Assembly (NCBI GenBank): GCA_019448385.1
Contig: JAGTXO010000050.1
Span: forward strand, 186,001-250,000
Reading direction: 5' to 3'
DNA: 64,000 bases
Origin: Diacronema lutheri
Taxonomy: Eukaryota; Haptophyta; Pavlovophyceae; Pavlovales; Pavlovaceae
The first letter of the stretch is position 1, and each line of letters starts with the position of its first letter. A model generated the notes under the pieces. It ran no database searches, was not told where the DNA came from, and was given only the letters and a program-made list of their open reading frames with translations. A program made the position numbers and the translations under genes. Positions 1 to 64,000 of this stretch are shown here, piece by piece.

Positions 1-3000
1 TACTCCCCGAGTGCAAGACGATCGTCGAGACGGTGCTCTCGTCGCTCTCGGCGCTGAGCGACGCGTTCAAGCTCCTCGCGTGGGTGATGGCCTTCTTCGC
101 CGTGCTCGGCTCGCAGCTCTTCCGCGGCGACCTGCGGCACGTGTGCGTCGGCGTGGACGGCGCAGTGGCAGACGTCGAAGGCACGTGCACCGCGTCCGAC
201 GAGCTGCTCGCAACGTTCGTCACGCCGTGCGGCGTGGGCGAGCGCTGCCTGCCCGTGGGCGAGCCGCCGCTCTCCGGCGCGCTCTCGTACGACCACGTGG
301 CTGTCGCGATGGTCTCCGTCTTCCACGCAATTGCCGGGTCGGGGTTTTCAGATTCCATGTTTCCGCTCCTCGCGTCAAATGGCACGCCGCTTGTGCTCGT
401 CTACTACGCGGCGATGGTGATCTTCGGCAGCCTGTTCATCGTCAACATCTTCGTCTCCGTCCTCGAGCAGTCGTACGACATGGAGGTGGAGGCCAAGCGC
501 AAGGAGGACGAGGACCAGGCACAGGCAGTGGAGGGGGAAGGGGCAGCGAACGAGGCACGAGGAGGGGAAGGCGCAGAGGCAGTGGCAATCGCACAGGCAA
601 CAGCGGCGGAGACTGAGCCCGAGTTCCAGCGCCCTATGTGCGCCCATGGCGCGCTCGCGCACTGCTCGCTGCCGGCAGCGCCGAACAACGCGATTGCGGC
701 CCAACCCGTACCGCGCAGTTTGGGAACGGCGGCGGCGCGCGCTCCGGCGCAGCGTGCGCGCGCGCTCAGCGTGTCGAGCAGGCATCGGTCCTTGGGCTCG
801 AGTTCCGGCGCGTGCAAAGTGACCGTGGACCAGCTCGTGAACAATGCCGTCGACGCCTTCTTCGCGTCGTTCTGGCGGCGCATCACCTGCCGCTCCCAAG
901 GAGGCGCGCGCGTTGCGCCGTCGGCCGCGGCCGCGTCGCTTGCCTCGGCACCGGCGCGCGGCTTGCCGTCGGCGTTGCGGTGGGCCAGCGGCGCGAGCGG
1001 CGATGCCGATGGCGCGCGTCAAGCTGGCCTGTCCGATTCGAACGCTCCGCCGCGCGATGCGGACGCTGCCGAGCCACCCGCCGGCGCGTTTGCGCGCACG
1101 CGCGCCGCCGCGCGGCAGGTGGTCTCTCACTGGATGTTTGAGCTGACTGTGGTGCTGGCGATCATCGGCTCGTGCCTGGTCGCAGCAATCTCGGTCGATC
1201 CTTTCCTCGACCCGAGCGTGGGTCGGCAGCTCGAGCATATGGACATCGCGTTGACCGCCGTGTTTGTCGCCGAGGTGGTGCTGCGCGTGCTCGGCTGGCG
1301 ATGGGTGCGCTACTGGGCGGACCGCTTCCACCGTTTCGACTTCCTTCTGGTCATCTCCGCTGTGCTCGAAAACGCCGCGACGCCGGTCGCGGCGAGGATG
1401 TCGGCCGACGCAGGCGTCGGCGCCGAGGCTGCGCGCGGCCTGAGCACGGGGCTTCTCATCCTCTCGTGCTTCAAGGCGTTCCGCGCCGTCCGGCTTGTGC
1501 GCGTCGCGTACGAGCTTGAGATCCACTCGGTCAAGGAGCTGGGCAAACGGTTCCCAAAGGTGATCGCTTCTCTCTTCGCGATCCTCATCGTGCTCACGAT
1601 CGTCATCTTTGGCTACGCGGTCGTGATGATGTCCGCATTTGGCGGGCTCTTCGCCGGGCCGGACGGGCTGCCCACAGAGCGGCAGCACTATGACGACATT
1701 GGCTGGTCGATGGTATCGGTTGCGCAGATCACGCTCACTGCCGACGGCTACTTTGACGCGCACGAGGCGCTCAACGACGAGCCATTCAGCTCGCCGACGG
1801 TGCAGCGCGCGCTCAATGTTGGCTGCTTCCTCATGTTCACGTTTGTGATCCTGACTGGGACGCTCATCCTGCTCACGCTCGTCACCGCTGTCCTCGTCTC
1901 GAGCTTCAATCCGAACGAGGACGACGCGTCCGCCGACGGCGTGGACGGCGCGACGGCAACTGACGGCGCGTCAACGCGCACGGCGCCGGCTGACGCTGAG
2001 CCTGTCCGCCCGGGCACGGCGGGTAAGCCGCCCCTTGCCAAGACGCTGCAGGAGTTGCGCCGAGGCTGGTCGCGCGTCGACCACCTGCGCTGCGCGCTCA
2101 ACAGGCTGATGCCGCACCGCTTCAAGCCGGTCTCAATCGACGACGTGCAAGCGCAGGCGCGCGAGGCGCGACACGAGGCGGACTTCAAGGAGATGCTTGA
2201 GCGCGCGTCTGAGTACGGCATGAACGACTGGGACGTGTTGGAGGCGGAGGCCGACTTTCGGCTCGCGGACACGAATGATGACCGCAGGCTTACGGTGGAG
2301 GAGGCCAAGGCCATCTTTGCGCAGATTGGCTTTGACACCCATAAGCGCGACGTTGCGCTCCTGCTCGAGCGGTACGTGGCTGAGGTGGACGACGAGGGCG
2401 ACCGGATGCTCGAATTTGGCGAGTTTGTGCAGCTGCTGCGCTTGCTGCGGAGCAAGAGCGCGGCGCAATTGGCGGACGGCCGTGGCAATCTGAGCGCGGG
2501 CGCGGGTGCGCGCTCCCGTCCGCGTGCGTCCAAGATCAAGCTGACCAAGCCGCGCTTTGTGCGGCAGCAGCGGCGGCCGCCCGTGCCCACCGGCGCGTCG
2601 CGCGTGTACCGCGCCATCTACTGGGCGATCCACCACCCAGCGTACGAGTTTGCAAACACGCTGCTGATCGCCACGTCGATCATCCTGCTCGCGCTCGAGC
2701 TGTCGACAGTCGACGGCGAGCGCGACGCGTCGCTGCGTCAGGGCTCGGCGGTGATCACGGCGTGCTTCGTGCTCGACGTCTTGATGACCATGTACGTCAA
2801 GGGCGTGCTCGAGTATTTCATCACGCCCGCGCACGCCCTCGACACGCTCGTCGTGTGCGCGACGATCATCTCGCTCGCGCTGCCCAACGTGCCCGGTCTC
2901 GAGGCGCTGCGCGCGTTGCGCGTGCTGCGCATCTTCCAGCTGCTCTCAGAGTTTCGTGAGATGCGCCTTTTAATCGAGTCGCTCTCGGTGCGCATGCGTC

Positions 3001-5802
3001 GTGCGGCTCGTGCAGGGGCGCTGCGAGTTGGGAGCGCGCCGGGAGCGCGCGTTGGGAGGGCTTGGGAGCCTCGAGGCCCGCTGCTCGCGCTTTTTGGCGC
3101 GGCGCTAGATCCGCGTCCCGTCTTCTGCGTGCAGGCTGGTGTCGCGTTGCGCGCCGGCGCCCGCCGCGCCGATCGATCGTCGCACGCGCCGCTCGCGTGG
3201 CGCGGCGCCGCCCGCGCTCTCCGCCACGTCGTGCGCAGGCGTCGATCCAAGGCACCTGTACAGTCTTCTTCTTCCTCGGGCTCTTTGTCTTCTTGTTTGC
3301 GATCCTTGGCGTCGCCATCTTTGGCGGAGCCTTTGCGCGCTGCGTCGACGCGGAGGCCCAACTTGTGCGCGCGGCCGCACAGGGAGGCCGCGTGTGCGCG
3401 CCGAGCGAGCGGGCGCCGTCCGCGCACGCTCAGCTCGTACCCCTCGCCGGCGCTGCCATCTCGGCACCTCGCGTGCGCAGATGTACTCGCAGGCGCTCCG
3501 GCTGTGCGGGCGGGGCGAGTGCGAGGCCGTGTGCGCGAGCGAGGGCGGCGAGTGGCTCCGTCCGCTCCCCAACTTTGACTCAACCGCCGAGGGCGTGTGG
3601 GCGCTCTTTGTGATCACGACACTCGAAGAGTGGTCGGAGGTGCTGTACAATGCGGTCGACAGCCGCGGCGTGCTCCTCCAGCCCGTGCAGCGCGAGCGCC
3701 TTGGCTGGTCGTGGCGGCAGGACTTGTGCGCGCGCGCGCGTGCGCGCGTGCCTCAGCGACGGCGCGCACCGCGCATCGCGCGCGCACCGCGCGCGCGGTG
3801 CGTGCAACTGATCCGATCGTCGCACCTTTGCCGCGGCGCGCGGCCGCCGCACGAATCGGCGCGCAGCGCCCTCGTCTACTTCTTCGCCTTCATTATCGTC
3901 AACGTGATCCTGATGACCAACCTGTTCATTGGCGTCGTGTGCTCCGAATTTCAGAATGCCAAGCAGAAGAAGGAACGGCTCACGAGCCTGAGTGCAGAGC
4001 AGCGCGAGTGGGCGCTGGTGCACGAGCTGCTCACGCACCACGCGCCGAGGCGGCTGCCACGCGCGCCGCGCGACGACGCCCCTGCACTCCAGCGCTGGTG
4101 CTTTCGCATCTTTTACCACGGGCCGTCCGCACCGCCCGCGCCCGACGCGCCGTCCACGGCCGGCGCGAGCGTCGCGACGAGCGCGAGCGCGAGCGCTGCA
4201 GCCCAACAGCGGAAGATGAGTACGGCCAAATCGGCGGTATTTCGCCCTGGGATGCTCGCGGCCGCGCATCTCGATGCCGCGCAGACCGGCGCGCGGCGCG
4301 GCCGCCACGCAGCGGCGGCGGCGCAGCGCACGGGTGTACTCGACCGCACGATGTCAGCTGTCTTCAGCGGGACGATGCCGGCGGCGGATGATTGGGACAG
4401 CGTCGACAAGCGCACCGCCTCGTTTTACGTCGCACTCATTGTCTTCACGTGCAACGTGATCTCACTGGCGTGCGTGCTCCTCGAGTACCACGGCATGGGC
4501 GCGCAGTACGAGCGCTGGCTGTGCTTTGTGCAGCTCGGGTGCTCCGCGCTGCTCTGGGTCGACATTGCCGGCGAAATTGTCGCCGTCGGCCTGTCGCTGC
4601 ACCTCGCCGGCAGCGCGTGGGACCGCCTCGAGCTCGCGCTCGAGATCATCACGCCCACGTACTGCGCATGCCGCATCGGCGCGCTGTACGGCGTGACGAG
4701 CTTGGACCACCGCAACCTTCGGCTCCTCGGCGCCGCGCGCTCGCTGCGCCTCATCCGGCTGCTGACGGTGAGCTGGTTCTACCAGGTGGGAGCGATCATG
4801 CACGCGCTCTTCCTCTCCCTTCCCGCCGTCGCCAATCTCGTCGTGCTCATCTTGTGCGTGATCCTCGCCTTTGACTTTGTGGGCGTCTCGCTCTTTGCGC
4901 GCGCCGTCGTCGCGGACGCGTACCCCGACGGCGAGGGGCTATCGGACGACCTCAACTTTAAGCAGCTCGGGAACGGGTTCGTCACGCTATGCGTGCTCAT
5001 GCGCTTTGAGGGCTGGTCCGCGCTGTGGGCGGACCTGCTCGTGACGAGGTACGACGGCCACCGGCCGCCCGAGTGGGCGATCTACGCGTACTTTGTCGTC
5101 TTCCTTGTGATCGCGGTGTTCATGATGCTCTCGGTGTTCGTCGCGCTGCTGCTCGACACGCTCGAGCGGCTCAACGCCGCGTCGGGCAACACCATCGACC
5201 AGCGCGCCATCCGCAAGTTTTGCGAGCGCTGGTCGGAGCTCGACCCGACGGGCGACCAGATGATTGACTTGGAGCAGCTCGGCGCGCTGCTGCGCGGGCT
5301 CGGCCCGCCGTTCGTGAGCCGCTCCGAGGTGTCGACGATGTTGCAGCTGACCAAGCTGCTGATGCACCTCGATCTCCCCGTCTACCTGCCCGAGAATGCT
5401 GCGGGCGAGATCCGGAGCCGGCTGGTTCTGCCGGCGGGCGCGGAGGTGACGTACCTCGAGGTCGTGTACGCGCTCGCCAAGCGCGCCGTCTTCGCGGACG
5501 CGCCCGAGCTGTACGAGCTCGAGCCCGAGCTCGAGCGGATGGTGCTTTCCAAGCTGCCCAAGGCGTTCCCGATCGTGCGCCTCCTCTCAAACCAACGCAC
5601 GTTCACGAGCGAGCTCGCGATCGCGCGCGCGATCGCTCGAGTCGCGTTCGATCCGCTGCGCGGGATTCAGCAGGCACCCCTCGACCCGACGGCCGACGAC
5701 GACAGCGACGAAGGCTTCTTCTCAGAATCGGTCCAGGATGATCGCGAGCTCGGCCTCCGCGGCGCGGCGCGGGACGGCGAGGTGCGGTTCGTTGCCTTGT
5801 GA
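1..5802 (+). CDS. Four-domain voltage-gated cation (Cav/Nav-type) channel, 5' partial
   Basis: Pore-forming alpha subunit of a four-repeat voltage-gated channel, acting in a membrane. The window opens inside repeat I (S4-S5 linker), so the N-terminus is missing. My exons are 1-2987, 3239-3364, 3481-3725 and 3867-5802; all three introns are GT-AG and keep frame (about 1,763 residues here). Repeat I S5-P-S6 lies at 30-480, repeat II at 1120-1910, repeat III at 2610-3960 and repeat IV at 4400-5180. S4 arginines are visible in II (FRAVRLVR), III (LRALRVLRI) and IV (ARSLRLIRLL). Pore-loop positions matching the Cav EEEE ring read Ser (IAGSGF), Asp (LTADGY), Glu (TLEEW) and Glu (RFEGW). Two canonical EF-hand loops (DTNDDRRLTVEE; DDEGDRMLEFGE) sit in the II-III linker, at about 2265-2445. 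A weaker EF-hand-like loop follows repeat IV. Family membership is clear; ion selectivity is not. Confidence 0.9.
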
Positions 5803-5814
5803 CACCGCGAGACA

Positions 5815-6996
5815 ATGATGGAGTCCATGGTCCAGGATCGTGCCCCCGTCACTCCAACCGAAAAATTGCGGTCTTGTTCGTCAAACATGGCCGCGAGCTG
5901 GATGGGCGGCTCGTGGCGGGCGGGCCGCCGCCCACCGGGGGATGCCGAGCCGCCGAGCATGCATTCGGTGCGCAGCCGCGCAAGCGTCAGCAGCCACGGC
6001 GCCGGCCGCTGCTGCCTCGTCTGCCTTGACGAAGACGTCGAGCCGGACGACGCGCTCCTCTACGAGATCTGCGACTGCAAGGCAACGGCGGTGCACCGCA
6101 TCTGCCTCGAGAAGCTCGTCAACAGCCGCCGCCGCCGCGCGCTCCCGCTCGACACGCGCCTACGTTGCGACGTTTGCTTGCACCCGTACGCTGTTGAGCA
6201 CGAGTCGGCCTTCATCGAGCCGATCGCGCAGGAGGCGGCCGAGCCCGTCTACCGGCAGCCGATCGTCATCAAGAGCATGGAAGCACAGATCCTGGCGGCC
6301 GGGCTCTTCGCCCTTTCGCTCGAGTGCATTACCAGCTTTTCTGCGCCGCGCCTCAAGTTCGCCGCATTCGGGCTGCTCGCGCTCGTTCTCATCGGTTACG
6401 CAGCGCACCTCACGGCGCAGTCGCGCTCCTTTCGGTTGATCGTCCTGCCGGACGGCGGCGACGCATCGCGGCCTCTCGTGTGCCCGCTCTCGCTGGACGA
6501 CGAAGCGTTTTACGCACAGGTCTTCGTCGCCAACCGGCACATGTACGCTACGCAGGCACGCGCGCGCGCGCACGACCACGCCGGCGCGGACGCACCGCTA
6601 CGCTCCGCGCGTGCACAGGAGCTCGTTCTGATCTGTGACGTGAGTGTCGCGGGCACGCGGCGGCGCGGGCCGCAAACTCGCCGGCCGAACGTTGCGTTCG
6701 CGCCCGAGCACGCGCCCGGCGGCCGCGAGCTCGGCGCCGAGATGCGCGTTCCAGCCGGTGCTCCATCGCTCGACGTGCCGCTCGCCGAGCGGCACGTCGC
6801 GTCGCCGATACCCCTCTCGCACTTCGCGTCGACGCCATTGCTCCGTGGCGACTCAGATGACGAGGCCATGGGACGCATGCCGACGCCGCCGATGGTTTCG
6901 AGGGCGCGCAGCCTCGCGACGTGCGCGGCGTTGGTCCGGGCCGAGGGCGCGGGTGGGCAAGGGCGTCGCGGGCATGCGCGCTCGTCGCACCTGTGA
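5815..6996 (+). CDS. RING-CH (MARCH-type) membrane E3 ubiquitin ligase-like protein
   Basis: Likely membrane-bound ubiquitin ligase. The RING-CH (C4HC3) signature is complete at about 6010-6190: C-x2-C (CLVC), C-x-C (CDC), H-x2-C (HRIC) and C-x2-C (CDVC). Two hydrophobic segments follow at about 6290-6350 and 6355-6415, as in MARCH proteins where two helices follow the zinc domain. The rest is a low-complexity tail. The ATG at 5815 lies 12 bases after the stop of the upstream channel gene on the same strand. The 3' end is uncertain: a GTGAGT donor-like site overlaps the predicted stop (6993-6998), and a short extra exon after the poly-G run at 7002 is possible. Substrates are unknown. Confidence 0.75.
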   Translation: MMESMVQDRAPVTPTEKLRSCSSNMAASWMGGSWRAGRRPPGDAEPPSMHSVRSRASVSSHGAGRCCLVCLDEDVEPDDALLYEICDCKATAVHRICLEKLVNSRRRRALPLDTRLRCDVCLHPYAVEHESAFIEPIAQEAAEPVYRQPIVIKSMEAQILAAGLFALSLECITSFSAPRLKFAAFGLLALVLIGYAAHLTAQSRSFRLIVLPDGGDASRPLVCPLSLDDEAFYAQVFVANRHMYATQARARAHDHAGADAPLRSARAQELVLICDVSVAGTRRRGPQTRRPNVAFAPEHAPGGRELGAEMRVPAGAPSLDVPLAERHVASPIPLSHFASTPLLRGDSDDEAMGRMPTPPMVSRARSLATCAALVRAEGAGGQGRRGHARSSHL

Positions 6997-7001
6997 GTCC
7001 T

Positions 7002-7036
<35 letters not shown>
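7002..7036. repeat. Poly-G run, 35 bases
   Basis: Uninterrupted G run just after the RING-CH gene. On the minus strand it reads as poly-C followed directly by AG, which looks like a 3' splice site, but no convincing minus-strand exon was found next to it. Such runs can form quadruplexes and are prone to sequencing or assembly length errors. Confidence 0.95.
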
Positions 7037-7047
7037 CGGTCGCCGGG

Positions 7048-7625
7048 TCACTTATCATGCGCGCCTCGCAGAAACGCGCCGTCGCCGTCATGAGCGTCAC
7101 CGTCCGATGCGCTCGAAGTGTCGAGCGCGGCCGGCGCGCGCACCGGCGCGCCCGCCGGCGCGCCCTCCGATGCGGAAGTCTGTGAGTCGGCCGGGGCACG
7201 CGTCGCTTGCTCGGCTGTGAGTGCACCATCAGCCGATGCACCCGGGGCCGAGCAGGCGCATGACACGTGCCGTTGCGCGTGCCTCAGAGCTGCACAATTG
7301 CGCGGGCGCGGGCGTGCCCGGGCGTGGGCGCGAGCGCGGTCGCATGCAGAGTCGACGTGGCAGACGCGGGCGCGGTGTCGGGTTGCGCGGCGACGACGGC
7401 CTTCGCAGCGAGCGATGCGGCGGCGGCGATGGTGGGCGCGAGCGGCACGGCGTTTGCAGGCGCATCGGGTGTGGCAACGGCAACGGGCTTGCCGCGCGTG
7501 GCGTCGACGCGTGTGACGGACGCGGCCCTGCGATGGACGCGCCAGCGGGCGCGCCGACGCGCCCGCGATGGACGGACGGAGGTGGGAAGAGGGGGCGTCT
7601 CGTGACGAAGAGAAGGGAGCACCAC
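7048..7625 (-). CDS. Possible Ala/Asp/Ser-rich hypothetical coding region
   Basis: Weak candidate. Minus-strand frames at 7284-7625 and 7048-7266 have alanine-, proline- and aspartate-rich composition, and the latter ends in an acidic tail before a stop. I cannot place an intron joining them, and the plus strand over the same bases is also open. No domain is recognisable. From 7626 to 7831 I see nothing beyond the 3' flank of the minus-strand protease. Confidence 0.2.
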
Positions 7626-7831
7626 GCGATGGCGGCCTCGAGCGCTCGCGTCTTATCAGCCTCGGGAAGCTAGTGGAGTCACGGTCGCTGGCCAGCTACC
7701 CCGGCCGTCGAGACGAAGCCGGGCGGGCACGTGCGTGCACATGCGCCGATGATGAGCGCGCGACAAGAGCGCCGCGCATCATTGTGCTGTGCAGGCGGCG
7801 CGCGGCGCGCTCGATGCAGCCATCGATCGAG

Positions 7832-9502
7832 TTAGCAGGCGGGGGCAGCGCCTGCCTTCATCTTCGAGATCTTGAAGCTGAAGGTGTCGGACAAGCCCAC
7901 GAACCGGTTGCCCGAATGGTACACGAGCGTGCCGTCCACATACACGGCGTGAAAGGCGTACTCCTCCGGATCATACCCATCTTCGTACACATCGTAGGCG
8001 ACGAACATGTAATCGCCGGCCGGCACCATGGACGTCCCGACAACGAGCTGACCTTGTGGAAAGCCGCCGTTCTGCTCGAGACAAAGCTCGTGGGTGAGGT
8101 CGGCGTTGACCTTGTACAGCCGCACCCAAAGCTCCTCTGACGCGTATGCATCGCCGGAGACAACGACGGTCAGATTGTGCGGACCTGTGACCGAGAGGGT
8201 TGGCGTGCCGCTCGGCTGTGGTGCATCCGTCGGGAGGCGCGGGAGCGGAGCGGTGAGCGCCTGGAGCAGGAGGGGCGGGCCGCCCATCCGCATGGCCAGG
8301 CGGGTCACAGGGAAGGCGCCGGGCGCGATGCGTTGCGCCGCCTCGATCGTGAGGTGCTCGTCGACCATACCGCGCTTCGCGAGCGCGAGAATGTGCGCGC
8401 GGATCACAAGGGCGTCCGACGTGTCGTAGGCAGCAGCGATCTGCAGCGCAACACCGGCGACATGGGGCGCAGCCAAGCTCGTGCCCGAGCGCATCCACGC
8501 GCCATTCATCGTGTTCGCCTTCGCCGTGAGCACGTCGACGCCGGGCGCAAAGATGTCGACGCACGGGCCCCAGTTGGTGCGCAGCGAAAGCCGATCGTCG
8601 GGCCCCGTAGCGCCGACATTGATCGCCCCCGGTGCGCCGCCCGGGCGGAAGAAGCACGCATCGTGCCTACCCGACCCCGCAGCCGTGACCACCGTCACGC
8701 CGTTGCGCACCGCGTCGGCGATGACATCGTCGAACGTGAAGTACTTCTGCCTCTGCCGGTCGTAGATTTGGCGCTCAGCCGTGAAACCGCCCAGACCAAA
8801 GATGGAGAGGTTGATCACCTTCTTGGTCGCCTTGTGCCGCTTCGCGTACAGAATGGCCCAAATAGTCGCGAGCTCCGAGCACCCGTCGTTGCACGAGCAC
8901 ACCTTGAGCGAGACGATGTCGGCGAGCGGCGCAACGCCGTAGCCTCGTCCGGCTGCCACGGCCGCGGCGTGCGTGCCATGGCCGTCGCACACGTCGATGT
9001 GGTCGCCACCGCCTTCCTGGATCATGTCGATGCCCGTGATCGTCCGGTTGGCGAATGCGGCGTGCGATGCGTCGACGCCGTTGTCCGCGACGAAGAGCGT
9101 CGCGCCGGCGCCGCCGTACGGCGACGCGTACTCGCCGTCAAGTGGGAGCGACGGCTGGTCGATGCGGTCGAGGCCCCAGGGGAGGGTCTCCTCGGCGAGC
9201 TTCTTGGTCCACTTGTCAGCTTGCACCGTCAGCCCGTGCGCCTTGCACGCACTCGCGCCCGCCACGTCGGTGCGCACGATCGTCGCGAGCGCCTGCCCGG
9301 CCTCGAGAGTGCTGACGATCGACGACTCGAGGCCGAGCTCGCCGAGCGCGGCGGCGAGCGCCTCGGACGTGGCGCCCGGCTTGGAGACGAGGAAGAGCGC
9401 CTTGCCGTCCGCGCCCAGCTTCATCTTCTCCTCCTCATCCGCCACCCCGGACGCGCCGGCGAGCGCGAGCGCGCCGAGCAGCAGCCACGAGCGCCGCATC
9501 AT
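7832..9502 (-). CDS. Secreted subtilase (peptidase S8), copy with altered oxyanion residue
   Basis: Secreted subtilisin-family serine protease, single exon, 556 residues from the ATG at 9502. A signal peptide (MMRRSWLLLGALALAG) is followed by an I9-like propeptide region and the S8 catalytic domain. Catalytic Asp lies in VADNGVD, His in DGHGTH and Ser in SGTSLAAPHVAGVA. The oxyanion-hole position, normally Asn in AAGN, reads Ser (AAGSGRHDACF, near 8680), so activity may be reduced or absent. The C-terminal domain resembles a beta-sandwich appendage. It is head-to-head with a paralogue at 9638, and the two share a perfect 37-base inverted repeat spanning both start codons. A further start 69 bases upstream is in frame but would bury the signal peptide and is a GTG. 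Confidence 0.85.
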   Translation of the reverse strand: MMRRSWLLLGALALAGASGVADEEEKMKLGADGKALFLVSKPGATSEALAAALGELGLESSIVSTLEAGQALATIVRTDVAGASACKAHGLTVQADKWTKKLAEETLPWGLDRIDQPSLPLDGEYASPYGGAGATLFVADNGVDASHAAFANRTITGIDMIQEGGGDHIDVCDGHGTHAAAVAAGRGYGVAPLADIVSLKVCSCNDGCSELATIWAILYAKRHKATKKVINLSIFGLGGFTAERQIYDRQRQKYFTFDDVIADAVRNGVTVVTAAGSGRHDACFFRPGGAPGAINVGATGPDDRLSLRTNWGPCVDIFAPGVDVLTAKANTMNGAWMRSGTSLAAPHVAGVALQIAAAYDTSDALVIRAHILALAKRGMVDEHLTIEAAQRIAPGAFPVTRLAMRMGGPPLLLQALTAPLPRLPTDAPQPSGTPTLSVTGPHNLTVVVSGDAYASEELWVRLYKVNADLTHELCLEQNGGFPQGQLVVGTSMVPAGDYMFVAYDVYEDGYDPEEYAFHAVYVDGTLVYHSGNRFVGLSDTFSFKISKMKAGAAPAC

Positions 9503-9640
9503 GCTCTCGAGAAGTTGGCGAGCGTTGGGCTTAAGCATTACGGTCGTCGGACAACGCGTTCTCCGGACCAACGCTCGGCCTTTGGAGGCCCTTTAAACAC
9601 AACGCTTAAGCCCAACGCTCGCCAACTTCTCGAGAGCATG
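9500..9640. promoter_or_regulatory. Palindromic bidirectional promoter between subtilase paralogues
   Basis: The 135 bases between the two ATGs are flanked by perfect inverted arms, 9500-9536 and 9604-9640 (37 bases each), that run into both start codons. The 67-base centre is unique and AT-richer, with TTTAAA near 9592. The mirror identity continues outward into both coding regions for roughly 150 bases with a single mismatch. This is the signature of an inverted duplication, and each gene would be driven by the same promoter sequence. Confidence 0.85.
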
Positions 9641-11446
9641 ATGCGGCGCTCGTGGCTGCTGCTCGGCGCGCTCGCGCTCGCCGGCGCGTCCGGGGTGGCG
9701 GGTGAGGAGGAGAAGATGAAGCTGGGCGCGGACGGCAAGGCGCTCTTCCTCGTCTCCAAGCCGGGCGCCACGTCCGAGGCGCTCGCCGCCGCGCTCCGCG
9801 ACCTCGGCCTCGAGTCGTCAATCCTCGGCGATTTGAAGACGGCGCAGGTCCCCGCGACGATTGTGCGCACCGACGCGGCGGGTGCGAGCGCGTGCAAGGC
9901 GCATGGGCTGACGGTGCGCGCCGACAAGTGGACCAAGAAGCTCTCCAGCCTCAAGTTTTCCCCCTTGGCGCCCTGGGGCCTCGACCGCATCGATCAGCCG
10001 ACGCACTCGCTCGACGGCCTGTATGTGTCGCCGCACGGCGGCGCCGGCGCAACGCTCATCGTCGTGGACGCCGGCGTCGACGCATCGCACGCCGCATTTG
10101 CCGGACGGCAGATCTTTGGTCTCGACTTTACCGGGGACTCCCAAGGCGACCACCTCGACGATTGTGACGGCCATGGCACGCACGTCGCGGCAACGGCCGC
10201 CGGACGAGATTTCGGTGTCGCGCCGCTTGCCAACATCATCTCGTTGAAGGTGTGCTCGTGCGACGACGGCTGCTCGGAGCTCGCATTTGCTTATTCCCTA
10301 ATGTTCACGCTGACGATCCCATATGACAAGAAGGTGATGCTTCTACCCCTTGGCGGTCCCGACGGCTTCATGGGCTCCGCGGCGGACTTTGCCGAAGACC
10401 TACGTGTTCTGGGCGAAGGCGGCATATACGCAGAACTCTTCGAATTGCTCGCGGAGAGCAATGTGACGACAATCGCGGCTGCGGGCAACGACAACGCTGA
10501 TGCGTGTTTCTTCGGCCCGGGCGCCGCGCCGATGACCATCAACGTCGGTGCGACGGGCCGCAACGATCGACTCGCGCCATTCACCAACTGGGGCCCGTGC
10601 GTCGACATCTTTGCGCCCGGCGTCGAAGTGCTCTCGGCCAAGGCAGGCAGGGTCGACGGCAACAAAGTGAACGGCAAGGAGAAAAGGTCGGGCACGAGCA
10701 TGGCTGCCGCCCACGTCGCGGGTGTTGCACTGCAGATCGCCGCTGCGTACGACACGTCGGACCCTCTCGTGATACGCGCGCAGATCCTCGCGCTCGCCGC
10801 GCGCGGCACGCTCGACGAGGACCGTGAGCGCAACGAGCTGCAGGGCTTGGTGCCCGGCCGGTTCCCTGTGACTCGGGTTGGCGGCCCGCCCCACCTGCTC
10901 CAGGCGCTCACCGATCCGCTCCCGCCTCTCGCGACGTCCGCACCGAAGCCGAGCGCCACCCCGAACATCTCGGTCACAGGTGCGCACAATCTCACCCTCG
11001 CCGTCCTCGGCGATGAGGACGCGTACGACGACCTGTGGGTGCGGGTGTACAGGGTCGACACCGACTTGACCCACGAGATTGCGCTCGAGCAGAACGGTGG
11101 CTTCTCGGAGACCGAACTCTTCGTCGCGACGGCAATGGTGCCAGCCGGCAACTACACATTTGTCGCATACGATTATGGCGAAAACGGGTATGAGCCTCGC
11201 GCCATCGCCTTCCATGCGCTGTACGTGGACGGCACGCCTGTGCACCAAGCTGGCGGCCAGTTCCAAGGCTTCTCCGACGTCGTCAGCTTCACGATCGAGG
11301 ACGCTGCTGCGCCCGTCTGCTGCCCCGTGGGTTGCATTGAGCGCGGCGAGCGCCGCCGGCTCGACGATGCGTGGCACTCGCGCCGTTCGCTCCTCTTCGG
11401 CTCGTTTGCGCGCACGTGCCCGCCCGGCTGCGTTCCGACGGCATAA
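9638..11446 (+). CDS. Secreted subtilase (peptidase S8), intact catalytic residues
   Basis: Paralogue of the minus-strand subtilase, 602 residues, single exon. It has a signal peptide, propeptide-like region and S8 domain: catalytic Asp in VVDAGVD, His in DGHGTH, oxyanion Asn in AAAGNDNADACF and Ser in SGTSMAAAHVAG. All needed residues are present, so it should be active. The C-terminal extension after about residue 560 is cysteine-rich (CCPVGC; CPPGC) and absent from the other copy. The first 55 or so codons are almost identical to the paralogue, but the catalytic domains have diverged considerably, which suggests recent conversion limited to the 5' ends. Confidence 0.88.
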   Translation: MMRRSWLLLGALALAGASGVAGEEEKMKLGADGKALFLVSKPGATSEALAAALRDLGLESSILGDLKTAQVPATIVRTDAAGASACKAHGLTVRADKWTKKLSSLKFSPLAPWGLDRIDQPTHSLDGLYVSPHGGAGATLIVVDAGVDASHAAFAGRQIFGLDFTGDSQGDHLDDCDGHGTHVAATAAGRDFGVAPLANIISLKVCSCDDGCSELAFAYSLMFTLTIPYDKKVMLLPLGGPDGFMGSAADFAEDLRVLGEGGIYAELFELLAESNVTTIAAAGNDNADACFFGPGAAPMTINVGATGRNDRLAPFTNWGPCVDIFAPGVEVLSAKAGRVDGNKVNGKEKRSGTSMAAAHVAGVALQIAAAYDTSDPLVIRAQILALAARGTLDEDRERNELQGLVPGRFPVTRVGGPPHLLQALTDPLPPLATSAPKPSATPNISVTGAHNLTLAVLGDEDAYDDLWVRVYRVDTDLTHEIALEQNGGFSETELFVATAMVPAGNYTFVAYDYGENGYEPRAIAFHALYVDGTPVHQAGGQFQGFSDVVSFTIEDAAAPVCCPVGCIERGERRRLDDAWHSRRSLLFGSFARTCPPGCVPTA

Positions 11447-11699
11447 GTGGAGGGCACGCACCGGGCGTGTGAGCCCTGCGCCCGTGCATCACAGCAGAGC
11501 ACCGCTCGTGCTGCGCCGTGGGCACTTGGCCCGGGCACACGTCCTGCACTGATCGAGCGCGCGCGTGCGTAGCAGTGTAGCGCACGTGGCGCGAGAGCAC
11601 GCCAGCGTGCGGTCTCAACTCGGTGAGCGAGAATTGTTCTCGCTCGGCCTCGCTGCTCACGCGCGCGCGACGGTAGGCGTGCCACACGCATCTTTGCAT

Positions 11700-12475
11700 G
11701 TGTGCCGCCGGTCTTGACGGGTGCCGCGCCGCCCGCGGCGCCGCCGCCGGCACCGGTCTCACGGGCACCGGCGGCTTCGCACGTGCTGGGCTTGAGGTGG
11801 AACCCGGAGCAGCACATGCTCGACAGCAGCTCGGGCGCCAGCGTCGTCGCGACGCTGAGCTTGCGCAGCGCGCGCACCAGTCCGACGCCGAGCTCGTGCC
11901 GCGCACCGCGGAGAAAATCCGCCGCCGCACGAGCGGTGCGGCCAGTCGCAACAAACGCCGAGCAGCTGGTCCGGACGCAGCCCGACGTTGGTCGCGCGGG
12001 CCTTGACGATCCGCGCCGCCAGCGCCGCCGCCGCCGCAGGGTAGCGCATGGCCGAGCGCACGTTTGCGCGCGCGCGGCGGCTTGGGCGCCTCTACGGTGT
12101 CGATGTCGATCCGCTCGCAGACGCGTTGCCTAGCCTCGTCCGCGCCCACACCCGGCCGCCGGTGGCGCGGAGCGGCGGCGGCCGGGGCCAGTGGCGGCCG
12201 TGGGCCAGGCGTCGCGGCCATGGCCACAGCCGCGGCCGCGACCTCGACCGGCATCACCCGAAGGCTTGTCCGCGACGGCACTCGACGCCGACGACACGTC
12301 GCCGGAGCGATCGGAGCCAAATGTCGTCCGAATCGCCGCCGTCGGCAAGCGCAGAAAGCTTTGTTGGCCCGTCGGAGAGCTCAAAGTTGAGGCCGCTGGC
12401 GGTCGACGGCGCGCCTGCCGGTGCGCTAGACGACGCGTGCCGCCGTCGGACTGGGGTCGCGGCCGATTGCCGATA
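11700..12475 (-). CDS. Possible multi-exon hypothetical gene
   Basis: Coding-like segments lie in different minus frames. One at about 12450-12300 has strong codon bias (contains LNFELSDGPTKLSALADGG). Others are at about 12130-12075 (ERIDIDTVEAPKPP), 12055-11950 (ARIVKARATNVGLRPDQLL) and 11925-11700 (LVRALRKLSVATTLAPELL). They look like exons of one protein, but I could not place every splice site, and the order assumes small introns. No family recognised. From 11447 to about 11700 I see only flanking sequence. Confidence 0.35.
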
Positions 12476-12668
12476 GGCCAGGTGCGCGCCGACCGGTGTC
12501 CAGCATCCCGGGCTGATGAAGGGGCGACGGGCTGGTCGCCATGGCTGCGCAGCTGCAACGAGCTATTGCGGGCTTGGCGCGCATTTACTCGCTTCGCACC
12601 GCCAGCGTCTTTGGCGCGGCGCGCTGGACGCAGCGCAGCATGCAGTGCTCCCCGCGTGCCTCGCGCTC

Positions 12669-12767
12669 ATGGCGGCCTCGCGCGTCTTCACATGTGAAGG
12701 AAATGGTCGTCCTCAGCTTTGGCGCTGCAGGCGTGCGCGCCGAGTGGCGACGGAAGCTGCTGCTCCT

Positions 12768-12814
<47 letters not shown>

Positions 12815-13091
12815 CCCCTCCTCAGCGCTACTCGAAATTCAGAGCGACCTCGAGAAGAAGCGATTCTCGATCCACACGGGCGGCGTGCTCATGATGCTCG
12901 TCTTGACGGCTGTCGTCGCGCGCGGCGCCACGGCTGTGATGATCGCGTTGCTCGTCGCTGATCCGCGCGCACGCGTGGGCAGCTCACCCCAACGGACTAG
13001 GCCTCGAGCGCGCTCTGACGCGCGGTCTGCGCGCGCACGCGCGAAAGGCGCCTCTGGTTGTGCTTCTCCTCGCGCTGGAGCTGGAGCTTGA
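12669..13091 (+). CDS. Possible small membrane protein spliced across a poly-C run
   Basis: Tentative two-exon gene. Exon 1, 12669-12693, ends at a GTGAAG donor. Exon 2 starts at 12826 after a 42-base poly-C run and CTCCTCAG. The joined frame gives MAASRVFT-SLLEIQSDLEKK and then a hydrophobic stretch (GGVLMMLVLTAVVARG). It would overlap the 3' end of the opposite-strand kinesin gene by up to 95 bases, so the C-terminus is doubtful. No family recognised. Confidence 0.3.
12770..12811. repeat. Poly-C run, 42 bases
   Basis: Longest homopolymer in the window. On the plus strand it is followed within 15 bases by CTCAG, a usable 3' splice site for the small membrane-protein exon starting at 12826. 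Confidence 0.95.
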
Positions 13092-15440
13092 ACTGAAGCA
13101 GCTGGCCCTGCAGCGCCATGCTCAGCTCGACCTTGGCGGCAATGATCTGTGGGCGCGCACAGGCGGCACAGCGCGCGCATGTGAGCGCGCGCGGCGGCGG
13201 CGCTCGCGGCGCGCGCGCGCGGTGGCGTCGGCTCGGCGCGTGCCGCGCTGCCCACGGGCGCGCGCACCGCTTCGAGGTCGCGGACATAGTCGGAGGTCGA
13301 GCGATCCACCTCGTCCATTTCGGAGAGCAGCGCGCGCTCGTGCCGGAGGAGCGCCTCGTCGGCGACGAGCGCCTGCCGGTGCTGCTCGATCATCGCCTGC
13401 TCCGCCTGCGAGAGCGCCGAGATGGTCGCCATGTAGTCCACGTCCGGCAGCTCGCTCCCGTCGGCCGCCGCGGAGTAGCGGAGCATCTCGATTGCCCGTT
13501 GCTCGTCGTCCTGCTCGAGCGCAGGCGCGGCGTCGAGCGACTCGCGCGACGACCTTGAGAAGGCGCGCTGCAGCATGCCGCTCACCTTTGCCAGCGGGCC
13601 GGCGATGCCGCGCGGCGACGGCGGACGGCGCCCTGGCGCGGGCGTCGTGCGCGCGGGCTGCGGGCCGGATGCACCCTCCTCGCTCGCCTCCTCGTCCGTG
13701 GTCTGGCCGAGCACCAACGGCGACGGCGGCCCGGACGAAATCGCGTCGGACGTGGGCGCCGCCGCGGCGCGCTTGGACGGCGCCGATTGCGGGCGCGGCG
13801 GGGCCGGCGCCTTGCGCGACTGGCGCGCGCCCTTTTTGTGCGACGGTGCGCCGGGCGCAGCGCCGCCGGGAGGCGCGGCAACGGGCGGCGGCAGGGCGGA
13901 GATCTGCTCGCCTGTGAGTGGCGTAGCCATGAGCAGCGGCGTTTCCGCGCCGCCGTCGGCGCCGTCGACCGCCTCGCCGCTCTGCGACATGTCTTTAACG
14001 CGAGCGGCATATCGAAGCGAGTTGAGTGTATTCTCGACGGACGCGGAGCCGGGTGCAACGTTGGCGATCATCACGGTGCGCGCGTCGCCCATGAAGGAAT
14101 TCCTGAGCACGTGCGTGAGCTTGGAGCCTCGGAAGGGCGTGTGCCGCTGCCCCGCGTCGAGCGCGCGAATACACTCCTTCAAGCAGAGGAGCGACTTGTT
14201 GATCTCGGCACCCTCAATGCGCGTCGACTGGTCGGCGCTCGCCGCGTCCGACGCGCGCTCCGAGCCGGCGAGGTCGACGAGGCAGAGCTTGCCGCCGCCG
14301 CCGCCGCCGTTTGCGAGCGCACGCTCCGCGTCGGCGTCGAGGCACGCACGCACCTGCAGGACGGCGTGCGAGCGGCTCGACGTTGCGTTCGCGGCGGTCG
14401 CGGATGTCGCACGCGCGGCATGCGCGGCCTGGATGAGCGTCTCGACGGCCGTGGCGTCGTCTACGCGCGTGATCGTGAGGCCGGCGATCCACGTGCGCCC
14501 CTTGGCGTCGTCGCGCACGTTGAGCCTCTGGCGCCTGTTGAGCAAGTCGCGCACGCACCCGCGGTAAATCTCGTAAAAGGAGATGAGCACGGCCAACCGG
14601 TAGCCGCCGGCGGCCTGTGCGGCGGCTTTGCGCTCGAAGAGCGCGCGCGTGGCGAGACCGTAGAGGCCGGTGCCGTCGGCGCCATCGTGCTGGCCGCTCA
14701 GCCCCATCATGGTGACCGTCTTGCCCGAGCCGGTCTGACCAAAGCAGAAGACGGTCGCCGAATGGCCGGCGAGCACGTGGTCGATCATTTGCGGCATGCC
14801 GACGGCGCCAAAGATGTGCGTATTCGTGTCTCGCTCGGAGAAGCACGCGTCGAATTGGAATTCGTGGTTGTCGAGGCTCTTGCTCGTGTCGACGCGCAGC
14901 TTATTCTCGTGCACGGTCGTCGAATGCGCGAGCTCCGAGCCCGGGCCGGGCGGGTGGACGGTGAGCGAATCGAATTCACGCCGCTCTCGTTCACGCGAGA
15001 GCATCGGGCGCTTGCGCACGCACACGCGGATCTTGGAGCGAGTGGGCAGGTCCCAGACGGTGCGCGGGCCCGCCCAGCACGTCGGCTCCGTCGGCACGCC
15101 TTTTGCCGCGCGGTACGCGTCGATCATCCGAATGAAGTCGAGCGAGTCAACGCCGCCACGGTCGGCCGCCTCCGCCGCGTCCACGTCGCGCCGCTTACGC
15201 TCCTCCTCCATGCGCGCGCGCCGCTCCTCACGCTTCCGCTCCTGCGCGGCGTGCCGGGGCGCGCGTCGCGCGGCGGGCGCGAGTGGCGCGCGCGCTCCAC
15301 CGTGGCGCCAGCGCTGCGTGCCGCGACGGCAAGTGGGGGTAATTGGCGCGCACCATCTCCATCATCGTGCTCACCACGCCCGTCGCACCCCTTTTAGGCG
15401 CGCCGCCGACGGGCGCCCCGCCCGGCGGTGGGGAGAGCAT
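12997..15440 (-). CDS. Kinesin-13-like motor protein (MCAK/KIF2 family)
   Basis: Microtubule motor; kinesin-13 members depolymerise microtubule ends in mitosis and cilium length control. The motor domain begins at KIRVCVRKRP (about 15030), with P-loop GQTGSGKT (about 14740), switch I NATSSRSH (about 14380), switch II LVDLAGSE (about 14270) and INKSLLCLKECIRAL, typical of kinesin-13. A Pro/Ala-rich linker and a C-terminal helical region follow. The last intron is 13267-13147 (GT-AG, phase 0) and the final exon 13146-12997 ends in a basic coiled coil. The motor lies internally, as in kinesin-13. The main exon starts by 15211; an upstream exon from an ATG at 15440 probably supplies the N-terminus, with its donor unresolved. 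It is divergent from the LRR gene at 15497. Confidence 0.85.
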
Positions 15441-15496
15441 TCGCCTTCGCCGACCACCGGTCGAGTCGTGGAAAGTACCACAGGATTCCTCACAGG

Positions 15497-16709
15497 ATGT
15501 CCACCGCGTGGGTCGTGGGTGACGGCGAGAACAGCGTCGATTCGGCGAAGGTGGCGAAGCAGTACCGCAAAGCGCGGCACACGGGGTTGCTCAGCCTTGC
15601 GGGCTGCGGCCTGCACGCCATCCCCGACGGCGCGTACGACCTGATCTCAACGTGCGAGGACGGCGAGATCCAGCTCGAGATGTTCTCGACGAGCGAGCTG
15701 AGCAAGGTCGACTTCTCGTACAACGATCTCGTCGAGGCAGGCGAGGACTACCGCTTTGCGCGATTCATGTCGTGCACGCACATGCGCATCTCGAACAACA
15801 ACCTTACGACGCTCGTGCTGCCCGACGCGCTGCGCGAGCTGCAGGTGCTCGACGTAAGCAGCAACTCCTTGACGGCTGAGCTCGACGGGCTTGACCGGCT
15901 TCACGCGCTGCGCGAGCTGAACGTGGCGCGCAACCGGCTCACGTCACTCGGCCCCTCTCTCCCCACCGGCCTCGAGTTGCTCAAATTCTCCGACAATTTG
16001 GTCCAGGCGCTGCCCGAGCTCGCCGCCTGCCACCGACTGAGCGAGCTATGCGGCGAGCACAACGCGCTCCACGCGCTGCCGCTGCCGCTGCCGGCGAGTT
16101 TGTCGGTGGTGGAGCTGTCGTACAACGAGCTGGGCAGATCGGGCGGCCCGCCGCTCGACCTGTCCAACTGCCGCGAGCTGAGAGTCCTCCAGCTCGGTAG
16201 CAACGAGCTCGCGCTCTGCCCACGGCTGCCATTCGACGCGCCCAACCTCACACGCGTCGTGCTCTCGTCCAACAAGCTGCGCGCGCTTGACGGATCGGAC
16301 GGCGGCGGCGAGCTTGACTTGTCCAACTCGCCGCTCGTCTCTGAGCTCTTCCTCGACCACAACGCCATCTCCTTGCTCCCCGAGTCACTCGTCCTTCCGC
16401 TCACGTCGCTCAAGGCGCTGGACATATCGCACAACGCACTTACCGACGTGCCGCACATCCTCGGCTACCTCGCGGGCCTGCGCCGGCTCGCGCTCGAGGG
16501 CAACCCGATCCGACCGGCCGCGCTCAACAAGAGCCTCTACACGCCCGAGATTGAGGGTGCATCCATCAACGTCGACCGGTTGAAGGAGGTGCTGCGCGGG
16601 CGTGGCCGGCCGCCCGCAGCCGCGCGTGGCCGCGGCTACGTGCCGTCCGACGACCAGCGGCGCTTGAGCACGGAACCACAGGCATACGCGCTCTTCGGCG
16701 GTGGCGGCA

Positions 16710-16765
<56 letters not shown>

Positions 16766-18085
16766 AACAAGCGGCCCGCGCCCACCGCCGCCCGTGAGCA
16801 GGCCGAGGTCCTGCCCGGCGACATGGCCGACCTCTCAGCGGGCGCCATTCGTTCGCTCGCCGCGCGCGCGACCGACGCCGAGCGCGCGCTCGACGCGAGC
16901 GGCAAGGGGCTGACGCGCTTCCCGACGGCGGTACTGCACCTACTCGCGACTATGGTCGGACCGAAGGGCTCCGCCTCCGCACTCGAGGCCGTGAGCGAGT
17001 TGCGCGTCTCACACAACGCTCTCACCCATTTGCTCACGCCCGCCCACTTGCAGCCACACGGCGGGGACGACGGCATCGACGGCGACGAGGACGTGTGGGC
17101 GCAGCTCTCGGCGTGCCGGCTGATCGACGCGAGCAAGAACAAGCTCACCGCGCTCCCCGACGTCTTGCGCCTCATGCTCTCTCTGCGCGAGCTCCACCTT
17201 GGCGGCAACCGCCTGGACGCGGCGAGGCTCGACGCCTTGCTCATGCCTGAGGGGCCCGCGGCCATTGCCGACCCGTTCCTCGCAAAGCTGCAGCTCGTCG
17301 ACGTGAGCGAGAACCAGCTCGTCCTGCTCCCCGCCTGCCTTCTCCGCGCGCCCGCGCTGCACACCCTCGCGCTCGCGCGCAACAGGCTCAAGACACTCGC
17401 CGACGATTCACTGCACATCGGCGGGTGGAATGTGCGCACGCCCGCACTCACATGCCTCGACCTGTCGAGCAACAAGCTGACCGATCTGGGCGAGATGCCG
17501 CACACACTCGCCGCAGGCGGCGCGCCCGAGCTCGCGCGGCTCAATCTCGAGGGCAACGAGCTGCGCGCCATCCCGCACGCGCTCGGCAGCGTCCGCTCGC
17601 TCACCACGCTCCTCATCGCGGGCAACCCGCAGCGCGCGATCCGACACGACGTGATCGAGAAGGGCTCGAGCGCCGTGCTCGCCGCGCTGCGTGATATGGC
17701 GCCGGCGGACGGCGGAACGGACGCCTTCCCTGGCGCCGGCGCCGGCGCACCGCCGCCGGCGCGCTCGGCCGCGCGCCTCGGCGACTTCCCGCTGGGTGCG
17801 AGGGCGGGGCCGCGCATCGCTGCGACGGTCACGCGTGACTCTGGCGACTCGAACGCCGCGTCCTTCCGCTCGAACGCGTCCGCCGCGTCCGTCCAATCGC
17901 GCGTGGAGAATGGCGTGGACGAGCACGCTGCCGAGCGCGCCGAGCTTGCGCGCCGCGTACGTGAGCTGCAGGACGAGATCGGGCGCGACGGGATCGGCGG
18001 GCGCGCCATGTCGAACGCCAAGCGCTTCCAGATGAAGAAGGAGATTGCAAAGCTGACCGCACAGCTCAACAATCTCGGCCGTTGA
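15497..18085 (+). CDS. LRRC40: LRRC40-like leucine-rich repeat protein
   Basis: Cytosolic leucine-rich-repeat protein, 862 residues, single exon. More than a dozen LxxLxLSxNxL repeats fall in two blocks (about 15690-16560 and 16880-17640) separated by a poly-Gly insertion. The split-block layout, the opening segment (LLSLAGCGLHAIPDG) and the second-block start (LDASGKGLTRFP) match the LRRC40 family. Human LRRC40 is about 600 residues, so this copy is longer, through the Gly tract and a C-terminal extension ending in a coiled coil (about 17925-18080). The ATG at 15497 is preferred because the residues before it are not conserved. The function of the family is poorly known. Confidence 0.75.
16697..16765 (+). 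repeat. GGC trinucleotide repeat encoding poly-Gly
   Basis: Near-perfect (GGC)n run of about 23 units inside the LRRC40-like gene. It sits between the two LRR blocks and codes for glycine, so it is probably a flexible linker whose length varies. Confidence 0.9.
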
Positions 18086-18347
18086 CAGTAGCATGCATGG
18101 CTGGCTGGCTGTGAGGGATCAGACGGTCAGTTGGAGACGGTGACGCGTACCATGCTGCAGGTCACCGTGGCCCCGGGCGAACTTCCGTGGCGTGCCGCGC
18201 CGCCACGCGCAGAACTCGGCGCCACCCTCCCCTCCGCCCCCCATCTCCCGGCCCGCGCACAAGCCAACCGCCGCGCATCCCCGCGCTCCGACCATTGGCC
18301 GACGCTGGCCCACCCACCGCGCAGCGCGGCCCTCGCCGCGGCCGCGC

Positions 18348-20539
18348 TCACTGGTCGCGCTGCCTGGGCGCGCACTGCACGATTGAATCGACGCGCAGAA
18401 GCATCTCCGCCGCCTCCGCGGCGGAGAGGAGCACGTGCAGCTTCACCTTGTAGCTCTCCATGATACCCAGCTCGTACATGTCCGCGAGCTCCCCCTTGTC
18501 CATGTCTGTGCGCGCGGGCGCTTGGCGCGCCTGAGCGGCGGGCGCGGCGGGCGCGGCGGGCGCGGCGGGCGAGCCACGCCGGCGCGCGCCTCGCGCGCAC
18601 CGAGGCCAAACGACGTGCAGCCGGCGTGGTGCTTGACGCGCAGCTTTGCGATCAGATCGGCCGCGTCGTGCCCGCCATTGGTGGCAATGATCTCGGGTAG
18701 GGCGCGCAGCCCGCGCGCAAATGCTTCCATCGCGAGCGCCTGCTTGCCCGGCACCTCGAGCGCGGCCTGGTCGATGGCGTTGGCCATCTGCATCTCGCAC
18801 GCGCCGCCGCCGGGCAGCACCTTGGTGTGTACAACGGTCTGCGAGAGCACGCACAGCGCGTCGTGCAGAGAGCGCTCCGCCTCGTCGAGAATATGCTCGT
18901 TTGCGCCACGCAACACGATCGAACACGCCTCAGCATTCGGGCAGCCGCCAAATCGGATGAGCTTGTCCTCACCGATCATGATCTCCTCGATCGTCGCGGC
19001 CTCGCCGAGCGTGACCGACTCGGGCGTGTCGAAGGTCGAGACGATGTCCGCGCGCGTGACGTGCGCGAGCTGAGCCACGCCCTCAAAGTCGGCGTGCTCG
19101 ATCACCATGATGCCCGCGTCGACGAGCCGCTGCTCGGGCAGGTTGTAGATGAGCTGGCGGTTGATGAAGACGTTGCAGCCGTGCGCGATGATCTTGTCCA
19201 CCTTCGCGTTCATCTTGGCGCGCTCCGCCGCCTCGATCTCCGCCACCTTGGCCATAGAGTCGGTCTTGACCTTGGTGCCGTAGAGCTTGATCTTGTCCGT
19301 GTCCATCGGCGTGTTGGCGAGCAAGATCTTCGCGCCGACGATCTTCTTGGGGCCGTCGGCGGAGATCTTCTTGTCGAGCAGGTACCCGTCTGGGTCGAGG
19401 TACGAGTCGCGCAGCGTGCCGCCCGCCTTCTTGATGAGCTGGATCTGCTCGAGGTGCGTCGACCCCTTGAGCTTCATCACCGCATCGACGGCCATCTCGG
19501 AGAACTGCTGCTTGTCCTGCGAGAGGACCTTGGACGAGAGCGTGGTCTGCGCGATCTTGATCAGGTCCGCGCGGAACCGCACCGGGTCGGACGAGTGGTC
19601 GACCGCCATTGATTCAAGGCGCGCGCGCGCGACGTCGGCCGCGCGGCGGAAGCCGGCGACGATGAGCTGAGGGTGCAGCTGCGCGGCGCGGGCAGGCGGG
19701 GGCGCGGGCGCGGACGAGGGCGCCGTGCGTGAGTGGCGCGCGCAACGGGCGGTCGAGAGCGTCGCGGCGCCGCGCGTGCCGCTCGCCTGCTGCTCCATCA
19801 GCTTCTCCGCCTGCCTCAGAAGCTCGCCGGCGAGCACACACACGCTCGTCGTGCCATCGCCCACCTCCTCGTCCTGTGTCTTGGAGATGTCGATCAGAAC
19901 CTGCGCGCGCGGTACGCCGGCACGCGCGAGCGGCGCGCGACGCGAGGGCGCGGGCGGCGTGATGGTGCGGCGCGCGCGGGCGGGGGCGTCCGGCGCGGCG
20001 GCACGCAGGCGCGGCGCGAGCGCGCGCCTTTGCCGCCGGGTTGTCCACGAGGATGGACTTGAGGATGGTGGCGCCATCGTTCGTGACGGACAGCTTGGAG
20101 GTGGACCCCGGCGACGGCTGCAAGATCTTGTCCATCCCCTTCGGCCCGAGCGACGACTTGACCACGTCTGCGATTGCGAGCGCACCGATGATGGTCGACT
20201 GGCGCGTGCGCGCGGCGGGGCAAGGTGAGCCACAGGCAGCGCGCGCGCAAGCACGTGTGAGTAGGCACGCGCAAGACGGCCCGCGGCCGCACGAGCGCGG
20301 CGGAGCGGCGCGTTCCGCTGGCCACCCCAACCCACCGCTCGCAAGGTCGGCGTTGGTCACAACCGTAGCAGCGGCAGCGCTCGCGCGCGCGCGCGCGCAC
20401 GCGATCGCGTGAGCGAAGGAAGGCGCGAGCGCTTGGCGGGCCAAGCGCATACCATGCGTGCGTGCTCTCCGCGCGCCTGGCCCGCGCCGTGCTCAAGCAC
20501 GTTGACCGAGCCGGGCATGCTCCCGTCGAACATCGCCAT
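18348..20539 (-). CDS. CCT2: CCT/TRiC chaperonin subunit beta (CCT2)
   Basis: Beta subunit of the cytosolic eight-member chaperonin ring that folds actin and tubulin using ATP. Exons (minus): 20539-20453, 20198-20028, 19900-19787, 19678-18601 and 18505-18348, giving 535 residues, the usual size. ATP-site motifs are present: [22 protein letters not shown] and the apical/intermediate region ending [10 protein letters not shown]. The first exon ([19 protein letters not shown]) matches the family N-terminus and fixes the start. Introns 2 and 3 (20027-19901; 19786-19679) have GC donors; the others are GT. It is convergent with the LRRC40-like gene, 262 bases away, and divergent from eS7. Confidence 0.95.
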
Positions 20540-21040
20540 GGCGGGCCGAGCGATAGCGCGCGCCGTTGAGCGGTTGAGAGGGACAGGTAAAAAAGTAAAA
20601 GGGCAAAAGCCGCATTGTTTTGGCGCCATTGCTCGTAATGCCGGACTCGCGCTCGCTGTCCGGGTCGCCCACGTGCTCTCGCCATCGCCCGGGTGCTCCG
20701 GTACGGTGCACTGCCGCTCGCTCGCCGTGGCCGGCGCAGGCTTGCCGGCTTTGGGATGGGCCCAGGCCGCCCCGGCGGCCCCTCGGGCGCGCGCATGTGG
20801 CTTGGTCGCGCGCGCTTCGCGTGCCGCGTCCGTCGCCGCAGGCCAGCGCGCGCCGCCAATCGCCTACGGCGCGTGGCGCGCGACCCATGGGGCGCGGCGC
20901 GCGGGCCGCAGGCCTCGCGCTGTGGGCCCACGTGGCGCATGGCGCGCACCGGCCCGCAACACACGCACGCCGAGGCTTATATGCACACGGCTAACGCCCG
21001 CGCGCATGCCGCGCTGCGCGCCCCCCTGACGCGCAGCAGA
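20540..21040. promoter_or_regulatory. Shared upstream region of CCT2 and eS7
   Basis: 501 bases between divergent housekeeping genes. An AT-richer patch lies at 20580-20640, near CCT2. A TATA-like CTTATATGCA lies at about 20976-20985, some 60 bases before the eS7 ATG. The assignment of these motifs as promoter elements is inference. Confidence 0.4.
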
Positions 21041-21819
21041 ATGGACATCAAGAAAAAGATTGTCAAGGAGAAGGGCGCGCCGCTCGACGCATTTGAGGAG
21101 GAGGTGTCGCAGGCGCTCAGCGAACTGGAGGCGAACAGCACGGACCTCAAGGCTGAGCTGCGCGAGCTCTACCTCGTCTCCGCTAAGGAGGTGGACGTTG
21201 CCGGCCGCAAGGCTGTCGTTCTCTTTGTGCCCTACCGGCTGCTGAAGCTCACGCACAAGATCCAGTCGCGGCTTGTGCGCGAGCTTGAGAAGAAGTTCTC
21301 GAGCAAGCATGTGATGGTGATCGCACAGCGCCGCATCCAGCGGAAGGAGGCCAAGGCGGGGCGCACGCTCAAGCAGAAGCGGCCCGTCTCGCGCACGCTG
21401 ACCGCCGTGCACGACGCCATCCTCGAGGATCTTGTATACCCGACCGAGATCGTGGGCAAGCACACGCGCTACCGCACGGACGGCTCCAAGCTCCTCAAAA
21501 TGTGCGCGCGCGTGCGCGCTCATCGATGGGCCCAAGCATGGCGAGCCCGCGCCCAAGGGCACTGGCTGACGCGCGCGGCGCCTCCCGGTGTCGCTCTCGC
21601 CTCGGCGCCGGCGAGATGCGCGCGCAATCCCTTCGCGCGCGATTCGGCCGTTCACCGCGGCCGACGCGCGGCACGCTTTCGTCGCCCGTCCGCCCGTCGT
21701 GCAGCTATCTCGACCCGAAGGAGCAGTCGAACGTCAACTACAAGCTTGACACGTTCCGCAGCGTTTACAAGAAGCTTACGGGTAAGGAGGCGCACTTTGA
21801 GTTCCCCGTCGTCAACTGA
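21041..21819 (+). CDS. RPS7: 40S ribosomal protein eS7
   Basis: Small-subunit ribosomal protein, 191 residues, the usual length. Exons 21041-21501 and 21705-21819; the GT-AG intron at 21502-21704 (phase 2) restores LLKIYLDPKEQ. Conserved stretches include [25 protein letters not shown] and [14 protein letters not shown]. The N-terminus [14 protein letters not shown] aligns with the family start, so the ATG at 21041 is used, although a tiny upstream exon cannot be excluded. Confidence 0.95.
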
Positions 21820-22303
21820 AACGTGGGCGCGGTTCAGCCCAACGCGCGGATTCCGGGCGCTGGGGCATTCGGCCAGCGGACGCGGGGCCGATTCTCGGCT
21901 CAGGCGAGGGTGCACAGACCGAGCTCGTGCGCCCCAAAAGTCTGCCGGCCGCACGAGCGCCCTTGCGCTCGGGAGTCAGAATGTTTAGCGCGCAATCGGG
22001 CGCCGGCATTTCATGTGGCCTCACACCTTGAGACGACAGCCGAGACGCTTGAGCTGATGAGCTCCGCCTCGCTCCTCTGCAGATTGCTGCAGACTGTTGC
22101 TCCGCCCGCGTGATTCCAAGCCGTGCGACAGGCATCGAAGTGCGGTCACGTCTCGAGTGCGCGCGTCGTCTAGTATTTTCGGTGGGAGGGCCGGAGGGGG
22201 GGTTGAGGTCCGCCCATGCGGGGGGTGAGGTCACTGGGGTGCAAAGTCCTGTAGCGTGCGTGCTCGCGAGCAAGGCAGCCGTGAGCGAGCACACAGCCGC
22301 CGC
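21820..22303. other. Intergenic, no gene seen
   Basis: 484 bases between two convergent genes. All frames are short or have atypical composition, and I see no RNA gene, repeat or motif. Confidence 0.6.
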
Positions 22304-22937
22304 CTACTCGCAGTTGCCGCCCTCGAAGCGCTTCAGGTCCGTGATCGGCCGGAAGTTGAACGGAAAGAGGTTGAAGGCCGTCTTGGTGTGCGGAATGAGC
22401 CGGTTGCCGACGAAGCGCTCGCCCTCCGCGGGGGTGGGCTTGACGTGGTCAGAGGTGCGACGGCCCTTCATGATGGTGTACTTCGGGTTGGTGCCAAACT
22501 CCTGCGCGCGCGCGGCGCCGCCAGTGCACGCCGGCGCGCGGCGCTCGCCGTGAGCGCCGAGCGCCGCGCTCGGCTCGCGAGCCCTGGCGGCGCGCTCGGC
22601 GCGGCGCGCCGCATGGGCTGGCGGACGGCGCGCGCGTGCGCGTACGCGCGCGAGGGCGTAGATAAAGACACCCGTCGCGAGGCCCATCGTGGCGAACAGC
22701 GGATAGACCGCCGGCTGATACAGCTGCAGGCGGCGCGGGCGCGAAGGCGGTCGGGCGCCAGCGCATGCTCGTGAGCGCCGCGCTCGTCGGAGCACGCCGC
22801 GCGCGCGGCGCGGCGCCGGTGCGCACCCAACGCTTGTAAAAGGCCTGGCCTGAAATGCCGGCGAAGCCACCGCCCGACGAGAACGGCAGCGGGTTCTTGC
22901 CACCGCCGGGGCGCGCGCCGAGCTCCTCACCACCCAT
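22304..22937 (-). CDS. Small single-pass membrane protein, possibly NDUFA4/B12D-like
   Basis: Exons (minus) 22937-22827, 22723-22646 and 22501-22304 give 128 residues; both introns are GT-AG, phase 0. A Gly-rich N-terminus is followed by one hydrophobic helix (YPLFATMGLATGVFIYALA) and then GTNPKYTIMKGRR. A single N-terminal helix followed by an NP-containing motif recalls the NDUFA4/B12D family of mitochondrial membrane subunits, but the tail (about 65 residues) is longer. This identity is a suggestion only. It is divergent from BBS2 with 203 bases between starts. Confidence 0.6.
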
Positions 22938-23140
22938 CTCTCTGATGTCCGAGGTGAAAACGAGGTCCGGCCCGCAGACCTGATTGGGATTCCGAATCGT
23001 CAAGTCCGTTACTACGAACGCTAACGGAACGGCGAGAGTCCGACAGGTCCGAGGGGTCCGACGCCCTACCGTTGCGCTCGAGCGCGCGGCGCGGCGCGCG
23101 CCTCCCGCCGGCGGGGCAGGCACGCGCGCAGGCTGCGGCC

Positions 23141-25672
23141 ATGCTGATCCCCGCGTTCAAGCTCGACATGAAGAGCCCCATCCTGCCCGGACTGGCCGTC
23201 GTGGGCAAATGTGCGCGCGCGCGCCGCGCGGCGGGCGCGGTCGCCGCGCGCCTCGCTCACGCGCGTGCGCGCGCGCGTGGCTCGGCGGCGGCGGCGGCGG
23301 CGGCGGCTGCGGCTGCGGCGCGCTGCGCCGCGCAGACGACGGGCTGAGCCCGTGCTTGACGTGCGCGACCACTGCGGGCCGCGTCTTCATCCACAGCCCG
23401 CACGAGCGCGACCAGTTCACCAACGCCGAGATGCAGCACCTCAACATCAACCGCAAGATCACCGCGATCGCCGCCGGCGTAATCGACGCGAGATCGACCA
23501 AAGACGCGCTGCTGGTGGGCGCACAGACCACGCTGTTCGCGTACGACATCCGCAACAATGCCGACATCTTTTACAAGGATGTGCCCGACGGCGTGAACGC
23601 AATGAAGGTCGGCATGATCAACGCGCACGACCAGCCGCTCGCGATAGTCGGCGGCAACTGCTCGATCCAGGGCTTCGACCACGAGGGCGCCGAGCAGTTT
23701 TGGACGGTGACGGGCGACAACGTCGCGTGCCTCGAGTTCTGCGACGTCGACTCGGACGGCCGCATGGAGATGCTCGTCGGCTCGGAGGATTTTGAGATCC
23801 GCATTTTCCAGGACGAGGAGGTCGTCTCGGAGGTCACCGAGACGGCGGCGGTCGTCGGCCTCGCCGCGCTGCGCGGCACGCGGTACGGGTACGCGCTGGC
23901 AAACGGCACGATCGGCGTGTACGACCGCAACCAACGCGTCTGGCGCGTCAAATCGAAGCACACAGTCTCGGCGATCGCCGGGTTTGACCTCGATGGCGAC
24001 GGCGAGCCCGAACTCATCTCCGGCTGGACGCAGGGTCGGCTTGAGGTGCGCTCCGACCGGACGGGCGAGGTGATCTACAAGGACAACCTCAACCAGGCCG
24101 TCGCCGCGATCGTCAAGGCCGACTACCGCAAGGACGGCAACCAGCAGGTGATCGTGTGCGGCGCGGACGGTGAGGTGCGCGCCTACCTGCCTGCGGACGC
24201 GGAGCTCAACGGCAATTTGATGGACGCGAACGTCGAGCTCGACACTTTGCACACGCTCACCGAGCGCAGGGTGCGCGCGTGACGCGCGCGCGACGCGCCG
24301 CCGCGCCGCGGCTGACCGGCGCGTGCACGACCCGTGCGGCTTGTGGGTCGCGCAGGCGGAGTTGCAAGCCGAGCTCAAGAGCGTGCAGGACAACATGAAG
24401 GCGGCGGCGTCGGGGCAGGACGAGGCAGGCCTGATCCCGACCAGCACCAAAGTCTCGACTAGCCTCTCCGTCAGCCGACACGACCGGTGCGTCTACCTCA
24501 AGGTGCAGTCGTCGACGCCGGACGCGCGCGTGCGTGCCGTGTGCATCTTTGCCGATCAGATCTTCGAGGGCGAGTCGCACGTCGCGCACGACGCGGGCGC
24601 GGCGCAGGCGATCAGCGTGCAGCTCGCGCCGGCCAAGGACGTGTCCGCGCTCCTCGCCGTGAACGCGCTCGTCGGCGGGCGCGGCTCGAGCGCGTATCAT
24701 GTTTTCGAGCTGAGTGCCCGCCTGCCCAAGTTTGCAATGTACGCGCGCGCGGCGCCCGAGGACGGGCCGGAGGCGGCGTCGTTCGTCAAGCTGAAGGTGG
24801 GCGAGCGCATGCCGCAGGTAAAGAAGTGGGTGCAGGGCGCGTTTGCGCCCGACGTCGTGCCGGACGACGCTGGTCCTGGCTTTTCCGGACTGCACGTGGT
24901 CTCCCTCCGCACCGGCCGGCGGCTAGGCGTGCTTTTCGAGAATGGCGTCGTGACTGTGCAGACGGACGAGATGGAGCTCGCGGGCGACGTCGTGCAGGAC
25001 CTGTGCGCCGCGCTCCAGCTCAGCGAGCTCGAGTCGGACGCTGACTTTCCGAGCGAAATGGCCGCATTCCAGGAGGTGCTCGCGCGCGTCGACGAGCTCA
25101 ACGCCGTCCGGCTACGGATGACGGCGGATATGGCAGACTCGTCGAACCTGATCAAGCAGCTCGTGCTCCGCGCCGAGGACGCGCGCATGCTCGGCGAGAT
25201 CGCCATGATGCGCAAGGCATACACGCAGTTGCACGCGCTGAACCAGGAGCTGATTGGCGAGTATCGCAAGCGCACGAATAACCACGACCAGCTCCTCGAG
25301 GCACGCGCAGCGCGCCCGCGCGCGTGGCACCGCGCGCGCGCGCGGCCCTTCGGCCTCGCAGCCCGCCGTGCGCACACCGCGCGCGCCGAGCGGGCCGTGC
25401 CGAGCGGGCCGCGCCGGGCGGGCGCCCCGCCGGGCGGATCGCGCCGGGCTAGGCGCATTAGATCGCGCCGAGCGCTCATGCGCCTCGCCCGGCGCGCGTG
25501 CGCGCGTGCGCCCGTCGCGCAGGCGCTCAAGGAGGTGAATCACATGATCCAAAAGGCTGCGAGATTACGCGCCGGCCAGGCGAAGGGGCGCATTGTCGCC
25601 TCGTGCCGCAACGCGATCAAGAGCAACAACATACACGCGCTCTTTAAAATCATCCAAAGCGGGAAAGAGTGA
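23141..25672 (+). CDS. BBS2: Bardet-Biedl syndrome 2 protein (BBSome subunit)
   Basis: Subunit of the BBSome coat that moves membrane proteins in and out of cilia. Exons 23141-23210, 23336-24270, 24356-25300 and 25523-25672 give 699 residues, near the usual ~720. The N-terminal beta-propeller carries HEGAEQFWTVTGDN, GSEDFEIRIF, GYALANGTIGVYD and SDRTGEVI, all diagnostic. The C-terminal part has ADMADSSNLIKQL, the helical hairpin and SNNIHALFKI. Introns 1 and 2 are GT-AG. Intron 3 (25301-25522) needs a GC donor to keep the family's continuous helix. Its presence implies the organism builds cilia or flagella. Confidence 0.95.
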
Positions 25673-25759
25673 TCTCTCATCCGCAGCCGGACGGCGTTGG
25701 GCTCGTCTGAATGATAAGGCGTACGGGCGAAGAGTTTCAAGAGCACCAGCGCTCAGTGC

Positions 25760-25846
25760 CACCCTTCCATTCTTGCCCCCCCCCCCCCCCCCCCCCCCCC
25801 CTTCCCCTTGCACCCTTCCATTCTTGTTCCCTCCCCCCCCCCCCCA
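25760..25846. repeat. Duplicated poly-C segment
   Basis: A 26-base C run (25776-25801) and a 13-base C run (25833-25845) are each preceded by the same 16 bases (CACCCTTCCATTCTTG, at about 25760 and 25811), so the unit looks tandemly duplicated. It lies between the convergent 3' ends of BBS2 and the complex I gene. Confidence 0.85.
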
Positions 25847-25853
25847 TTACTTT

Positions 25854-26678
25854 TCAGCGGTAGACGTGCTCTGCCTTCAAGTTCGCGGCAATCTCCGCCT
25901 CCCAGCGGTTGCCATTGTCGAGCAGCTTGTGCTTGTCGTACAGCAGCTCCTCGTGCGTCTCTGTCGCGTACTCAAAGTTCGGCCCCTCCACGATCGCATC
26001 GACCGGGCACGCCTGCGCGGGCCAGCGGGCGCGCGCGGCCGGATCAATGAGCGCGCGAGAGGACGCATGCTGGCAACGTTTCGTTGGCGCGTAGGAAGTG
26101 TCGCTTCGGTTTGTGCTCGCGCGCGCACGCGCACGGCTGGAGGGCGGGCAGGGCGCGCGCGTGAGGGTCTGGCGGGTGCGCCGCAGATGCACCTCCTGGC
26201 AGAATCCGCAGTAAATGCACTTGGTCATGTCAATGTCGTAGCGCGTCGTCCGCCGCGAGCCGTCGTCGCGCACTTCCGCCTCGATCGTGATGGCCTGCGC
26301 GGGGCAGATGGCCTCGCAGAGCTTGCACGCAATGCAGCGCTCCTCGCCCGACGGGTAGCGGCGGAGCGCGTGCTCACCGCGGAAGCGAGACGAGAGGGGG
26401 CCCTTCTCAAAGGGATAGTTGATCGTCACCTTCTCGCGGAAGAACATCGACAGCGTCAGGCCCATCCCGCGCACGACCTCTGTGAGAAGCAGCGTCTGCG
26501 TGAAGCCGTGCAGCACGTCGGCCGCGGACGCGTTGCCATCGTCCGACATCTTGGGCATGCGCGTCTCCCGCGGTTGCGACGGCGGCAGCTGCACCGGCGG
26601 GGGCGCGCGGGCGAGCGGCGCCGCGTGGAAGGCCCGCGCTACCGGCCGCGCGAGTCGGCCTCGCGAGAGCCCCAGCAT
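25854..26678 (-). CDS. NDUFS8: Mitochondrial complex I 23-kDa iron-sulfur subunit (NDUFS8/NuoI/TYKY)
   Basis: Carries the two 4Fe-4S clusters N6a and N6b that pass electrons towards ubiquinone in complex I. Exons (minus) 26678-26193 and 26012-25854 give 214 residues. Both ferredoxin motifs are intact: [12 protein letters not shown] and, across the GT-AG intron, [12 protein letters not shown]. Family blocks [25 protein letters not shown] and EELLYDK are present. The chosen start ([17 protein letters not shown]) gives an arginine-rich mitochondrial presequence; an upstream in-frame start is less likely. Confidence 0.95.
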
Positions 26679-26847
26679 GTGCGATGGCGTCGGGAGTCCG
26701 GAATTTCTTCGACGGTTCGGCCGAGACAACGGACTGCGACTGTGAGCCCGGACGTCTCAAAGGCCAGACGCGGTTGATACGGCCGTGGCATCACGAACGA
26801 GTTGTGGAAGCGGGCGACATTCGGCGCCGGGCATCGCCCCGACATGC

Positions 26848-27570
26848 TCACTCTAGCTGGGCGTAGGGCCCGCTCACCGCGCGTGTGTACCGCACGCCGT
26901 CTGCCATCCAGCCGTCGGCGCCGCCCGTCTCACTGAAGCCGCGCGCGAGCAGAAGCGCTTGCGTCACCGAGCCCGGCGACGCGTCCGCGATCAGCGTCGC
27001 ACTCGGTGCGAGCTCGCCGGCCGCGCGCGCGATGAACTCGTCGAGCAGCGCGGCCTGCGCATTCCGCGCGTGCTCGTCGCTGCAGATCGGATTCGCCTCG
27101 ATGTGCAGCATCTCAGCACAGTCCGGCAGCGTTGTCGAGAAGGCGATCGCCGTGCCGTTCCCTGGCGCGACCGCCGCGAGGATCGACGTGTGCGGCAAGC
27201 GCGAGAGGTACGGCGCAAAGTGGCTGTCGATCGGCGTCGCCGGCGCGGCGTCGTCGGCCAGTTGCCGCATGGTCATGACGCGCGCCAGCGCGGCCATGCG
27301 CTGCAGCTGCTTCACCTGCGAGGAGAGCCGCCTCATCCCGTCCATCGTCGACGTCGGCGTAAAGCCCTGTGCCCAGCTGTCCTCCGCCTGCTTCTGCCAC
27401 GAGCGGAGCAACACGCCCGCGCGCACCGGCATCACCTCTTTCACCATGTGCTCGACGAGCATGATGCTCGATCGCCCGCGTACGCGAGGCATCCGTGGCG
27501 CTGCAGCCGGCCCGCGCCGGCCCACCACGACGCGCGCCGCGAGCGCGAGCACGAACACGATACCGCGCAT
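26848..27570 (-). CDS. Leader-bearing protein of unknown function, weakly GNAT-like C-terminus
   Basis: 240 residues from the ATG at 27570, single exon. It opens with a hydrophobic leader (MRGIVFVLALAARVVVG) followed by an Arg/Pro-rich stretch, as expected for secretion or a complex plastid. The C-terminal half (AEMLHIEANP, then a helix and LLLARGFSETGG) is reminiscent of a GNAT acyltransferase end, but the acetyl-CoA loop is not visible, so this is only a hint. Its start is 60 bases from the divergent armadillo gene. Confidence 0.55.
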   Translation of the reverse strand: MRGIVFVLALAARVVVGRRGPAAAPRMPRVRGRSSIMLVEHMVKEVMPVRAGVLLRSWQKQAEDSWAQGFTPTSTMDGMRRLSSQVKQLQRMAALARVMTMRQLADDAAPATPIDSHFAPYLSRLPHTSILAAVAPGNGTAIAFSTTLPDCAEMLHIEANPICSDEHARNAQAALLDEFIARAAGELAPSATLIADASPGSVTQALLLARGFSETGGADGWMADGVRYTRAVSGPYAQLE

Positions 27571-27630
27571 CACGCAAACACGCGCACGGAAATCAGCTCC
27601 TATGCCGTTTTACTTTTCGGTTTGCGTGCG

Positions 27631-29994
27631 ATGGCGCGGCGGGAGGCTGTGAACGACACGGAGCACCTCGCCGTGCCGACGCGGCCCGAGCCGCCAATGC
27701 CGGCACCGGACGCCCCGTCAGACGAGAATGGTATTGACGAGCTGCTCCGTCCTCTCGACGCACTGCTCGCCAAGCTTCGCACCGGCTCGACGGGCGACCA
27801 GCTCGTCGCGATCCAGCGCGTGCACGAGATCGTCTGGCGCGGCGCCGAGCAGAATCGCTTACACGACGAGCTGCGCACGATGGGTGCGCTTGAGCTCATG
27901 GTGACGCTCGTGCAATCGCCAAACTTGCTCGTCCGGCGGGAATCGCTCCACATTCTATGGTCGCTCTCCTCGAGCGCGCGCAACGCGCGCGCGCTCGTCG
28001 ACATGCCGGGCGCGCTCGACGCGATCGTGCGGCTGCTGCCCGCTCGGCGCACGGCGAGCAAGGCGGGACTGCTTGCACGCACGCAGCTCGACGAGACGGG
28101 TGCGAGCGAAGCCAGCCGCGTCGAGATTCTCGCACCCGCCGCGGTCGCGACGCTGCGCAACGTTGCGCTCCAGCGCGGCGCGCCAGCTCAGCTCGTGCGC
28201 GCGGGCGCGGTCGGCGGTTTGCTCCGGCTGCTGCTCGGCGTGGATTTGGATGACGTCGAGCTCGTTGACGTACTGCTCGTGCTCTGGCGGCTCTCCGCAT
28301 CGCCTGACGAGGGCGAGTCGATCCGCACCGTTGGCAGCGGCGCGCCGCGCAATACGCGCTTCGTCATCGGCAAGGATGGCAGCGGCGGCGAGGACAGCGG
28401 CGCCGTCGACGCAGGCGCAGCCGCGGGTGCCGCGCCACCCATCGCGTCGGCGAGCGGATGCGAGACCGTCGGCGCCGTCGCATCGCCAGAGACACGCGCC
28501 CGCGCGGACGGTGTCGATGCAGATGTCGCGGCCGACGACTGCGCTGCTGCCGTGACCGCGCATGCTTTGGCCGAGATGCGTGCAGATTCTGTGCTCGCCA
28601 GGCTGTCGGGCCTGGCGGTGCGCACGGCGGTCAAGACGCAGACCATCGCGGCGGAGCGGCGGCGCCGACCCGCCGCGCACGCCGCCGCCGCCGCCGCCGC
28701 CGCCGTGCCGCACGCCGACGTGGCGGCGGCCGACGAGGACTCGGAGCCGTCAACCGCCAACGCCATCGTGTGCGCCCTCATCGCCAACCTCGCGACGACC
28801 GAGGACGTTGCTGAGCGCGCGGGCGCGCTCGACGCAATCGATGGCGTCAGTTGGTCGCTCCGCGCAGCGCTCAGCGCAGGCGTGCGCCCCGACTCAGTCA
28901 CGAGCGCACAGCTACACTCAGCATGGGCGCTCGCCAACCTGCTCGCGCTCTCCAAGGCCAACTGCGTGCTGTGCGCGACCGAGCACGCGGACGACGCGCT
29001 GCCCGCGCTCGCACAGCTGCTGCACTACGCGGAGCCTCCGCAGCGCCTTCTCCCGCCGGACGCGGCCGCGCGTATGCAGGCTCGCGATCGCGCGCGCCAC
29101 AAAGCCGCCCTCGCGCTCCGCCACGTCGTGCAGGCTGCGCCTGACATGACGCCCCTCCGCACGCCCGCGCTCGTGCGCAGCCTGGTCGGTCTGCTCGCGC
29201 ACCGCGCGACGAGCGCGTGCCACGCCCTCGCGCTCTGCACGCTCGCCGACCTTGCGGGCGGGCGCGACGCGCCCACCCGCGCCATGCTCAGCGCGGGCGG
29301 CGCCGGCGGCGCGGGTGATGCAGACGCGCTCGCCGCGGCGCGCGCGATCGCCGAAGCGGGCGCAATGGATCACCTCCGTTTCACGCTGCTCTCGGCGGAT
29401 CGCGCCGTGCTCGAGGGCTCGCTACAGCTCCTCGGCACGCTCGCCGCGCTGCCGCACGTTGCCGCAGCGCTCGTGCCGGCCGTCGCGAGCGGCGCCAACG
29501 ATGCGGAGCCGCGAATGGACGTGGGAAGTCCGTCCACTCTGGACACGCTTCTCGCCCTCCTCGCACGCGGCGCCAACGATCGTCGGATTGTGCGGCACGT
29601 GCTGCACGCGATGCGCACGCTGCTGCTCGCCGCGCCGCCGCTCCGCGACGTCGTCGGCGCGCGCGCCGCCGCTGCCGATTTGCTGCTGCACCTGACCGTC
29701 TCCGCGGACGATCGGACGCAGCTCTGGGCGGTCTCCACGCTGCACATGCTCGCGCGCGAAAATGCCATCGGCGCTGAGACCGTGCGTGCGTGCGGCGGGA
29801 TTCCGACGCTCCTGGAGCTCTTGCGTCCCGCGTTCCCGTCCGCCGTGCGTGACCAGGCGGCGCAGGCGCTCGACGAGGTGTGCAGGCTATGCACGCGAGC
29901 GCCGATGGAGGTTGACAAGGCCGGCGGCTCCGTGCGACTCGCGGATGCGATGAGCGTCCTCCACCGCGACTTTCGCACACCACCATTCTTTTGA
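27631..29994 (+). CDS. Armadillo/HEAT-repeat protein
   Basis: 787 residues, single exon. It is mostly alpha-solenoid. ARM-type repeats are recognisable from residue 30 on (for example RTMGALELMVTLVQSPNLLVRRESL) and in the C-terminal half (GGIPTLLELLRPAFP; ARAIAEAGAMDHLRFTLLS). A low-complexity acidic/Ala insert at about 28370-28740 splits the solenoid. It is probably a protein-interaction scaffold. No specific orthologue recognised. The reading frame extends upstream, but that part overlaps the opposite-strand gene in shadow frame. Confidence 0.75.
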   Translation: MARREAVNDTEHLAVPTRPEPPMPAPDAPSDENGIDELLRPLDALLAKLRTGSTGDQLVAIQRVHEIVWRGAEQNRLHDELRTMGALELMVTLVQSPNLLVRRESLHILWSLSSSARNARALVDMPGALDAIVRLLPARRTASKAGLLARTQLDETGASEASRVEILAPAAVATLRNVALQRGAPAQLVRAGAVGGLLRLLLGVDLDDVELVDVLLVLWRLSASPDEGESIRTVGSGAPRNTRFVIGKDGSGGEDSGAVDAGAAAGAAPPIASASGCETVGAVASPETRARADGVDADVAADDCAAAVTAHALAEMRADSVLARLSGLAVRTAVKTQTIAAERRRRPAAHAAAAAAAAVPHADVAAADEDSEPSTANAIVCALIANLATTEDVAERAGALDAIDGVSWSLRAALSAGVRPDSVTSAQLHSAWALANLLALSKANCVLCATEHADDALPALAQLLHYAEPPQRLLPPDAAARMQARDRARHKAALALRHVVQAAPDMTPLRTPALVRSLVGLLAHRATSACHALALCTLADLAGGRDAPTRAMLSAGGAGGAGDADALAAARAIAEAGAMDHLRFTLLSADRAVLEGSLQLLGTLAALPHVAAALVPAVASGANDAEPRMDVGSPSTLDTLLALLARGANDRRIVRHVLHAMRTLLLAAPPLRDVVGARAAAADLLLHLTVSADDRTQLWAVSTLHMLARENAIGAETVRACGGIPTLLELLRPAFPSAVRDQAAQALDEVCRLCTRAPMEVDKAGGSVRLADAMSVLHRDFRTPPFF

Positions 29995-30145
29995 CAGCCA
30001 GTTCCATGTTTTTCTTTAATTACTAACGGCGCTTACGTCAGGACAGCGGGGTCAGCACCAGCTGCGGGGGATCGAGTAGCCACCAATGTCGTCGATCCGC
30101 GTGCACCCACGATGACTCCGAGTCTGAATTCTGAATGGTGCACCG

Positions 30146-32052
30146 TCACTGTGCGGCCGGCGTTCGCCACTGCCTTGCTTGCGGCTGCGACGCCCGGCGC
30201 TCCTCCTGCGCGCGGCAAGGGCTCGGCTCGCGCGACGCGCTGCGGCTGAGCGAGCGCTGCGGGCTGTGCGGCAGCTCGAGCGGCGAGCGCAGCGCCGTCT
30301 CTCCGGCAGGCGACTCGCGCGGCGATCGGTTCCCAGCGGGGCTCGGCGGCGAGGCGCCGGCGGCGACGCCGAGCGCGCTGGAGCTGACTGCAGCGCTGCG
30401 CATGGCCTCGCAGACCTGGTGGAGGCGCGTGAGCACGGCCTCGGCGGCTGCGTCGACCCGCATTATCATGGCGTCCGCGCCGCCATTGCTCTCAGCCCAT
30501 TTGCGCTCATCTTTGGTCGACCAGCTGCGAAGACCGGCGAGCTTACCCGACTTGTCGTCTCTGGGTCCCACATCGAGGGAGCACTTGTGAAAATTGGCAA
30601 ACCCCCTGTGCTGAACAAGTGCGGAACGCCACTGTTGCTCCATCGTGAGCAGCGTAACGTCAGGCATGCGCACGAGCTCCGTGTGCTTGCCGACAAAGCG
30701 TCGTGCGGGGATGCCGATCGCGCAGCCGTGCGGCTCGCAGAGCGCCTGCAGCTCGCGCAGCGCATCGCCGCGCAGCGCAACGGCAGCGAGGCGCGGGTCG
30801 ACCACGATCTGGCGCAAAAGAACAAACAGCCTGCGCGCATGCATGACTGGAGCACCCATTGGTGGCAACGGTTGCAATGGTTGCGCATCGGGCAGCGACT
30901 CGCGCGGGGCGGGCGGTGGCGGCCGTCGCCTCGGCGAGCCTTCGACGGTGTCGTGCAGCGCGGGCGAGCCTCCGGGCAAGCGCGCCTGCTCGCCCGCCCG
31001 CTCGCCCGCTAGGCTGCGCCCCGCACCGATGCCACGCCCCGCCGGCGGATGCGAAGCGCGCCAGCCAGCGCCAGACGGGCTGCGCGAGCGCATGCGGCGT
31101 GGGCTGCGGCTGCGGGTCGACTCGCGCGCGTGCTCGCGCGAAGCGATGTGCGTGCGATCGTGCTGCGCGGCGCGCTCCGATTCGGCCGTTACGGCCGTTA
31201 CGCACCGCACGGCCGGCTTGTCACGGCGCGGAGAGTGTGACCGGCGCGCGTCACGCGTAGGCGCGACCGACGAGCACGCAGCTGTGGTGGCCATCGCCCG
31301 CCACATCTCCAGCAGCCACGCAAGCACGGAGTCAGCGGCCTTGCTCACGCGCGCGCGCGTCGTTTCAACGCCGCCATTTTGCTCGTGCCATGCCCCCTGC
31401 TCGGCAGCCGCGTAACCGCTGCCGCCAGGCGAGATGATGCGGCCCGTCTCGCGATCGACTGGACCGATCTCCAACGAGCAGATGGATTGGTTCCCAGTGC
31501 TCTCCGCAAGACGCGCGCACAGCTCGTCGTACTCCGGACCGGGCGCGCACGCAGCATCGGCGAGCGCACGCGCCTGCGCCGTGCGCTCGCCAACGTCGCG
31601 CGGCGCGCAGCTACCGATCGCGCAGCCGTGCGGCTCGCAGAGCGCCTGCAGCTCGCGCAGCGCATCGCCGCGCAGCGCAACGGCAGCGAGGCGCGGGTCG
31701 ACCACGATCTGGCGCGTAATTCCGTTGCTGAACGGCATGGGTCGGGGAGAGGCGAGCGCGGCCGGCAGCTCGCTCGGGGCTGAGCGCTGCTGCTGCTGCT
31801 GCTGCTGCTGCTGCGGCTGCGGCTGCTGCGGCTGCTGCTGCGCCTCGCTGTCCTGGCCGCACACGGGCGCTCTGTCGCGCGCACCCGTCGGGCTGCGGCT
31901 GAGGCTGCGACTGCGGCTGCGGCGGCAGGTGAGGCTGCGGCTGCGGCTGCGCTCCAGAGGCAAGCGGACGGGAGGGCGAGGCGAATGTACACCGGCATGA
32001 AAGGATGCACGCCCAGGACTGCGCCCACGTGCGCGCACGCCGCCGCGCGGCG

Positions 32053-32084
<32 letters not shown>

Positions 32085-35000
32085 CTGCGGCTGCACGCAG
32101 CAATGTGCGCCGTGCCTCCATCGTGCGAAGGCGCGGCGGCTCGGCGGCGCTGCGAGACAGCGGCTTGTCCCACGCGAGGCGCGCGCAGGCGGCGGTTCAG
32201 CTCGACGTCGTGCTCGTCGTACACGTCCTCGAGCTTCGCGAGCAACTGATCGACGCACTCCCACACGCGCTTGAAGTTTTCGTCATCGCGCAGAACGGGT
32301 CCGCCGAGCAGCCCACCGCCGGGCGCGAGGATGCCAACGAACACGCGGAGGTTGGGCGCGTTTTTGTCCGCGCGCGCATTGGCCTGCACATAGTCGCCCA
32401 CCTCTGCAGGTTTGGGCACGGCCATTGACACGCGCCAAGTGCCAACCGATAGGCCGCAACCCATCTCACCTGCGATTCGCTCGAGCGCAGCGAGCGGCCG
32501 CCCGTGCAGCGCGTACGCCGCAAAGCGCACGTCGATGACGATGAGCGCCTGCGCGTGGTAGTGATTCGAATGGCGCACCGCCATCGGCTTCCTGACGGGC
32601 AAAGGCAGCGACGTGTGCCCGTCCAGCTGCTGCTTGGACGGGGGTAAGCTCAAACTAGGCGCGGACTGGTGCACAAGCCCGCGTGCACTCAGCCCCAAAT
32701 CGCGGTTGCGGCCATTGCGCGGCTCAACCAGCCGCGCGCCGTTGCGCTCCTCGTCGCGGTGCGCCGGCGTCGATGCGCGGCCACCCCGCGCGCCGCCCGG
32801 CAAGGGCGACGGCGATGGGACGCGGCCGCGGTTGTCGCCCCAATGCAACGGCGGCGATGCGCTGCGGTGGTGACCGTCACGCTGCAAAGGCGGCGACGCG
32901 CGGCGGCCGCGGTTGTCGCCCCAATGCAACGGCGGCGATGCGCTGCGGTGGTGACCGTCACGCTGCAAAGGCGGCGACGCGCGGCGGCCGCGGTTGTCGC
33001 CCCAATGCAACGGCGGCGATGCGCTGCGGTGGTGACCGTCACGCTGCAAAGGCGGCGACGCGCGGCGGCCGCGGTTGTCGCCCCAATGCAACGGCGGCGA
33101 TGCGCTGCGGTGGTGACCGCCACGCTGCAAAGGCGGCGACGCACGACGGGCGACGCCGGCGTCAAAGTGCGAGCGCGTGCGGCCGTCCTCACGTTGCAGG
33201 TCCGCGTCGCCGCTTGCAAGCTGGCCTTGGCCGCACCCGACATGCTGCCAATGCGGGAGCACGGGCGGTTGGCGCTCGGCGCCAAGCCTGGCGATGGGCG
33301 AGGTCACGTGCCACCCCAACTCGGCGTCGGGCGAAGCCGAGAGCAGCGCGGACATTGCGGGCGAAATGGGCGCGAATCCAAGCTGGTCGCTTGACTCGCC
33401 CTTCGCAAGCGGCCGCTCGTGCGCGAAGGCTGACGCCCTCTCAGCAGTGCCCGTAGCCATTTCTGCCACGTTGATGCCAAGTGTGCTCACAGCCGTCGTG
33501 TCAATGGGCGCGAGCGCGAGCCGCGCGAAGCTCGGCACGCGCCAGCCATCGCCCGCGCATGCGGCGTTGGCGCTCAGGTCTGCCACGTCGGCGGCGCTGT
33601 CCACCTCGGTTCTGTCCCCGTGTTCTTCTCCGCTGTTTGTGCTGAGGAGCCCGCTCTGCGCCGACGACGTGGCCTCGAACGGCGCGTCCAGCGCATTCGC
33701 CGCGCTCGCGTCGGCGAATGGCCACGCATGTGGGATTGGTGCTTCGCAGCTCCGCGCGCCGAGCGCGCGCGCCGCGTCGAAGGGCGCGTCGACGCTTGCC
33801 GGCAGCGCAGCCCATGCCGGCGTCAACGTTGCCGCGCGCCACAGCTCGTGCACGCGCTTTAGCGGCCCGCCGAAGGGTTCGAACGGCTGGCGCTCGCGCG
33901 GCGAGACGGGCGTGTGCGCGTGCGCGTGCGGGACGGGCGCCATCACCTGATGCCACTGCCATCCATGAACGTGCACGGAACATTCCGGGCACATCTCAGG
34001 TCCTGCCATTTCGACCGTCCGCGCGCGCGGCGCGCAACCGTTGGCGACATGCAACGCGGCGCCATCGTAGCTCGGGTTGCACCCACCGAGCCAGCCGCCC
34101 TCGACCTCCGGCGGCGCGCCAACCACGGTTTGAAAGAGGCGCGCAGTCTGCGCGCCCGTCACCCCGCAAAGGCCGCACCGCTCGGGCCCCACGGACGCGC
34201 CGGTGCCGGCCGGCGCGCATGGCAGCGCAAGCACGAGCGCGCGCATCGCGGCGATTGCCATCCGCTGCGCGAGCAGCTGCTTGCTGTACAGGTCCTGCCA
34301 GATGTTACGCGCCACCTGGCACTCCGCCTCGCCCACCCGCCGGCGCGCGGGCGCGCGCGCGTCCCGCCCCCCGCTCGCCTCCTCCGCGCGTGCGCCGTCA
34401 GAGTCGGCCGCAGCGGATTGCGCGAAGAGCAGAGAAAGAGAGAGCGCGTGCGAATCTGCGACGTCGCGCCAGACGGCGCGCGGCTGCGGCAGGCCGATTT
34501 GCTCGAAGAGAGGGCCCATTCTGGCCTCGTTCTGAGGGGCGAAACGGTTTCACCGCGCGCGCGTGATAGGGCGTCACGCGTGACAGAACGCCGTGGGGTG
34601 GAGGAGGCGCACGCGGCGGGCGTGAAAGCGGGCGAAGACGAGCGCAGCCGCGGTGCGCTCAGCCGCGCCCCGGCCCGCCACGCGCCGGTGTAACGCGGTG
34701 CACCACGCGGCCCGCATGCCGTGCGCCGCGCAACCGCCGGTGCGTAACGGCGACCGGTACGATGCCCACACGCCAGCCGGGTGCGCGGCGCTCGCAGCGC
34801 GTGGCGCGCGACTCGCGCCCTGCGTGATGCCCGCGCCGGCATACCTTGACCAGTGTGTGCAAAATCCGCAAGTAATTCAGTCGCGCATGCGCGCTCGTCG
34901 CGGCCGCATATGCCGACCCGTACGCACGTGTGTATTCGGCCTTGGCGTCGGTGGGCTGCGCGCGGGTGGCCGCAGCCGCAAGCGCGCCGCCGCGTGGCAC

Positions 35001-35702
35001 CGCCTCGACCGCCTGGACGACGATGCCGTCGACCGCCTTGGAGTGCAGCTCGTGCGGCGAGTGCGCGAGGTTTTCGAGCTGCGCGCGCCAAATGCAGACG
35101 AGGTTCTCGGCTTCCGCATCGGCGCGTGCGTTTCGGATGCCCTTGCGTCCAATGTCAGCCGCGCCCGCGCGCTGCAACGCGCTTAAGCCGCCCGCGTCAG
35201 CGCAGGCCGTGCCGGCGGATGCGACGCCCGACGCGTTGGCCGATTCGCGCTTGCGCTTGCCGAGCGGGATCAGCGCATCTGGGTCTGCGCCCGCCCACCT
35301 CGGCGTGGGCGGCGGCGGCTCCATCGTGCGCCACGCGGGCCGTGGCTCGAGCGGTGCAGACGGCGCGCGCTCGAGCGGCGGCGCGACAGCCGACGGGAGG
35401 ATGCACGGCGTGAAGTCTGCGCTGCACGCAGCGTCGGCGAGCGGCACGCACCCGCCCCATGCGCCCATCGCGCCGTTGAGAAGCTGTGCCGCTGTTTCGT
35501 CGCGTGCGCCGACGCCGAATGGTACACAGCACTCGCTGAGGTACTCGTACACGAGCGCGTCCGCGTCGCCCCCCTCCACCTCGCTCATCCCGCGCGGCGC
35601 GCCGCCCCGATGGCACGCTTCAGCAGGTCGCACCCAGTGCGAGGGCGAGACGGGCGCGAAGCAGAAAAATTCTGGGCGAGTCCATGCGTCCACTTTCAGC
35701 AT
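30146..35702 (-). CDS. Giant SR-rich protein with three copies of an unrecognised domain
   Basis: Two exons (minus), 35702-34845 and 34531-30146, joined by a GT-AG phase-0 intron, give about 1,747 residues. A second possible start (MSEVEGGDAD) is at 35588. In order: a helical N-terminus; a Cys-rich segment (CGLCG ... CPEC ... HVHGWQWH) that may bind zinc; four 27-residue tandem repeats (ASPPLQRDGHHRSASPPLHW); domain copy A (about 32545-32210); an RS-dipeptide region; a poly-Gln tract; copy B (31716-31290); more SR sequence; copy C (30816-30400); and an SR tail. Copies B and C start with the same RQIVVDPRLAAVALRGDAL block. RS repeats suggest nuclear speckle or splicing-related RNA work; the repeated domain is unknown to me. 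Confidence 0.7.
30714..31715. repeat. 102-base perfect direct repeat, 900 bases apart
   Basis: 30714-30815 and 31614-31715 are identical. Both encode the first half of the unrecognised domain in the SR-rich gene (copies C and B). Sequence on either side has diverged, so the identity is recent or kept by conversion. Confidence 0.95.
32820..33150. repeat. 81-base tandem repeat, about four copies
   Basis: Units of 81 bases (27 codons) with almost perfect identity, for example TTGTCGCC recurring at 32832 and 32913. They encode Arg/Ser/Pro/His-rich repeats in the SR-rich gene. Confidence 0.9.
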
Positions 35703-37305
35703 GCCGGCGCGCGGCGAGCCTTACGCCGAGCCCTACGCCGAGATCCGTAAGGTGAGCGCGCGCGAGCGGCTCGAGCGCCTCCCTTTGGAGTGGGCGCTCG
35801 AGGACGAGCATCGAGCCATGGCCGCGCAGATCAATCGCTCGGCGGGCGCGACGCTGCGCGCGAGCGAGGAGGCGCGCGCGGTCGAGCTCGGCCGGCGCCA
35901 GTCCGAGGCGGCCGCCTGGCGCTCGGGTGAGCCTGTCGGTGCGGCATGCGTGCTGGCCCTCGCGCTTCTCGCGTGGTGCGTTTGCCGACGGCGCAGGCGC
36001 ATCCGGATGGTCCCGTCGGCCGCGGAGCTCGATGTGGCCGACAAGCGGCGGCACGCGGCAGAGGAGGAGGGGACGACCGCGGACGCTTCAGGCGCAGCGC
36101 CCGCGCCGAGGCGCGGCGCACCGGTGATTCCTCGCTCGGTCAATGTGCTCCTGCGCCGCGCTTTCAGGCAGCTGCGCGCCCTCGTGCTTCTCGTGGCGTC
36201 GCCCTGCCCGCGCCTCGCGCTCGCGCTGAGAAGCTGGCTGGGTACTGACCCAAAGAGGCGTGACTCGAGTTTCACGGCGCCGCCGCCCGCGTGCCTCGTC
36301 GTCGGTTCGTCCGCCGCCGACGATGCGGCCATCAGGTCAACGACGCGCTCGGTCGCTCCATCCGAGCACGGGCACGGCGCGCCGCGGCACGCGGACGCAT
36401 CCGCCATCGAAGCACCCGATGCGTCGCCATCGCTTTTTGGATCAACGTCTGATCCCCCGACGGTGCTCAGCCGCGCGCAGCTCGCGCAGCTCGCGCGTGC
36501 GCTGCCCGCGCGCCTCGCCATCCGCGACTGGAGCCTCGCCTTCTCCACAGATCAGCATGGCTGCTCGCTCAACACCTTCTTCGCGCGCGCGGTGCGCGCG
36601 TGCGCGGCGCGAGCGCGCGCGTGGCACCCAATGCGCGCGGCCCGGCCGGTGGAAGGCGGGCTCGCGCGCGCGTGGGCTCGCGCGCACGGCCGCGCCGCGA
36701 CGGCTCAACGCGGATGCGCGCGCGCTGTCTCGCGACGCGCAGGGGCGGTGTGGCGCAAGCATGCTCCTCGTGCTTGACTGCGGCGGGCATATTTTCGGCG
36801 CGTTCGTCTCGCAACCGTGGCACCGGTGCGCTCGCGCGTCGCGGGCGCCGCGGGCGCCGCGGGCGGCGCGCTTGGGCTGCGCCTCTCGCGCGCTGAGCAC
36901 CGCTTGCTTGTTGCTCCGCTCGGCCGCTGCTCTCCGCCCCCCCCCCCCCCCCCCCCCCCGCGCAGGCTGCGCCTCCCACACCCACACACCTACCCGCTCC
37001 CCCCCCCCCCCCCCCCCCCCTGCTCGCCCGACAGCTCCACGGGCTTCTTCGGCACCGGCGAGTCCTTCCTGGTCAAGGTGCACCCGCATTTCGCCGTGTA
37101 CCGCTGGACGCGGAGGAACAGCTTGTTCGCGCTCGCCGGCTCGGACCACATCGCGATGGGCGGTGGTGGTGCCGGGTTTGGCTTGTGGCTTGACGGCTCC
37201 TTTGAGAACGGCAGCTCCTCGTGCTGCGATACGTTTGGCAACGAGCCGTTGGCGAGCACGTCTGAGTTTCGGTGCGTCCGCGTTGAGCTGTGGACTTTTC
37301 AGTGA
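35701..37305 (+). CDS. Membrane-anchored TLDc-domain protein
   Basis: Exons 35701-36591, 36743-36825 and 37035-37305 give 414 residues. One transmembrane helix lies near residue 80 (VGAACVLALALLAWCVC), then a linker, then a C-terminal TLDc domain: WSLAFSTDQHGCSLNTFF, LVLDCGGHIFGAFVSQPW, GTGESFLVKVHP, FGLWLDGSFENGSS, CDTFGNEPL and FRCVRVELWTF. TLDc proteins (OXR1/NCOA7 type) are linked to oxidative-stress protection and V-ATPase binding; an N-terminal membrane anchor is unusual. Intron 2 (36826-37034) contains two poly-C runs before CCCGACAG. The ATG overlaps that of the opposite-strand SR-rich gene in the palindrome CATG. Confidence 0.85.
36937..37020. repeat. Two poly-C runs (23 and 22 bases) inside an intron
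   Basis: 36937-36959 and 36999-37020, both in intron 2 of the TLDc gene. The first is followed by GCGCAG and the second by CTGCTCGCCCGACAG. Only the second acceptor restores the conserved TLDc frame, so the first may be an alternative or unused site. Confidence 0.9.
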
Positions 37306-37387
37306 CCATGTACACTCCACTCACTCCTGTTTTGCACAGCTGGTCGTAAGAGCCATGCGAGGCTCTAGCGCGCGCATCTTCACCGGC

Positions 37388-38569
37388 TCATCGCTTGGCC
37401 GCGCGCGCGGCGCCCGTCTGAAACCCCGTGCCCGTCGGTCTCGTCGCCGGCCGGGAGCCTTCGGGCGACGTGCGCCGCCGAGGCGACGGCGCCGCTGCTG
37501 GCGCACCGCGTGCGTCCGCGTCCGCGCCGCCCGCGCCAGCGGTCGTGTGGCCCGCAGCCGCGCTCGTGCTTGCACCATCGCTCTGCGCGGCGCGCACCAC
37601 GGCGTCCGGCGCGGCGCACGCGTCGGCGCGCTCGTCGGCTGCCGCCAGGCTCAGCAGTTCGGAGCCCTGCCGCAACCAGGCCGCCATGGACGCGACCACC
37701 CGGTCGACGGGCGGCGGCGCGGTCTGCGTGGTGATGTTCGCCGTGCTGTGTGTGTGCGCGCGCGCCTCGACGCGGCCTGCGCCGGCCTCGCGCTCCGCGC
37801 GCTCGAGCGCGCCGTCGGCCGCCGCCCGCGCCTTCTCGGCCGCGGACGAGGCGCCGTCGACGACGAGCTGCGTGAGCGCCTCGAGGCGGCCGTTCAGCCC
37901 GCCGATCTGGCCGCGCAGCTCGCGGTTCTCGGCGGCGAGCGTGTCGACGCGCTGCCGCAGCGCGTCGTTGAGCGTCTCGCTGCTCGCGCGTGCTGCCTGG
38001 AGCTGCTCCTTCTCGAGCTCGAGCAGATAGAGCCGTTTCTGCGATGACGATGCCTGATCCTTGAGGCGCGCGAGCTCGGACGCGGCGCTAGTCTGCGCGC
38101 GGCGGATCTCGTCGGCGAGTAGCTCGAACGACATGCAGCTCGAGAGCAGCTCGTTCTTGGCTGACGCGAGCTGCGTCTCGTGCCGGTCCGCGTAAGCCTT
38201 GTCGAGCTGCTGCAGGATGGCGAGCAGCACGTGCTCGTCGTCCACGAGCGTGTCGGAGCCGGCGGCGGAGCGGACGCCCAGCTTGAAAACGATGCGCGAT
38301 GGCAGGCCCGGCTTGTCGGCCGGCTGCTTGAGCAGCAGCGGCGTGAAGACGACGCGCTCGACGTCAAACTCCATCGGGAAGCGCGCAAGGAACGCGCGGC
38401 GCAGGTCGACCTGCGAGATGTCTTGCGCGTGCTGCCACCCCTTGTTGGGCAGCGAGAAGCTGATCTTTGGCGTGACGAGGCACGTGATGAAACGCTCCGA
38501 GCCGCTCTCCGCAGGCAGCGTGTGCGCCGGCCGTCGCGCCGCGTCGTGCCCGCGCTGTTTGGTCGACAT
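37388..38569 (-). CDS. Coiled-coil protein of unknown function
   Basis: 393 residues from the ATG at 38569, single exon. A globular N-terminal part of about 130 residues (ISFSLPNKGWQHAQDISQVD ...) is followed by a long coiled coil at about 38150-37850 (for example LYLLELEKEQLQAARASSE) and an Ala-rich disordered tail. No family recognised. It is convergent with the TLDc gene (82 bases) and its start is only 32 bases from that of the ClpF-like gene. Confidence 0.7.
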   Translation of the reverse strand: MSTKQRGHDAARRPAHTLPAESGSERFITCLVTPKISFSLPNKGWQHAQDISQVDLRRAFLARFPMEFDVERVVFTPLLLKQPADKPGLPSRIVFKLGVRSAAGSDTLVDDEHVLLAILQQLDKAYADRHETQLASAKNELLSSCMSFELLADEIRRAQTSAASELARLKDQASSSQKRLYLLELEKEQLQAARASSETLNDALRQRVDTLAAENRELRGQIGGLNGRLEALTQLVVDGASSAAEKARAAADGALERAEREAGAGRVEARAHTHSTANITTQTAPPPVDRVVASMAAWLRQGSELLSLAAADERADACAAPDAVVRAAQSDGASTSAAAGHTTAGAGGADADARGAPAAAPSPRRRTSPEGSRPATRPTGTGFQTGAARAAKR

Positions 38570-38601
38570 GTTTTGCACCGAGACCGTCCTCGACCCAAAA
38601 A

Positions 38602-39540
38602 ATGGCGCGATGCGGGATGCGTGTGCTCCTCGCCTGCGCGCTCGCCGCGCGCTCGTCCACGGGGTGGCGGTGGCACGGCGCGGAGCTCGCGCGCCACGCG
38701 CGCGCGCGAGTTGTGGGCAACTTAGCTACAATGAAGGGCAAGTTTGGCCACACGCGCTTCAACGTCAACATGTGGTACCCAGATGCGGACAGGACGCAGT
38801 GGATCTCGGCGTACGCGACGCACCACGCGAAGCTGCAGAAGCTCGAGCTCGAGGTCGAGCGCTGCGAGTATTTGCTCGATGAGGCGGTGCAGATGGAGGA
38901 GTACGACGAGGCTGATGGGCTGCGCGCGCGCATCAAGCGGCTGCGCGACATGCACCCGATCTGGTCGGTCGAGGAGGATCTGGCCAACGCGATCAGCGCC
39001 AGCGACTTCTCCGCGGCACAGCGACTGCACGACCGCCTCGAAGACATCCGGTGGAATCTCGGCCTTCCGCGCTTTCTCCTCGGGCAGGTCGTCAGCAACG
39101 TTCAGGCGGAGATCCGCGGCGTGATCGTCTCGGTCGATACGAGCTGCCAGATGCGTGACGACTGGCTGCGCCGCTGCCTCGAGGCGAACGCGCTGCGGCT
39201 CGACAGCGGTGTCGATCAGCCGTGGTACACGATCCTCGTCGACGAGCGCGACGACGAGCTTACGCCGCGCGAACTGTACATGATGCAGCAGAATCGCTAC
39301 TCGAGCGCCGCGCGCCCGCCGATCCACCTGCCGCAGGAGGCCATCGCCCTGTGCCACGACGCCAAGGCAGGCCTGCAGCACGAGCTGCTCAAGTTCCTCT
39401 TCGAGTCGGCGACGCCCGAGCCCGCACCCGCCGGCGTGCCGGTCGGGCTCGGCCTCCGCCTCAAGCCGACCATCAAGCTCCGCCTGTGGCAGCGCACGCA
39501 GCACGAGCGCGCGGCGCGCGCATACGGGTCATCCATCTGA
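38602..39540 (+). CDS. UVR plus YccV/HspQ-domain protein, ClpF-like plastid protease adaptor
   Basis: 312 residues, single exon. A hydrophobic leader (MRVLLACALAARSSTG) would fit a bipartite signal for a complex plastid. Residues about 90-130 contain UVR-type paired helices (EEYDEADGLRARIKRLRD; DFSAAQRLHDRLEDIRWN). A YccV/HspQ-like domain follows (LGQVVSNVQAEIRGVIVSVD ... WYTILVDERDDE ... LTPRELYMMQQN). The UVR plus YccV order matches plant ClpF, an adaptor feeding substrates to the plastid Clp protease. The stop is 16 bases before the next gene on the same strand. Confidence 0.75.
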   Translation: MARCGMRVLLACALAARSSTGWRWHGAELARHARARVVGNLATMKGKFGHTRFNVNMWYPDADRTQWISAYATHHAKLQKLELEVERCEYLLDEAVQMEEYDEADGLRARIKRLRDMHPIWSVEEDLANAISASDFSAAQRLHDRLEDIRWNLGLPRFLLGQVVSNVQAEIRGVIVSVDTSCQMRDDWLRRCLEANALRLDSGVDQPWYTILVDERDDELTPRELYMMQQNRYSSAARPPIHLPQEAIALCHDAKAGLQHELLKFLFESATPEPAPAGVPVGLGLRLKPTIKLRLWQRTQHERAARAYGSSI

Positions 39541-39556
39541 ACGGCGGTTCATCAGC

Positions 39557-40768
39557 ATGGCGGATCCCGCGCTTGCCCGTCGAGCGCGGAGGGTGTGGAT
39601 GGACCCGCGCATGCGCACCCTCCACCGCGTCATGCTCGCCGCGGCGCTCGGCGGCACATTTCTGTTCACCATGCCGGATGGCAGCGGGCCCGTTCTCGCA
39701 TTGCGCCCCGAGCTCGTTGCGCTCCAGCACGCGGCAGCCGGCAAGCTCGCGCCGGTCCTCGCGCGCGACCCGGAGCAGCGCTTGCGAGCGTGCGCGCGGC
39801 ATGCGAGCGGGCAGATCCACGGGCCGGAGACCGTGGCGGCGCCCGCGCGCAACGGCTCGCTTTACCTGATCAACCGCGACAACGCCGTCCGCCGCGCCGA
39901 TCCGGCGGCGGGCGGCTCGTATGCGCTCGCGCGCGGCGACGTCGCGCACCTTGGCCCCGGCCGCGCGGGCGGCAACGTGGTCGACGGCGAGCGCTTGCTC
40001 GTGGCGGACGACCTGAAAGGCCTCGTCGAGCTCGACCTGCGCACCGGCCGCGCGTCGCTCCTCACGCCGCGCCACTCGGCCAACGACCTCGACCTCCACC
40101 CCTCCGACCCGCCGGGCAGGGCTCGAATCCTCTTCTCGCGCTCGACCGTCTTCCCAATCTTGCCCGCGCGCGGCGCGCACAGCGCGTACGACGCGATGGA
40201 TTGGTACGTGCGCTGCGCGCTGCGCGGCGACGCAACGGGCGGCCTTTACGAGTACAATGCCGCGACGCTCGAGACGACCGAGCTGCTCGCCGGCCTCGCA
40301 TTTGCGAACGGCGCCGCCTATTCGGCGGATGGTGCCTTCGCGTTGGTCGCCGAATCGAGCGCGTTCCGCGTGCTGCGCGTGTGGCTGCGAGGCGCGAACG
40401 CGGGCGCGGTCGAGACGTTCGCGCAGGGCCTGCCCGGCTTCCCCGACGGGATCTCGCGCTCCGCCGACGGGCACAGCTTCTGGCTGGCCATCGTCGCGCC
40501 GTACTCGCCTGTCGTTCCCCTCCTGCGCTTTCGGCTTGTGCGCGGCCTGCTTGCGCGCGCGCGCCCGCTGCTCAACATGCTCAAGCGGCCACTCGGGCTG
40601 GTGCTCCAGCTTCGCGCGTCGGACGGAGAGTTGATTGCCGTTTACGCCGACGCGCGCGGCGACGTAGTGAGCGGCATTACTGGTATAGATGGTCAAGCCA
40701 AATCCGATCAGGGGCACGATCGAGCGCCCCGAGTGCAGCGCGGGCCATTCGGAAGGACGTCCTTGTGA
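39557..40768 (+). CDS. Strictosidine synthase-like/APMAP-type beta-propeller protein, C-terminus abnormal
   Basis: 403 residues as read. An N-terminal hydrophobic segment (VMLAAALGGTFLFTM) suggests a type II membrane or secreted enzyme. Family motifs are present: HGPETVA-like (IHGPETVAA), DDLKGLVELD, FANGAAYSADG, LVAESSAFRVLRVWL and LPGFPDGISRS. Members are six-bladed propeller hydrolases (arylesterase/lactonase-like) of uncertain substrate. Homology stops at about GDVVSGITG (about 40,680). The usual last ~25 residues, which close the propeller, are missing, and the frame runs 30 residues into unrelated sequence next to the mobile element. A GTATAG donor at 40,681 with a lost last exon is an alternative. 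Confidence 0.7.
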   Translation: MADPALARRARRVWMDPRMRTLHRVMLAAALGGTFLFTMPDGSGPVLALRPELVALQHAAAGKLAPVLARDPEQRLRACARHASGQIHGPETVAAPARNGSLYLINRDNAVRRADPAAGGSYALARGDVAHLGPGRAGGNVVDGERLLVADDLKGLVELDLRTGRASLLTPRHSANDLDLHPSDPPGRARILFSRSTVFPILPARGAHSAYDAMDWYVRCALRGDATGGLYEYNAATLETTELLAGLAFANGAAYSADGAFALVAESSAFRVLRVWLRGANAGAVETFAQGLPGFPDGISRSADGHSFWLAIVAPYSPVVPLLRFRLVRGLLARARPLLNMLKRPLGLVLQLRASDGELIAVYADARGDVVSGITGIDGQAKSDQGHDRAPRVQRGPFGRTSL

Positions 40769-41089
40769 GGGAGCTCTTCGCGTTTGGCGAGCGGGGGAGC
40801 ACGACGCGCAGCGTTGCTGCGGCGGCGTGCGGGCGGCGAGCAGCGGTCGGGCTGCTCGCGACGAGGCCGGAGCAGACGGCGCCGTGGCCGCCGGCGCAGG
40901 TGACGCGCGCCGACGAGCCGTAGCGAGCGTCCGTGATCCGCACGGCGGTTGGAGCGGGCCGGCTGGTGCGGCGCGCTCGGCCACGGGTGGCGGCGTGCAC
41001 GGGCGTGCCGAATGCGGTACGCGTCGCCAGCCGCGCGCGACCTGGGCAGAGCCCGCAAAGCGTCGACCGCTGCGCGGCTCGGCCGTGCG
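40769..41089. other. 3' flank of the Fanzor gene, candidate guide-RNA region
   Basis: No convincing protein gene. In Fanzor and TnpB systems the guide (omega) RNA usually overlaps or lies just 3' of the nuclease gene and ends at the element boundary, so this stretch, read on the minus strand, is where it would be expected. I see no structure by eye that proves it. Confidence 0.3.
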
Positions 41090-44000
41090 TCAACGCCGGC
41101 CGCGCTTCGGCCCGCGCGCGCTGCCGCCGCCGGCACTGGCGCTGGCAGCTCCGCGGGCGGGGGTGCGGGCGCGAGAGCCGCCGCCGCCACCGCCGCCGCG
41201 CCCGCCGCCGTCGTCGCCACCGCCGTCGCCGCCGCCGCCTCCCCCGCCGTCATCGTCGTCGTCGCCGCCGCCGCCTCCGTCGCCGTCGCCGTCGCCGTCG
41301 CCCTCGCCGCCGCCGCCGTCGCCGCTGCCGTCGTCGTCGTCGTCGTCGTCGCCCTCGTCGTCGCCCTCGTCGTCGCCGTCGCACTCGTCGTCGCAGTCGT
41401 CGCCCTCGCCGTGCACCATGCGCTCCTCACGCTCCCACACCTCGCCGCGCGCCCACCAGGCGAGCACGAGGGCAAAGCGCTCAGGCGTCGACGTGGTGTC
41501 GCGCCCGGCCGCGTGCGCCGCCATGTCGTGCACGTCGTAGAAGATGTTGCGCGCGGCGTTGTAGTCGCGGTGCACGGGCTTCTTGCCGCCGTTGCACGCC
41601 GGGCAGATGACGAGCGCGTGCACCGTGCGCGTGCCGCCCTTTGCCACGGGCAGGCGCGGGTTCTGCGCGAGCTCCGCGCCGCAGCGCTGCAGCCTGCCGC
41701 CCTTGGCGAGCCGCGGCATCGAGCAATGCATCGACGTGTACGGCTCGGGCACGAAGACGGCCGCGACGCCGCGCCGCCGCAGCTCGCGCAGCAGCCCCAC
41801 CTGGAAGGCGGGCGGCGCGCCCTTGGGCTGCGCGCCCTTGTGGTCGCGCAGCCACTTGCCCACGCACACGAGCAGCCGGTCGCGCGTCACGCCGTCGACG
41901 CAGTGCGCCGCGATGAGCGCCTCGGCGACGCACGCCGCGTTGGACCGCCCGCCGCTGTCGCGCCGCCAGCGCTCCTTGCGGCGCGCCGGCGCGTCGTACA
42001 CGTGCTCGGCGGCGCGCTCGCGCACCCGCGCGCTCTCGCGGTGGAAGGCGATGTATTTGCCCGCGTCGAGCACCTTGGCGCTGTGCGCCTCGCCAAGCCG
42101 CGCCTCGTCCGCCTCCACGCTGAACTCCTCGCCGCGCCCGTCCTTGCGCACGCGCCGCCGCGCCGCGTTGGTCTTGGCCGTCTCGCGCGCAAAGCCCGCG
42201 GCGCGCGCGCGCGCGCGCTGCGTGAACTGCCGCCAGACGGCCGCCCGCCCGACGTGCGCAGAGTAGGTGGTGATGTTGCCCATGTTCGGGTCGGCCGCGA
42301 CGACGACCGCCGCCTCGACGTCGATCGCCCGCCGCAGCTCGGAGCCGAGCGCGACGGCGATGCGCCCGTCCGGCCGGCGCCAGCGGTGCAGGACGCCCGA
42401 GCCGCCGGCCGGCGCCTGCGCTTTCGGCACGAGGACGGTCCCGACGGCGTGCACGGCGACGCCGTCCGTCACCACCGACGTGACGGGCTGCCGGCCCGGG
42501 AGCGGCACGCGCGGCAGCGGCGCGAGGCCAACCCACGAGCGCCGCGCGTGCCACGGCAGATCGGCCGGCGGCCGCTCGCGCCCGGCATAGTCGAAGACGC
42601 GGTTGGAGATGTCGAAGCGCGTCGCGAAGACCGCGTACCTGACGCGCACGTCCGACATTGGCGGGTCAAACGAGCTGCCTCGCTTGGTCCATCGAATCGG
42701 CTCGCCATCGTGGTCGCGCAGGTCCAGCGCCTTGAGCCGCGCGCGCAGCTCTTTGCGCTCGTCGTCCGGGAGCGTCTCCCAGATGGCGTTCGCGGTGAGG
42801 CGCACGTTGCGCGGCACCTGCGCGCAGCGCGCGGCGCGCGAGCGCGCGGGCGCGTGACCAACCTGGCCGCGGGGCGGCGCGCACGGCGGCGGCGCGCGCG
42901 CTTGGGCGCTCGGCGGCGGCAGCGGCAGCCGCGCCTCGCGCGCACATTGTGCGTGCGCAGCGGCGCCACATTATACCGCGGCGGCCGGTCGGTGAGCTGC
43001 GTGTACAGGCGCGCGAGCCGGCAGAGCAGCGCCTGCCCCTCGGCCACGTGCTGCAGGTTGCGGATCTGCACGAGGAAGTAGCGCGTCGTGTGCCGGTCGT
43101 AGTTCCACCTTTTCGTGGGCGCGCACCCGTAGTCGATCTTGTGGAGGACCATGTCGGGCAGGTGGCGGTCGAGCGCGGCGGGGCAGCCGACGCGCGCGCC
43201 CTCCACGTCGCCGCGCAGCAGCCGCTCGCACAGCTCGCGCACGCGCGCGTTTCGCTGCATCTCGGGCAGCGCGACGAGCGCCTCGTCGCGCTCGACTGCC
43301 GCGCGGACGACGTCGCGGAGCAGCCCGTTCACGACGCGCGATGGGTGCATCAAGCACGCGGTGGACACCTGCGTCGCCTCCTCCCTGAGGATCTCCGTGA
43401 GGCCCACCGCGCAGACGGGCTGGACGCCCTCGGCCATCTCGCCGACGGCGCGCGCCGTCGCCGCCTTGGTCTGCGCGGCGGCTTGCTCGGCGGGCTTGCC
43501 TCGCGGCGCTGCACCGTACGTGCTCTCGTCCTTGTGCCAGCCGATGGCCGAGAAGATCGCACAGACGGTTCCCTTGTCCATCGTGGTCGACGTGTGCACG
43601 CTGGTCGACGGGCCGCCCGACGCCGCGCCGGCGGCCTGCGCGCTCGCCACCGCAGCCTCGTCGCGCACCACCTTGTTGATGACGCGGTACGCCTGTGTCG
43701 TGAGCCTGTGCACGGCCGCCGCGATGCGCCGCAGCTCCTTCCGCGCACCGGGCTGCGCCGTCACCGCCTGCGGCCCCGCGTTGAGCGTCGAGCGCTTGAC
43801 GACGAAGCCCGAAAGCACGCTGCCGCGCGTGCGCGCCGTCGCGCCGCCGGCGGCGCGCGCGCTCGGCGCAGCGGGCTCGTCCACGCGCGCGCGCTCGACG
43901 CCGCGCGCGCGGGGAACGCTCGGCGCGCGCGCGCCCGCGGCGCCGCGCGCGCTCGCGGCGGCACCCGCCGCGGCGCGCTTGCCCGCGGCGCCCGACACGC

Positions 44001-45400
44001 CGTGCGCGCGAAGCGGCGCCGACGCCAATGCCGACGCCGCGCCCGCGCCGCCGCTGCCCGATCCGCCCGCGCGCCGCTTCTGCTCGTCGCGCGTCTTGCG
44101 GAAATGGGCGACGAGGTCGCTGCTCACGTTGGCCTCAGGCTCCCACGTGTCGGCGCTCTCGTCGTAGCCCAGCCACCTGATCCGAAACTCAAACGTCACC
44201 CGCTTACCCGCCTTGCGGCGCTCGTCGACGATCGCCTCGACCTCGTACGTGCGCGCCTCCTCGTCGACGCTCGCTCCCGCCGCGCTCGCGCCCGTGTCCG
44301 GCCACCCAGCGACCGTGCCGCCCAGCCTCTCGGCGGCCGCGCGCAGCTGCCGCTCGCGCTGGGCGGCCGCGGCGCCTCGCGCGACCAGCGCGGGCAGCAT
44401 GCCCGCGCCGCCCGCGAGGCCGTGCGCGCCGACGCTGGCGGTCATCAGCGCGTCGAGGCACGCGAACGTTGCGAGCGCACGCGCGCCATCGTCGCCGCCG
44501 CGCGGCTGCGAGCGCACGACGGGCGATGGCCGCGGCTCCCCCTCGGCCGCGAGCAGCGGCCAGATCGCACTGGCCAGCGCGACGGCATGCGCGCCGACCG
44601 CGACGGCCACGTCCGCGTCGAGCGGCGCAAAGTCGTAGCGCACGAGCGCGGCCGGGCGCGAGTCGTCCGTCGGCCGGTCGGCGACGAGCAGCCCGACCCG
44701 ACCGGGCGCGGCGGCTCGCCGGACGGCGCGGCGACGGGCACGCAGAGGAGCACGACGAGCAGGCGCGGCGTGCCGCCGAGCAGCGCGCGCGCGGCATCCG
44801 CCCCGTCGGCTCCGCCGCGCGCGGCCGCGGCGAGCAGCTCGGCCGCGCGCGTCGGGCCCAGCGCCGTGCGCGCGTCCTTGCGCGCGCGTGCGCGCGCCGT
44901 GTACGCGGCGCAGGCGTCGTCGAGCACCGCCGCGCTGGGCGCGGTGCCAGTCGTCGCCCACGCGCGCAGCGCGTCGCGCACCCGCGTGACGATCGCCTGG
45001 TCGACTGCCGCCCCGCCGGCAGCGTGCGCCGGCGCGCACGCCGGCGGTGCGGCCGCAGGCGCGAGCGCGGGCGCGCCGTCGGCGCCGTCAACGCCGACGG
45101 CGCCGTCGGCGCGCCGCCACGCGAGCTTCGCCTCGATCTGCTGCCGGACGGCGTGGCAGTGCCGGTCGATGCCGCGCGCGTCGTCGAGCGCGGCCAGCGC
45201 GTCCTCAGCGGCGGGACGGTCGCTCGCGTCCGCGACGGCCTGCAGGCAGAGCAGCGCGGCCGCACGCGCGTTGCACGCGCTCTGCGGCTCGGGCGCGAGC
45301 GCGAGCTCGAGCTCGAGCGGCGACGCGCCTCGCGCCGCGGCGATCGCGTCCATCAGCACGTCCAACCGCTGCACCCGCGCGGCGCGCCCGTCGACGGCGC
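41090..45400 (-). CDS. Chromodomain-Fanzor (eukaryotic TnpB) RuvC nuclease
   Basis: RNA-guided-nuclease family of eukaryotic transposons. The last intron is 42945-42818 (GT-AG, phase 0), joining RTHN to VPRNVRLTANAI. The RuvC triad appears intact: Asp in AADPNMGN (about 42288), Glu in VPEPYTS (about 41745) and Asp in HRDYNAARNI (about 41560). Cys pairs between the last two (HCSMPR, QRCG, CPAC) would form the TnpB-type zinc finger. Upstream are a helical Fanzor N-terminal region and a chromodomain at about 44262-44070 (TYEVEAIVDERR, RIRWLGYDESADTWEPEANV). The C-terminus is a long Asp/Glu/Gly tail (about 41430-41170) and a basic end (GPKRGRR) that may be a nuclear signal. Upstream (45400-44700) a helical region reads on through two frame breaks, so the true start is unknown. 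Confidence 0.75.
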
Positions 45401-48400
45401 GCGCGAGCGCGTCGCCACGAGCCCGAGCGCGCGCGCCGACGGGTCCGCCGGCGTGTGCAGCACGAGCAGCGCCGCGCCCGCCAAGCTCGCGTTGCGCGTG
45501 ACGAGCGCGAAGATGCGCGTCGCCTCGTGCGCGCCCACCGACGCCCAGATCGCAGCGCGATCGGCGTCCGTCTGCGCGTCGCACAGGTCGCGCACGTCGT
45601 CCGGCGCGAGCAGCGCGCCGCCGCCGGCGGAGCGCGCGACGATCGCCCGCGCCTCCGCCACGAAGACGGCCTGCGGCAGGTCGGCGTGGCGCGCGTCGAC
45701 GATGGCGCGCGTCGCGTGCACGCCGAGCTCCACGCCGCGGTAGAAGGCGCGCGCGTTGGCCGCGCGCGCGTGCGCCGGCCGTCCGTCCGCGTTGCGCCTC
45801 GCGCGCGCCTGCTTGCTCGTGCGCGCGAGGCCGTCGCGTGGCGGTGGCGGGAGCGTGGCGAGGAAGCGCGCGGCGGGCGGCGGCGCGCGCACGCCGCGCT
45901 GCCGCCGTGCGATGGCCGCGAGCCGCCGGCCCGCCGCGCTGCCGCCCGCGCCGACGTGCTGCCAGCGGTTGAGCGCCGCCGGTGGCGGCGGCGGCGGCGG
46001 CGCGGCGGCGGGCGGCGGCGCGACGGCGGGCGGCGGCGCGGCGGCGGGCGGCGGCGCGACGGCGGGCGGCGGCGCGGCGGCGGGCGGCAGCGGCGGCGGC
46101 GCGGCGGCGACGGCAGCACCAGTCGGCTTGTCCGCCCGCGCACCCGAGACGCTGTCCCAGGCCTTGCCCGGTGGCGCGCGCCCACGCGGCCGCGGGTGGC
46201 GGGCTCGAGCGGCGGGGGGCGGGCGGCCGGCGCGCCAGTCGAAGACATGTGCAACCGTGGCGGCAGGCGCCGAGTGCAGCGCGTCGGTCACAGAGCGCGT
46301 GGTGCGCGCGGCGACCGTGGCGCGCATGGCGGGCGGGCGGTGAGCAGCGCCCGCCGGCGCGCCGGCGGGCGCGGCAGCCGGCGCGCCGGCGGGCGCGGCC
46401 GCCTCGAGCCCGGCGGAGGCGCCGCGCTTGCGCTTGCGCGTGCCGCCGCGCGTGCGCCTGCGCGCGCGCCCGCCGCGCGCCCGTTCGGCCTGCGCGTCGC
46501 CAGCCGCGTCGCCGGCCGCGTCGCCGCGCCGCACGTAGACGACCGCGAACGCCTCCTCGCCGGTCCCGTCGACGCCGCCGCGCGCGCGGCGCAGGACCGA
46601 CCGCCACTGCAGCCGCCGCGCGCGGCCGGGCTCGCACGCAAACCAGCGCCCACCGCGCCTGACGACGGCCACAAAGTCGTCGTCGCGCCGCCCGCGCCGG
46701 CGCGTGCGCAGCAGCACGCACTGCACGTCGAGCCAGCCCTCGTGCCATTTGGCCGTGCTGGGGGCGACGCGAATCGACTGCGGGAGCTCGACGCCAAAGC
46801 CGGCGAGGCGCACGATGTGCGCGACGATGACGCTCGAAATGGCGGGGGCGCTCGACGGGTCGCCCGCTGCAGCGAGCCCCGCCTCGCCCCAGTGCTCACG
46901 CGTGACGCAATCCGCGTCCTCGACGTGCACGTGCGCCACGCTCGCGCCGAGCTGGTGCAGCAACGCGCAGATGTCGGCGTCGACCGTCCTCTCCTCCTCG
47001 GCCGCCTCGGCCGTGCCGCGGGCGGCGGCGTCGCCCGCCGGCTGCCCGAGGTACGCGATCGCCCGCTCGACGGCCGCGCCCTCCGCACGCGCTGCGCTGG
47101 CGATCGCCGCATTGCCGACGGGCGCGCGCAGCGCCGCGATCGCGTCTTGCAACGCCGTCGCGTCGCCCGTCGCCGCCGCCGCCGTCACCGCCGCCGCGCT
47201 CGCGGTGCCGTGCGCGACGGCGTGCAGCGCGGCGGCGCGCGCGGCGGGGATGCGCCCGTCCAGCGCGAGCACGAGCGGCGGCCCGGCCGGCGTCTGCTGC
47301 CGCCGGTGCCGCCGGCTCGCAGCCGGGTGGTCGGCGCGCGCGCGCTCGAGCCGCGCGCGCCGCTCGACGACGCGCGCCCAGAAGGCCTGCACCCTCGGCT
47401 GCGCGAATGCAAGCCAGCCGGCGCCGCGCGTCACGACGTGCACGACGATCCGGTCCTCGTGCCTGAGGTACTGCACGTAGAGCGCTTTGCTCACGCCGAG
47501 GACGTGCATGCCGAGCTGCAGCTGATCGCGGTGCGGCTGCGGCGGCCCGTCCTCGTGCGCCGTGGCGCCCGCCTTGGTGAGCGTCTTCACCTCGACGAGG
47601 ACCTGCTCGTTGTTTTCGGGGAGGATGGCGAGCCCGTCCGGCGAGAAGGCGAACGGCGCGCTCTTGTCGTGCGGGTCCGCACGCACCATCGGCAGGTTGC
47701 ACACGACGGTGATGCCGTACGCGGCCGCCAGCTTGCGCAGCGCGACGGCCTCGCCGAGGATGCCCGCGGTCGTCGCCTTGGTCCGCACCTCGCGCCGCCG
47801 CCGGTGCACGTACTCGTCGGTGAGCGTCTCGTGCGCGACGCCGGCGTTGTCGTTCACGACGTCGCCAACCTTGCTGCCCGTGACCTCCTCCCATCGCTCG
47901 TCGTGCCAGCGCGGGCTGCGCTGCGCGGGCGCGCCCGCGCCGACGGCGTCGAGCACGCGGCGCAGCGCTGTGCCGTCGGGCGCAGCAGGCACGCGCGCGC
48001 GGTCCTGGGCCTCGCGAGCGTCGAGGACGCAGCCCGTAGTGGAATGTTGGGGTAGGTCGAGCTTGCTCGCCTCGCCGTAGCGGCTCTCCAGCTGGCGTGC
48101 GTCGGCAGGGCCGCCGTCCGTGCGCGCACCCGACGCGCCCGCCAGTGCACGGGGCGCAGCGTCCGAGGCGCCCGCCGCGCCCGCGCCGCCGCCAATCGCG
48201 CCAGCGCACGCGCGCGCCGCGACCTGCGGACGGCCAGCCGCAGGGACCTCGTCCGCTCGGCCGGCCGCTGCGTCGGCCGTCCGCTTGGCCACCTCGCGCA
48301 CGTCTCCGAGCGCGAGCGTGGCTGGCGCCGTCGAGCTCCCGTGGTCTTTGTCCCAAAATTTGAGCAGCCCGCCAAGGAAGGGCGTGCCCGTCGGGCGGTC

Positions 48401-51400
48401 CTCGGGCACCTCCGCCAGGATCGCGTCGACGCGCAGCGCGGCCGCCACATCGCAAAACGCGCGCGCGGCGCGCGCCATCCGCTCGGCGCGCGCGCCGCCG
48501 TCGTCCGCCGCGCGGCGGATGGCGTGGCTCACGCGCGCGACGCGGAGCGAGACGACGGCGTGCGCCGGCGCGTCGGCGCCCGTGCCGAGCGTGTGCCGCC
48601 GGATGGCCAGCTGCCCATCGCCCATGCGCGGCGGCAGCGACGCGCACGCCGCGACGGTCGTCGTGCCGGCCGCGCTGTCGCACAGCCAGCTCGCCTCGCC
48701 GCCGCCCGCAAACTCAAAGGTCGCGAAGCCCTCGCGGCCGAAAAGCGCGACGAAGTGGTCGAGCACCGCCTTGTTGATCGCGCGCGCCGCCGGCCGCGTC
48801 GATGCGCCGCGGGCAGCGCCACCCGCCGCGCCGCGCGCATCGCTGCACGTCGCAGGGCAGGTGCAGCCGGACGCGCGCACGCCGTCCGACCGCGTCCGCG
48901 GCAGCTCGAGCTCGCGCACCTTGGGGCAGAACCAGAGCGGGTTGGACGCCTCGAGGCACAGCACGACGAGCCGCCCGTCCGTGCCGGCCAGCGCGCGCGC
49001 GTCGCGCAGCAGCTCGACGGCGAGCTCGGACGTCGCCGCGTGCACCGCCGGCTCGCCCGTCGCGCGGTCGGGCGGGAAGAGGCCGCCGCCGACGAGCGGG
49101 CTGGGGCAGCGGCCGAGCATCACGAGCAGCGGCGGCGGCGGCGTCTGCGGCGCCTGCTGCCCGACCGCAGCCGCCGTCAGCCCGGCCAGGTCGGAGCTCG
49201 TGCGGAGGGCCTTGAGCGCGACGCGCGAGCCGGTGCCCGCCTGCTCGGAAAACGTGGCGAGCATGGCGCACGTGCTCGCCCTCGCGCCGCACTGCCAGCT
49301 GACGCGCGCGAGGAGGCCTTCCAGCGTGTCGTTTTCGCGCGGCCGCGTGACCGCGTCGAGCGCCGCCGGGCCGAGCTGGAGGCTGCCGGGCGTGACGCAC
49401 AGCACCGCCTCGTGGTAGGCGCGCAGCAGCTCCCTCGGCAGCTGCTCGGCGGGCGTCGCCGCCTGCTCGCCCACCCACCGTACACCGTGGCCGCCGTCGC
49501 CCGCGCCCGCGAGCCGGACCGCCGGCCCGCCCGTGATCGCCGAGGTCGGTGGCGTGCCGAGCGCGTCGACGAGCGCGCGCACGGGCGCGACACGCCTGCG
49601 CGCAGCGTCCGCGCTGACGGCGAGCGCGGCGATCTGAGCGCCCTCCCATGCGCGCTCCCTCGCGTCGTCCCGCGCGGCCGCCGGCGCGGCGCCCGGCCGC
49701 GCGCCGGGCGGCACCGCGCACGCCGCCGCGACGACCTCCGCGCGCGCGCCGGCGGCGTCGGGCGCGTGCAGCTGCGCGAGCGCGCCAAAGAGCGCGGCGG
49801 CCGAGCGGTAGCGGCCGTGCGCCGCGACGAGCGCGTAGAGCACGCGCAGCGCGGCCACGCCCGCCTGGTCGGGCGCGTCGCCAGCGATGCGCCCGACCTC
49901 CCACGTGCGCGTGGGCGGCGGGCTGCCGTCGGCCGGGTCCGGACGCAGCGCCCACGCGCGCTCGACGATCGCGTTGAACACGTCGCGCGCGGCGCCCTCG
50001 TCAAACTCGGCGGCGCCCGCCGCGTGCGCGCACCACCCGTGCACGCGCGACGTGGGCGCATCCACGGCGCGCTGCACGACGAGCACCGCCGGCCGGTCGA
50101 CGCAGCCGAGGCTCACCGCCGCGTGCTTGCCCTCGAGCAGCGCCGCCGCCGCAGCCTCGACCAAGGCGTCACCAGGCGCGTCGCCGACGACGACGGCACA
50201 GCCGTCGCCGTACTCGGCCTGCATCGCGGCGACGCACGACGCGACAAAGTCGCCGCCCGCGGCCGCCGCGTGTCGCGCCGCCAGCATCCGGCGCGCGATG
50301 GCAAGCCAGACGTACTCGGCCGGCGCGCGCGCGGCGCGCGCGCGAGGCGCGCCGGCCGCGCCGCGTGCGCCAGCGCGTGCGCCTCCAGCGGCCGCAACGG
50401 CCGAGGCGGCTGGAGCGGCGGTGAGCGTGCGCCGCGCGCGCTTCGCCGGCCGCGCGATGGGCGATGCACCCGCCGTCGCACCGCCCGCAGCAGCCGGTGC
50501 GGCCGCCACAGCGCCCGCCGCGACGCCACTCGTCACGACGCCCGTGGCGGGCGGCGCGGCGTCGGACGCGGCCGCCTCGACGGGCGTCGCGCAACTACCG
50601 CCAGCGGTCGCGGACGCGCCCGGCGACGCGTCGGCGAGGAGGTGGCGCAGCACGCCGCGCGCGAGCGCGACTCGCACGGCGAGCGTCAGCGCGCGCAGGC
50701 GGTCGGAAGGCGAGGCGTCGCGCTCGGCGTCGGCGGACGTGGCGGCAGCAGGCGGGGCGGCGGGCGGCGCGGCGGCGGACTGGGCGGCCGCCGGCGCAAC
50801 CTCGTCGGCCTTGGCCAGCCAGACGAGCCCGGCGACTGCGAGCACGACGCTGTACGCGCCGACATCGTCACCCGCAACGCGCGCCAGCCGGGCGTGGGCG
50901 TCGGCCTCGGACACGGCGACGCGGAAGAGCACGTCGTCGCGGGCAGCTTGCTCGGCAAACTGACGCAGCTGCTTGGCCATCGTCACGCCGGCGACGCACG
51001 CCTCGCCCGCCTCTGCCTCGACCTGCTCGTCCTGGCCGATGGCGGACGCGCCGGCCTCGGCGCCAGCGTCGAGTGTCCGGCGGCGCTCGAGGGCAAAGCC
51101 ACGCACACAGACGCTCTGGAGGCCGCCGAGCGCGCCCGCCTTCTCGTGCAGCGCGCACGACAGCTCGACCACCGAGTCCACGCGCGTCGCGGCGGCGCCC
51201 CCCCGCTCGCCGCGCGTGGGCGCGCGCACGACGAACACCGTGAATTGCGCGCGCTTCGCCGCGCGCGCCGACGCGCACGCGTGCTTCAGGAGCCGGCAAA
51301 GCGCGGGCCTTTGCGCCGCTGCGCCCCGCGTGCACAGCAGCAGTTGGCCGCGCTCGTCGCCCAGCTCCTGCTCGATGGCGGCCTCGAGCGCGTCGTCCGT

Positions 51401-51614
51401 GAAATCGCCGTGCTCCGTCGAGGCGAGCGCGCGCGCAGCCGCGAGCGCCAGCTCGCCTGCGCCCGCGCGCCGCCGGCGGCGCGCACCGGCGGGCGCGTGC
51501 GGCGCCGACGCGTGTGACGACGCCGCCGCGTCCGCGCGCGCACACGCGGCGCGCAACGCCTCACGCGCCGAGGCGGCCGCGCGCGCCCTGGGCGCGAGCT
51601 TCAAGAACGTGCGC

Positions 51615-51698
<84 letters not shown>

Positions 51699-54180
51699 TC
51701 GCCCGCGTCGCCGGCCGGCGGCGGCGGTGGCGGCGGTGACGGCGCGGCCACGGCGGCGGCAGCAGCGGCGGCGGCGGCGGTGGCGGCGGCGGCGGCGCCC
51801 AGCGCGGGCGGCGGCGGCGTGGCGGCGGCGGTGGCGGCGGCGGTGACGCCAGCGGCGGCCTTGGCGACGCGCGTCTGCGGCGGCGCTTCGGCGCGATCGG
51901 GGCTGCCCCCGCCACGCACCGCGCTCGTGCCCGCGCAGACGCCGCCCGGCGCACGATCGCTGGCCGCGCCGGTCAGCGCGACGCGGAGGCGCTCGCCGAC
52001 AGCGTACATGTCCGCCACGCTGAACGTGCGCGGCGCGGACGAGCAGCCCGCCGCGGCGAGCGCGTCGTTGAGCGCGCCCACTATCGCGAGGCCGCACGTC
52101 GCGCCACGCTGCGCCGCCTCGTCGAGCAGCCGCGCGCGGCGCACGCGCGAAATGTCGAGACCCGCCGCGTGCAGCGTGGCAGTTATCGCCGTGGCGAGCA
52201 CGAGCGCCTGCCTGCAGGGCGACGCGAGCGTGTCGACGAGCACCGCGTCGTAGCGACGCTCGCCCGCGCGCGCGACGCGCACAAGGCGCAACGCGGTGAA
52301 ATGGCCGGAGGCGAGCTGCGCGCCGTCGTCACCGCCCGCGCCGCCGCGCTCGTCCGACGGGCTCCACACGCCGATGACAGCCTGCGTTGTCGCCTCGCTG
52401 CGCAGGCGGTGCAGCAGCGCGGCGCGCTCGGCGTCGTCCTGAAACACCGCGGGTTGCGCGGCGAGCGGCACGTGGCAGACATGCCCGCCGCCGGCCTGCC
52501 CGTGCACGCGCAGCACGACCTCGCAGCACGCGTCGACGGTTGAGGCGAGCATGTCGCCGCTGGCGATGCGCTCCACCTCTGCCTGCGGGAGGCCGGCGCT
52601 CGCGGCGGCGGCGGCCAGCCGGCGCGCAGCCGCGTCGCCCGCCCACGCAAGCAGCGCCGAGTTGGCGGGTTGGAGGGGAAGCTCAAGGGCGGCTGGTTCG
52701 GTGGCGGTAGCCTCGTTGGCAACGGGCACGTTGGCGGTGCGCGCGTTGGCGGCGGGCGCGGCGGCGATGGCTGGTGGGGCGGAGGACACGCCCGCGGCGG
52801 CGGGCGCGGACGCGGCAGCGGCAGCGGCTAGCGGGGCGGGGAAAACGCCGTCGGTGGCAGGCGCGGAGGCGAATGCAGGAGCAACTAGTGGGGCGGGAAA
52901 ATCGGCGGCAGGCGCGAAGGCGGATGCAGCAGCGGCTAGTGCGGCGGGGAAAACACCGTCGGCGGCAGGCGCGAAGGCGGATGCAGGAGCGCCCAGCGGG
53001 GCGCAGAAAACACCGTCGGCGGCAGGCGCGAAGGCGACAGCAGCAGCGGCCAGTGGAGCGGAGGCGCAGGGCCACGCGCGCGCCAGCCGTGCAAGCCCAA
53101 GCCGCGCGCGAGCGACGCACGCGCCGATGGCCGAGGCGGCGGCGCAGGCCACGACGTGGCCTGGCACCGGTGTGGCCAGCCGCTCGCGGGTGTGCACGTC
53201 GAGCCGCGCCCCACGCCAAGAGCGGCGGCGCGCTGAACGGAGGCGCGCGACCCCGATCGATCCGCCCGCGCACGCGCGCGCCGGCTCAGTGTGGCCAACG
53301 CGCGCCGCTATGCAAGGCGCGCGCGCGATAACGGCGGCTGTCGGCCGTGGCGTGCGCGTGGCGGCGCCGCGGCGACGGGCGCGGCACACGAGCCGCTCGG
53401 GCGCGCCGCCGCCGCGCGGCACGATGTCGAGCAGCACGGTCACGCCGCGCGCGCGCGCGACCGCCGTGCACGCGAGCCGCACGGGCAGCGGCGGCCCGTC
53501 CGGGCGCGCGAGCGCCGCCACCTCGGCGTCGGTGAGGCTGTGCAGCTCGCGGCGCGCGCGCGCGAACGCGGCGATGTCCGCGCGCAGCTCCGCGTCCGTG
53601 CCGAGCGCGGCACGCGCGTGCACGGGGAGCGACGCGCGCAGCGCGTGGAGCACGCCGCCGCGCGCGCCGCGCGGCGCCGGCGCGCGCTCGCGCTCAGCGC
53701 GCGCGGCGCGCGTGAGCTCGCGCACCGCGCGCGCGAGATTGCGCCGCGCGGCCGCGACGGGAGGGCTAGGTGCGCGCGCGCGCCGGTTGTAGCGCGGCCG
53801 CGCCGAGTCGAGGGGCGGCGGACGCGGTGCGTACGCCGCGGCGCGGCCCGCGCGCCAAAAGGCCGGCGGCGGGCGCAGCTCCGTCGCGTCGACCGCGGCC
53901 GCGAGCGCGCCGAGCGCGGCGTCGCTGTCGCCCGCCGCGTCGGCCGCGTCGACGAGCACGAAGAGCGCGCCGAGCGCGCGCGACGCGGCCGCCTGCGCGG
54001 CGGTGGGGCGGGCGCAGGCAGCGACGCATGCGGCCGCCATGCCGCGCGCCGCGGCGAACGCCGGTGACGTGACGGCCGCGCCGATGGCAACGGCGGCGGC
54101 GGCGACGGTGGAGGCGGCAGCGCCGGCGATGGAGGTGGCAGCGGCGGCGGCGCTTGCCATCGCGCGGCGCGCGAGACGCG
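45353..54180 (-). CDS. Giant polyprotein segment: Ulp1-like protease plus YqaJ-like nuclease
   Basis: One open frame of nearly 3,000 codons. A Ulp1/C48-like domain lies at about 52310-52090: His in SGHFTALRLV, Asp in VLVDTLAS, and Gln-x4-Cys in AAQRGATCGLAIV, the expected order and spacing type. A YqaJ/lambda-exonuclease-like PD-(D/E)XK nuclease lies at about 47925-47350: SPRWHDERWEEVTGS, GEAVALRKLAA, SPDGL, LVEVKT and HRDQLQLGMHVLG. Ala/Pro-rich repeats and a (GCG)28 poly-Ala tract separate them. The region between (50300-48000) has conserved-looking blocks I do not recognise, including a Cys cluster (GCTCPATC). The frame stops at 45353 but continues in another frame into the Fanzor part. 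The start is unknown; it probably joins the upstream segment by splicing. Confidence 0.6.
45975..46100. repeat. Ala/Pro-coding tandem repeat
   Basis: Units of about 21 to 24 bases alternating GCGGCGGGCGGC and GACGGCGGGCGGC. Read on the minus strand they encode APPPA-type repeats in the giant unit. Confidence 0.85.
51615..51698. repeat. (GCG)28 trinucleotide run
   Basis: About 84 bases of perfect GCG/GGC repeat inside the giant unit, encoding poly-Ala on the minus strand. It is flanked by further GGC-rich imperfect repeats to about 51,850. Confidence 0.95.
52790..53060. repeat. Degenerate ~60-base tandem repeat
   Basis: Four to five copies of a unit encoding SAFAPAADGVFPAPLAAAA-like residues on the minus strand, just upstream of the second Ulp1-like domain. 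Confidence 0.8.
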
Positions 54181-57100
54181 AGGCGCCACCGGCCCGCTGC
54201 GCGCGCGGCGGCGGCGCGCATCGTCGCCGCGCCAGGCGCCGCCGCGCCGACGCCGCCGGCGCCCGCGCCGTCGCCGCTCTCGGCCGTGCAGGGCTCCGAT
54301 GGCGAACCCGGCGTGCGCTGGCGCGTGATGCGCGCGCCGAGGCGCGCGCTCCGTGCCGCGCGGCCGGCGACGTCGAGGAAGCGCCGTGCGCGCGCCGCGC
54401 GCAGGCCACGCGCGCGCAGCGGCGCACCGACAGGCGCCGAGCGCCGCGGCGCGCACGCCGGCGCGTCGCTGTCGGGTTGCGCAGCGCGCGCGCGGGAACT
54501 CGGCGCGGCGTGTGCGGGCGGCGGGCGCGCGCCCGCGCGGCGCAGAGGCGGGAGGCGCCGGCCGCAGACGAGGCGTGTGCGCAACCAGGACGGCGAGGGC
54601 CGCAGGGCGCCGTCGACGTCGCGCATCGGCGGGCCGCGAGCGCGCCGCGCAGCCGTGCGGCGCGCGCGAGGCGCTCGGCGGCGCGCGCGCCGCACGGCGC
54701 GCGCGGCGGCGCGCACGCCAGCGACGGCTGCGGCCACGCCGCGCGCCAACACGGCCGCGGCGTGCGCCATCGCACCGAGCACGGCGCGTGGCGCGCCGAG
54801 CAAGCGCAGCAAGCGCGACGCCGTCGCGCGCGCCGGCGCACCGTGTGCAGGGGCCTCGCCAGCGCCAGCACCGACGCCGCCATCGCCGCAGCCGCAGGTG
54901 GCGTCGCCGCCGCCGCAGGCGTCGCGACGGACGCCGCCGCCGCCGAAACAATCGCCGCACACGTCGCCGCCGACGTTGCCACCCCAGCCGCCGTTGCGTG
55001 CGCAGGTGGCTGCGGCGCGTGCGTGCGGGAGGCGTGCCGTGCGGCGCGCATCACACGGGCTGCGCGACGCGAGCGACGCCGCCGGGGTCCCCGCTGCGCC
55101 AGGCGCGCCGTGCGCGCCAGCCTCGCCGGCCTCGCCGGCGCGCGGTCGCGCGCTCGCCTCGACGTGGCCGCCTCCGCCGCCATCGCCGCCGTCGAACCGG
55201 GCGGCGGAGGGCTGCCGCTCGAACCGCTCGTCGGCGTCGGCCGCCACCGCCGCCTCGCGCTCCGCCGCCGCGGCGGCCGCACGGCGCGCGTGGCGGAGCG
55301 CGCGGCCGCCGTCCGCTGCGCGGCGTGGCGGCGCGGGCGCCGCCTTCGGCGCGCGCGGCCCCTCGGCGCGCTCGCGGAGCACGGCGAGCGGCGTGCCCGT
55401 GGCGACGCTCGTGCAGACGCGCCGCAAGGCGGCGCTTACGCACGCGTGGACGACGCGCGCCGTCCGCTTGTCGGCGGCGCGCGCGGCGCGGCGCGCGGCC
55501 TTGGCGGCGGCCTTTTTGGCGCGCCTCCGCTCCGCCTGCTCCGACAGCGCGCGCGCCTGGCGCTCGGCTGCGAGCGCGTCCTCGGGCGAAACGGTCGGCC
55601 TCGGCGGCCGCGCGCGCGCGCTGCGACGCTGCGCGCTGCGGCGGTCGGACGGCGGCTGCCGCGGCGGCGAGGACGGCGAGCGCGAGCTCGGCGTGGGCGA
55701 CCAATCGCCGCTGACGGTTGCGAGCGGCGCAAACGGGTTGTCGTCCCCGCGCCCCGCGGCGTGCGACAGTGCACGCGGCGTCGGGCGCCGGCCGACCGCT
55801 GGCGGGCCCCACTCGGACGGCGGCTCCGAGGGCGAGCGCGCCGTCGGCGCCGCGCGTTGCGCGGCCGGCGGCGCCTCCCGGTCCAGCGCCGCCTGCTCTC
55901 TCGCCGCGGCCTGCTCGTCACCCTCCGGCACGCCACGCGGCGCGAGCACCGCGGTGGCGCAGCGCGTCGCGTTGAGCAACGCCGCCTCCATCTGCCGCAC
56001 GCTGGCCTTGGCGCACGCCACACCCTGTCTCGCCCGGCGCAGCGCCTCGTGCGCGCGGCGCACATCCGCGTCGGCATCTTCGCGCATGCCAAAGTGCGCC
56101 TGTTGCAGCCGCAGGTCCGCAGGGCGCCCCTGCGCGCGAGGGGCACGGGCGCGGCGGCGCGCGGGTGACGGAGCTGGCGCGCCGCTCTGCGCTGCGCGCA
56201 CGCCAATCGACGAGCGCGCGCGCGGCGGGGCGCGCGCGCGCGCGCGCGCGCGCGCTGCCTACCCAGCCGCCGGCCGGCTCGCGCGAGCGCGCCAGCTGCT
56301 CCGCCGCCTCGGCGTCGAGCACGCGCTGCTGCGCCTCCTCCTCGCCCAGTGCAGCGAGGTGCAGCCGGCGGGCTGCCTTGCGGCAGTTGCCCTCCGCCTT
56401 GCCCACGGCCTTGCGCGCCGCGTCGACGGGGTCGTCGTTGGCTCTGGCGCGCCTGCGCTTGCCCTTGTCGGCGGGCGGCGGCTCGGCGCGCTGCGGCGCG
56501 CCGAGCGCGTCGTCAGCTCCGCACGCGGCCGCCCGCGGGCGGCGGGCCCCAAAGAGCGCACCGGTCGCCGTGCGCGCCGCGCAAGCAACGACCAGCGCTG
56601 ACATGCCGGCGAAGACCGCACCGCCCAGCGCCACGGTTGCCACGATGCGCAGCGTCCCGTGCGCAGGCCGCGCTGCCTCCGCCGCTTTGGCGGCCTCGCG
56701 CGCGCGCGCATCGGCGGCTCTCATCTCGTGCAGCAGCCCGGCCGCGCCGCTCGCGCCGTCGCGGCCGCGCGCGAGCTCGCACAGCACCGCCGCCGCGCGC
56801 CGCGTGGGCTCGCGCGCGAGCAGCTGCGCGCCGCCGTCGGGGCGCAGCTTCTCAACGAACTCGACAAACGTCGCGTCGCGCCAGAGGGACATGCGGTAGG
56901 CCCTGTGCACCGCCCCCTCGTGCTCGCGCATCCGCCGTGCCGCCCGCCTGCCGTCGCGCGCGTGCGCGTGCGCGGCCGCGTCGACTCCCGCGACGCCGCG
57001 CTGCGCGTCGCGCGCGGCCGACGACGGCGCCGCCGCGCTGCCCGCCAAGGGCGCCGCAGCGGCGACGCGCGCGTGCGGAGCGACGGGATCGCCGGCGGCC

Positions 57101-59930
57101 GGCGGCTCGGCGCGCTGCGGCGTGCCGTTTGCTCCGCGCGCGGCCGTCCCGGGGGAGATGGCCGCGATGGCGCCGCCAGCCGCGCCGCGCGCCAGCCACG
57201 CGCATAGGCTGCCGACGAGCTCGCCGAGACCCCCGACGGTCGCCGCGGCGGCGAGTGCGCCGGGCTTGCCGGCCGACAGCGGCTCGCGAGCGTCGTCGTC
57301 GCAGCCGCCGGCACCCGTCTTGGCGAGTGCGTCGCGCTCGCCCTCGACGCCCGCCACGACCGCCGCCCCTCCGTCGTCCGCCGCGCCGGCCGCGCGCGCG
57401 GCCGGGCGCAGAGGAGGCGTGCCGGTGCAGCCGTCGCCGCTCGTCTTCGCCGTTTCCTCCACCTTGGTCGCTTCGTCGCCACCTGCGCCATCTCCGACGC
57501 CGGGGCCCTTGGTCACGCTTGCCGCCATGCGCGCCGTGCCCGCCGGCCAGCCCGCCGACTGCTCGAGCGCGGCGGCGAGCGGCGCGACGCGCGCCGACTC
57601 GGGCGCGCTCTCGTCATCGGGCTCGAGCGCGTTGTGCAGGCGCGCGAGCGCGCGCGCGACGGCCGCGGCGCCACTGCCGGGGGCGCGGCTCGCCGCGCGC
57701 GCCGCCAGGCCGGCACGAACATGAGCGCCGACACGAGCGCCGCGAGCGCGCGCGCCTCGCGCGCGTCGCTCGTGCCGAGGCGCGGCGGCACGCGCGCGGC
57801 GCCGCGCGGCGCGGTGCCTCGGAAGCGTGGGCTCAGCGTGTAGGCGAGGTGCTGCGGCACGCCGCGCGCCTCCGCGATCGCGCGTCCGTCCTCGACCTCG
57901 CGCCACGCCTTCGCGATCGCCGGCGTGGCGCGCGCGAGCCAGTCGGGGTCGGCGGGCAGGTGGATCACGACGAGAATCGGCGCCCAGTCCAGCCGCGGGT
58001 TCTTGTGACGGTCGGGCACGACCCACACGAGCAGCACCGTGCCCTCCGCGCCGCACGCCGCCTCGTAGATCCTGGGCTGCGAGCGCCAATCGGGCCTGAC
58101 GCGCAGCGCCCGCGCGTGGTCGATGGCGGCGGCGCGGTCGCCATTGAAGTGAACCGACGTCACCTCGCCGATGACGGACCGGCCGGACCGCCAGCAGAAC
58201 ACCGCGTCCGCCGACCCGCCGGCGATGGCCGCGAGCGATTCGGGCGCGGCGAGCCGCGGCAAGCCCTCGAAGGCGGCAAAGTCCTCGTGCGCATTGTACA
58301 CGCCGCCCCAGCCGTCGTGCGCGTACGCGCGCGCGGCCGCTCGTACCGCGCGCGGCTGGTTCTCCACGCCCGACGTCATGTGCCATGTCGTCCCCGCGAA
58401 GCCGCGCTCGCCCAGCTCGGCCCGCACGACGGTACCGTACCCCGCGCCCTGCGTCGGGGCGGCGAGGTGGTGCATGCCCGCGCCGGTCACGCCCTCCGTG
58501 CGCTGCCGCGTGACGATCGTGCCCGTCGCGTGCGCGAAAAGCGTGTCGACCACGGCGGGCGCGCGCCCGCTGTTCGCCCGCAGCCGCGCCCTACCCGCTT
58601 TTAGCTGCTCGGGGTCCTTGGCGTCGTACACGCGCGCGTCCGCGTCGCCCTCATCAGGCGCAGTGTGGACGCAGCGGCGTCCGAGCGGCGCCGAGCCACC
58701 GCCGTCCGCCGCCGCCGGCGAGGTTGGCGCCGCGCCCGCCGCCACCGCGCTCGTCGCCGCCGTGCCCGTCACCACCGCCGCAGCCGCCGCGCCCGCGAGG
58801 TCGTCGTCCCCGTCCTCCGCGCCCTCCCCGTCGTCAGCGGTGGTGGCGTCGCCATCGTCCCCGTCGCCCTCGCCCCCGCCGAGGCTGCTGAATGGTCGGG
58901 GCCCCCACGCCGAGGCGGCGCGCCGCTGCGGCGCACGCGGCGGTGGCGCTCGCGACGGCGGCCTTGGCGCCGCCGCGCCGCGCGGCCTGGCCGCCGTCGA
59001 CAGCGCGCGGCCTGCAGCGCCCGTGAGCGCGTCGAGCGCGGCCGTGCGTGCGATGCGGTCGTCGGGCGCGCGCAGCGCCGCCTCGACGGCCTGCAGCAGC
59101 CCGTCGGGCGCGGATCCGCCGACACTGGCATCGCACGCCTCGGCGAGCCGCGCGGCCTCGGCGAGCCGCGCGGCCTCGCGGGTGAACGGGCCGAAGCGCC
59201 TGGCGCGGTCGCCGAGCAGAGCGCCGATGGCGGCGCGGAGCGTGCGCGCGCGGGTCTCCTCGTACGCGGCCGTCGTGAGGCGCGCGAGGCGCGCGTCCAA
59301 AGCCTTCTTGATGTCGACAAGGACACTCGCGCGGCGGCCGTAGAGCGTCGATGCGCTCGCCACGACCTCGGCCGCGACTGTTGCCGCGGCGAAGCAACAC
59401 GCGGCCCCACTCTGCGGGGGCGCCTTGAAGGCATCGATGGGCGGCGCTGTTCTGCCGATGCGCTGCGCAAGCTTCTTGATGAGCACGCCGGCCGCCGTGG
59501 CGTACGCCGATTCGCCGTTGCCCAAGGTGCGCGAATCGGCGAGCAGGGCGAGCGCGGCGCCGGGCGGCGCGCCGCGCTGCGCGGGCGGCGCGAGGAGCAG
59601 GTACGCCGCCGTCCAGTGCACGAGGCCGCTGGACGCGCGGAGGCAGAGCGGTAGCACGACCACGAGCACCTGCCCAAACCGGTCCGCATCCGCGCATGCT
59701 TTGCGCAGGTTGCGCAGCGCCACCTTGAGCGCATGCTGCGAGCACCCCGTGTCGCCCACCCTAACCCTGCTCGTGCCGAAATCCGCGTAACGCAGCAGGG
59801 CGATGAGGCAAGTGGATGGGACCACGTGGGGGTGGGTATCTCCCGGCGACAGAATGGTGCTGAGGGCCAGCGAGAAACTGTCCGAGCCGCCCCGCCCGCC
59901 GGGCAAAGCGTCCTTCACGGAGTCCTCCAT
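54181..59930 (-). CDS. N-terminal part of giant unit: Ulp1-like domain, membrane helix, coiled coil
   Basis: From the ATG at 59930 (MEDSVKDALPGGRGG). A C48-like domain lies at about 59720-59350: His in SGLVHWTAAYLLL (59614-59616), Asp in LLADSRT and Gln-x4-Cys in PPQSGAACCF. A second conserved block at about 58480-57860 has WGGVYNAHEDFAAFEGLPRL. After a short intron or frame break near 57690, the frame continues with a hydrophobic helix at about 56640-56570 (GGAVFAGMSALVVAC) and a Lys/Arg-rich helix, then a GTAGG donor near 56262. Downstream is a coiled-coil segment (about 56125-55900) and a low-complexity Arg/Ala-rich stretch. Exon joints are not fully resolved; it may be one gene with the downstream segments. 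Confidence 0.5.
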
Positions 59931-61229
59931 CTGCAGACTGTGGGCACGTCAGTGTCCGGATGGCGGCCCGGATGATACTTGGGAGAATTTACATGATGCC
60001 CTGGAGAATGCCCCGCTCTCCCACAACCAGGACCCGCCAGCGCGCCGAGCCTACTCGTTTGCCCGCGCCGCCTCTCTTTGCGCGCCCGAGCGCGGCCTCC
60101 GAGCGCGGCCAACGTCCTCCGGGGGCGTGCATCGTGGCTGCTCGGAGGGGCTGCGACGCGGCGAAAGCTCGCTGCGCGGCCGCAACGTGAGCGCGCGCGC
60201 GCGGCCGCGCGCCGGCCTGCGCTGCTCTGCACGGCCGCGCGCCGGCCTGCGCAGCCTCGTCGCGCAGCGTGAGCGCGAGCGCGCGCGAGGCGAGCTCGGC
60301 GGATGGGTGCGCGGCGGCGTTGGCGGCGGGTGCGGCGGCAGGCTGGGCGGCGGGTTTGGACGGAGAGTGTCGGGGAAGAACGGGGCGCATCCTGGCTGGG
60401 AGTTGGACGGCGCCCACCACGCGCTGGCGGATCCTGGTTGCCACCACCACCCCCCCCCCCCCCCCCCCCCCCCCCGGAGACGAGGACCAGGGGCATGGCC
60501 GACTCGCTGCGCCGCACAGCGCGCGGCGCGCGGCATGCTGCGCGACCTCAAGCACATCCAGCCGCGCTCCGCCCACGCAACGCGCGCAATGCCGCGTTGC
60601 ACTGCGGGTGTGCACGTGCGGCTCTCACGCGCACTGTGTTGCACGAACGGCATCACGCCACCCAGCTGCGTCCGGACCACGCGCCGCGCGCAGGCGACCA
60701 CACAGGGGCGCGCCGCGCCGCGCGTGCGCGCCCTCGCAACCGTTGCAGCACGCTCTGCCTTGCACTGCGCCGAGCCGCCGCGCGCTGTGCGCGTGCATGC
60801 AGGGCGCACGCGTGCGACGAAGCGCGCGCGCGGCGAGGCGCGCGGGCGGCTCGCTGCGCGGGCGGCAACGCGCCCAGCTGCGCCCAGGCCAGGCGCGCGC
60901 CCGCGAGTGCCACCGGGACGCACTGCCCCCGCCGGGGTCGCCGCGCGCTCTGTGCGTGCGCTCGCGCGCTGCGAGCGCGGCGGAACGTTCGTGCATGGCG
61001 CGAAGAGCGCGGCACCCGAAGACGGCTGCCCCGAGCCCGCGCCGGGTGGCACCGAGCGGCGGCACCTCCTCGGCGAGCCCGCCCCGCGCCTTCCCCTCCA
61101 CGTGGCGTTTTGAGGCAGACGGACACGCGCCCACACTGCGACTGGGCACGCTGCTCGAGGCAGACACGCACCCAACGCGCGCGCACCACGCGCCCGCGTC
61201 GGCGGGCCGGTGTGAACGAGCGAGAGCTC
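59931..61229. other. Low-complexity region without a supported gene
   Basis: Arg/Ala-rich open frames in all six frames, as expected for very GC-rich DNA. A CCCACAG before the ATG at 59930 could be a 3' splice site for the giant unit (minus strand), so an upstream exon may lie here. Otherwise I see only a poly-C run. Confidence 0.5.
60450..60475. repeat. Poly-C run, 26 bases
   Basis: Follows CCACCACCA. No clear splice acceptor directly after it (CGGAGACGAGG). Confidence 0.95.
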
Positions 61230-62275
61230 GGTGTCGCCAACGGGGGCACGGGCGCGACTTCGGTCCGCCTCTCGACGGACGCAGGCGACGCTGCCGGGAA
61301 CTTCCCCGACGCCTGCACATCCAGGGCTTCGAGGTACAGAGCTGGGCAACAGTGCCGCTCGTCACCGATGAGGCGGCCAAGCTCGCTATCCTTGCTGCCC
61401 TCGGCTCCACCAAACAGCCGGGCGACCCAACGGTTCGTGATCGCCTGGCCGCCAGGTGCGAACCGCGCCCGTGCAAGCGCTTCACCCGCATTCTCCGCCC
61501 CGCTGCGGACGTCCGCCTGCCGGCCGCGAACACGGCCGGTGCGCGTTGCCGCCTGGCCCAACACGAAAACCCGCCCGCCCCCGAGGCCGCAGGTCCTGCC
61601 TGCCCAAGCGCAGCCCAACGGCACGCAGACAGCCCGCCTTGGCAACCGACTCGTGCGCGAGCGCTCCGCCCTCCACAAGAGCCTGCCCCACGCCACCGCC
61701 GACGCGGAGCCAGCGCAGCCGACGCCCCTCCGCGACGCTCGCGCCGCAAGGCGCAAGGGCCCCGGCGAGACGTCGTCAACCAAGCCCGCCGCTGGCACAG
61801 CGCCGGCACCCGGAGCCCACCCCAAGCCCCCGCGCACGCCTCGCCCCCCCCCCCCCCCCCCCCCCCCCCCCCGATCGGCGGACCGATTGCGTTTTGGCGC
61901 GCCAGGCTCAAAGCGCCATCGCAGTGGCGGGCCCGCAGACGCAGACGCGGACATGCCCAACGCTGGGCACTGAGGCCGCAGGCCGGCCCTCCTGGACCTG
62001 GCGGGCGAGCTGCCCGCGCAGCGGCCACGCGAGCCTCGCACTGACCGTGGCGGTCGCTGCCACCGTGATAGCTGCGGGTGCGGCGGCCTTGGCCCCAACC
62101 CCATCATCCGTCTTCATCCCCGCCCTGCTCGCGCTCGCGGCCTACGTCGGCAATCCCTGCACCGGGATCCGCCCCGCGAAGTCCACACAAGACTTATCCG
62201 TGCTGCACGCCAGCCGCGCGCGCCGACGCGCGCCGCTCCCACACGCTCACCTCCGTTTCCGCGGGCGGCCCAACG

Positions 62276-62315
<40 letters not shown>

Positions 62316-62700
62316 CAGGCGGCCATCGAGCCGCATTAGCACACCCGCCCGGGGCCTCCCGCCGCACCCGCAGCGGCTCGGCGCCTTGAATCCTCCCGTC
62401 CCCCGGGGTGAGGCCTTCAACCCGGGCCCAGCGCGCTCCGACTGCCTCACGCGCGCCAGCGCCAACCTCGGCGGCATGGTAGACCCCGAGCGAAAAGCCG
62501 CACTTCTCGCCGTCCTCGTCAGGCGCAAGTACGTTATCCTGCTCCTACTGCCGACGCGGCTCCCGCGCGCGCGGACTACTACGCCGGGCAGATCGCCGCA
62601 GACGCACGTGAGTGCACACGTGCGGACAAGGCGCACACGCTCGACGTCCAGTTAGCGCACGTGCACGTGCGCGCCACTGGTCACATTTGAGCGTCCGTGC
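61230..62700 (+). CDS. Possible degraded or multi-exon plus-strand coding region
   Basis: Coding-like patches in different frames: about 61323-61440 (GFEVQSWATVPLVTDEAAKL), 61540-61840 (Pro/Ala/Arg-rich), a hydrophobic stretch at about 62035-62150 (LALTVAVAATVIAAGAAAL), and about 62400-62640 (NLGGMVDPERKAALLAVLVRR, then a frame change to ADYYAGQIAADARECTRADK). Two poly-C runs lie between them, the second followed by GGCAG, suggesting introns. The NLGGM...R..LL...L pattern vaguely recalls the start of an endonuclease/exonuclease domain of retroelements. Neither a gene model nor an identity is secure. Confidence 0.3.
61844..61872. repeat. Poly-C run, 29 bases
   Basis: Within the possible plus-strand coding region. 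A GCGCCAG acceptor-like site lies about 40 bases downstream. Confidence 0.95.
62276..62313. repeat. Poly-C run, 38 bases
   Basis: Followed immediately by GGCAGG, which reads as a plus-strand 3' splice site. Confidence 0.95.
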
Positions 62701-62856
62701 TCGCCCACAGCGTCGCCATCCACAAGATGCGCGCTGGAGCCATCCAAGCAGGGCTCTGCCTGCTCGGCTTCCGCAAGGCAATTTGGGCCGCGGACAGCGG
62801 ACAGCGGACGGCGTGCGCGTGCGAGGTGCGAAAGGAGGAAGAAGGTAGGGAGAGTT

Positions 62857-62887
<31 letters not shown>

Positions 62888-64000
62888 GGGGGGGGCACAG
62901 CGGCCGCCGGAGACGAGGACGCACTCACCGCTGTTGGCAATGCGCGCGTCACGGAGACAACTTGGCGGGCCTCGCACGCAGCTGGGCCGATCGCCGCCGT
63001 AGAGATGTCTGCAGCCGTCTCCGCGATGCCGATCGTCGCATCTGTTGGCACCGCTGCCATCTGCCGCACCCGCGGCCAGGCTGCCGGCAAGGTCGGCGCG
63101 TCGGGCTCCGAGCTCGGCCACGCAGGCGATGCGGCCGACGGCGGTGACGCTGAGCCCAGCGCCGGGTCCAACGGCTCCACGTCCAGCCGGCTGTGAACGA
63201 GCATGCTCGCACCACTTGCCCACGCCAGCGCGTCGGACTCAGGCACGTTGTAGATCTGCGCGGGCAACGCGCGTGCGTGCGGCAGGCGCGCGCGCGAGCT
63301 TTCAGGCCACGCGCGCGTGCCGCGCGGGAGGACGGGGCGGTCGCGGCTGCGCTCGACCGCCGGTCGCGGCACCGAGCGACCGTGCGCGCCGCCGCACGTT
63401 GTAGTCGTCGCACGGAAACCAAGCCTCGTTGCGGAGCACGATGGCGACAAGGTGCCCGCTCATCGGCCCCTCGCCCACGTGCACCACGCCGGCGACGGGG
63501 AGGTGGTCGCGCCCGCCGAGCAGCAGCCGCGGCGCGCACACGAGCGCGCGGTTGTTCTTGCACTGCGAGCCATTGCCGCGCGTCGTGCGCGGCGCCTCGA
63601 CAGCAATGCTGGCTGGCGTGAGCACGCCCGAGTGGCCCGCGTTCGTGTGGCGATCCCGCGGCGGCCCAGCGGCGCCCCCCAGAGCGTGTGCAAGCGCGCG
63701 CGCCGCATCGCCGCCGACGCTGACGAGTACGGCGATGCCCTCGCCGGCCTCTGAAGGCACGGCGATCTGCTCGAGCACTGGCCCGACGCGTGTGTCGGCT
63801 TCAAAGGCCGCAGCGAGCCCGGGCACTCGGCCGAGCAGCAACCGGAAGAACTCAGCGGCATCCTGCGGCGTCCTTCGCGCGCCACGGCCCGAGATGACGT
63901 CGATGACGGACACAAGACACAGCCGTGTCGGCGCCCTGGTGTCCTCGATCAGCGTGCCAAAGTCCCGAAAACGCGCCCTCTCGACGCTGTTGGCACGGCG
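62681..64000 (-). CDS. Ubiquitin-specific protease (C19)-like protein, 5' partial
   Basis: C-terminal part of a deubiquitinase-like cysteine protease; the catalytic Cys box lies beyond the window. Exons (minus): from beyond 64000 to 63398, 63255-62929, and probably 62755-62681. The QQDA-EF-type motif reads TPQDAAEFFRLLL (about 63865). The His box reads AGVVHVGEGPMSGHLVAIV (about 63480-63435), followed by WFPCDDYN, where the Asp/Asn partner is expected. The first intron shown is GT-AG, phase 0. The second starts GTGAGT and contains the poly-G run (poly-C on this strand). Divergence from typical USPs is high, and it may belong to the neighbouring element rather than the host. Confidence 0.55.
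62857..62895. repeat. (GT)7 followed by poly-G, 25 bases
   Basis: 62857-62870 alternates GT and 62871-62895 is all G. It lies in an intron of the USP-like gene, where it reads poly-C then (AC)n on the coding strand. Confidence 0.95.

What the first reader, a model, noticed from the sequence alone, without database searches (positions are those of the whole stretch)
41090..44262. Chromodomain fused to a Fanzor RNA-guided nuclease
Seen: a complete chromodomain signature (TYEVEAIV, RWLGY, TWEPEANV) in the same minus-strand frame as the Fanzor N-terminal region, spliced to an exon with RuvC Asp-Glu-Asp residues and RDYNAARNI. Known: Fanzors are eukaryotic TnpB relatives carried by transposons. 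Chromodomains bind methylated histone tails and steer some retroelement integrases to heterochromatin. Inference: this nuclease may be targeted by chromatin marks as well as by its guide RNA. I know of no described Fanzor with this fusion.
Basis: partly seen in the sequence, partly recalled or inferred. Interest (0 to 1): 0.92.

Follow-up and report, generated by a model that had tools for sequence, protein, structure and literature searches.

The report
Chromodomain–Fanzor fusion in giant algal transposon
A histone-reading chromodomain sits in front of an RNA-guided DNA-cutting enzyme (Fanzor) inside a huge mobile element that is repeated about two hundred times in an alga's genome, hinting at a DNA cutter that may also be steered by chromatin marks.

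Summary
A chromodomain (Pfam 9.3e-12) shares one minus-strand frame with the N-terminal half of a Fanzor; the RuvC/zinc half follows in another frame. Codon usage shows coding to ~42970, no signal for ~150 nt, then coding from ~42820: intron-like, exact sites unsettled.

This is the 3' end of a ~31 kb element filling window 40683-64000 and running 7.6 kb beyond. The genome fits the Diacronema lutheri assembly and holds 228 left and 222 right element ends. In 102 of 146 scored copies the chromodomain lies in an open frame of at least 4000 codons; 200 chance sequences reached at most 1297. So the chromodomain is part of a giant protein, not a plain two-domain fusion.

The element has a Helitron-type helicase, no TSD over 2 bases in 19 paired copies, and no recognised Rep or transposase. 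RuvC D-E-D is present. The window copy is the most diverged of nine compared and its upstream frame is broken. Guide RNA, histone binding and cleavage are untested. My searches listed no chromodomain-Fanzor in print.

The parts
40683..64000 (.). Part inside the window of a ~31 kb mobile element; it goes on 7,562 bases past the window (C72:226683-257562). Gene 3' end is at 40683.
   Evidence: Eight other stretches align at 97.4-98.7% and end at window 40680-40696, five of the eight at 40683; whole extent; 228 left and 222 right ends in the genome, reversed-pattern control 0. This copy lacks the last ~102 bases at the far end.
44095..44247 (-). Chromodomain with Tyr, Trp and Tyr in the places of the methyl-lysine cage (cage positions recalled from HP1)
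   Evidence: PF00385 9.3e-12 here, 5e-13 in copy L005; the L005 chromodomain matches CDYL 1.8e-11 and HP1 1.7e-9 by sequence
43825..44094 (-). Linker rich in Ala, Gly, Arg and Ser between chromodomain and Fanzor; its boundary with the Fanzor is set by eye
   Evidence: translation, no Pfam match
42946..43824 (-). N-terminal half of the Fanzor, same frame as the chromodomain (start set by eye)
   Evidence: hhalign score 25.7 against shuffled maximum 19.6 of 60, E 0.009, probability 4.4%, colinear with L041/L042; alignment A3
42818..42945 (-). Probable intron, GT...AG, 128 nt; exact ends not settled
   Evidence: no codon signal in any frame from about 42970 to 42820; rank 4 of 126; homology scans inconclusive
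41090..42817 (-). C-terminal half of the Fanzor: RuvC Asp 42292, Glu 41746, Asp 41566, zinc part, acidic Gly-rich tail, stop
   Evidence: PF07282 2e-6; BLASTP to Fanzor L042 2e-10, 25%; alignment A2; A2 profile to S. punctatus Fanzor 8gkh 3.3e-9
40683..41089 (-). 3' non-coding end of the element, candidate place for a guide RNA (inference)
   Evidence: folding close to shuffles: z -1.25 for 407 nt (13 of 100 shuffles as good), -1.67 for 150 nt (8 of 200); no Rfam match in 36000-64000
45353..55435 (-). Giant upstream frame (3360 codons here). In other copies it is continuous with the chromodomain frame, about 4500 codons in all.
   Evidence: 102 of 146 scored copies have the chromodomain in a frame of at least 4000 codons
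47498..47908 (-). YqaJ-like nuclease domain, weak match
   Evidence: PF09588 E 0.024, 15.4 bits, below the cut-off of 22; E 0.023 in another copy
63305..64000 (-). C-terminal piece of a ubiquitin-specific protease
   Evidence: PF00443 0.0055, below cut-off, here; 4.3e-8, above cut-off, in the full frame of another copy, L019:876-2369

Best explanation
This is the 3' gene of a ~31 kb, high-copy mobile element of a haptophyte (assembly figures match Diacronema lutheri). The gene encodes a giant protein whose C-terminal part is a chromodomain, a low-complexity linker and a full-length Fanzor split by a short probable intron. Shown by sequence: the domains, the long shared frame in most scored copies, the RuvC D-E-D, the number of element ends, the lack of TSDs in paired copies and the Helitron-type helicase. 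Inferred: the element spreads by a rolling-circle-like route using its helicase and a Rep supplied in trans. The Fanzor, loaded with an RNA from the element's end, cuts DNA at empty or sister sites so that repair copies the element back, as proposed for TnpB (PMC10432273 passage). The chromodomain holds this protein on methylated histone tails and so biases where it cuts or where new copies settle.
For: Chromodomain 9.3e-12 and Cas12f1-like TNB 2e-6. Frame of at least 4000 codons around the chromodomain in 102 of 146 scored copies; longest in 200 Markov sequences of that length and composition 1297. Codon-position G+C favours that frame in 31 of 33 windows of 300 nt from u 18,901 to 28,800 of the C9 copy, then the RuvC frame; codon usage leaves a ~150-nt gap at the junction. 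RuvC half to Fanzor L042 2e-10; A2 profile to SpuFz 8gkh 3.3e-9. N-half colinear with Fanzors. 228 and 222 ends. TSD 0, 1 or 2 bases in 14, 4 and 1 of 19 paired copies. Helicase: PIF1 1.8e-24, best solved match Helraiser 3.9e-25 against Pif1 4.6e-6. A Rep-bearing Helitron relic on C63 (8.3e-23) shares 92% DNA identity over 128 bases with the element's helicase gene.
Against: No Helitron Rep in the element: Helitron_like_N has one match in the genome, on C63; 17 HUH-like strings in three frames of the C9 copy, three of them inside the giant frame, did not look like a Rep by eye. Ends are not TC...CTRR. Left and right ends are nearly equal in number, so there is no 3' excess. Only 6 of 12 windows in the first 3.5 kb of the giant frame favour it. 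RuvC-I reads DPN, not the DPG of L040/L042, though SpuFz itself prints as DPN; the first zinc knuckle is not CxxC. The alignment of the first Asp differs between A2 and A1/BLASTP. Plain frameshift models score about as well as the intron by homology. The 3' end folds little better than shuffles. L043, a derivative, lacks chromodomain and Fanzor N-half. Substitutions among nine copies show no clear codon periodicity. No transcript, histone-binding or cleavage data.
Confidence: 0.6

Rival explanations
1. Polyprotein reading: the chromodomain belongs to the upstream part, and the giant protein is cut into pieces, so the mature Fanzor carries no chromodomain.
For: The frame is continuous for about 4500 codons in most scored copies; the element encodes a ubiquitin-type protease; about 90 residues of low-complexity linker separate chromodomain and Fanzor.
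Against: No processing site was looked for or found. The chromodomain is the recognised domain nearest to the Fanzor.
Confidence: 0.25
2. Passenger reading: chromodomain and Fanzor are hitch-hikers in an element that moves by other means, and the nuclease is inactive.
For: Unusual zinc spacing; one derivative copy lost the chromodomain and Fanzor N-half; no clear codon periodicity in substitutions among copies.
Against: The long frame is kept in 102 of 146 scored copies; D, E and D are invariant in A2. DPN is no mark of inactivity, since the Spizellomyces Fanzor, reported active (PMC10432273, title and abstract start), prints as DPN. For this reason I lowered this rival from 0.2 to 0.15.
Confidence: 0.15
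3. Separate genes: the RuvC part is its own gene and only overlaps the giant frame.
For: Different frames, whose open stretches overlap by 1363 nt in the C9 copy.
Against: Codon signal runs to within about 150 nt on both sides, each half alone is only half a Fanzor, and the first Met of the RuvC frame lies inside the region that aligns to Fanzor L042.
Confidence: 0.07
4. The two frames are joined by a translational frameshift, not by splicing; the product would be the same chimera.
For: Frameshift models score about as well by homology (48 against 46; 291 against 289).
Against: A stretch of about 150 nt without codon signal in any frame fits an intron better.
Confidence: 0.1

Closest known systems
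Spizellomyces punctatus Fanzor (SpuFz, PDB 8gkh)
   Same: RuvC-I DPN, displaced Glu before the zinc part with TS after it; found by the A2 profile at 3.3e-9
   Different: No chromodomain known to me; 633 residues (PMC3627910 passage); here the Fanzor is the end of a giant protein
Fanzor1-bearing Helitron2 elements CRe-1, -2, -3 of Chlamydomonas (PMC3627910 passages)
   Same: A Fanzor1 gene carried by an element with Helitron affinity, in an alga
   Different: Here ~31 kb, flanks without the TTTT described there, no excess of 3' ends, no Rep found, and a chromodomain; asymmetric terminal repeats were not formally tested
Chromoviruses (Ty3/Gypsy retrotransposons with a chromodomain on the integrase; recalled; chromodomain named as accessory domain of LTR elements in a PMC6338049 passage)
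   Same: Transposon-encoded chromodomain near an enzyme that acts on DNA
   Different: No reverse transcriptase or integrase match in the frames scanned; the enzyme is a Fanzor
Helraiser (bat Helitron, PDB 7lcc)
   Same: The element's helicase is closest to it among solved structures, 3.9e-25
   Different: No HUH Rep domain found in the element

Membership tests
Fanzor | Motif D-X(125,275)-[TS][TS]-XX-[C4 zinc finger]-X(5,50)-RD (PMC3627910, abstract and passages) | tested here: met
   D176, T361 S362, C365, C405 C408, R417 D418 in A2, 184 residues between D and TS; the first knuckle has other spacing
Fanzor | Glu six residues before the first zinc Cys (PMC10711439 passages) | tested here: met
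   E358 to C365, sequence EPYTSMHC
Fanzor | DPG at RuvC-I, near exclusive in Fanzors (PMC10711439 passages) | tested here: not met
   DPN in the window and in the C9 copy; L040 and L042 have DPG. Not decisive: SpuFz itself prints as DPN
Fanzor | Profile or sequence match to known Fanzors | tested here: met
   A2 profile to 8gkh 3.3e-9, but three of its four rows are other Fanzors; the RuvC half alone found no Fanzor, Cas12f1 at 0.76
Fanzor | Guide RNA and RNA-guided cleavage | not testable with these tools
   3' end folds little better than shuffles
Chromodomain | Profile match over the whole domain | tested here: met
   PF00385 positions 1-52 of 53
Chromodomain | Three aromatic cage residues (positions recalled from HP1) | tested here: met
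   Y, W, Y align with CDYL in the L005 copy; the window copy has the same three
Helitron | Helitron-type helicase | tested here: met
   Helraiser 3.9e-25 against Pif1 4.6e-6
Helitron | HUH Rep domain | tested here: not met
   Helitron_like_N only on C63, not in the element; Pfam scans of the element's long frames found none
Helitron | 5'-TC...CTRR-3' ends (Helitron1) | tested here: not met
   ends CTATATACGG and CCATCTATAC in gene orientation
Helitron | No TSD and no TIR | tested here: met
   19 paired copies: 14 with no matching base, 4 with one, 1 with two; no inverted repeat of the ends by eye only

The most novel reading that the evidence does not exclude
A giant rolling-circle-like element carries an RNA-guided nuclease that is also addressed by histone methylation, so that guide RNA and chromatin mark together choose the site; the element used this to fill roughly a seventh of its host's genome.
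Probability: 0.25. Interest if true: 0.92.

Novelty: new variant of a known kind. Interest (0 to 1): 0.75.

Why it matters
No Fanzor with a chromatin-reading domain was listed in my searches. The biological role of Fanzors is described as unknown (PMC10432273 passage). A Fanzor tied to a chromodomain in a very abundant element gives a direct test of whether these nucleases serve transposition and whether chromatin marks can address an RNA-guided cutter. It also offers a natural design for a chromatin-restricted nuclease. The element may account for much of this genome's repeat content that is neither LTR nor LINE (inference).

Tried and rejected
Tried without result: relatives in viral contigs (none; two loci, L044 and L045, which by eye read as ordinary TnpB proteins). 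Intron choice by homology: not discriminating. Substitution pattern among nine copies: 143 variable sites, no clear periodicity. RNA folding of the 3' end and Rfam: nothing. HUH string search: 17 strings, no convincing Rep. Structure prediction: switched off. Solved-structure search with the RuvC half alone found no Fanzor; the A2 profile did, but three of its four rows are other Fanzors.

Rejected: that contig ends show a preference for telomeres. Contigs C1 and C12 begin at the element's end, but contigs may simply break in long repeats. Also rejected: an excess of 3' ends, since 228 and 222 ends are nearly equal. SUMO-protease-like stretches in the giant frame were noted by eye only; Pfam gave no support, so they are not claimed.
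Full report
What is in the sequence. The minus-strand frame 42469-45084 holds a chromodomain (PF00385, 9.3e-12) and the frame 41093-42970 a Cas12f1-like zinc domain (PF07282, 2e-6). The RuvC residues are Asp 42292-42290, Glu 41746-41744 and Asp 41566-41564. They are invariant in alignment A2 with L040, L041 and L042, other Fanzors of the same genome. In alignment A1 and in BLASTP the first Asp is not set against the DPG of those Fanzors, the Glu and last Asp are. BLASTP with L042 gives 2e-10 and 25% identity over 389 residues of the query. The A2 profile finds the Spizellomyces Fanzor 8gkh at 3.3e-9; that Fanzor prints as VVVIDPNKRD there, so the window's DPN has a precedent in it. The RuvC half searched alone found no Fanzor in the PDB; its best Cas12f1 match had E 0.76.

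Is it one protein? The stretch between chromodomain and junction matches the N-half of Fanzors L041/L042 in colinear order: hhalign score 25.7, at most 19.6 in 60 shuffles, E 0.009, but probability only 4.4%. BLASTP alone is not significant there (E 3.9). A codon-usage score trained outside the junction favours the chromodomain frame down to about 42970-43000. It favours no frame for about 150 nt, and then the RuvC frame from about 42820. That is what an intron would give. The join is likely; its exact place, and whether it is made by splicing, are open.

The setting. The genome has 43.49 Mb in 103 contigs. This fits the published Diacronema lutheri assembly of 43.50 Mb, 103 contigs and 73.25% G+C (PMC8379373, passages). 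The window copy starts at 40683 and runs to C72:257562. Other copies carry about 102 more bases at the far end. With up to two mismatches, 228 left ends and 222 right ends are present; the reversed patterns give none. From 100 of 228 left and 44 of 222 right ends a script paired 26 copies, mean 27.4 kb, range 12.7-31.1 kb. About 220 copies would then be some 6 Mb, or 14% of the genome; this is an estimate that takes every end as one such copy. Over 6.5 kb, eight copies are 99.3-100% alike, while the window copy is 98.1-98.5% like them. Its frame is broken upstream of the chromodomain.

The giant frame. The chromodomain search scored 150 of 260 candidates. Leaving out four rows, at the three places with other sequence (C30, C5, C69), 146 remain; 102 of these have the chromodomain in an open frame of at least 4000 codons, 115 of at least 3000, and 8 of under 1000. 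In 200 Markov sequences of the same length and composition the longest frame was 1297 codons. Codon-position G+C favours this frame in 31 of 33 windows from u 18,901 to 28,800 of the C9 copy, but in only 6 of 12 windows before that. A YqaJ-like domain upstream is weak (0.024, below the cut-off).

Other genes and mobility. The long frames with recognised domains all lie on the minus strand; a short plus-strand gene at the far end was guessed by eye only. A helicase beyond the window matches PIF1 at 1.8e-24 and Helraiser at 3.9e-25, far better than Pif1 (4.6e-6). Like the Fanzor, it is split between two frames. A ubiquitin-specific protease reaches 4.3e-8 in another copy. Of 19 paired copies, 14 show no matching flank base, 4 one and 1 two, so there is no TSD. 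Flanks are 44-67% G+C at the positions counted (99 left, 76 right flanks, the forced outermost positions left aside), against 73% for the genome, so sites look locally AT-richer. A Helitron Rep match exists once in the genome, on C63. The DNA there shares 92% over 128 bases with the element's helicase gene. The element therefore has Helitron affinity, but it fails the Rep and the end-sequence tests. I leave its class open.

What the chromodomain may do. The L005 copy's chromodomain matches CDYL and HP1; it and the window copy keep Tyr, Trp and Tyr at the cage places (positions recalled). Methyl-lysine binding is a reasonable expectation, but inference. Two other Fanzor frames in this genome, L041 (1136 codons) and L042 (1233 codons), have no chromodomain match. 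Of 148 zinc-domain matches, 31 score above the element's usual 31.3-31.5 bits; five of these were fetched (L039-L043), L039 only in a frame that did not read as a Fanzor, and 26 were not read, so I cannot say that the fusion is limited to this element.

Literature. Searches for Fanzor with chromodomain (3 papers, passages read only in PMC6338049, which speaks of both but not of a fusion), with haptophyte (40; 1), with Helitron (41; 4), with catalytic and domain terms (45; 53 papers, 25 listed), with 'widespread in eukaryotes' (95; 11, 10 listed) and with heterochromatin (96; 6), and for chromodomain with Helitron and algae (97; 6) or with PIF1 and giant (48; 1), listed no title or abstract start that reports this fusion. 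For PMC3627910, PMC10711439, PMC10432273 and PMC8379373 I saw passages; in PMC11423790 the six terms I looked for had no hits; the other papers I saw only in listings. Only open-licence papers are held, so this is not proof of absence.

Verdict. A real and unusual domain combination in a very abundant element. The fusion is well supported at the DNA level, less so at the N-half of the Fanzor and at the exact junction. The chromatin-targeting idea is plausible and untested.

Noticed in passing
L046 (C63:34500-38500): The only Helitron Rep match in the genome (8.3e-23), on a degraded locus that shares 92% over 128 bases with the element's helicase gene.
   Followed up: partly
window 39284-40682 (+): A strictosidine-synthase-like gene (PF03088 1.5e-10) reads into the element at 40683, so the insertion seems to cut off its 3' end.
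   Followed up: partly
L040, L041, L042: Other Fanzors of the same genome with DPG and displaced Glu; no chromodomain match in L041 and L042. L040 and L041 look like one family by eye.
   Followed up: partly
G000: 31 of 148 zinc-domain matches score above the element's usual 31.3-31.5 bits; some are element derivatives (L043), 26 were not read.
   Followed up: no
L043 (C49:212300-216000): A derivative copy in which the upstream frame joins straight to the RuvC part, without chromodomain or Fanzor N-half, and reading DQN for DPN.
   Followed up: no
window about 60450, 61847, 62277, 62872: Several long poly-C or poly-G tracts inside the element.
   Followed up: no
right flanks: Seven of 84 right flanks contain TAACGA just outside the element (for example TACTAACGAC), perhaps a shared target repeat.
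   Followed up: no
L029:2912-4297 (-): The N-terminal part of the helicase protein has an unidentified domain where a Helitron Rep would be; by eye it recalls an ssDNA-binding domain of giant viruses (recalled, not tested).
   Followed up: no
far end of the element, C9 copy, element positions about 29250-30250 (+): A possible small plus-strand gene in pieces, seen by eye; no Pfam match for the plus frames of the window copy there.
   Followed up: no
window 38491-39537 (+): Host-like gene with YccV (3.3e-13) and UVR (2e-7) domains.
   Followed up: no
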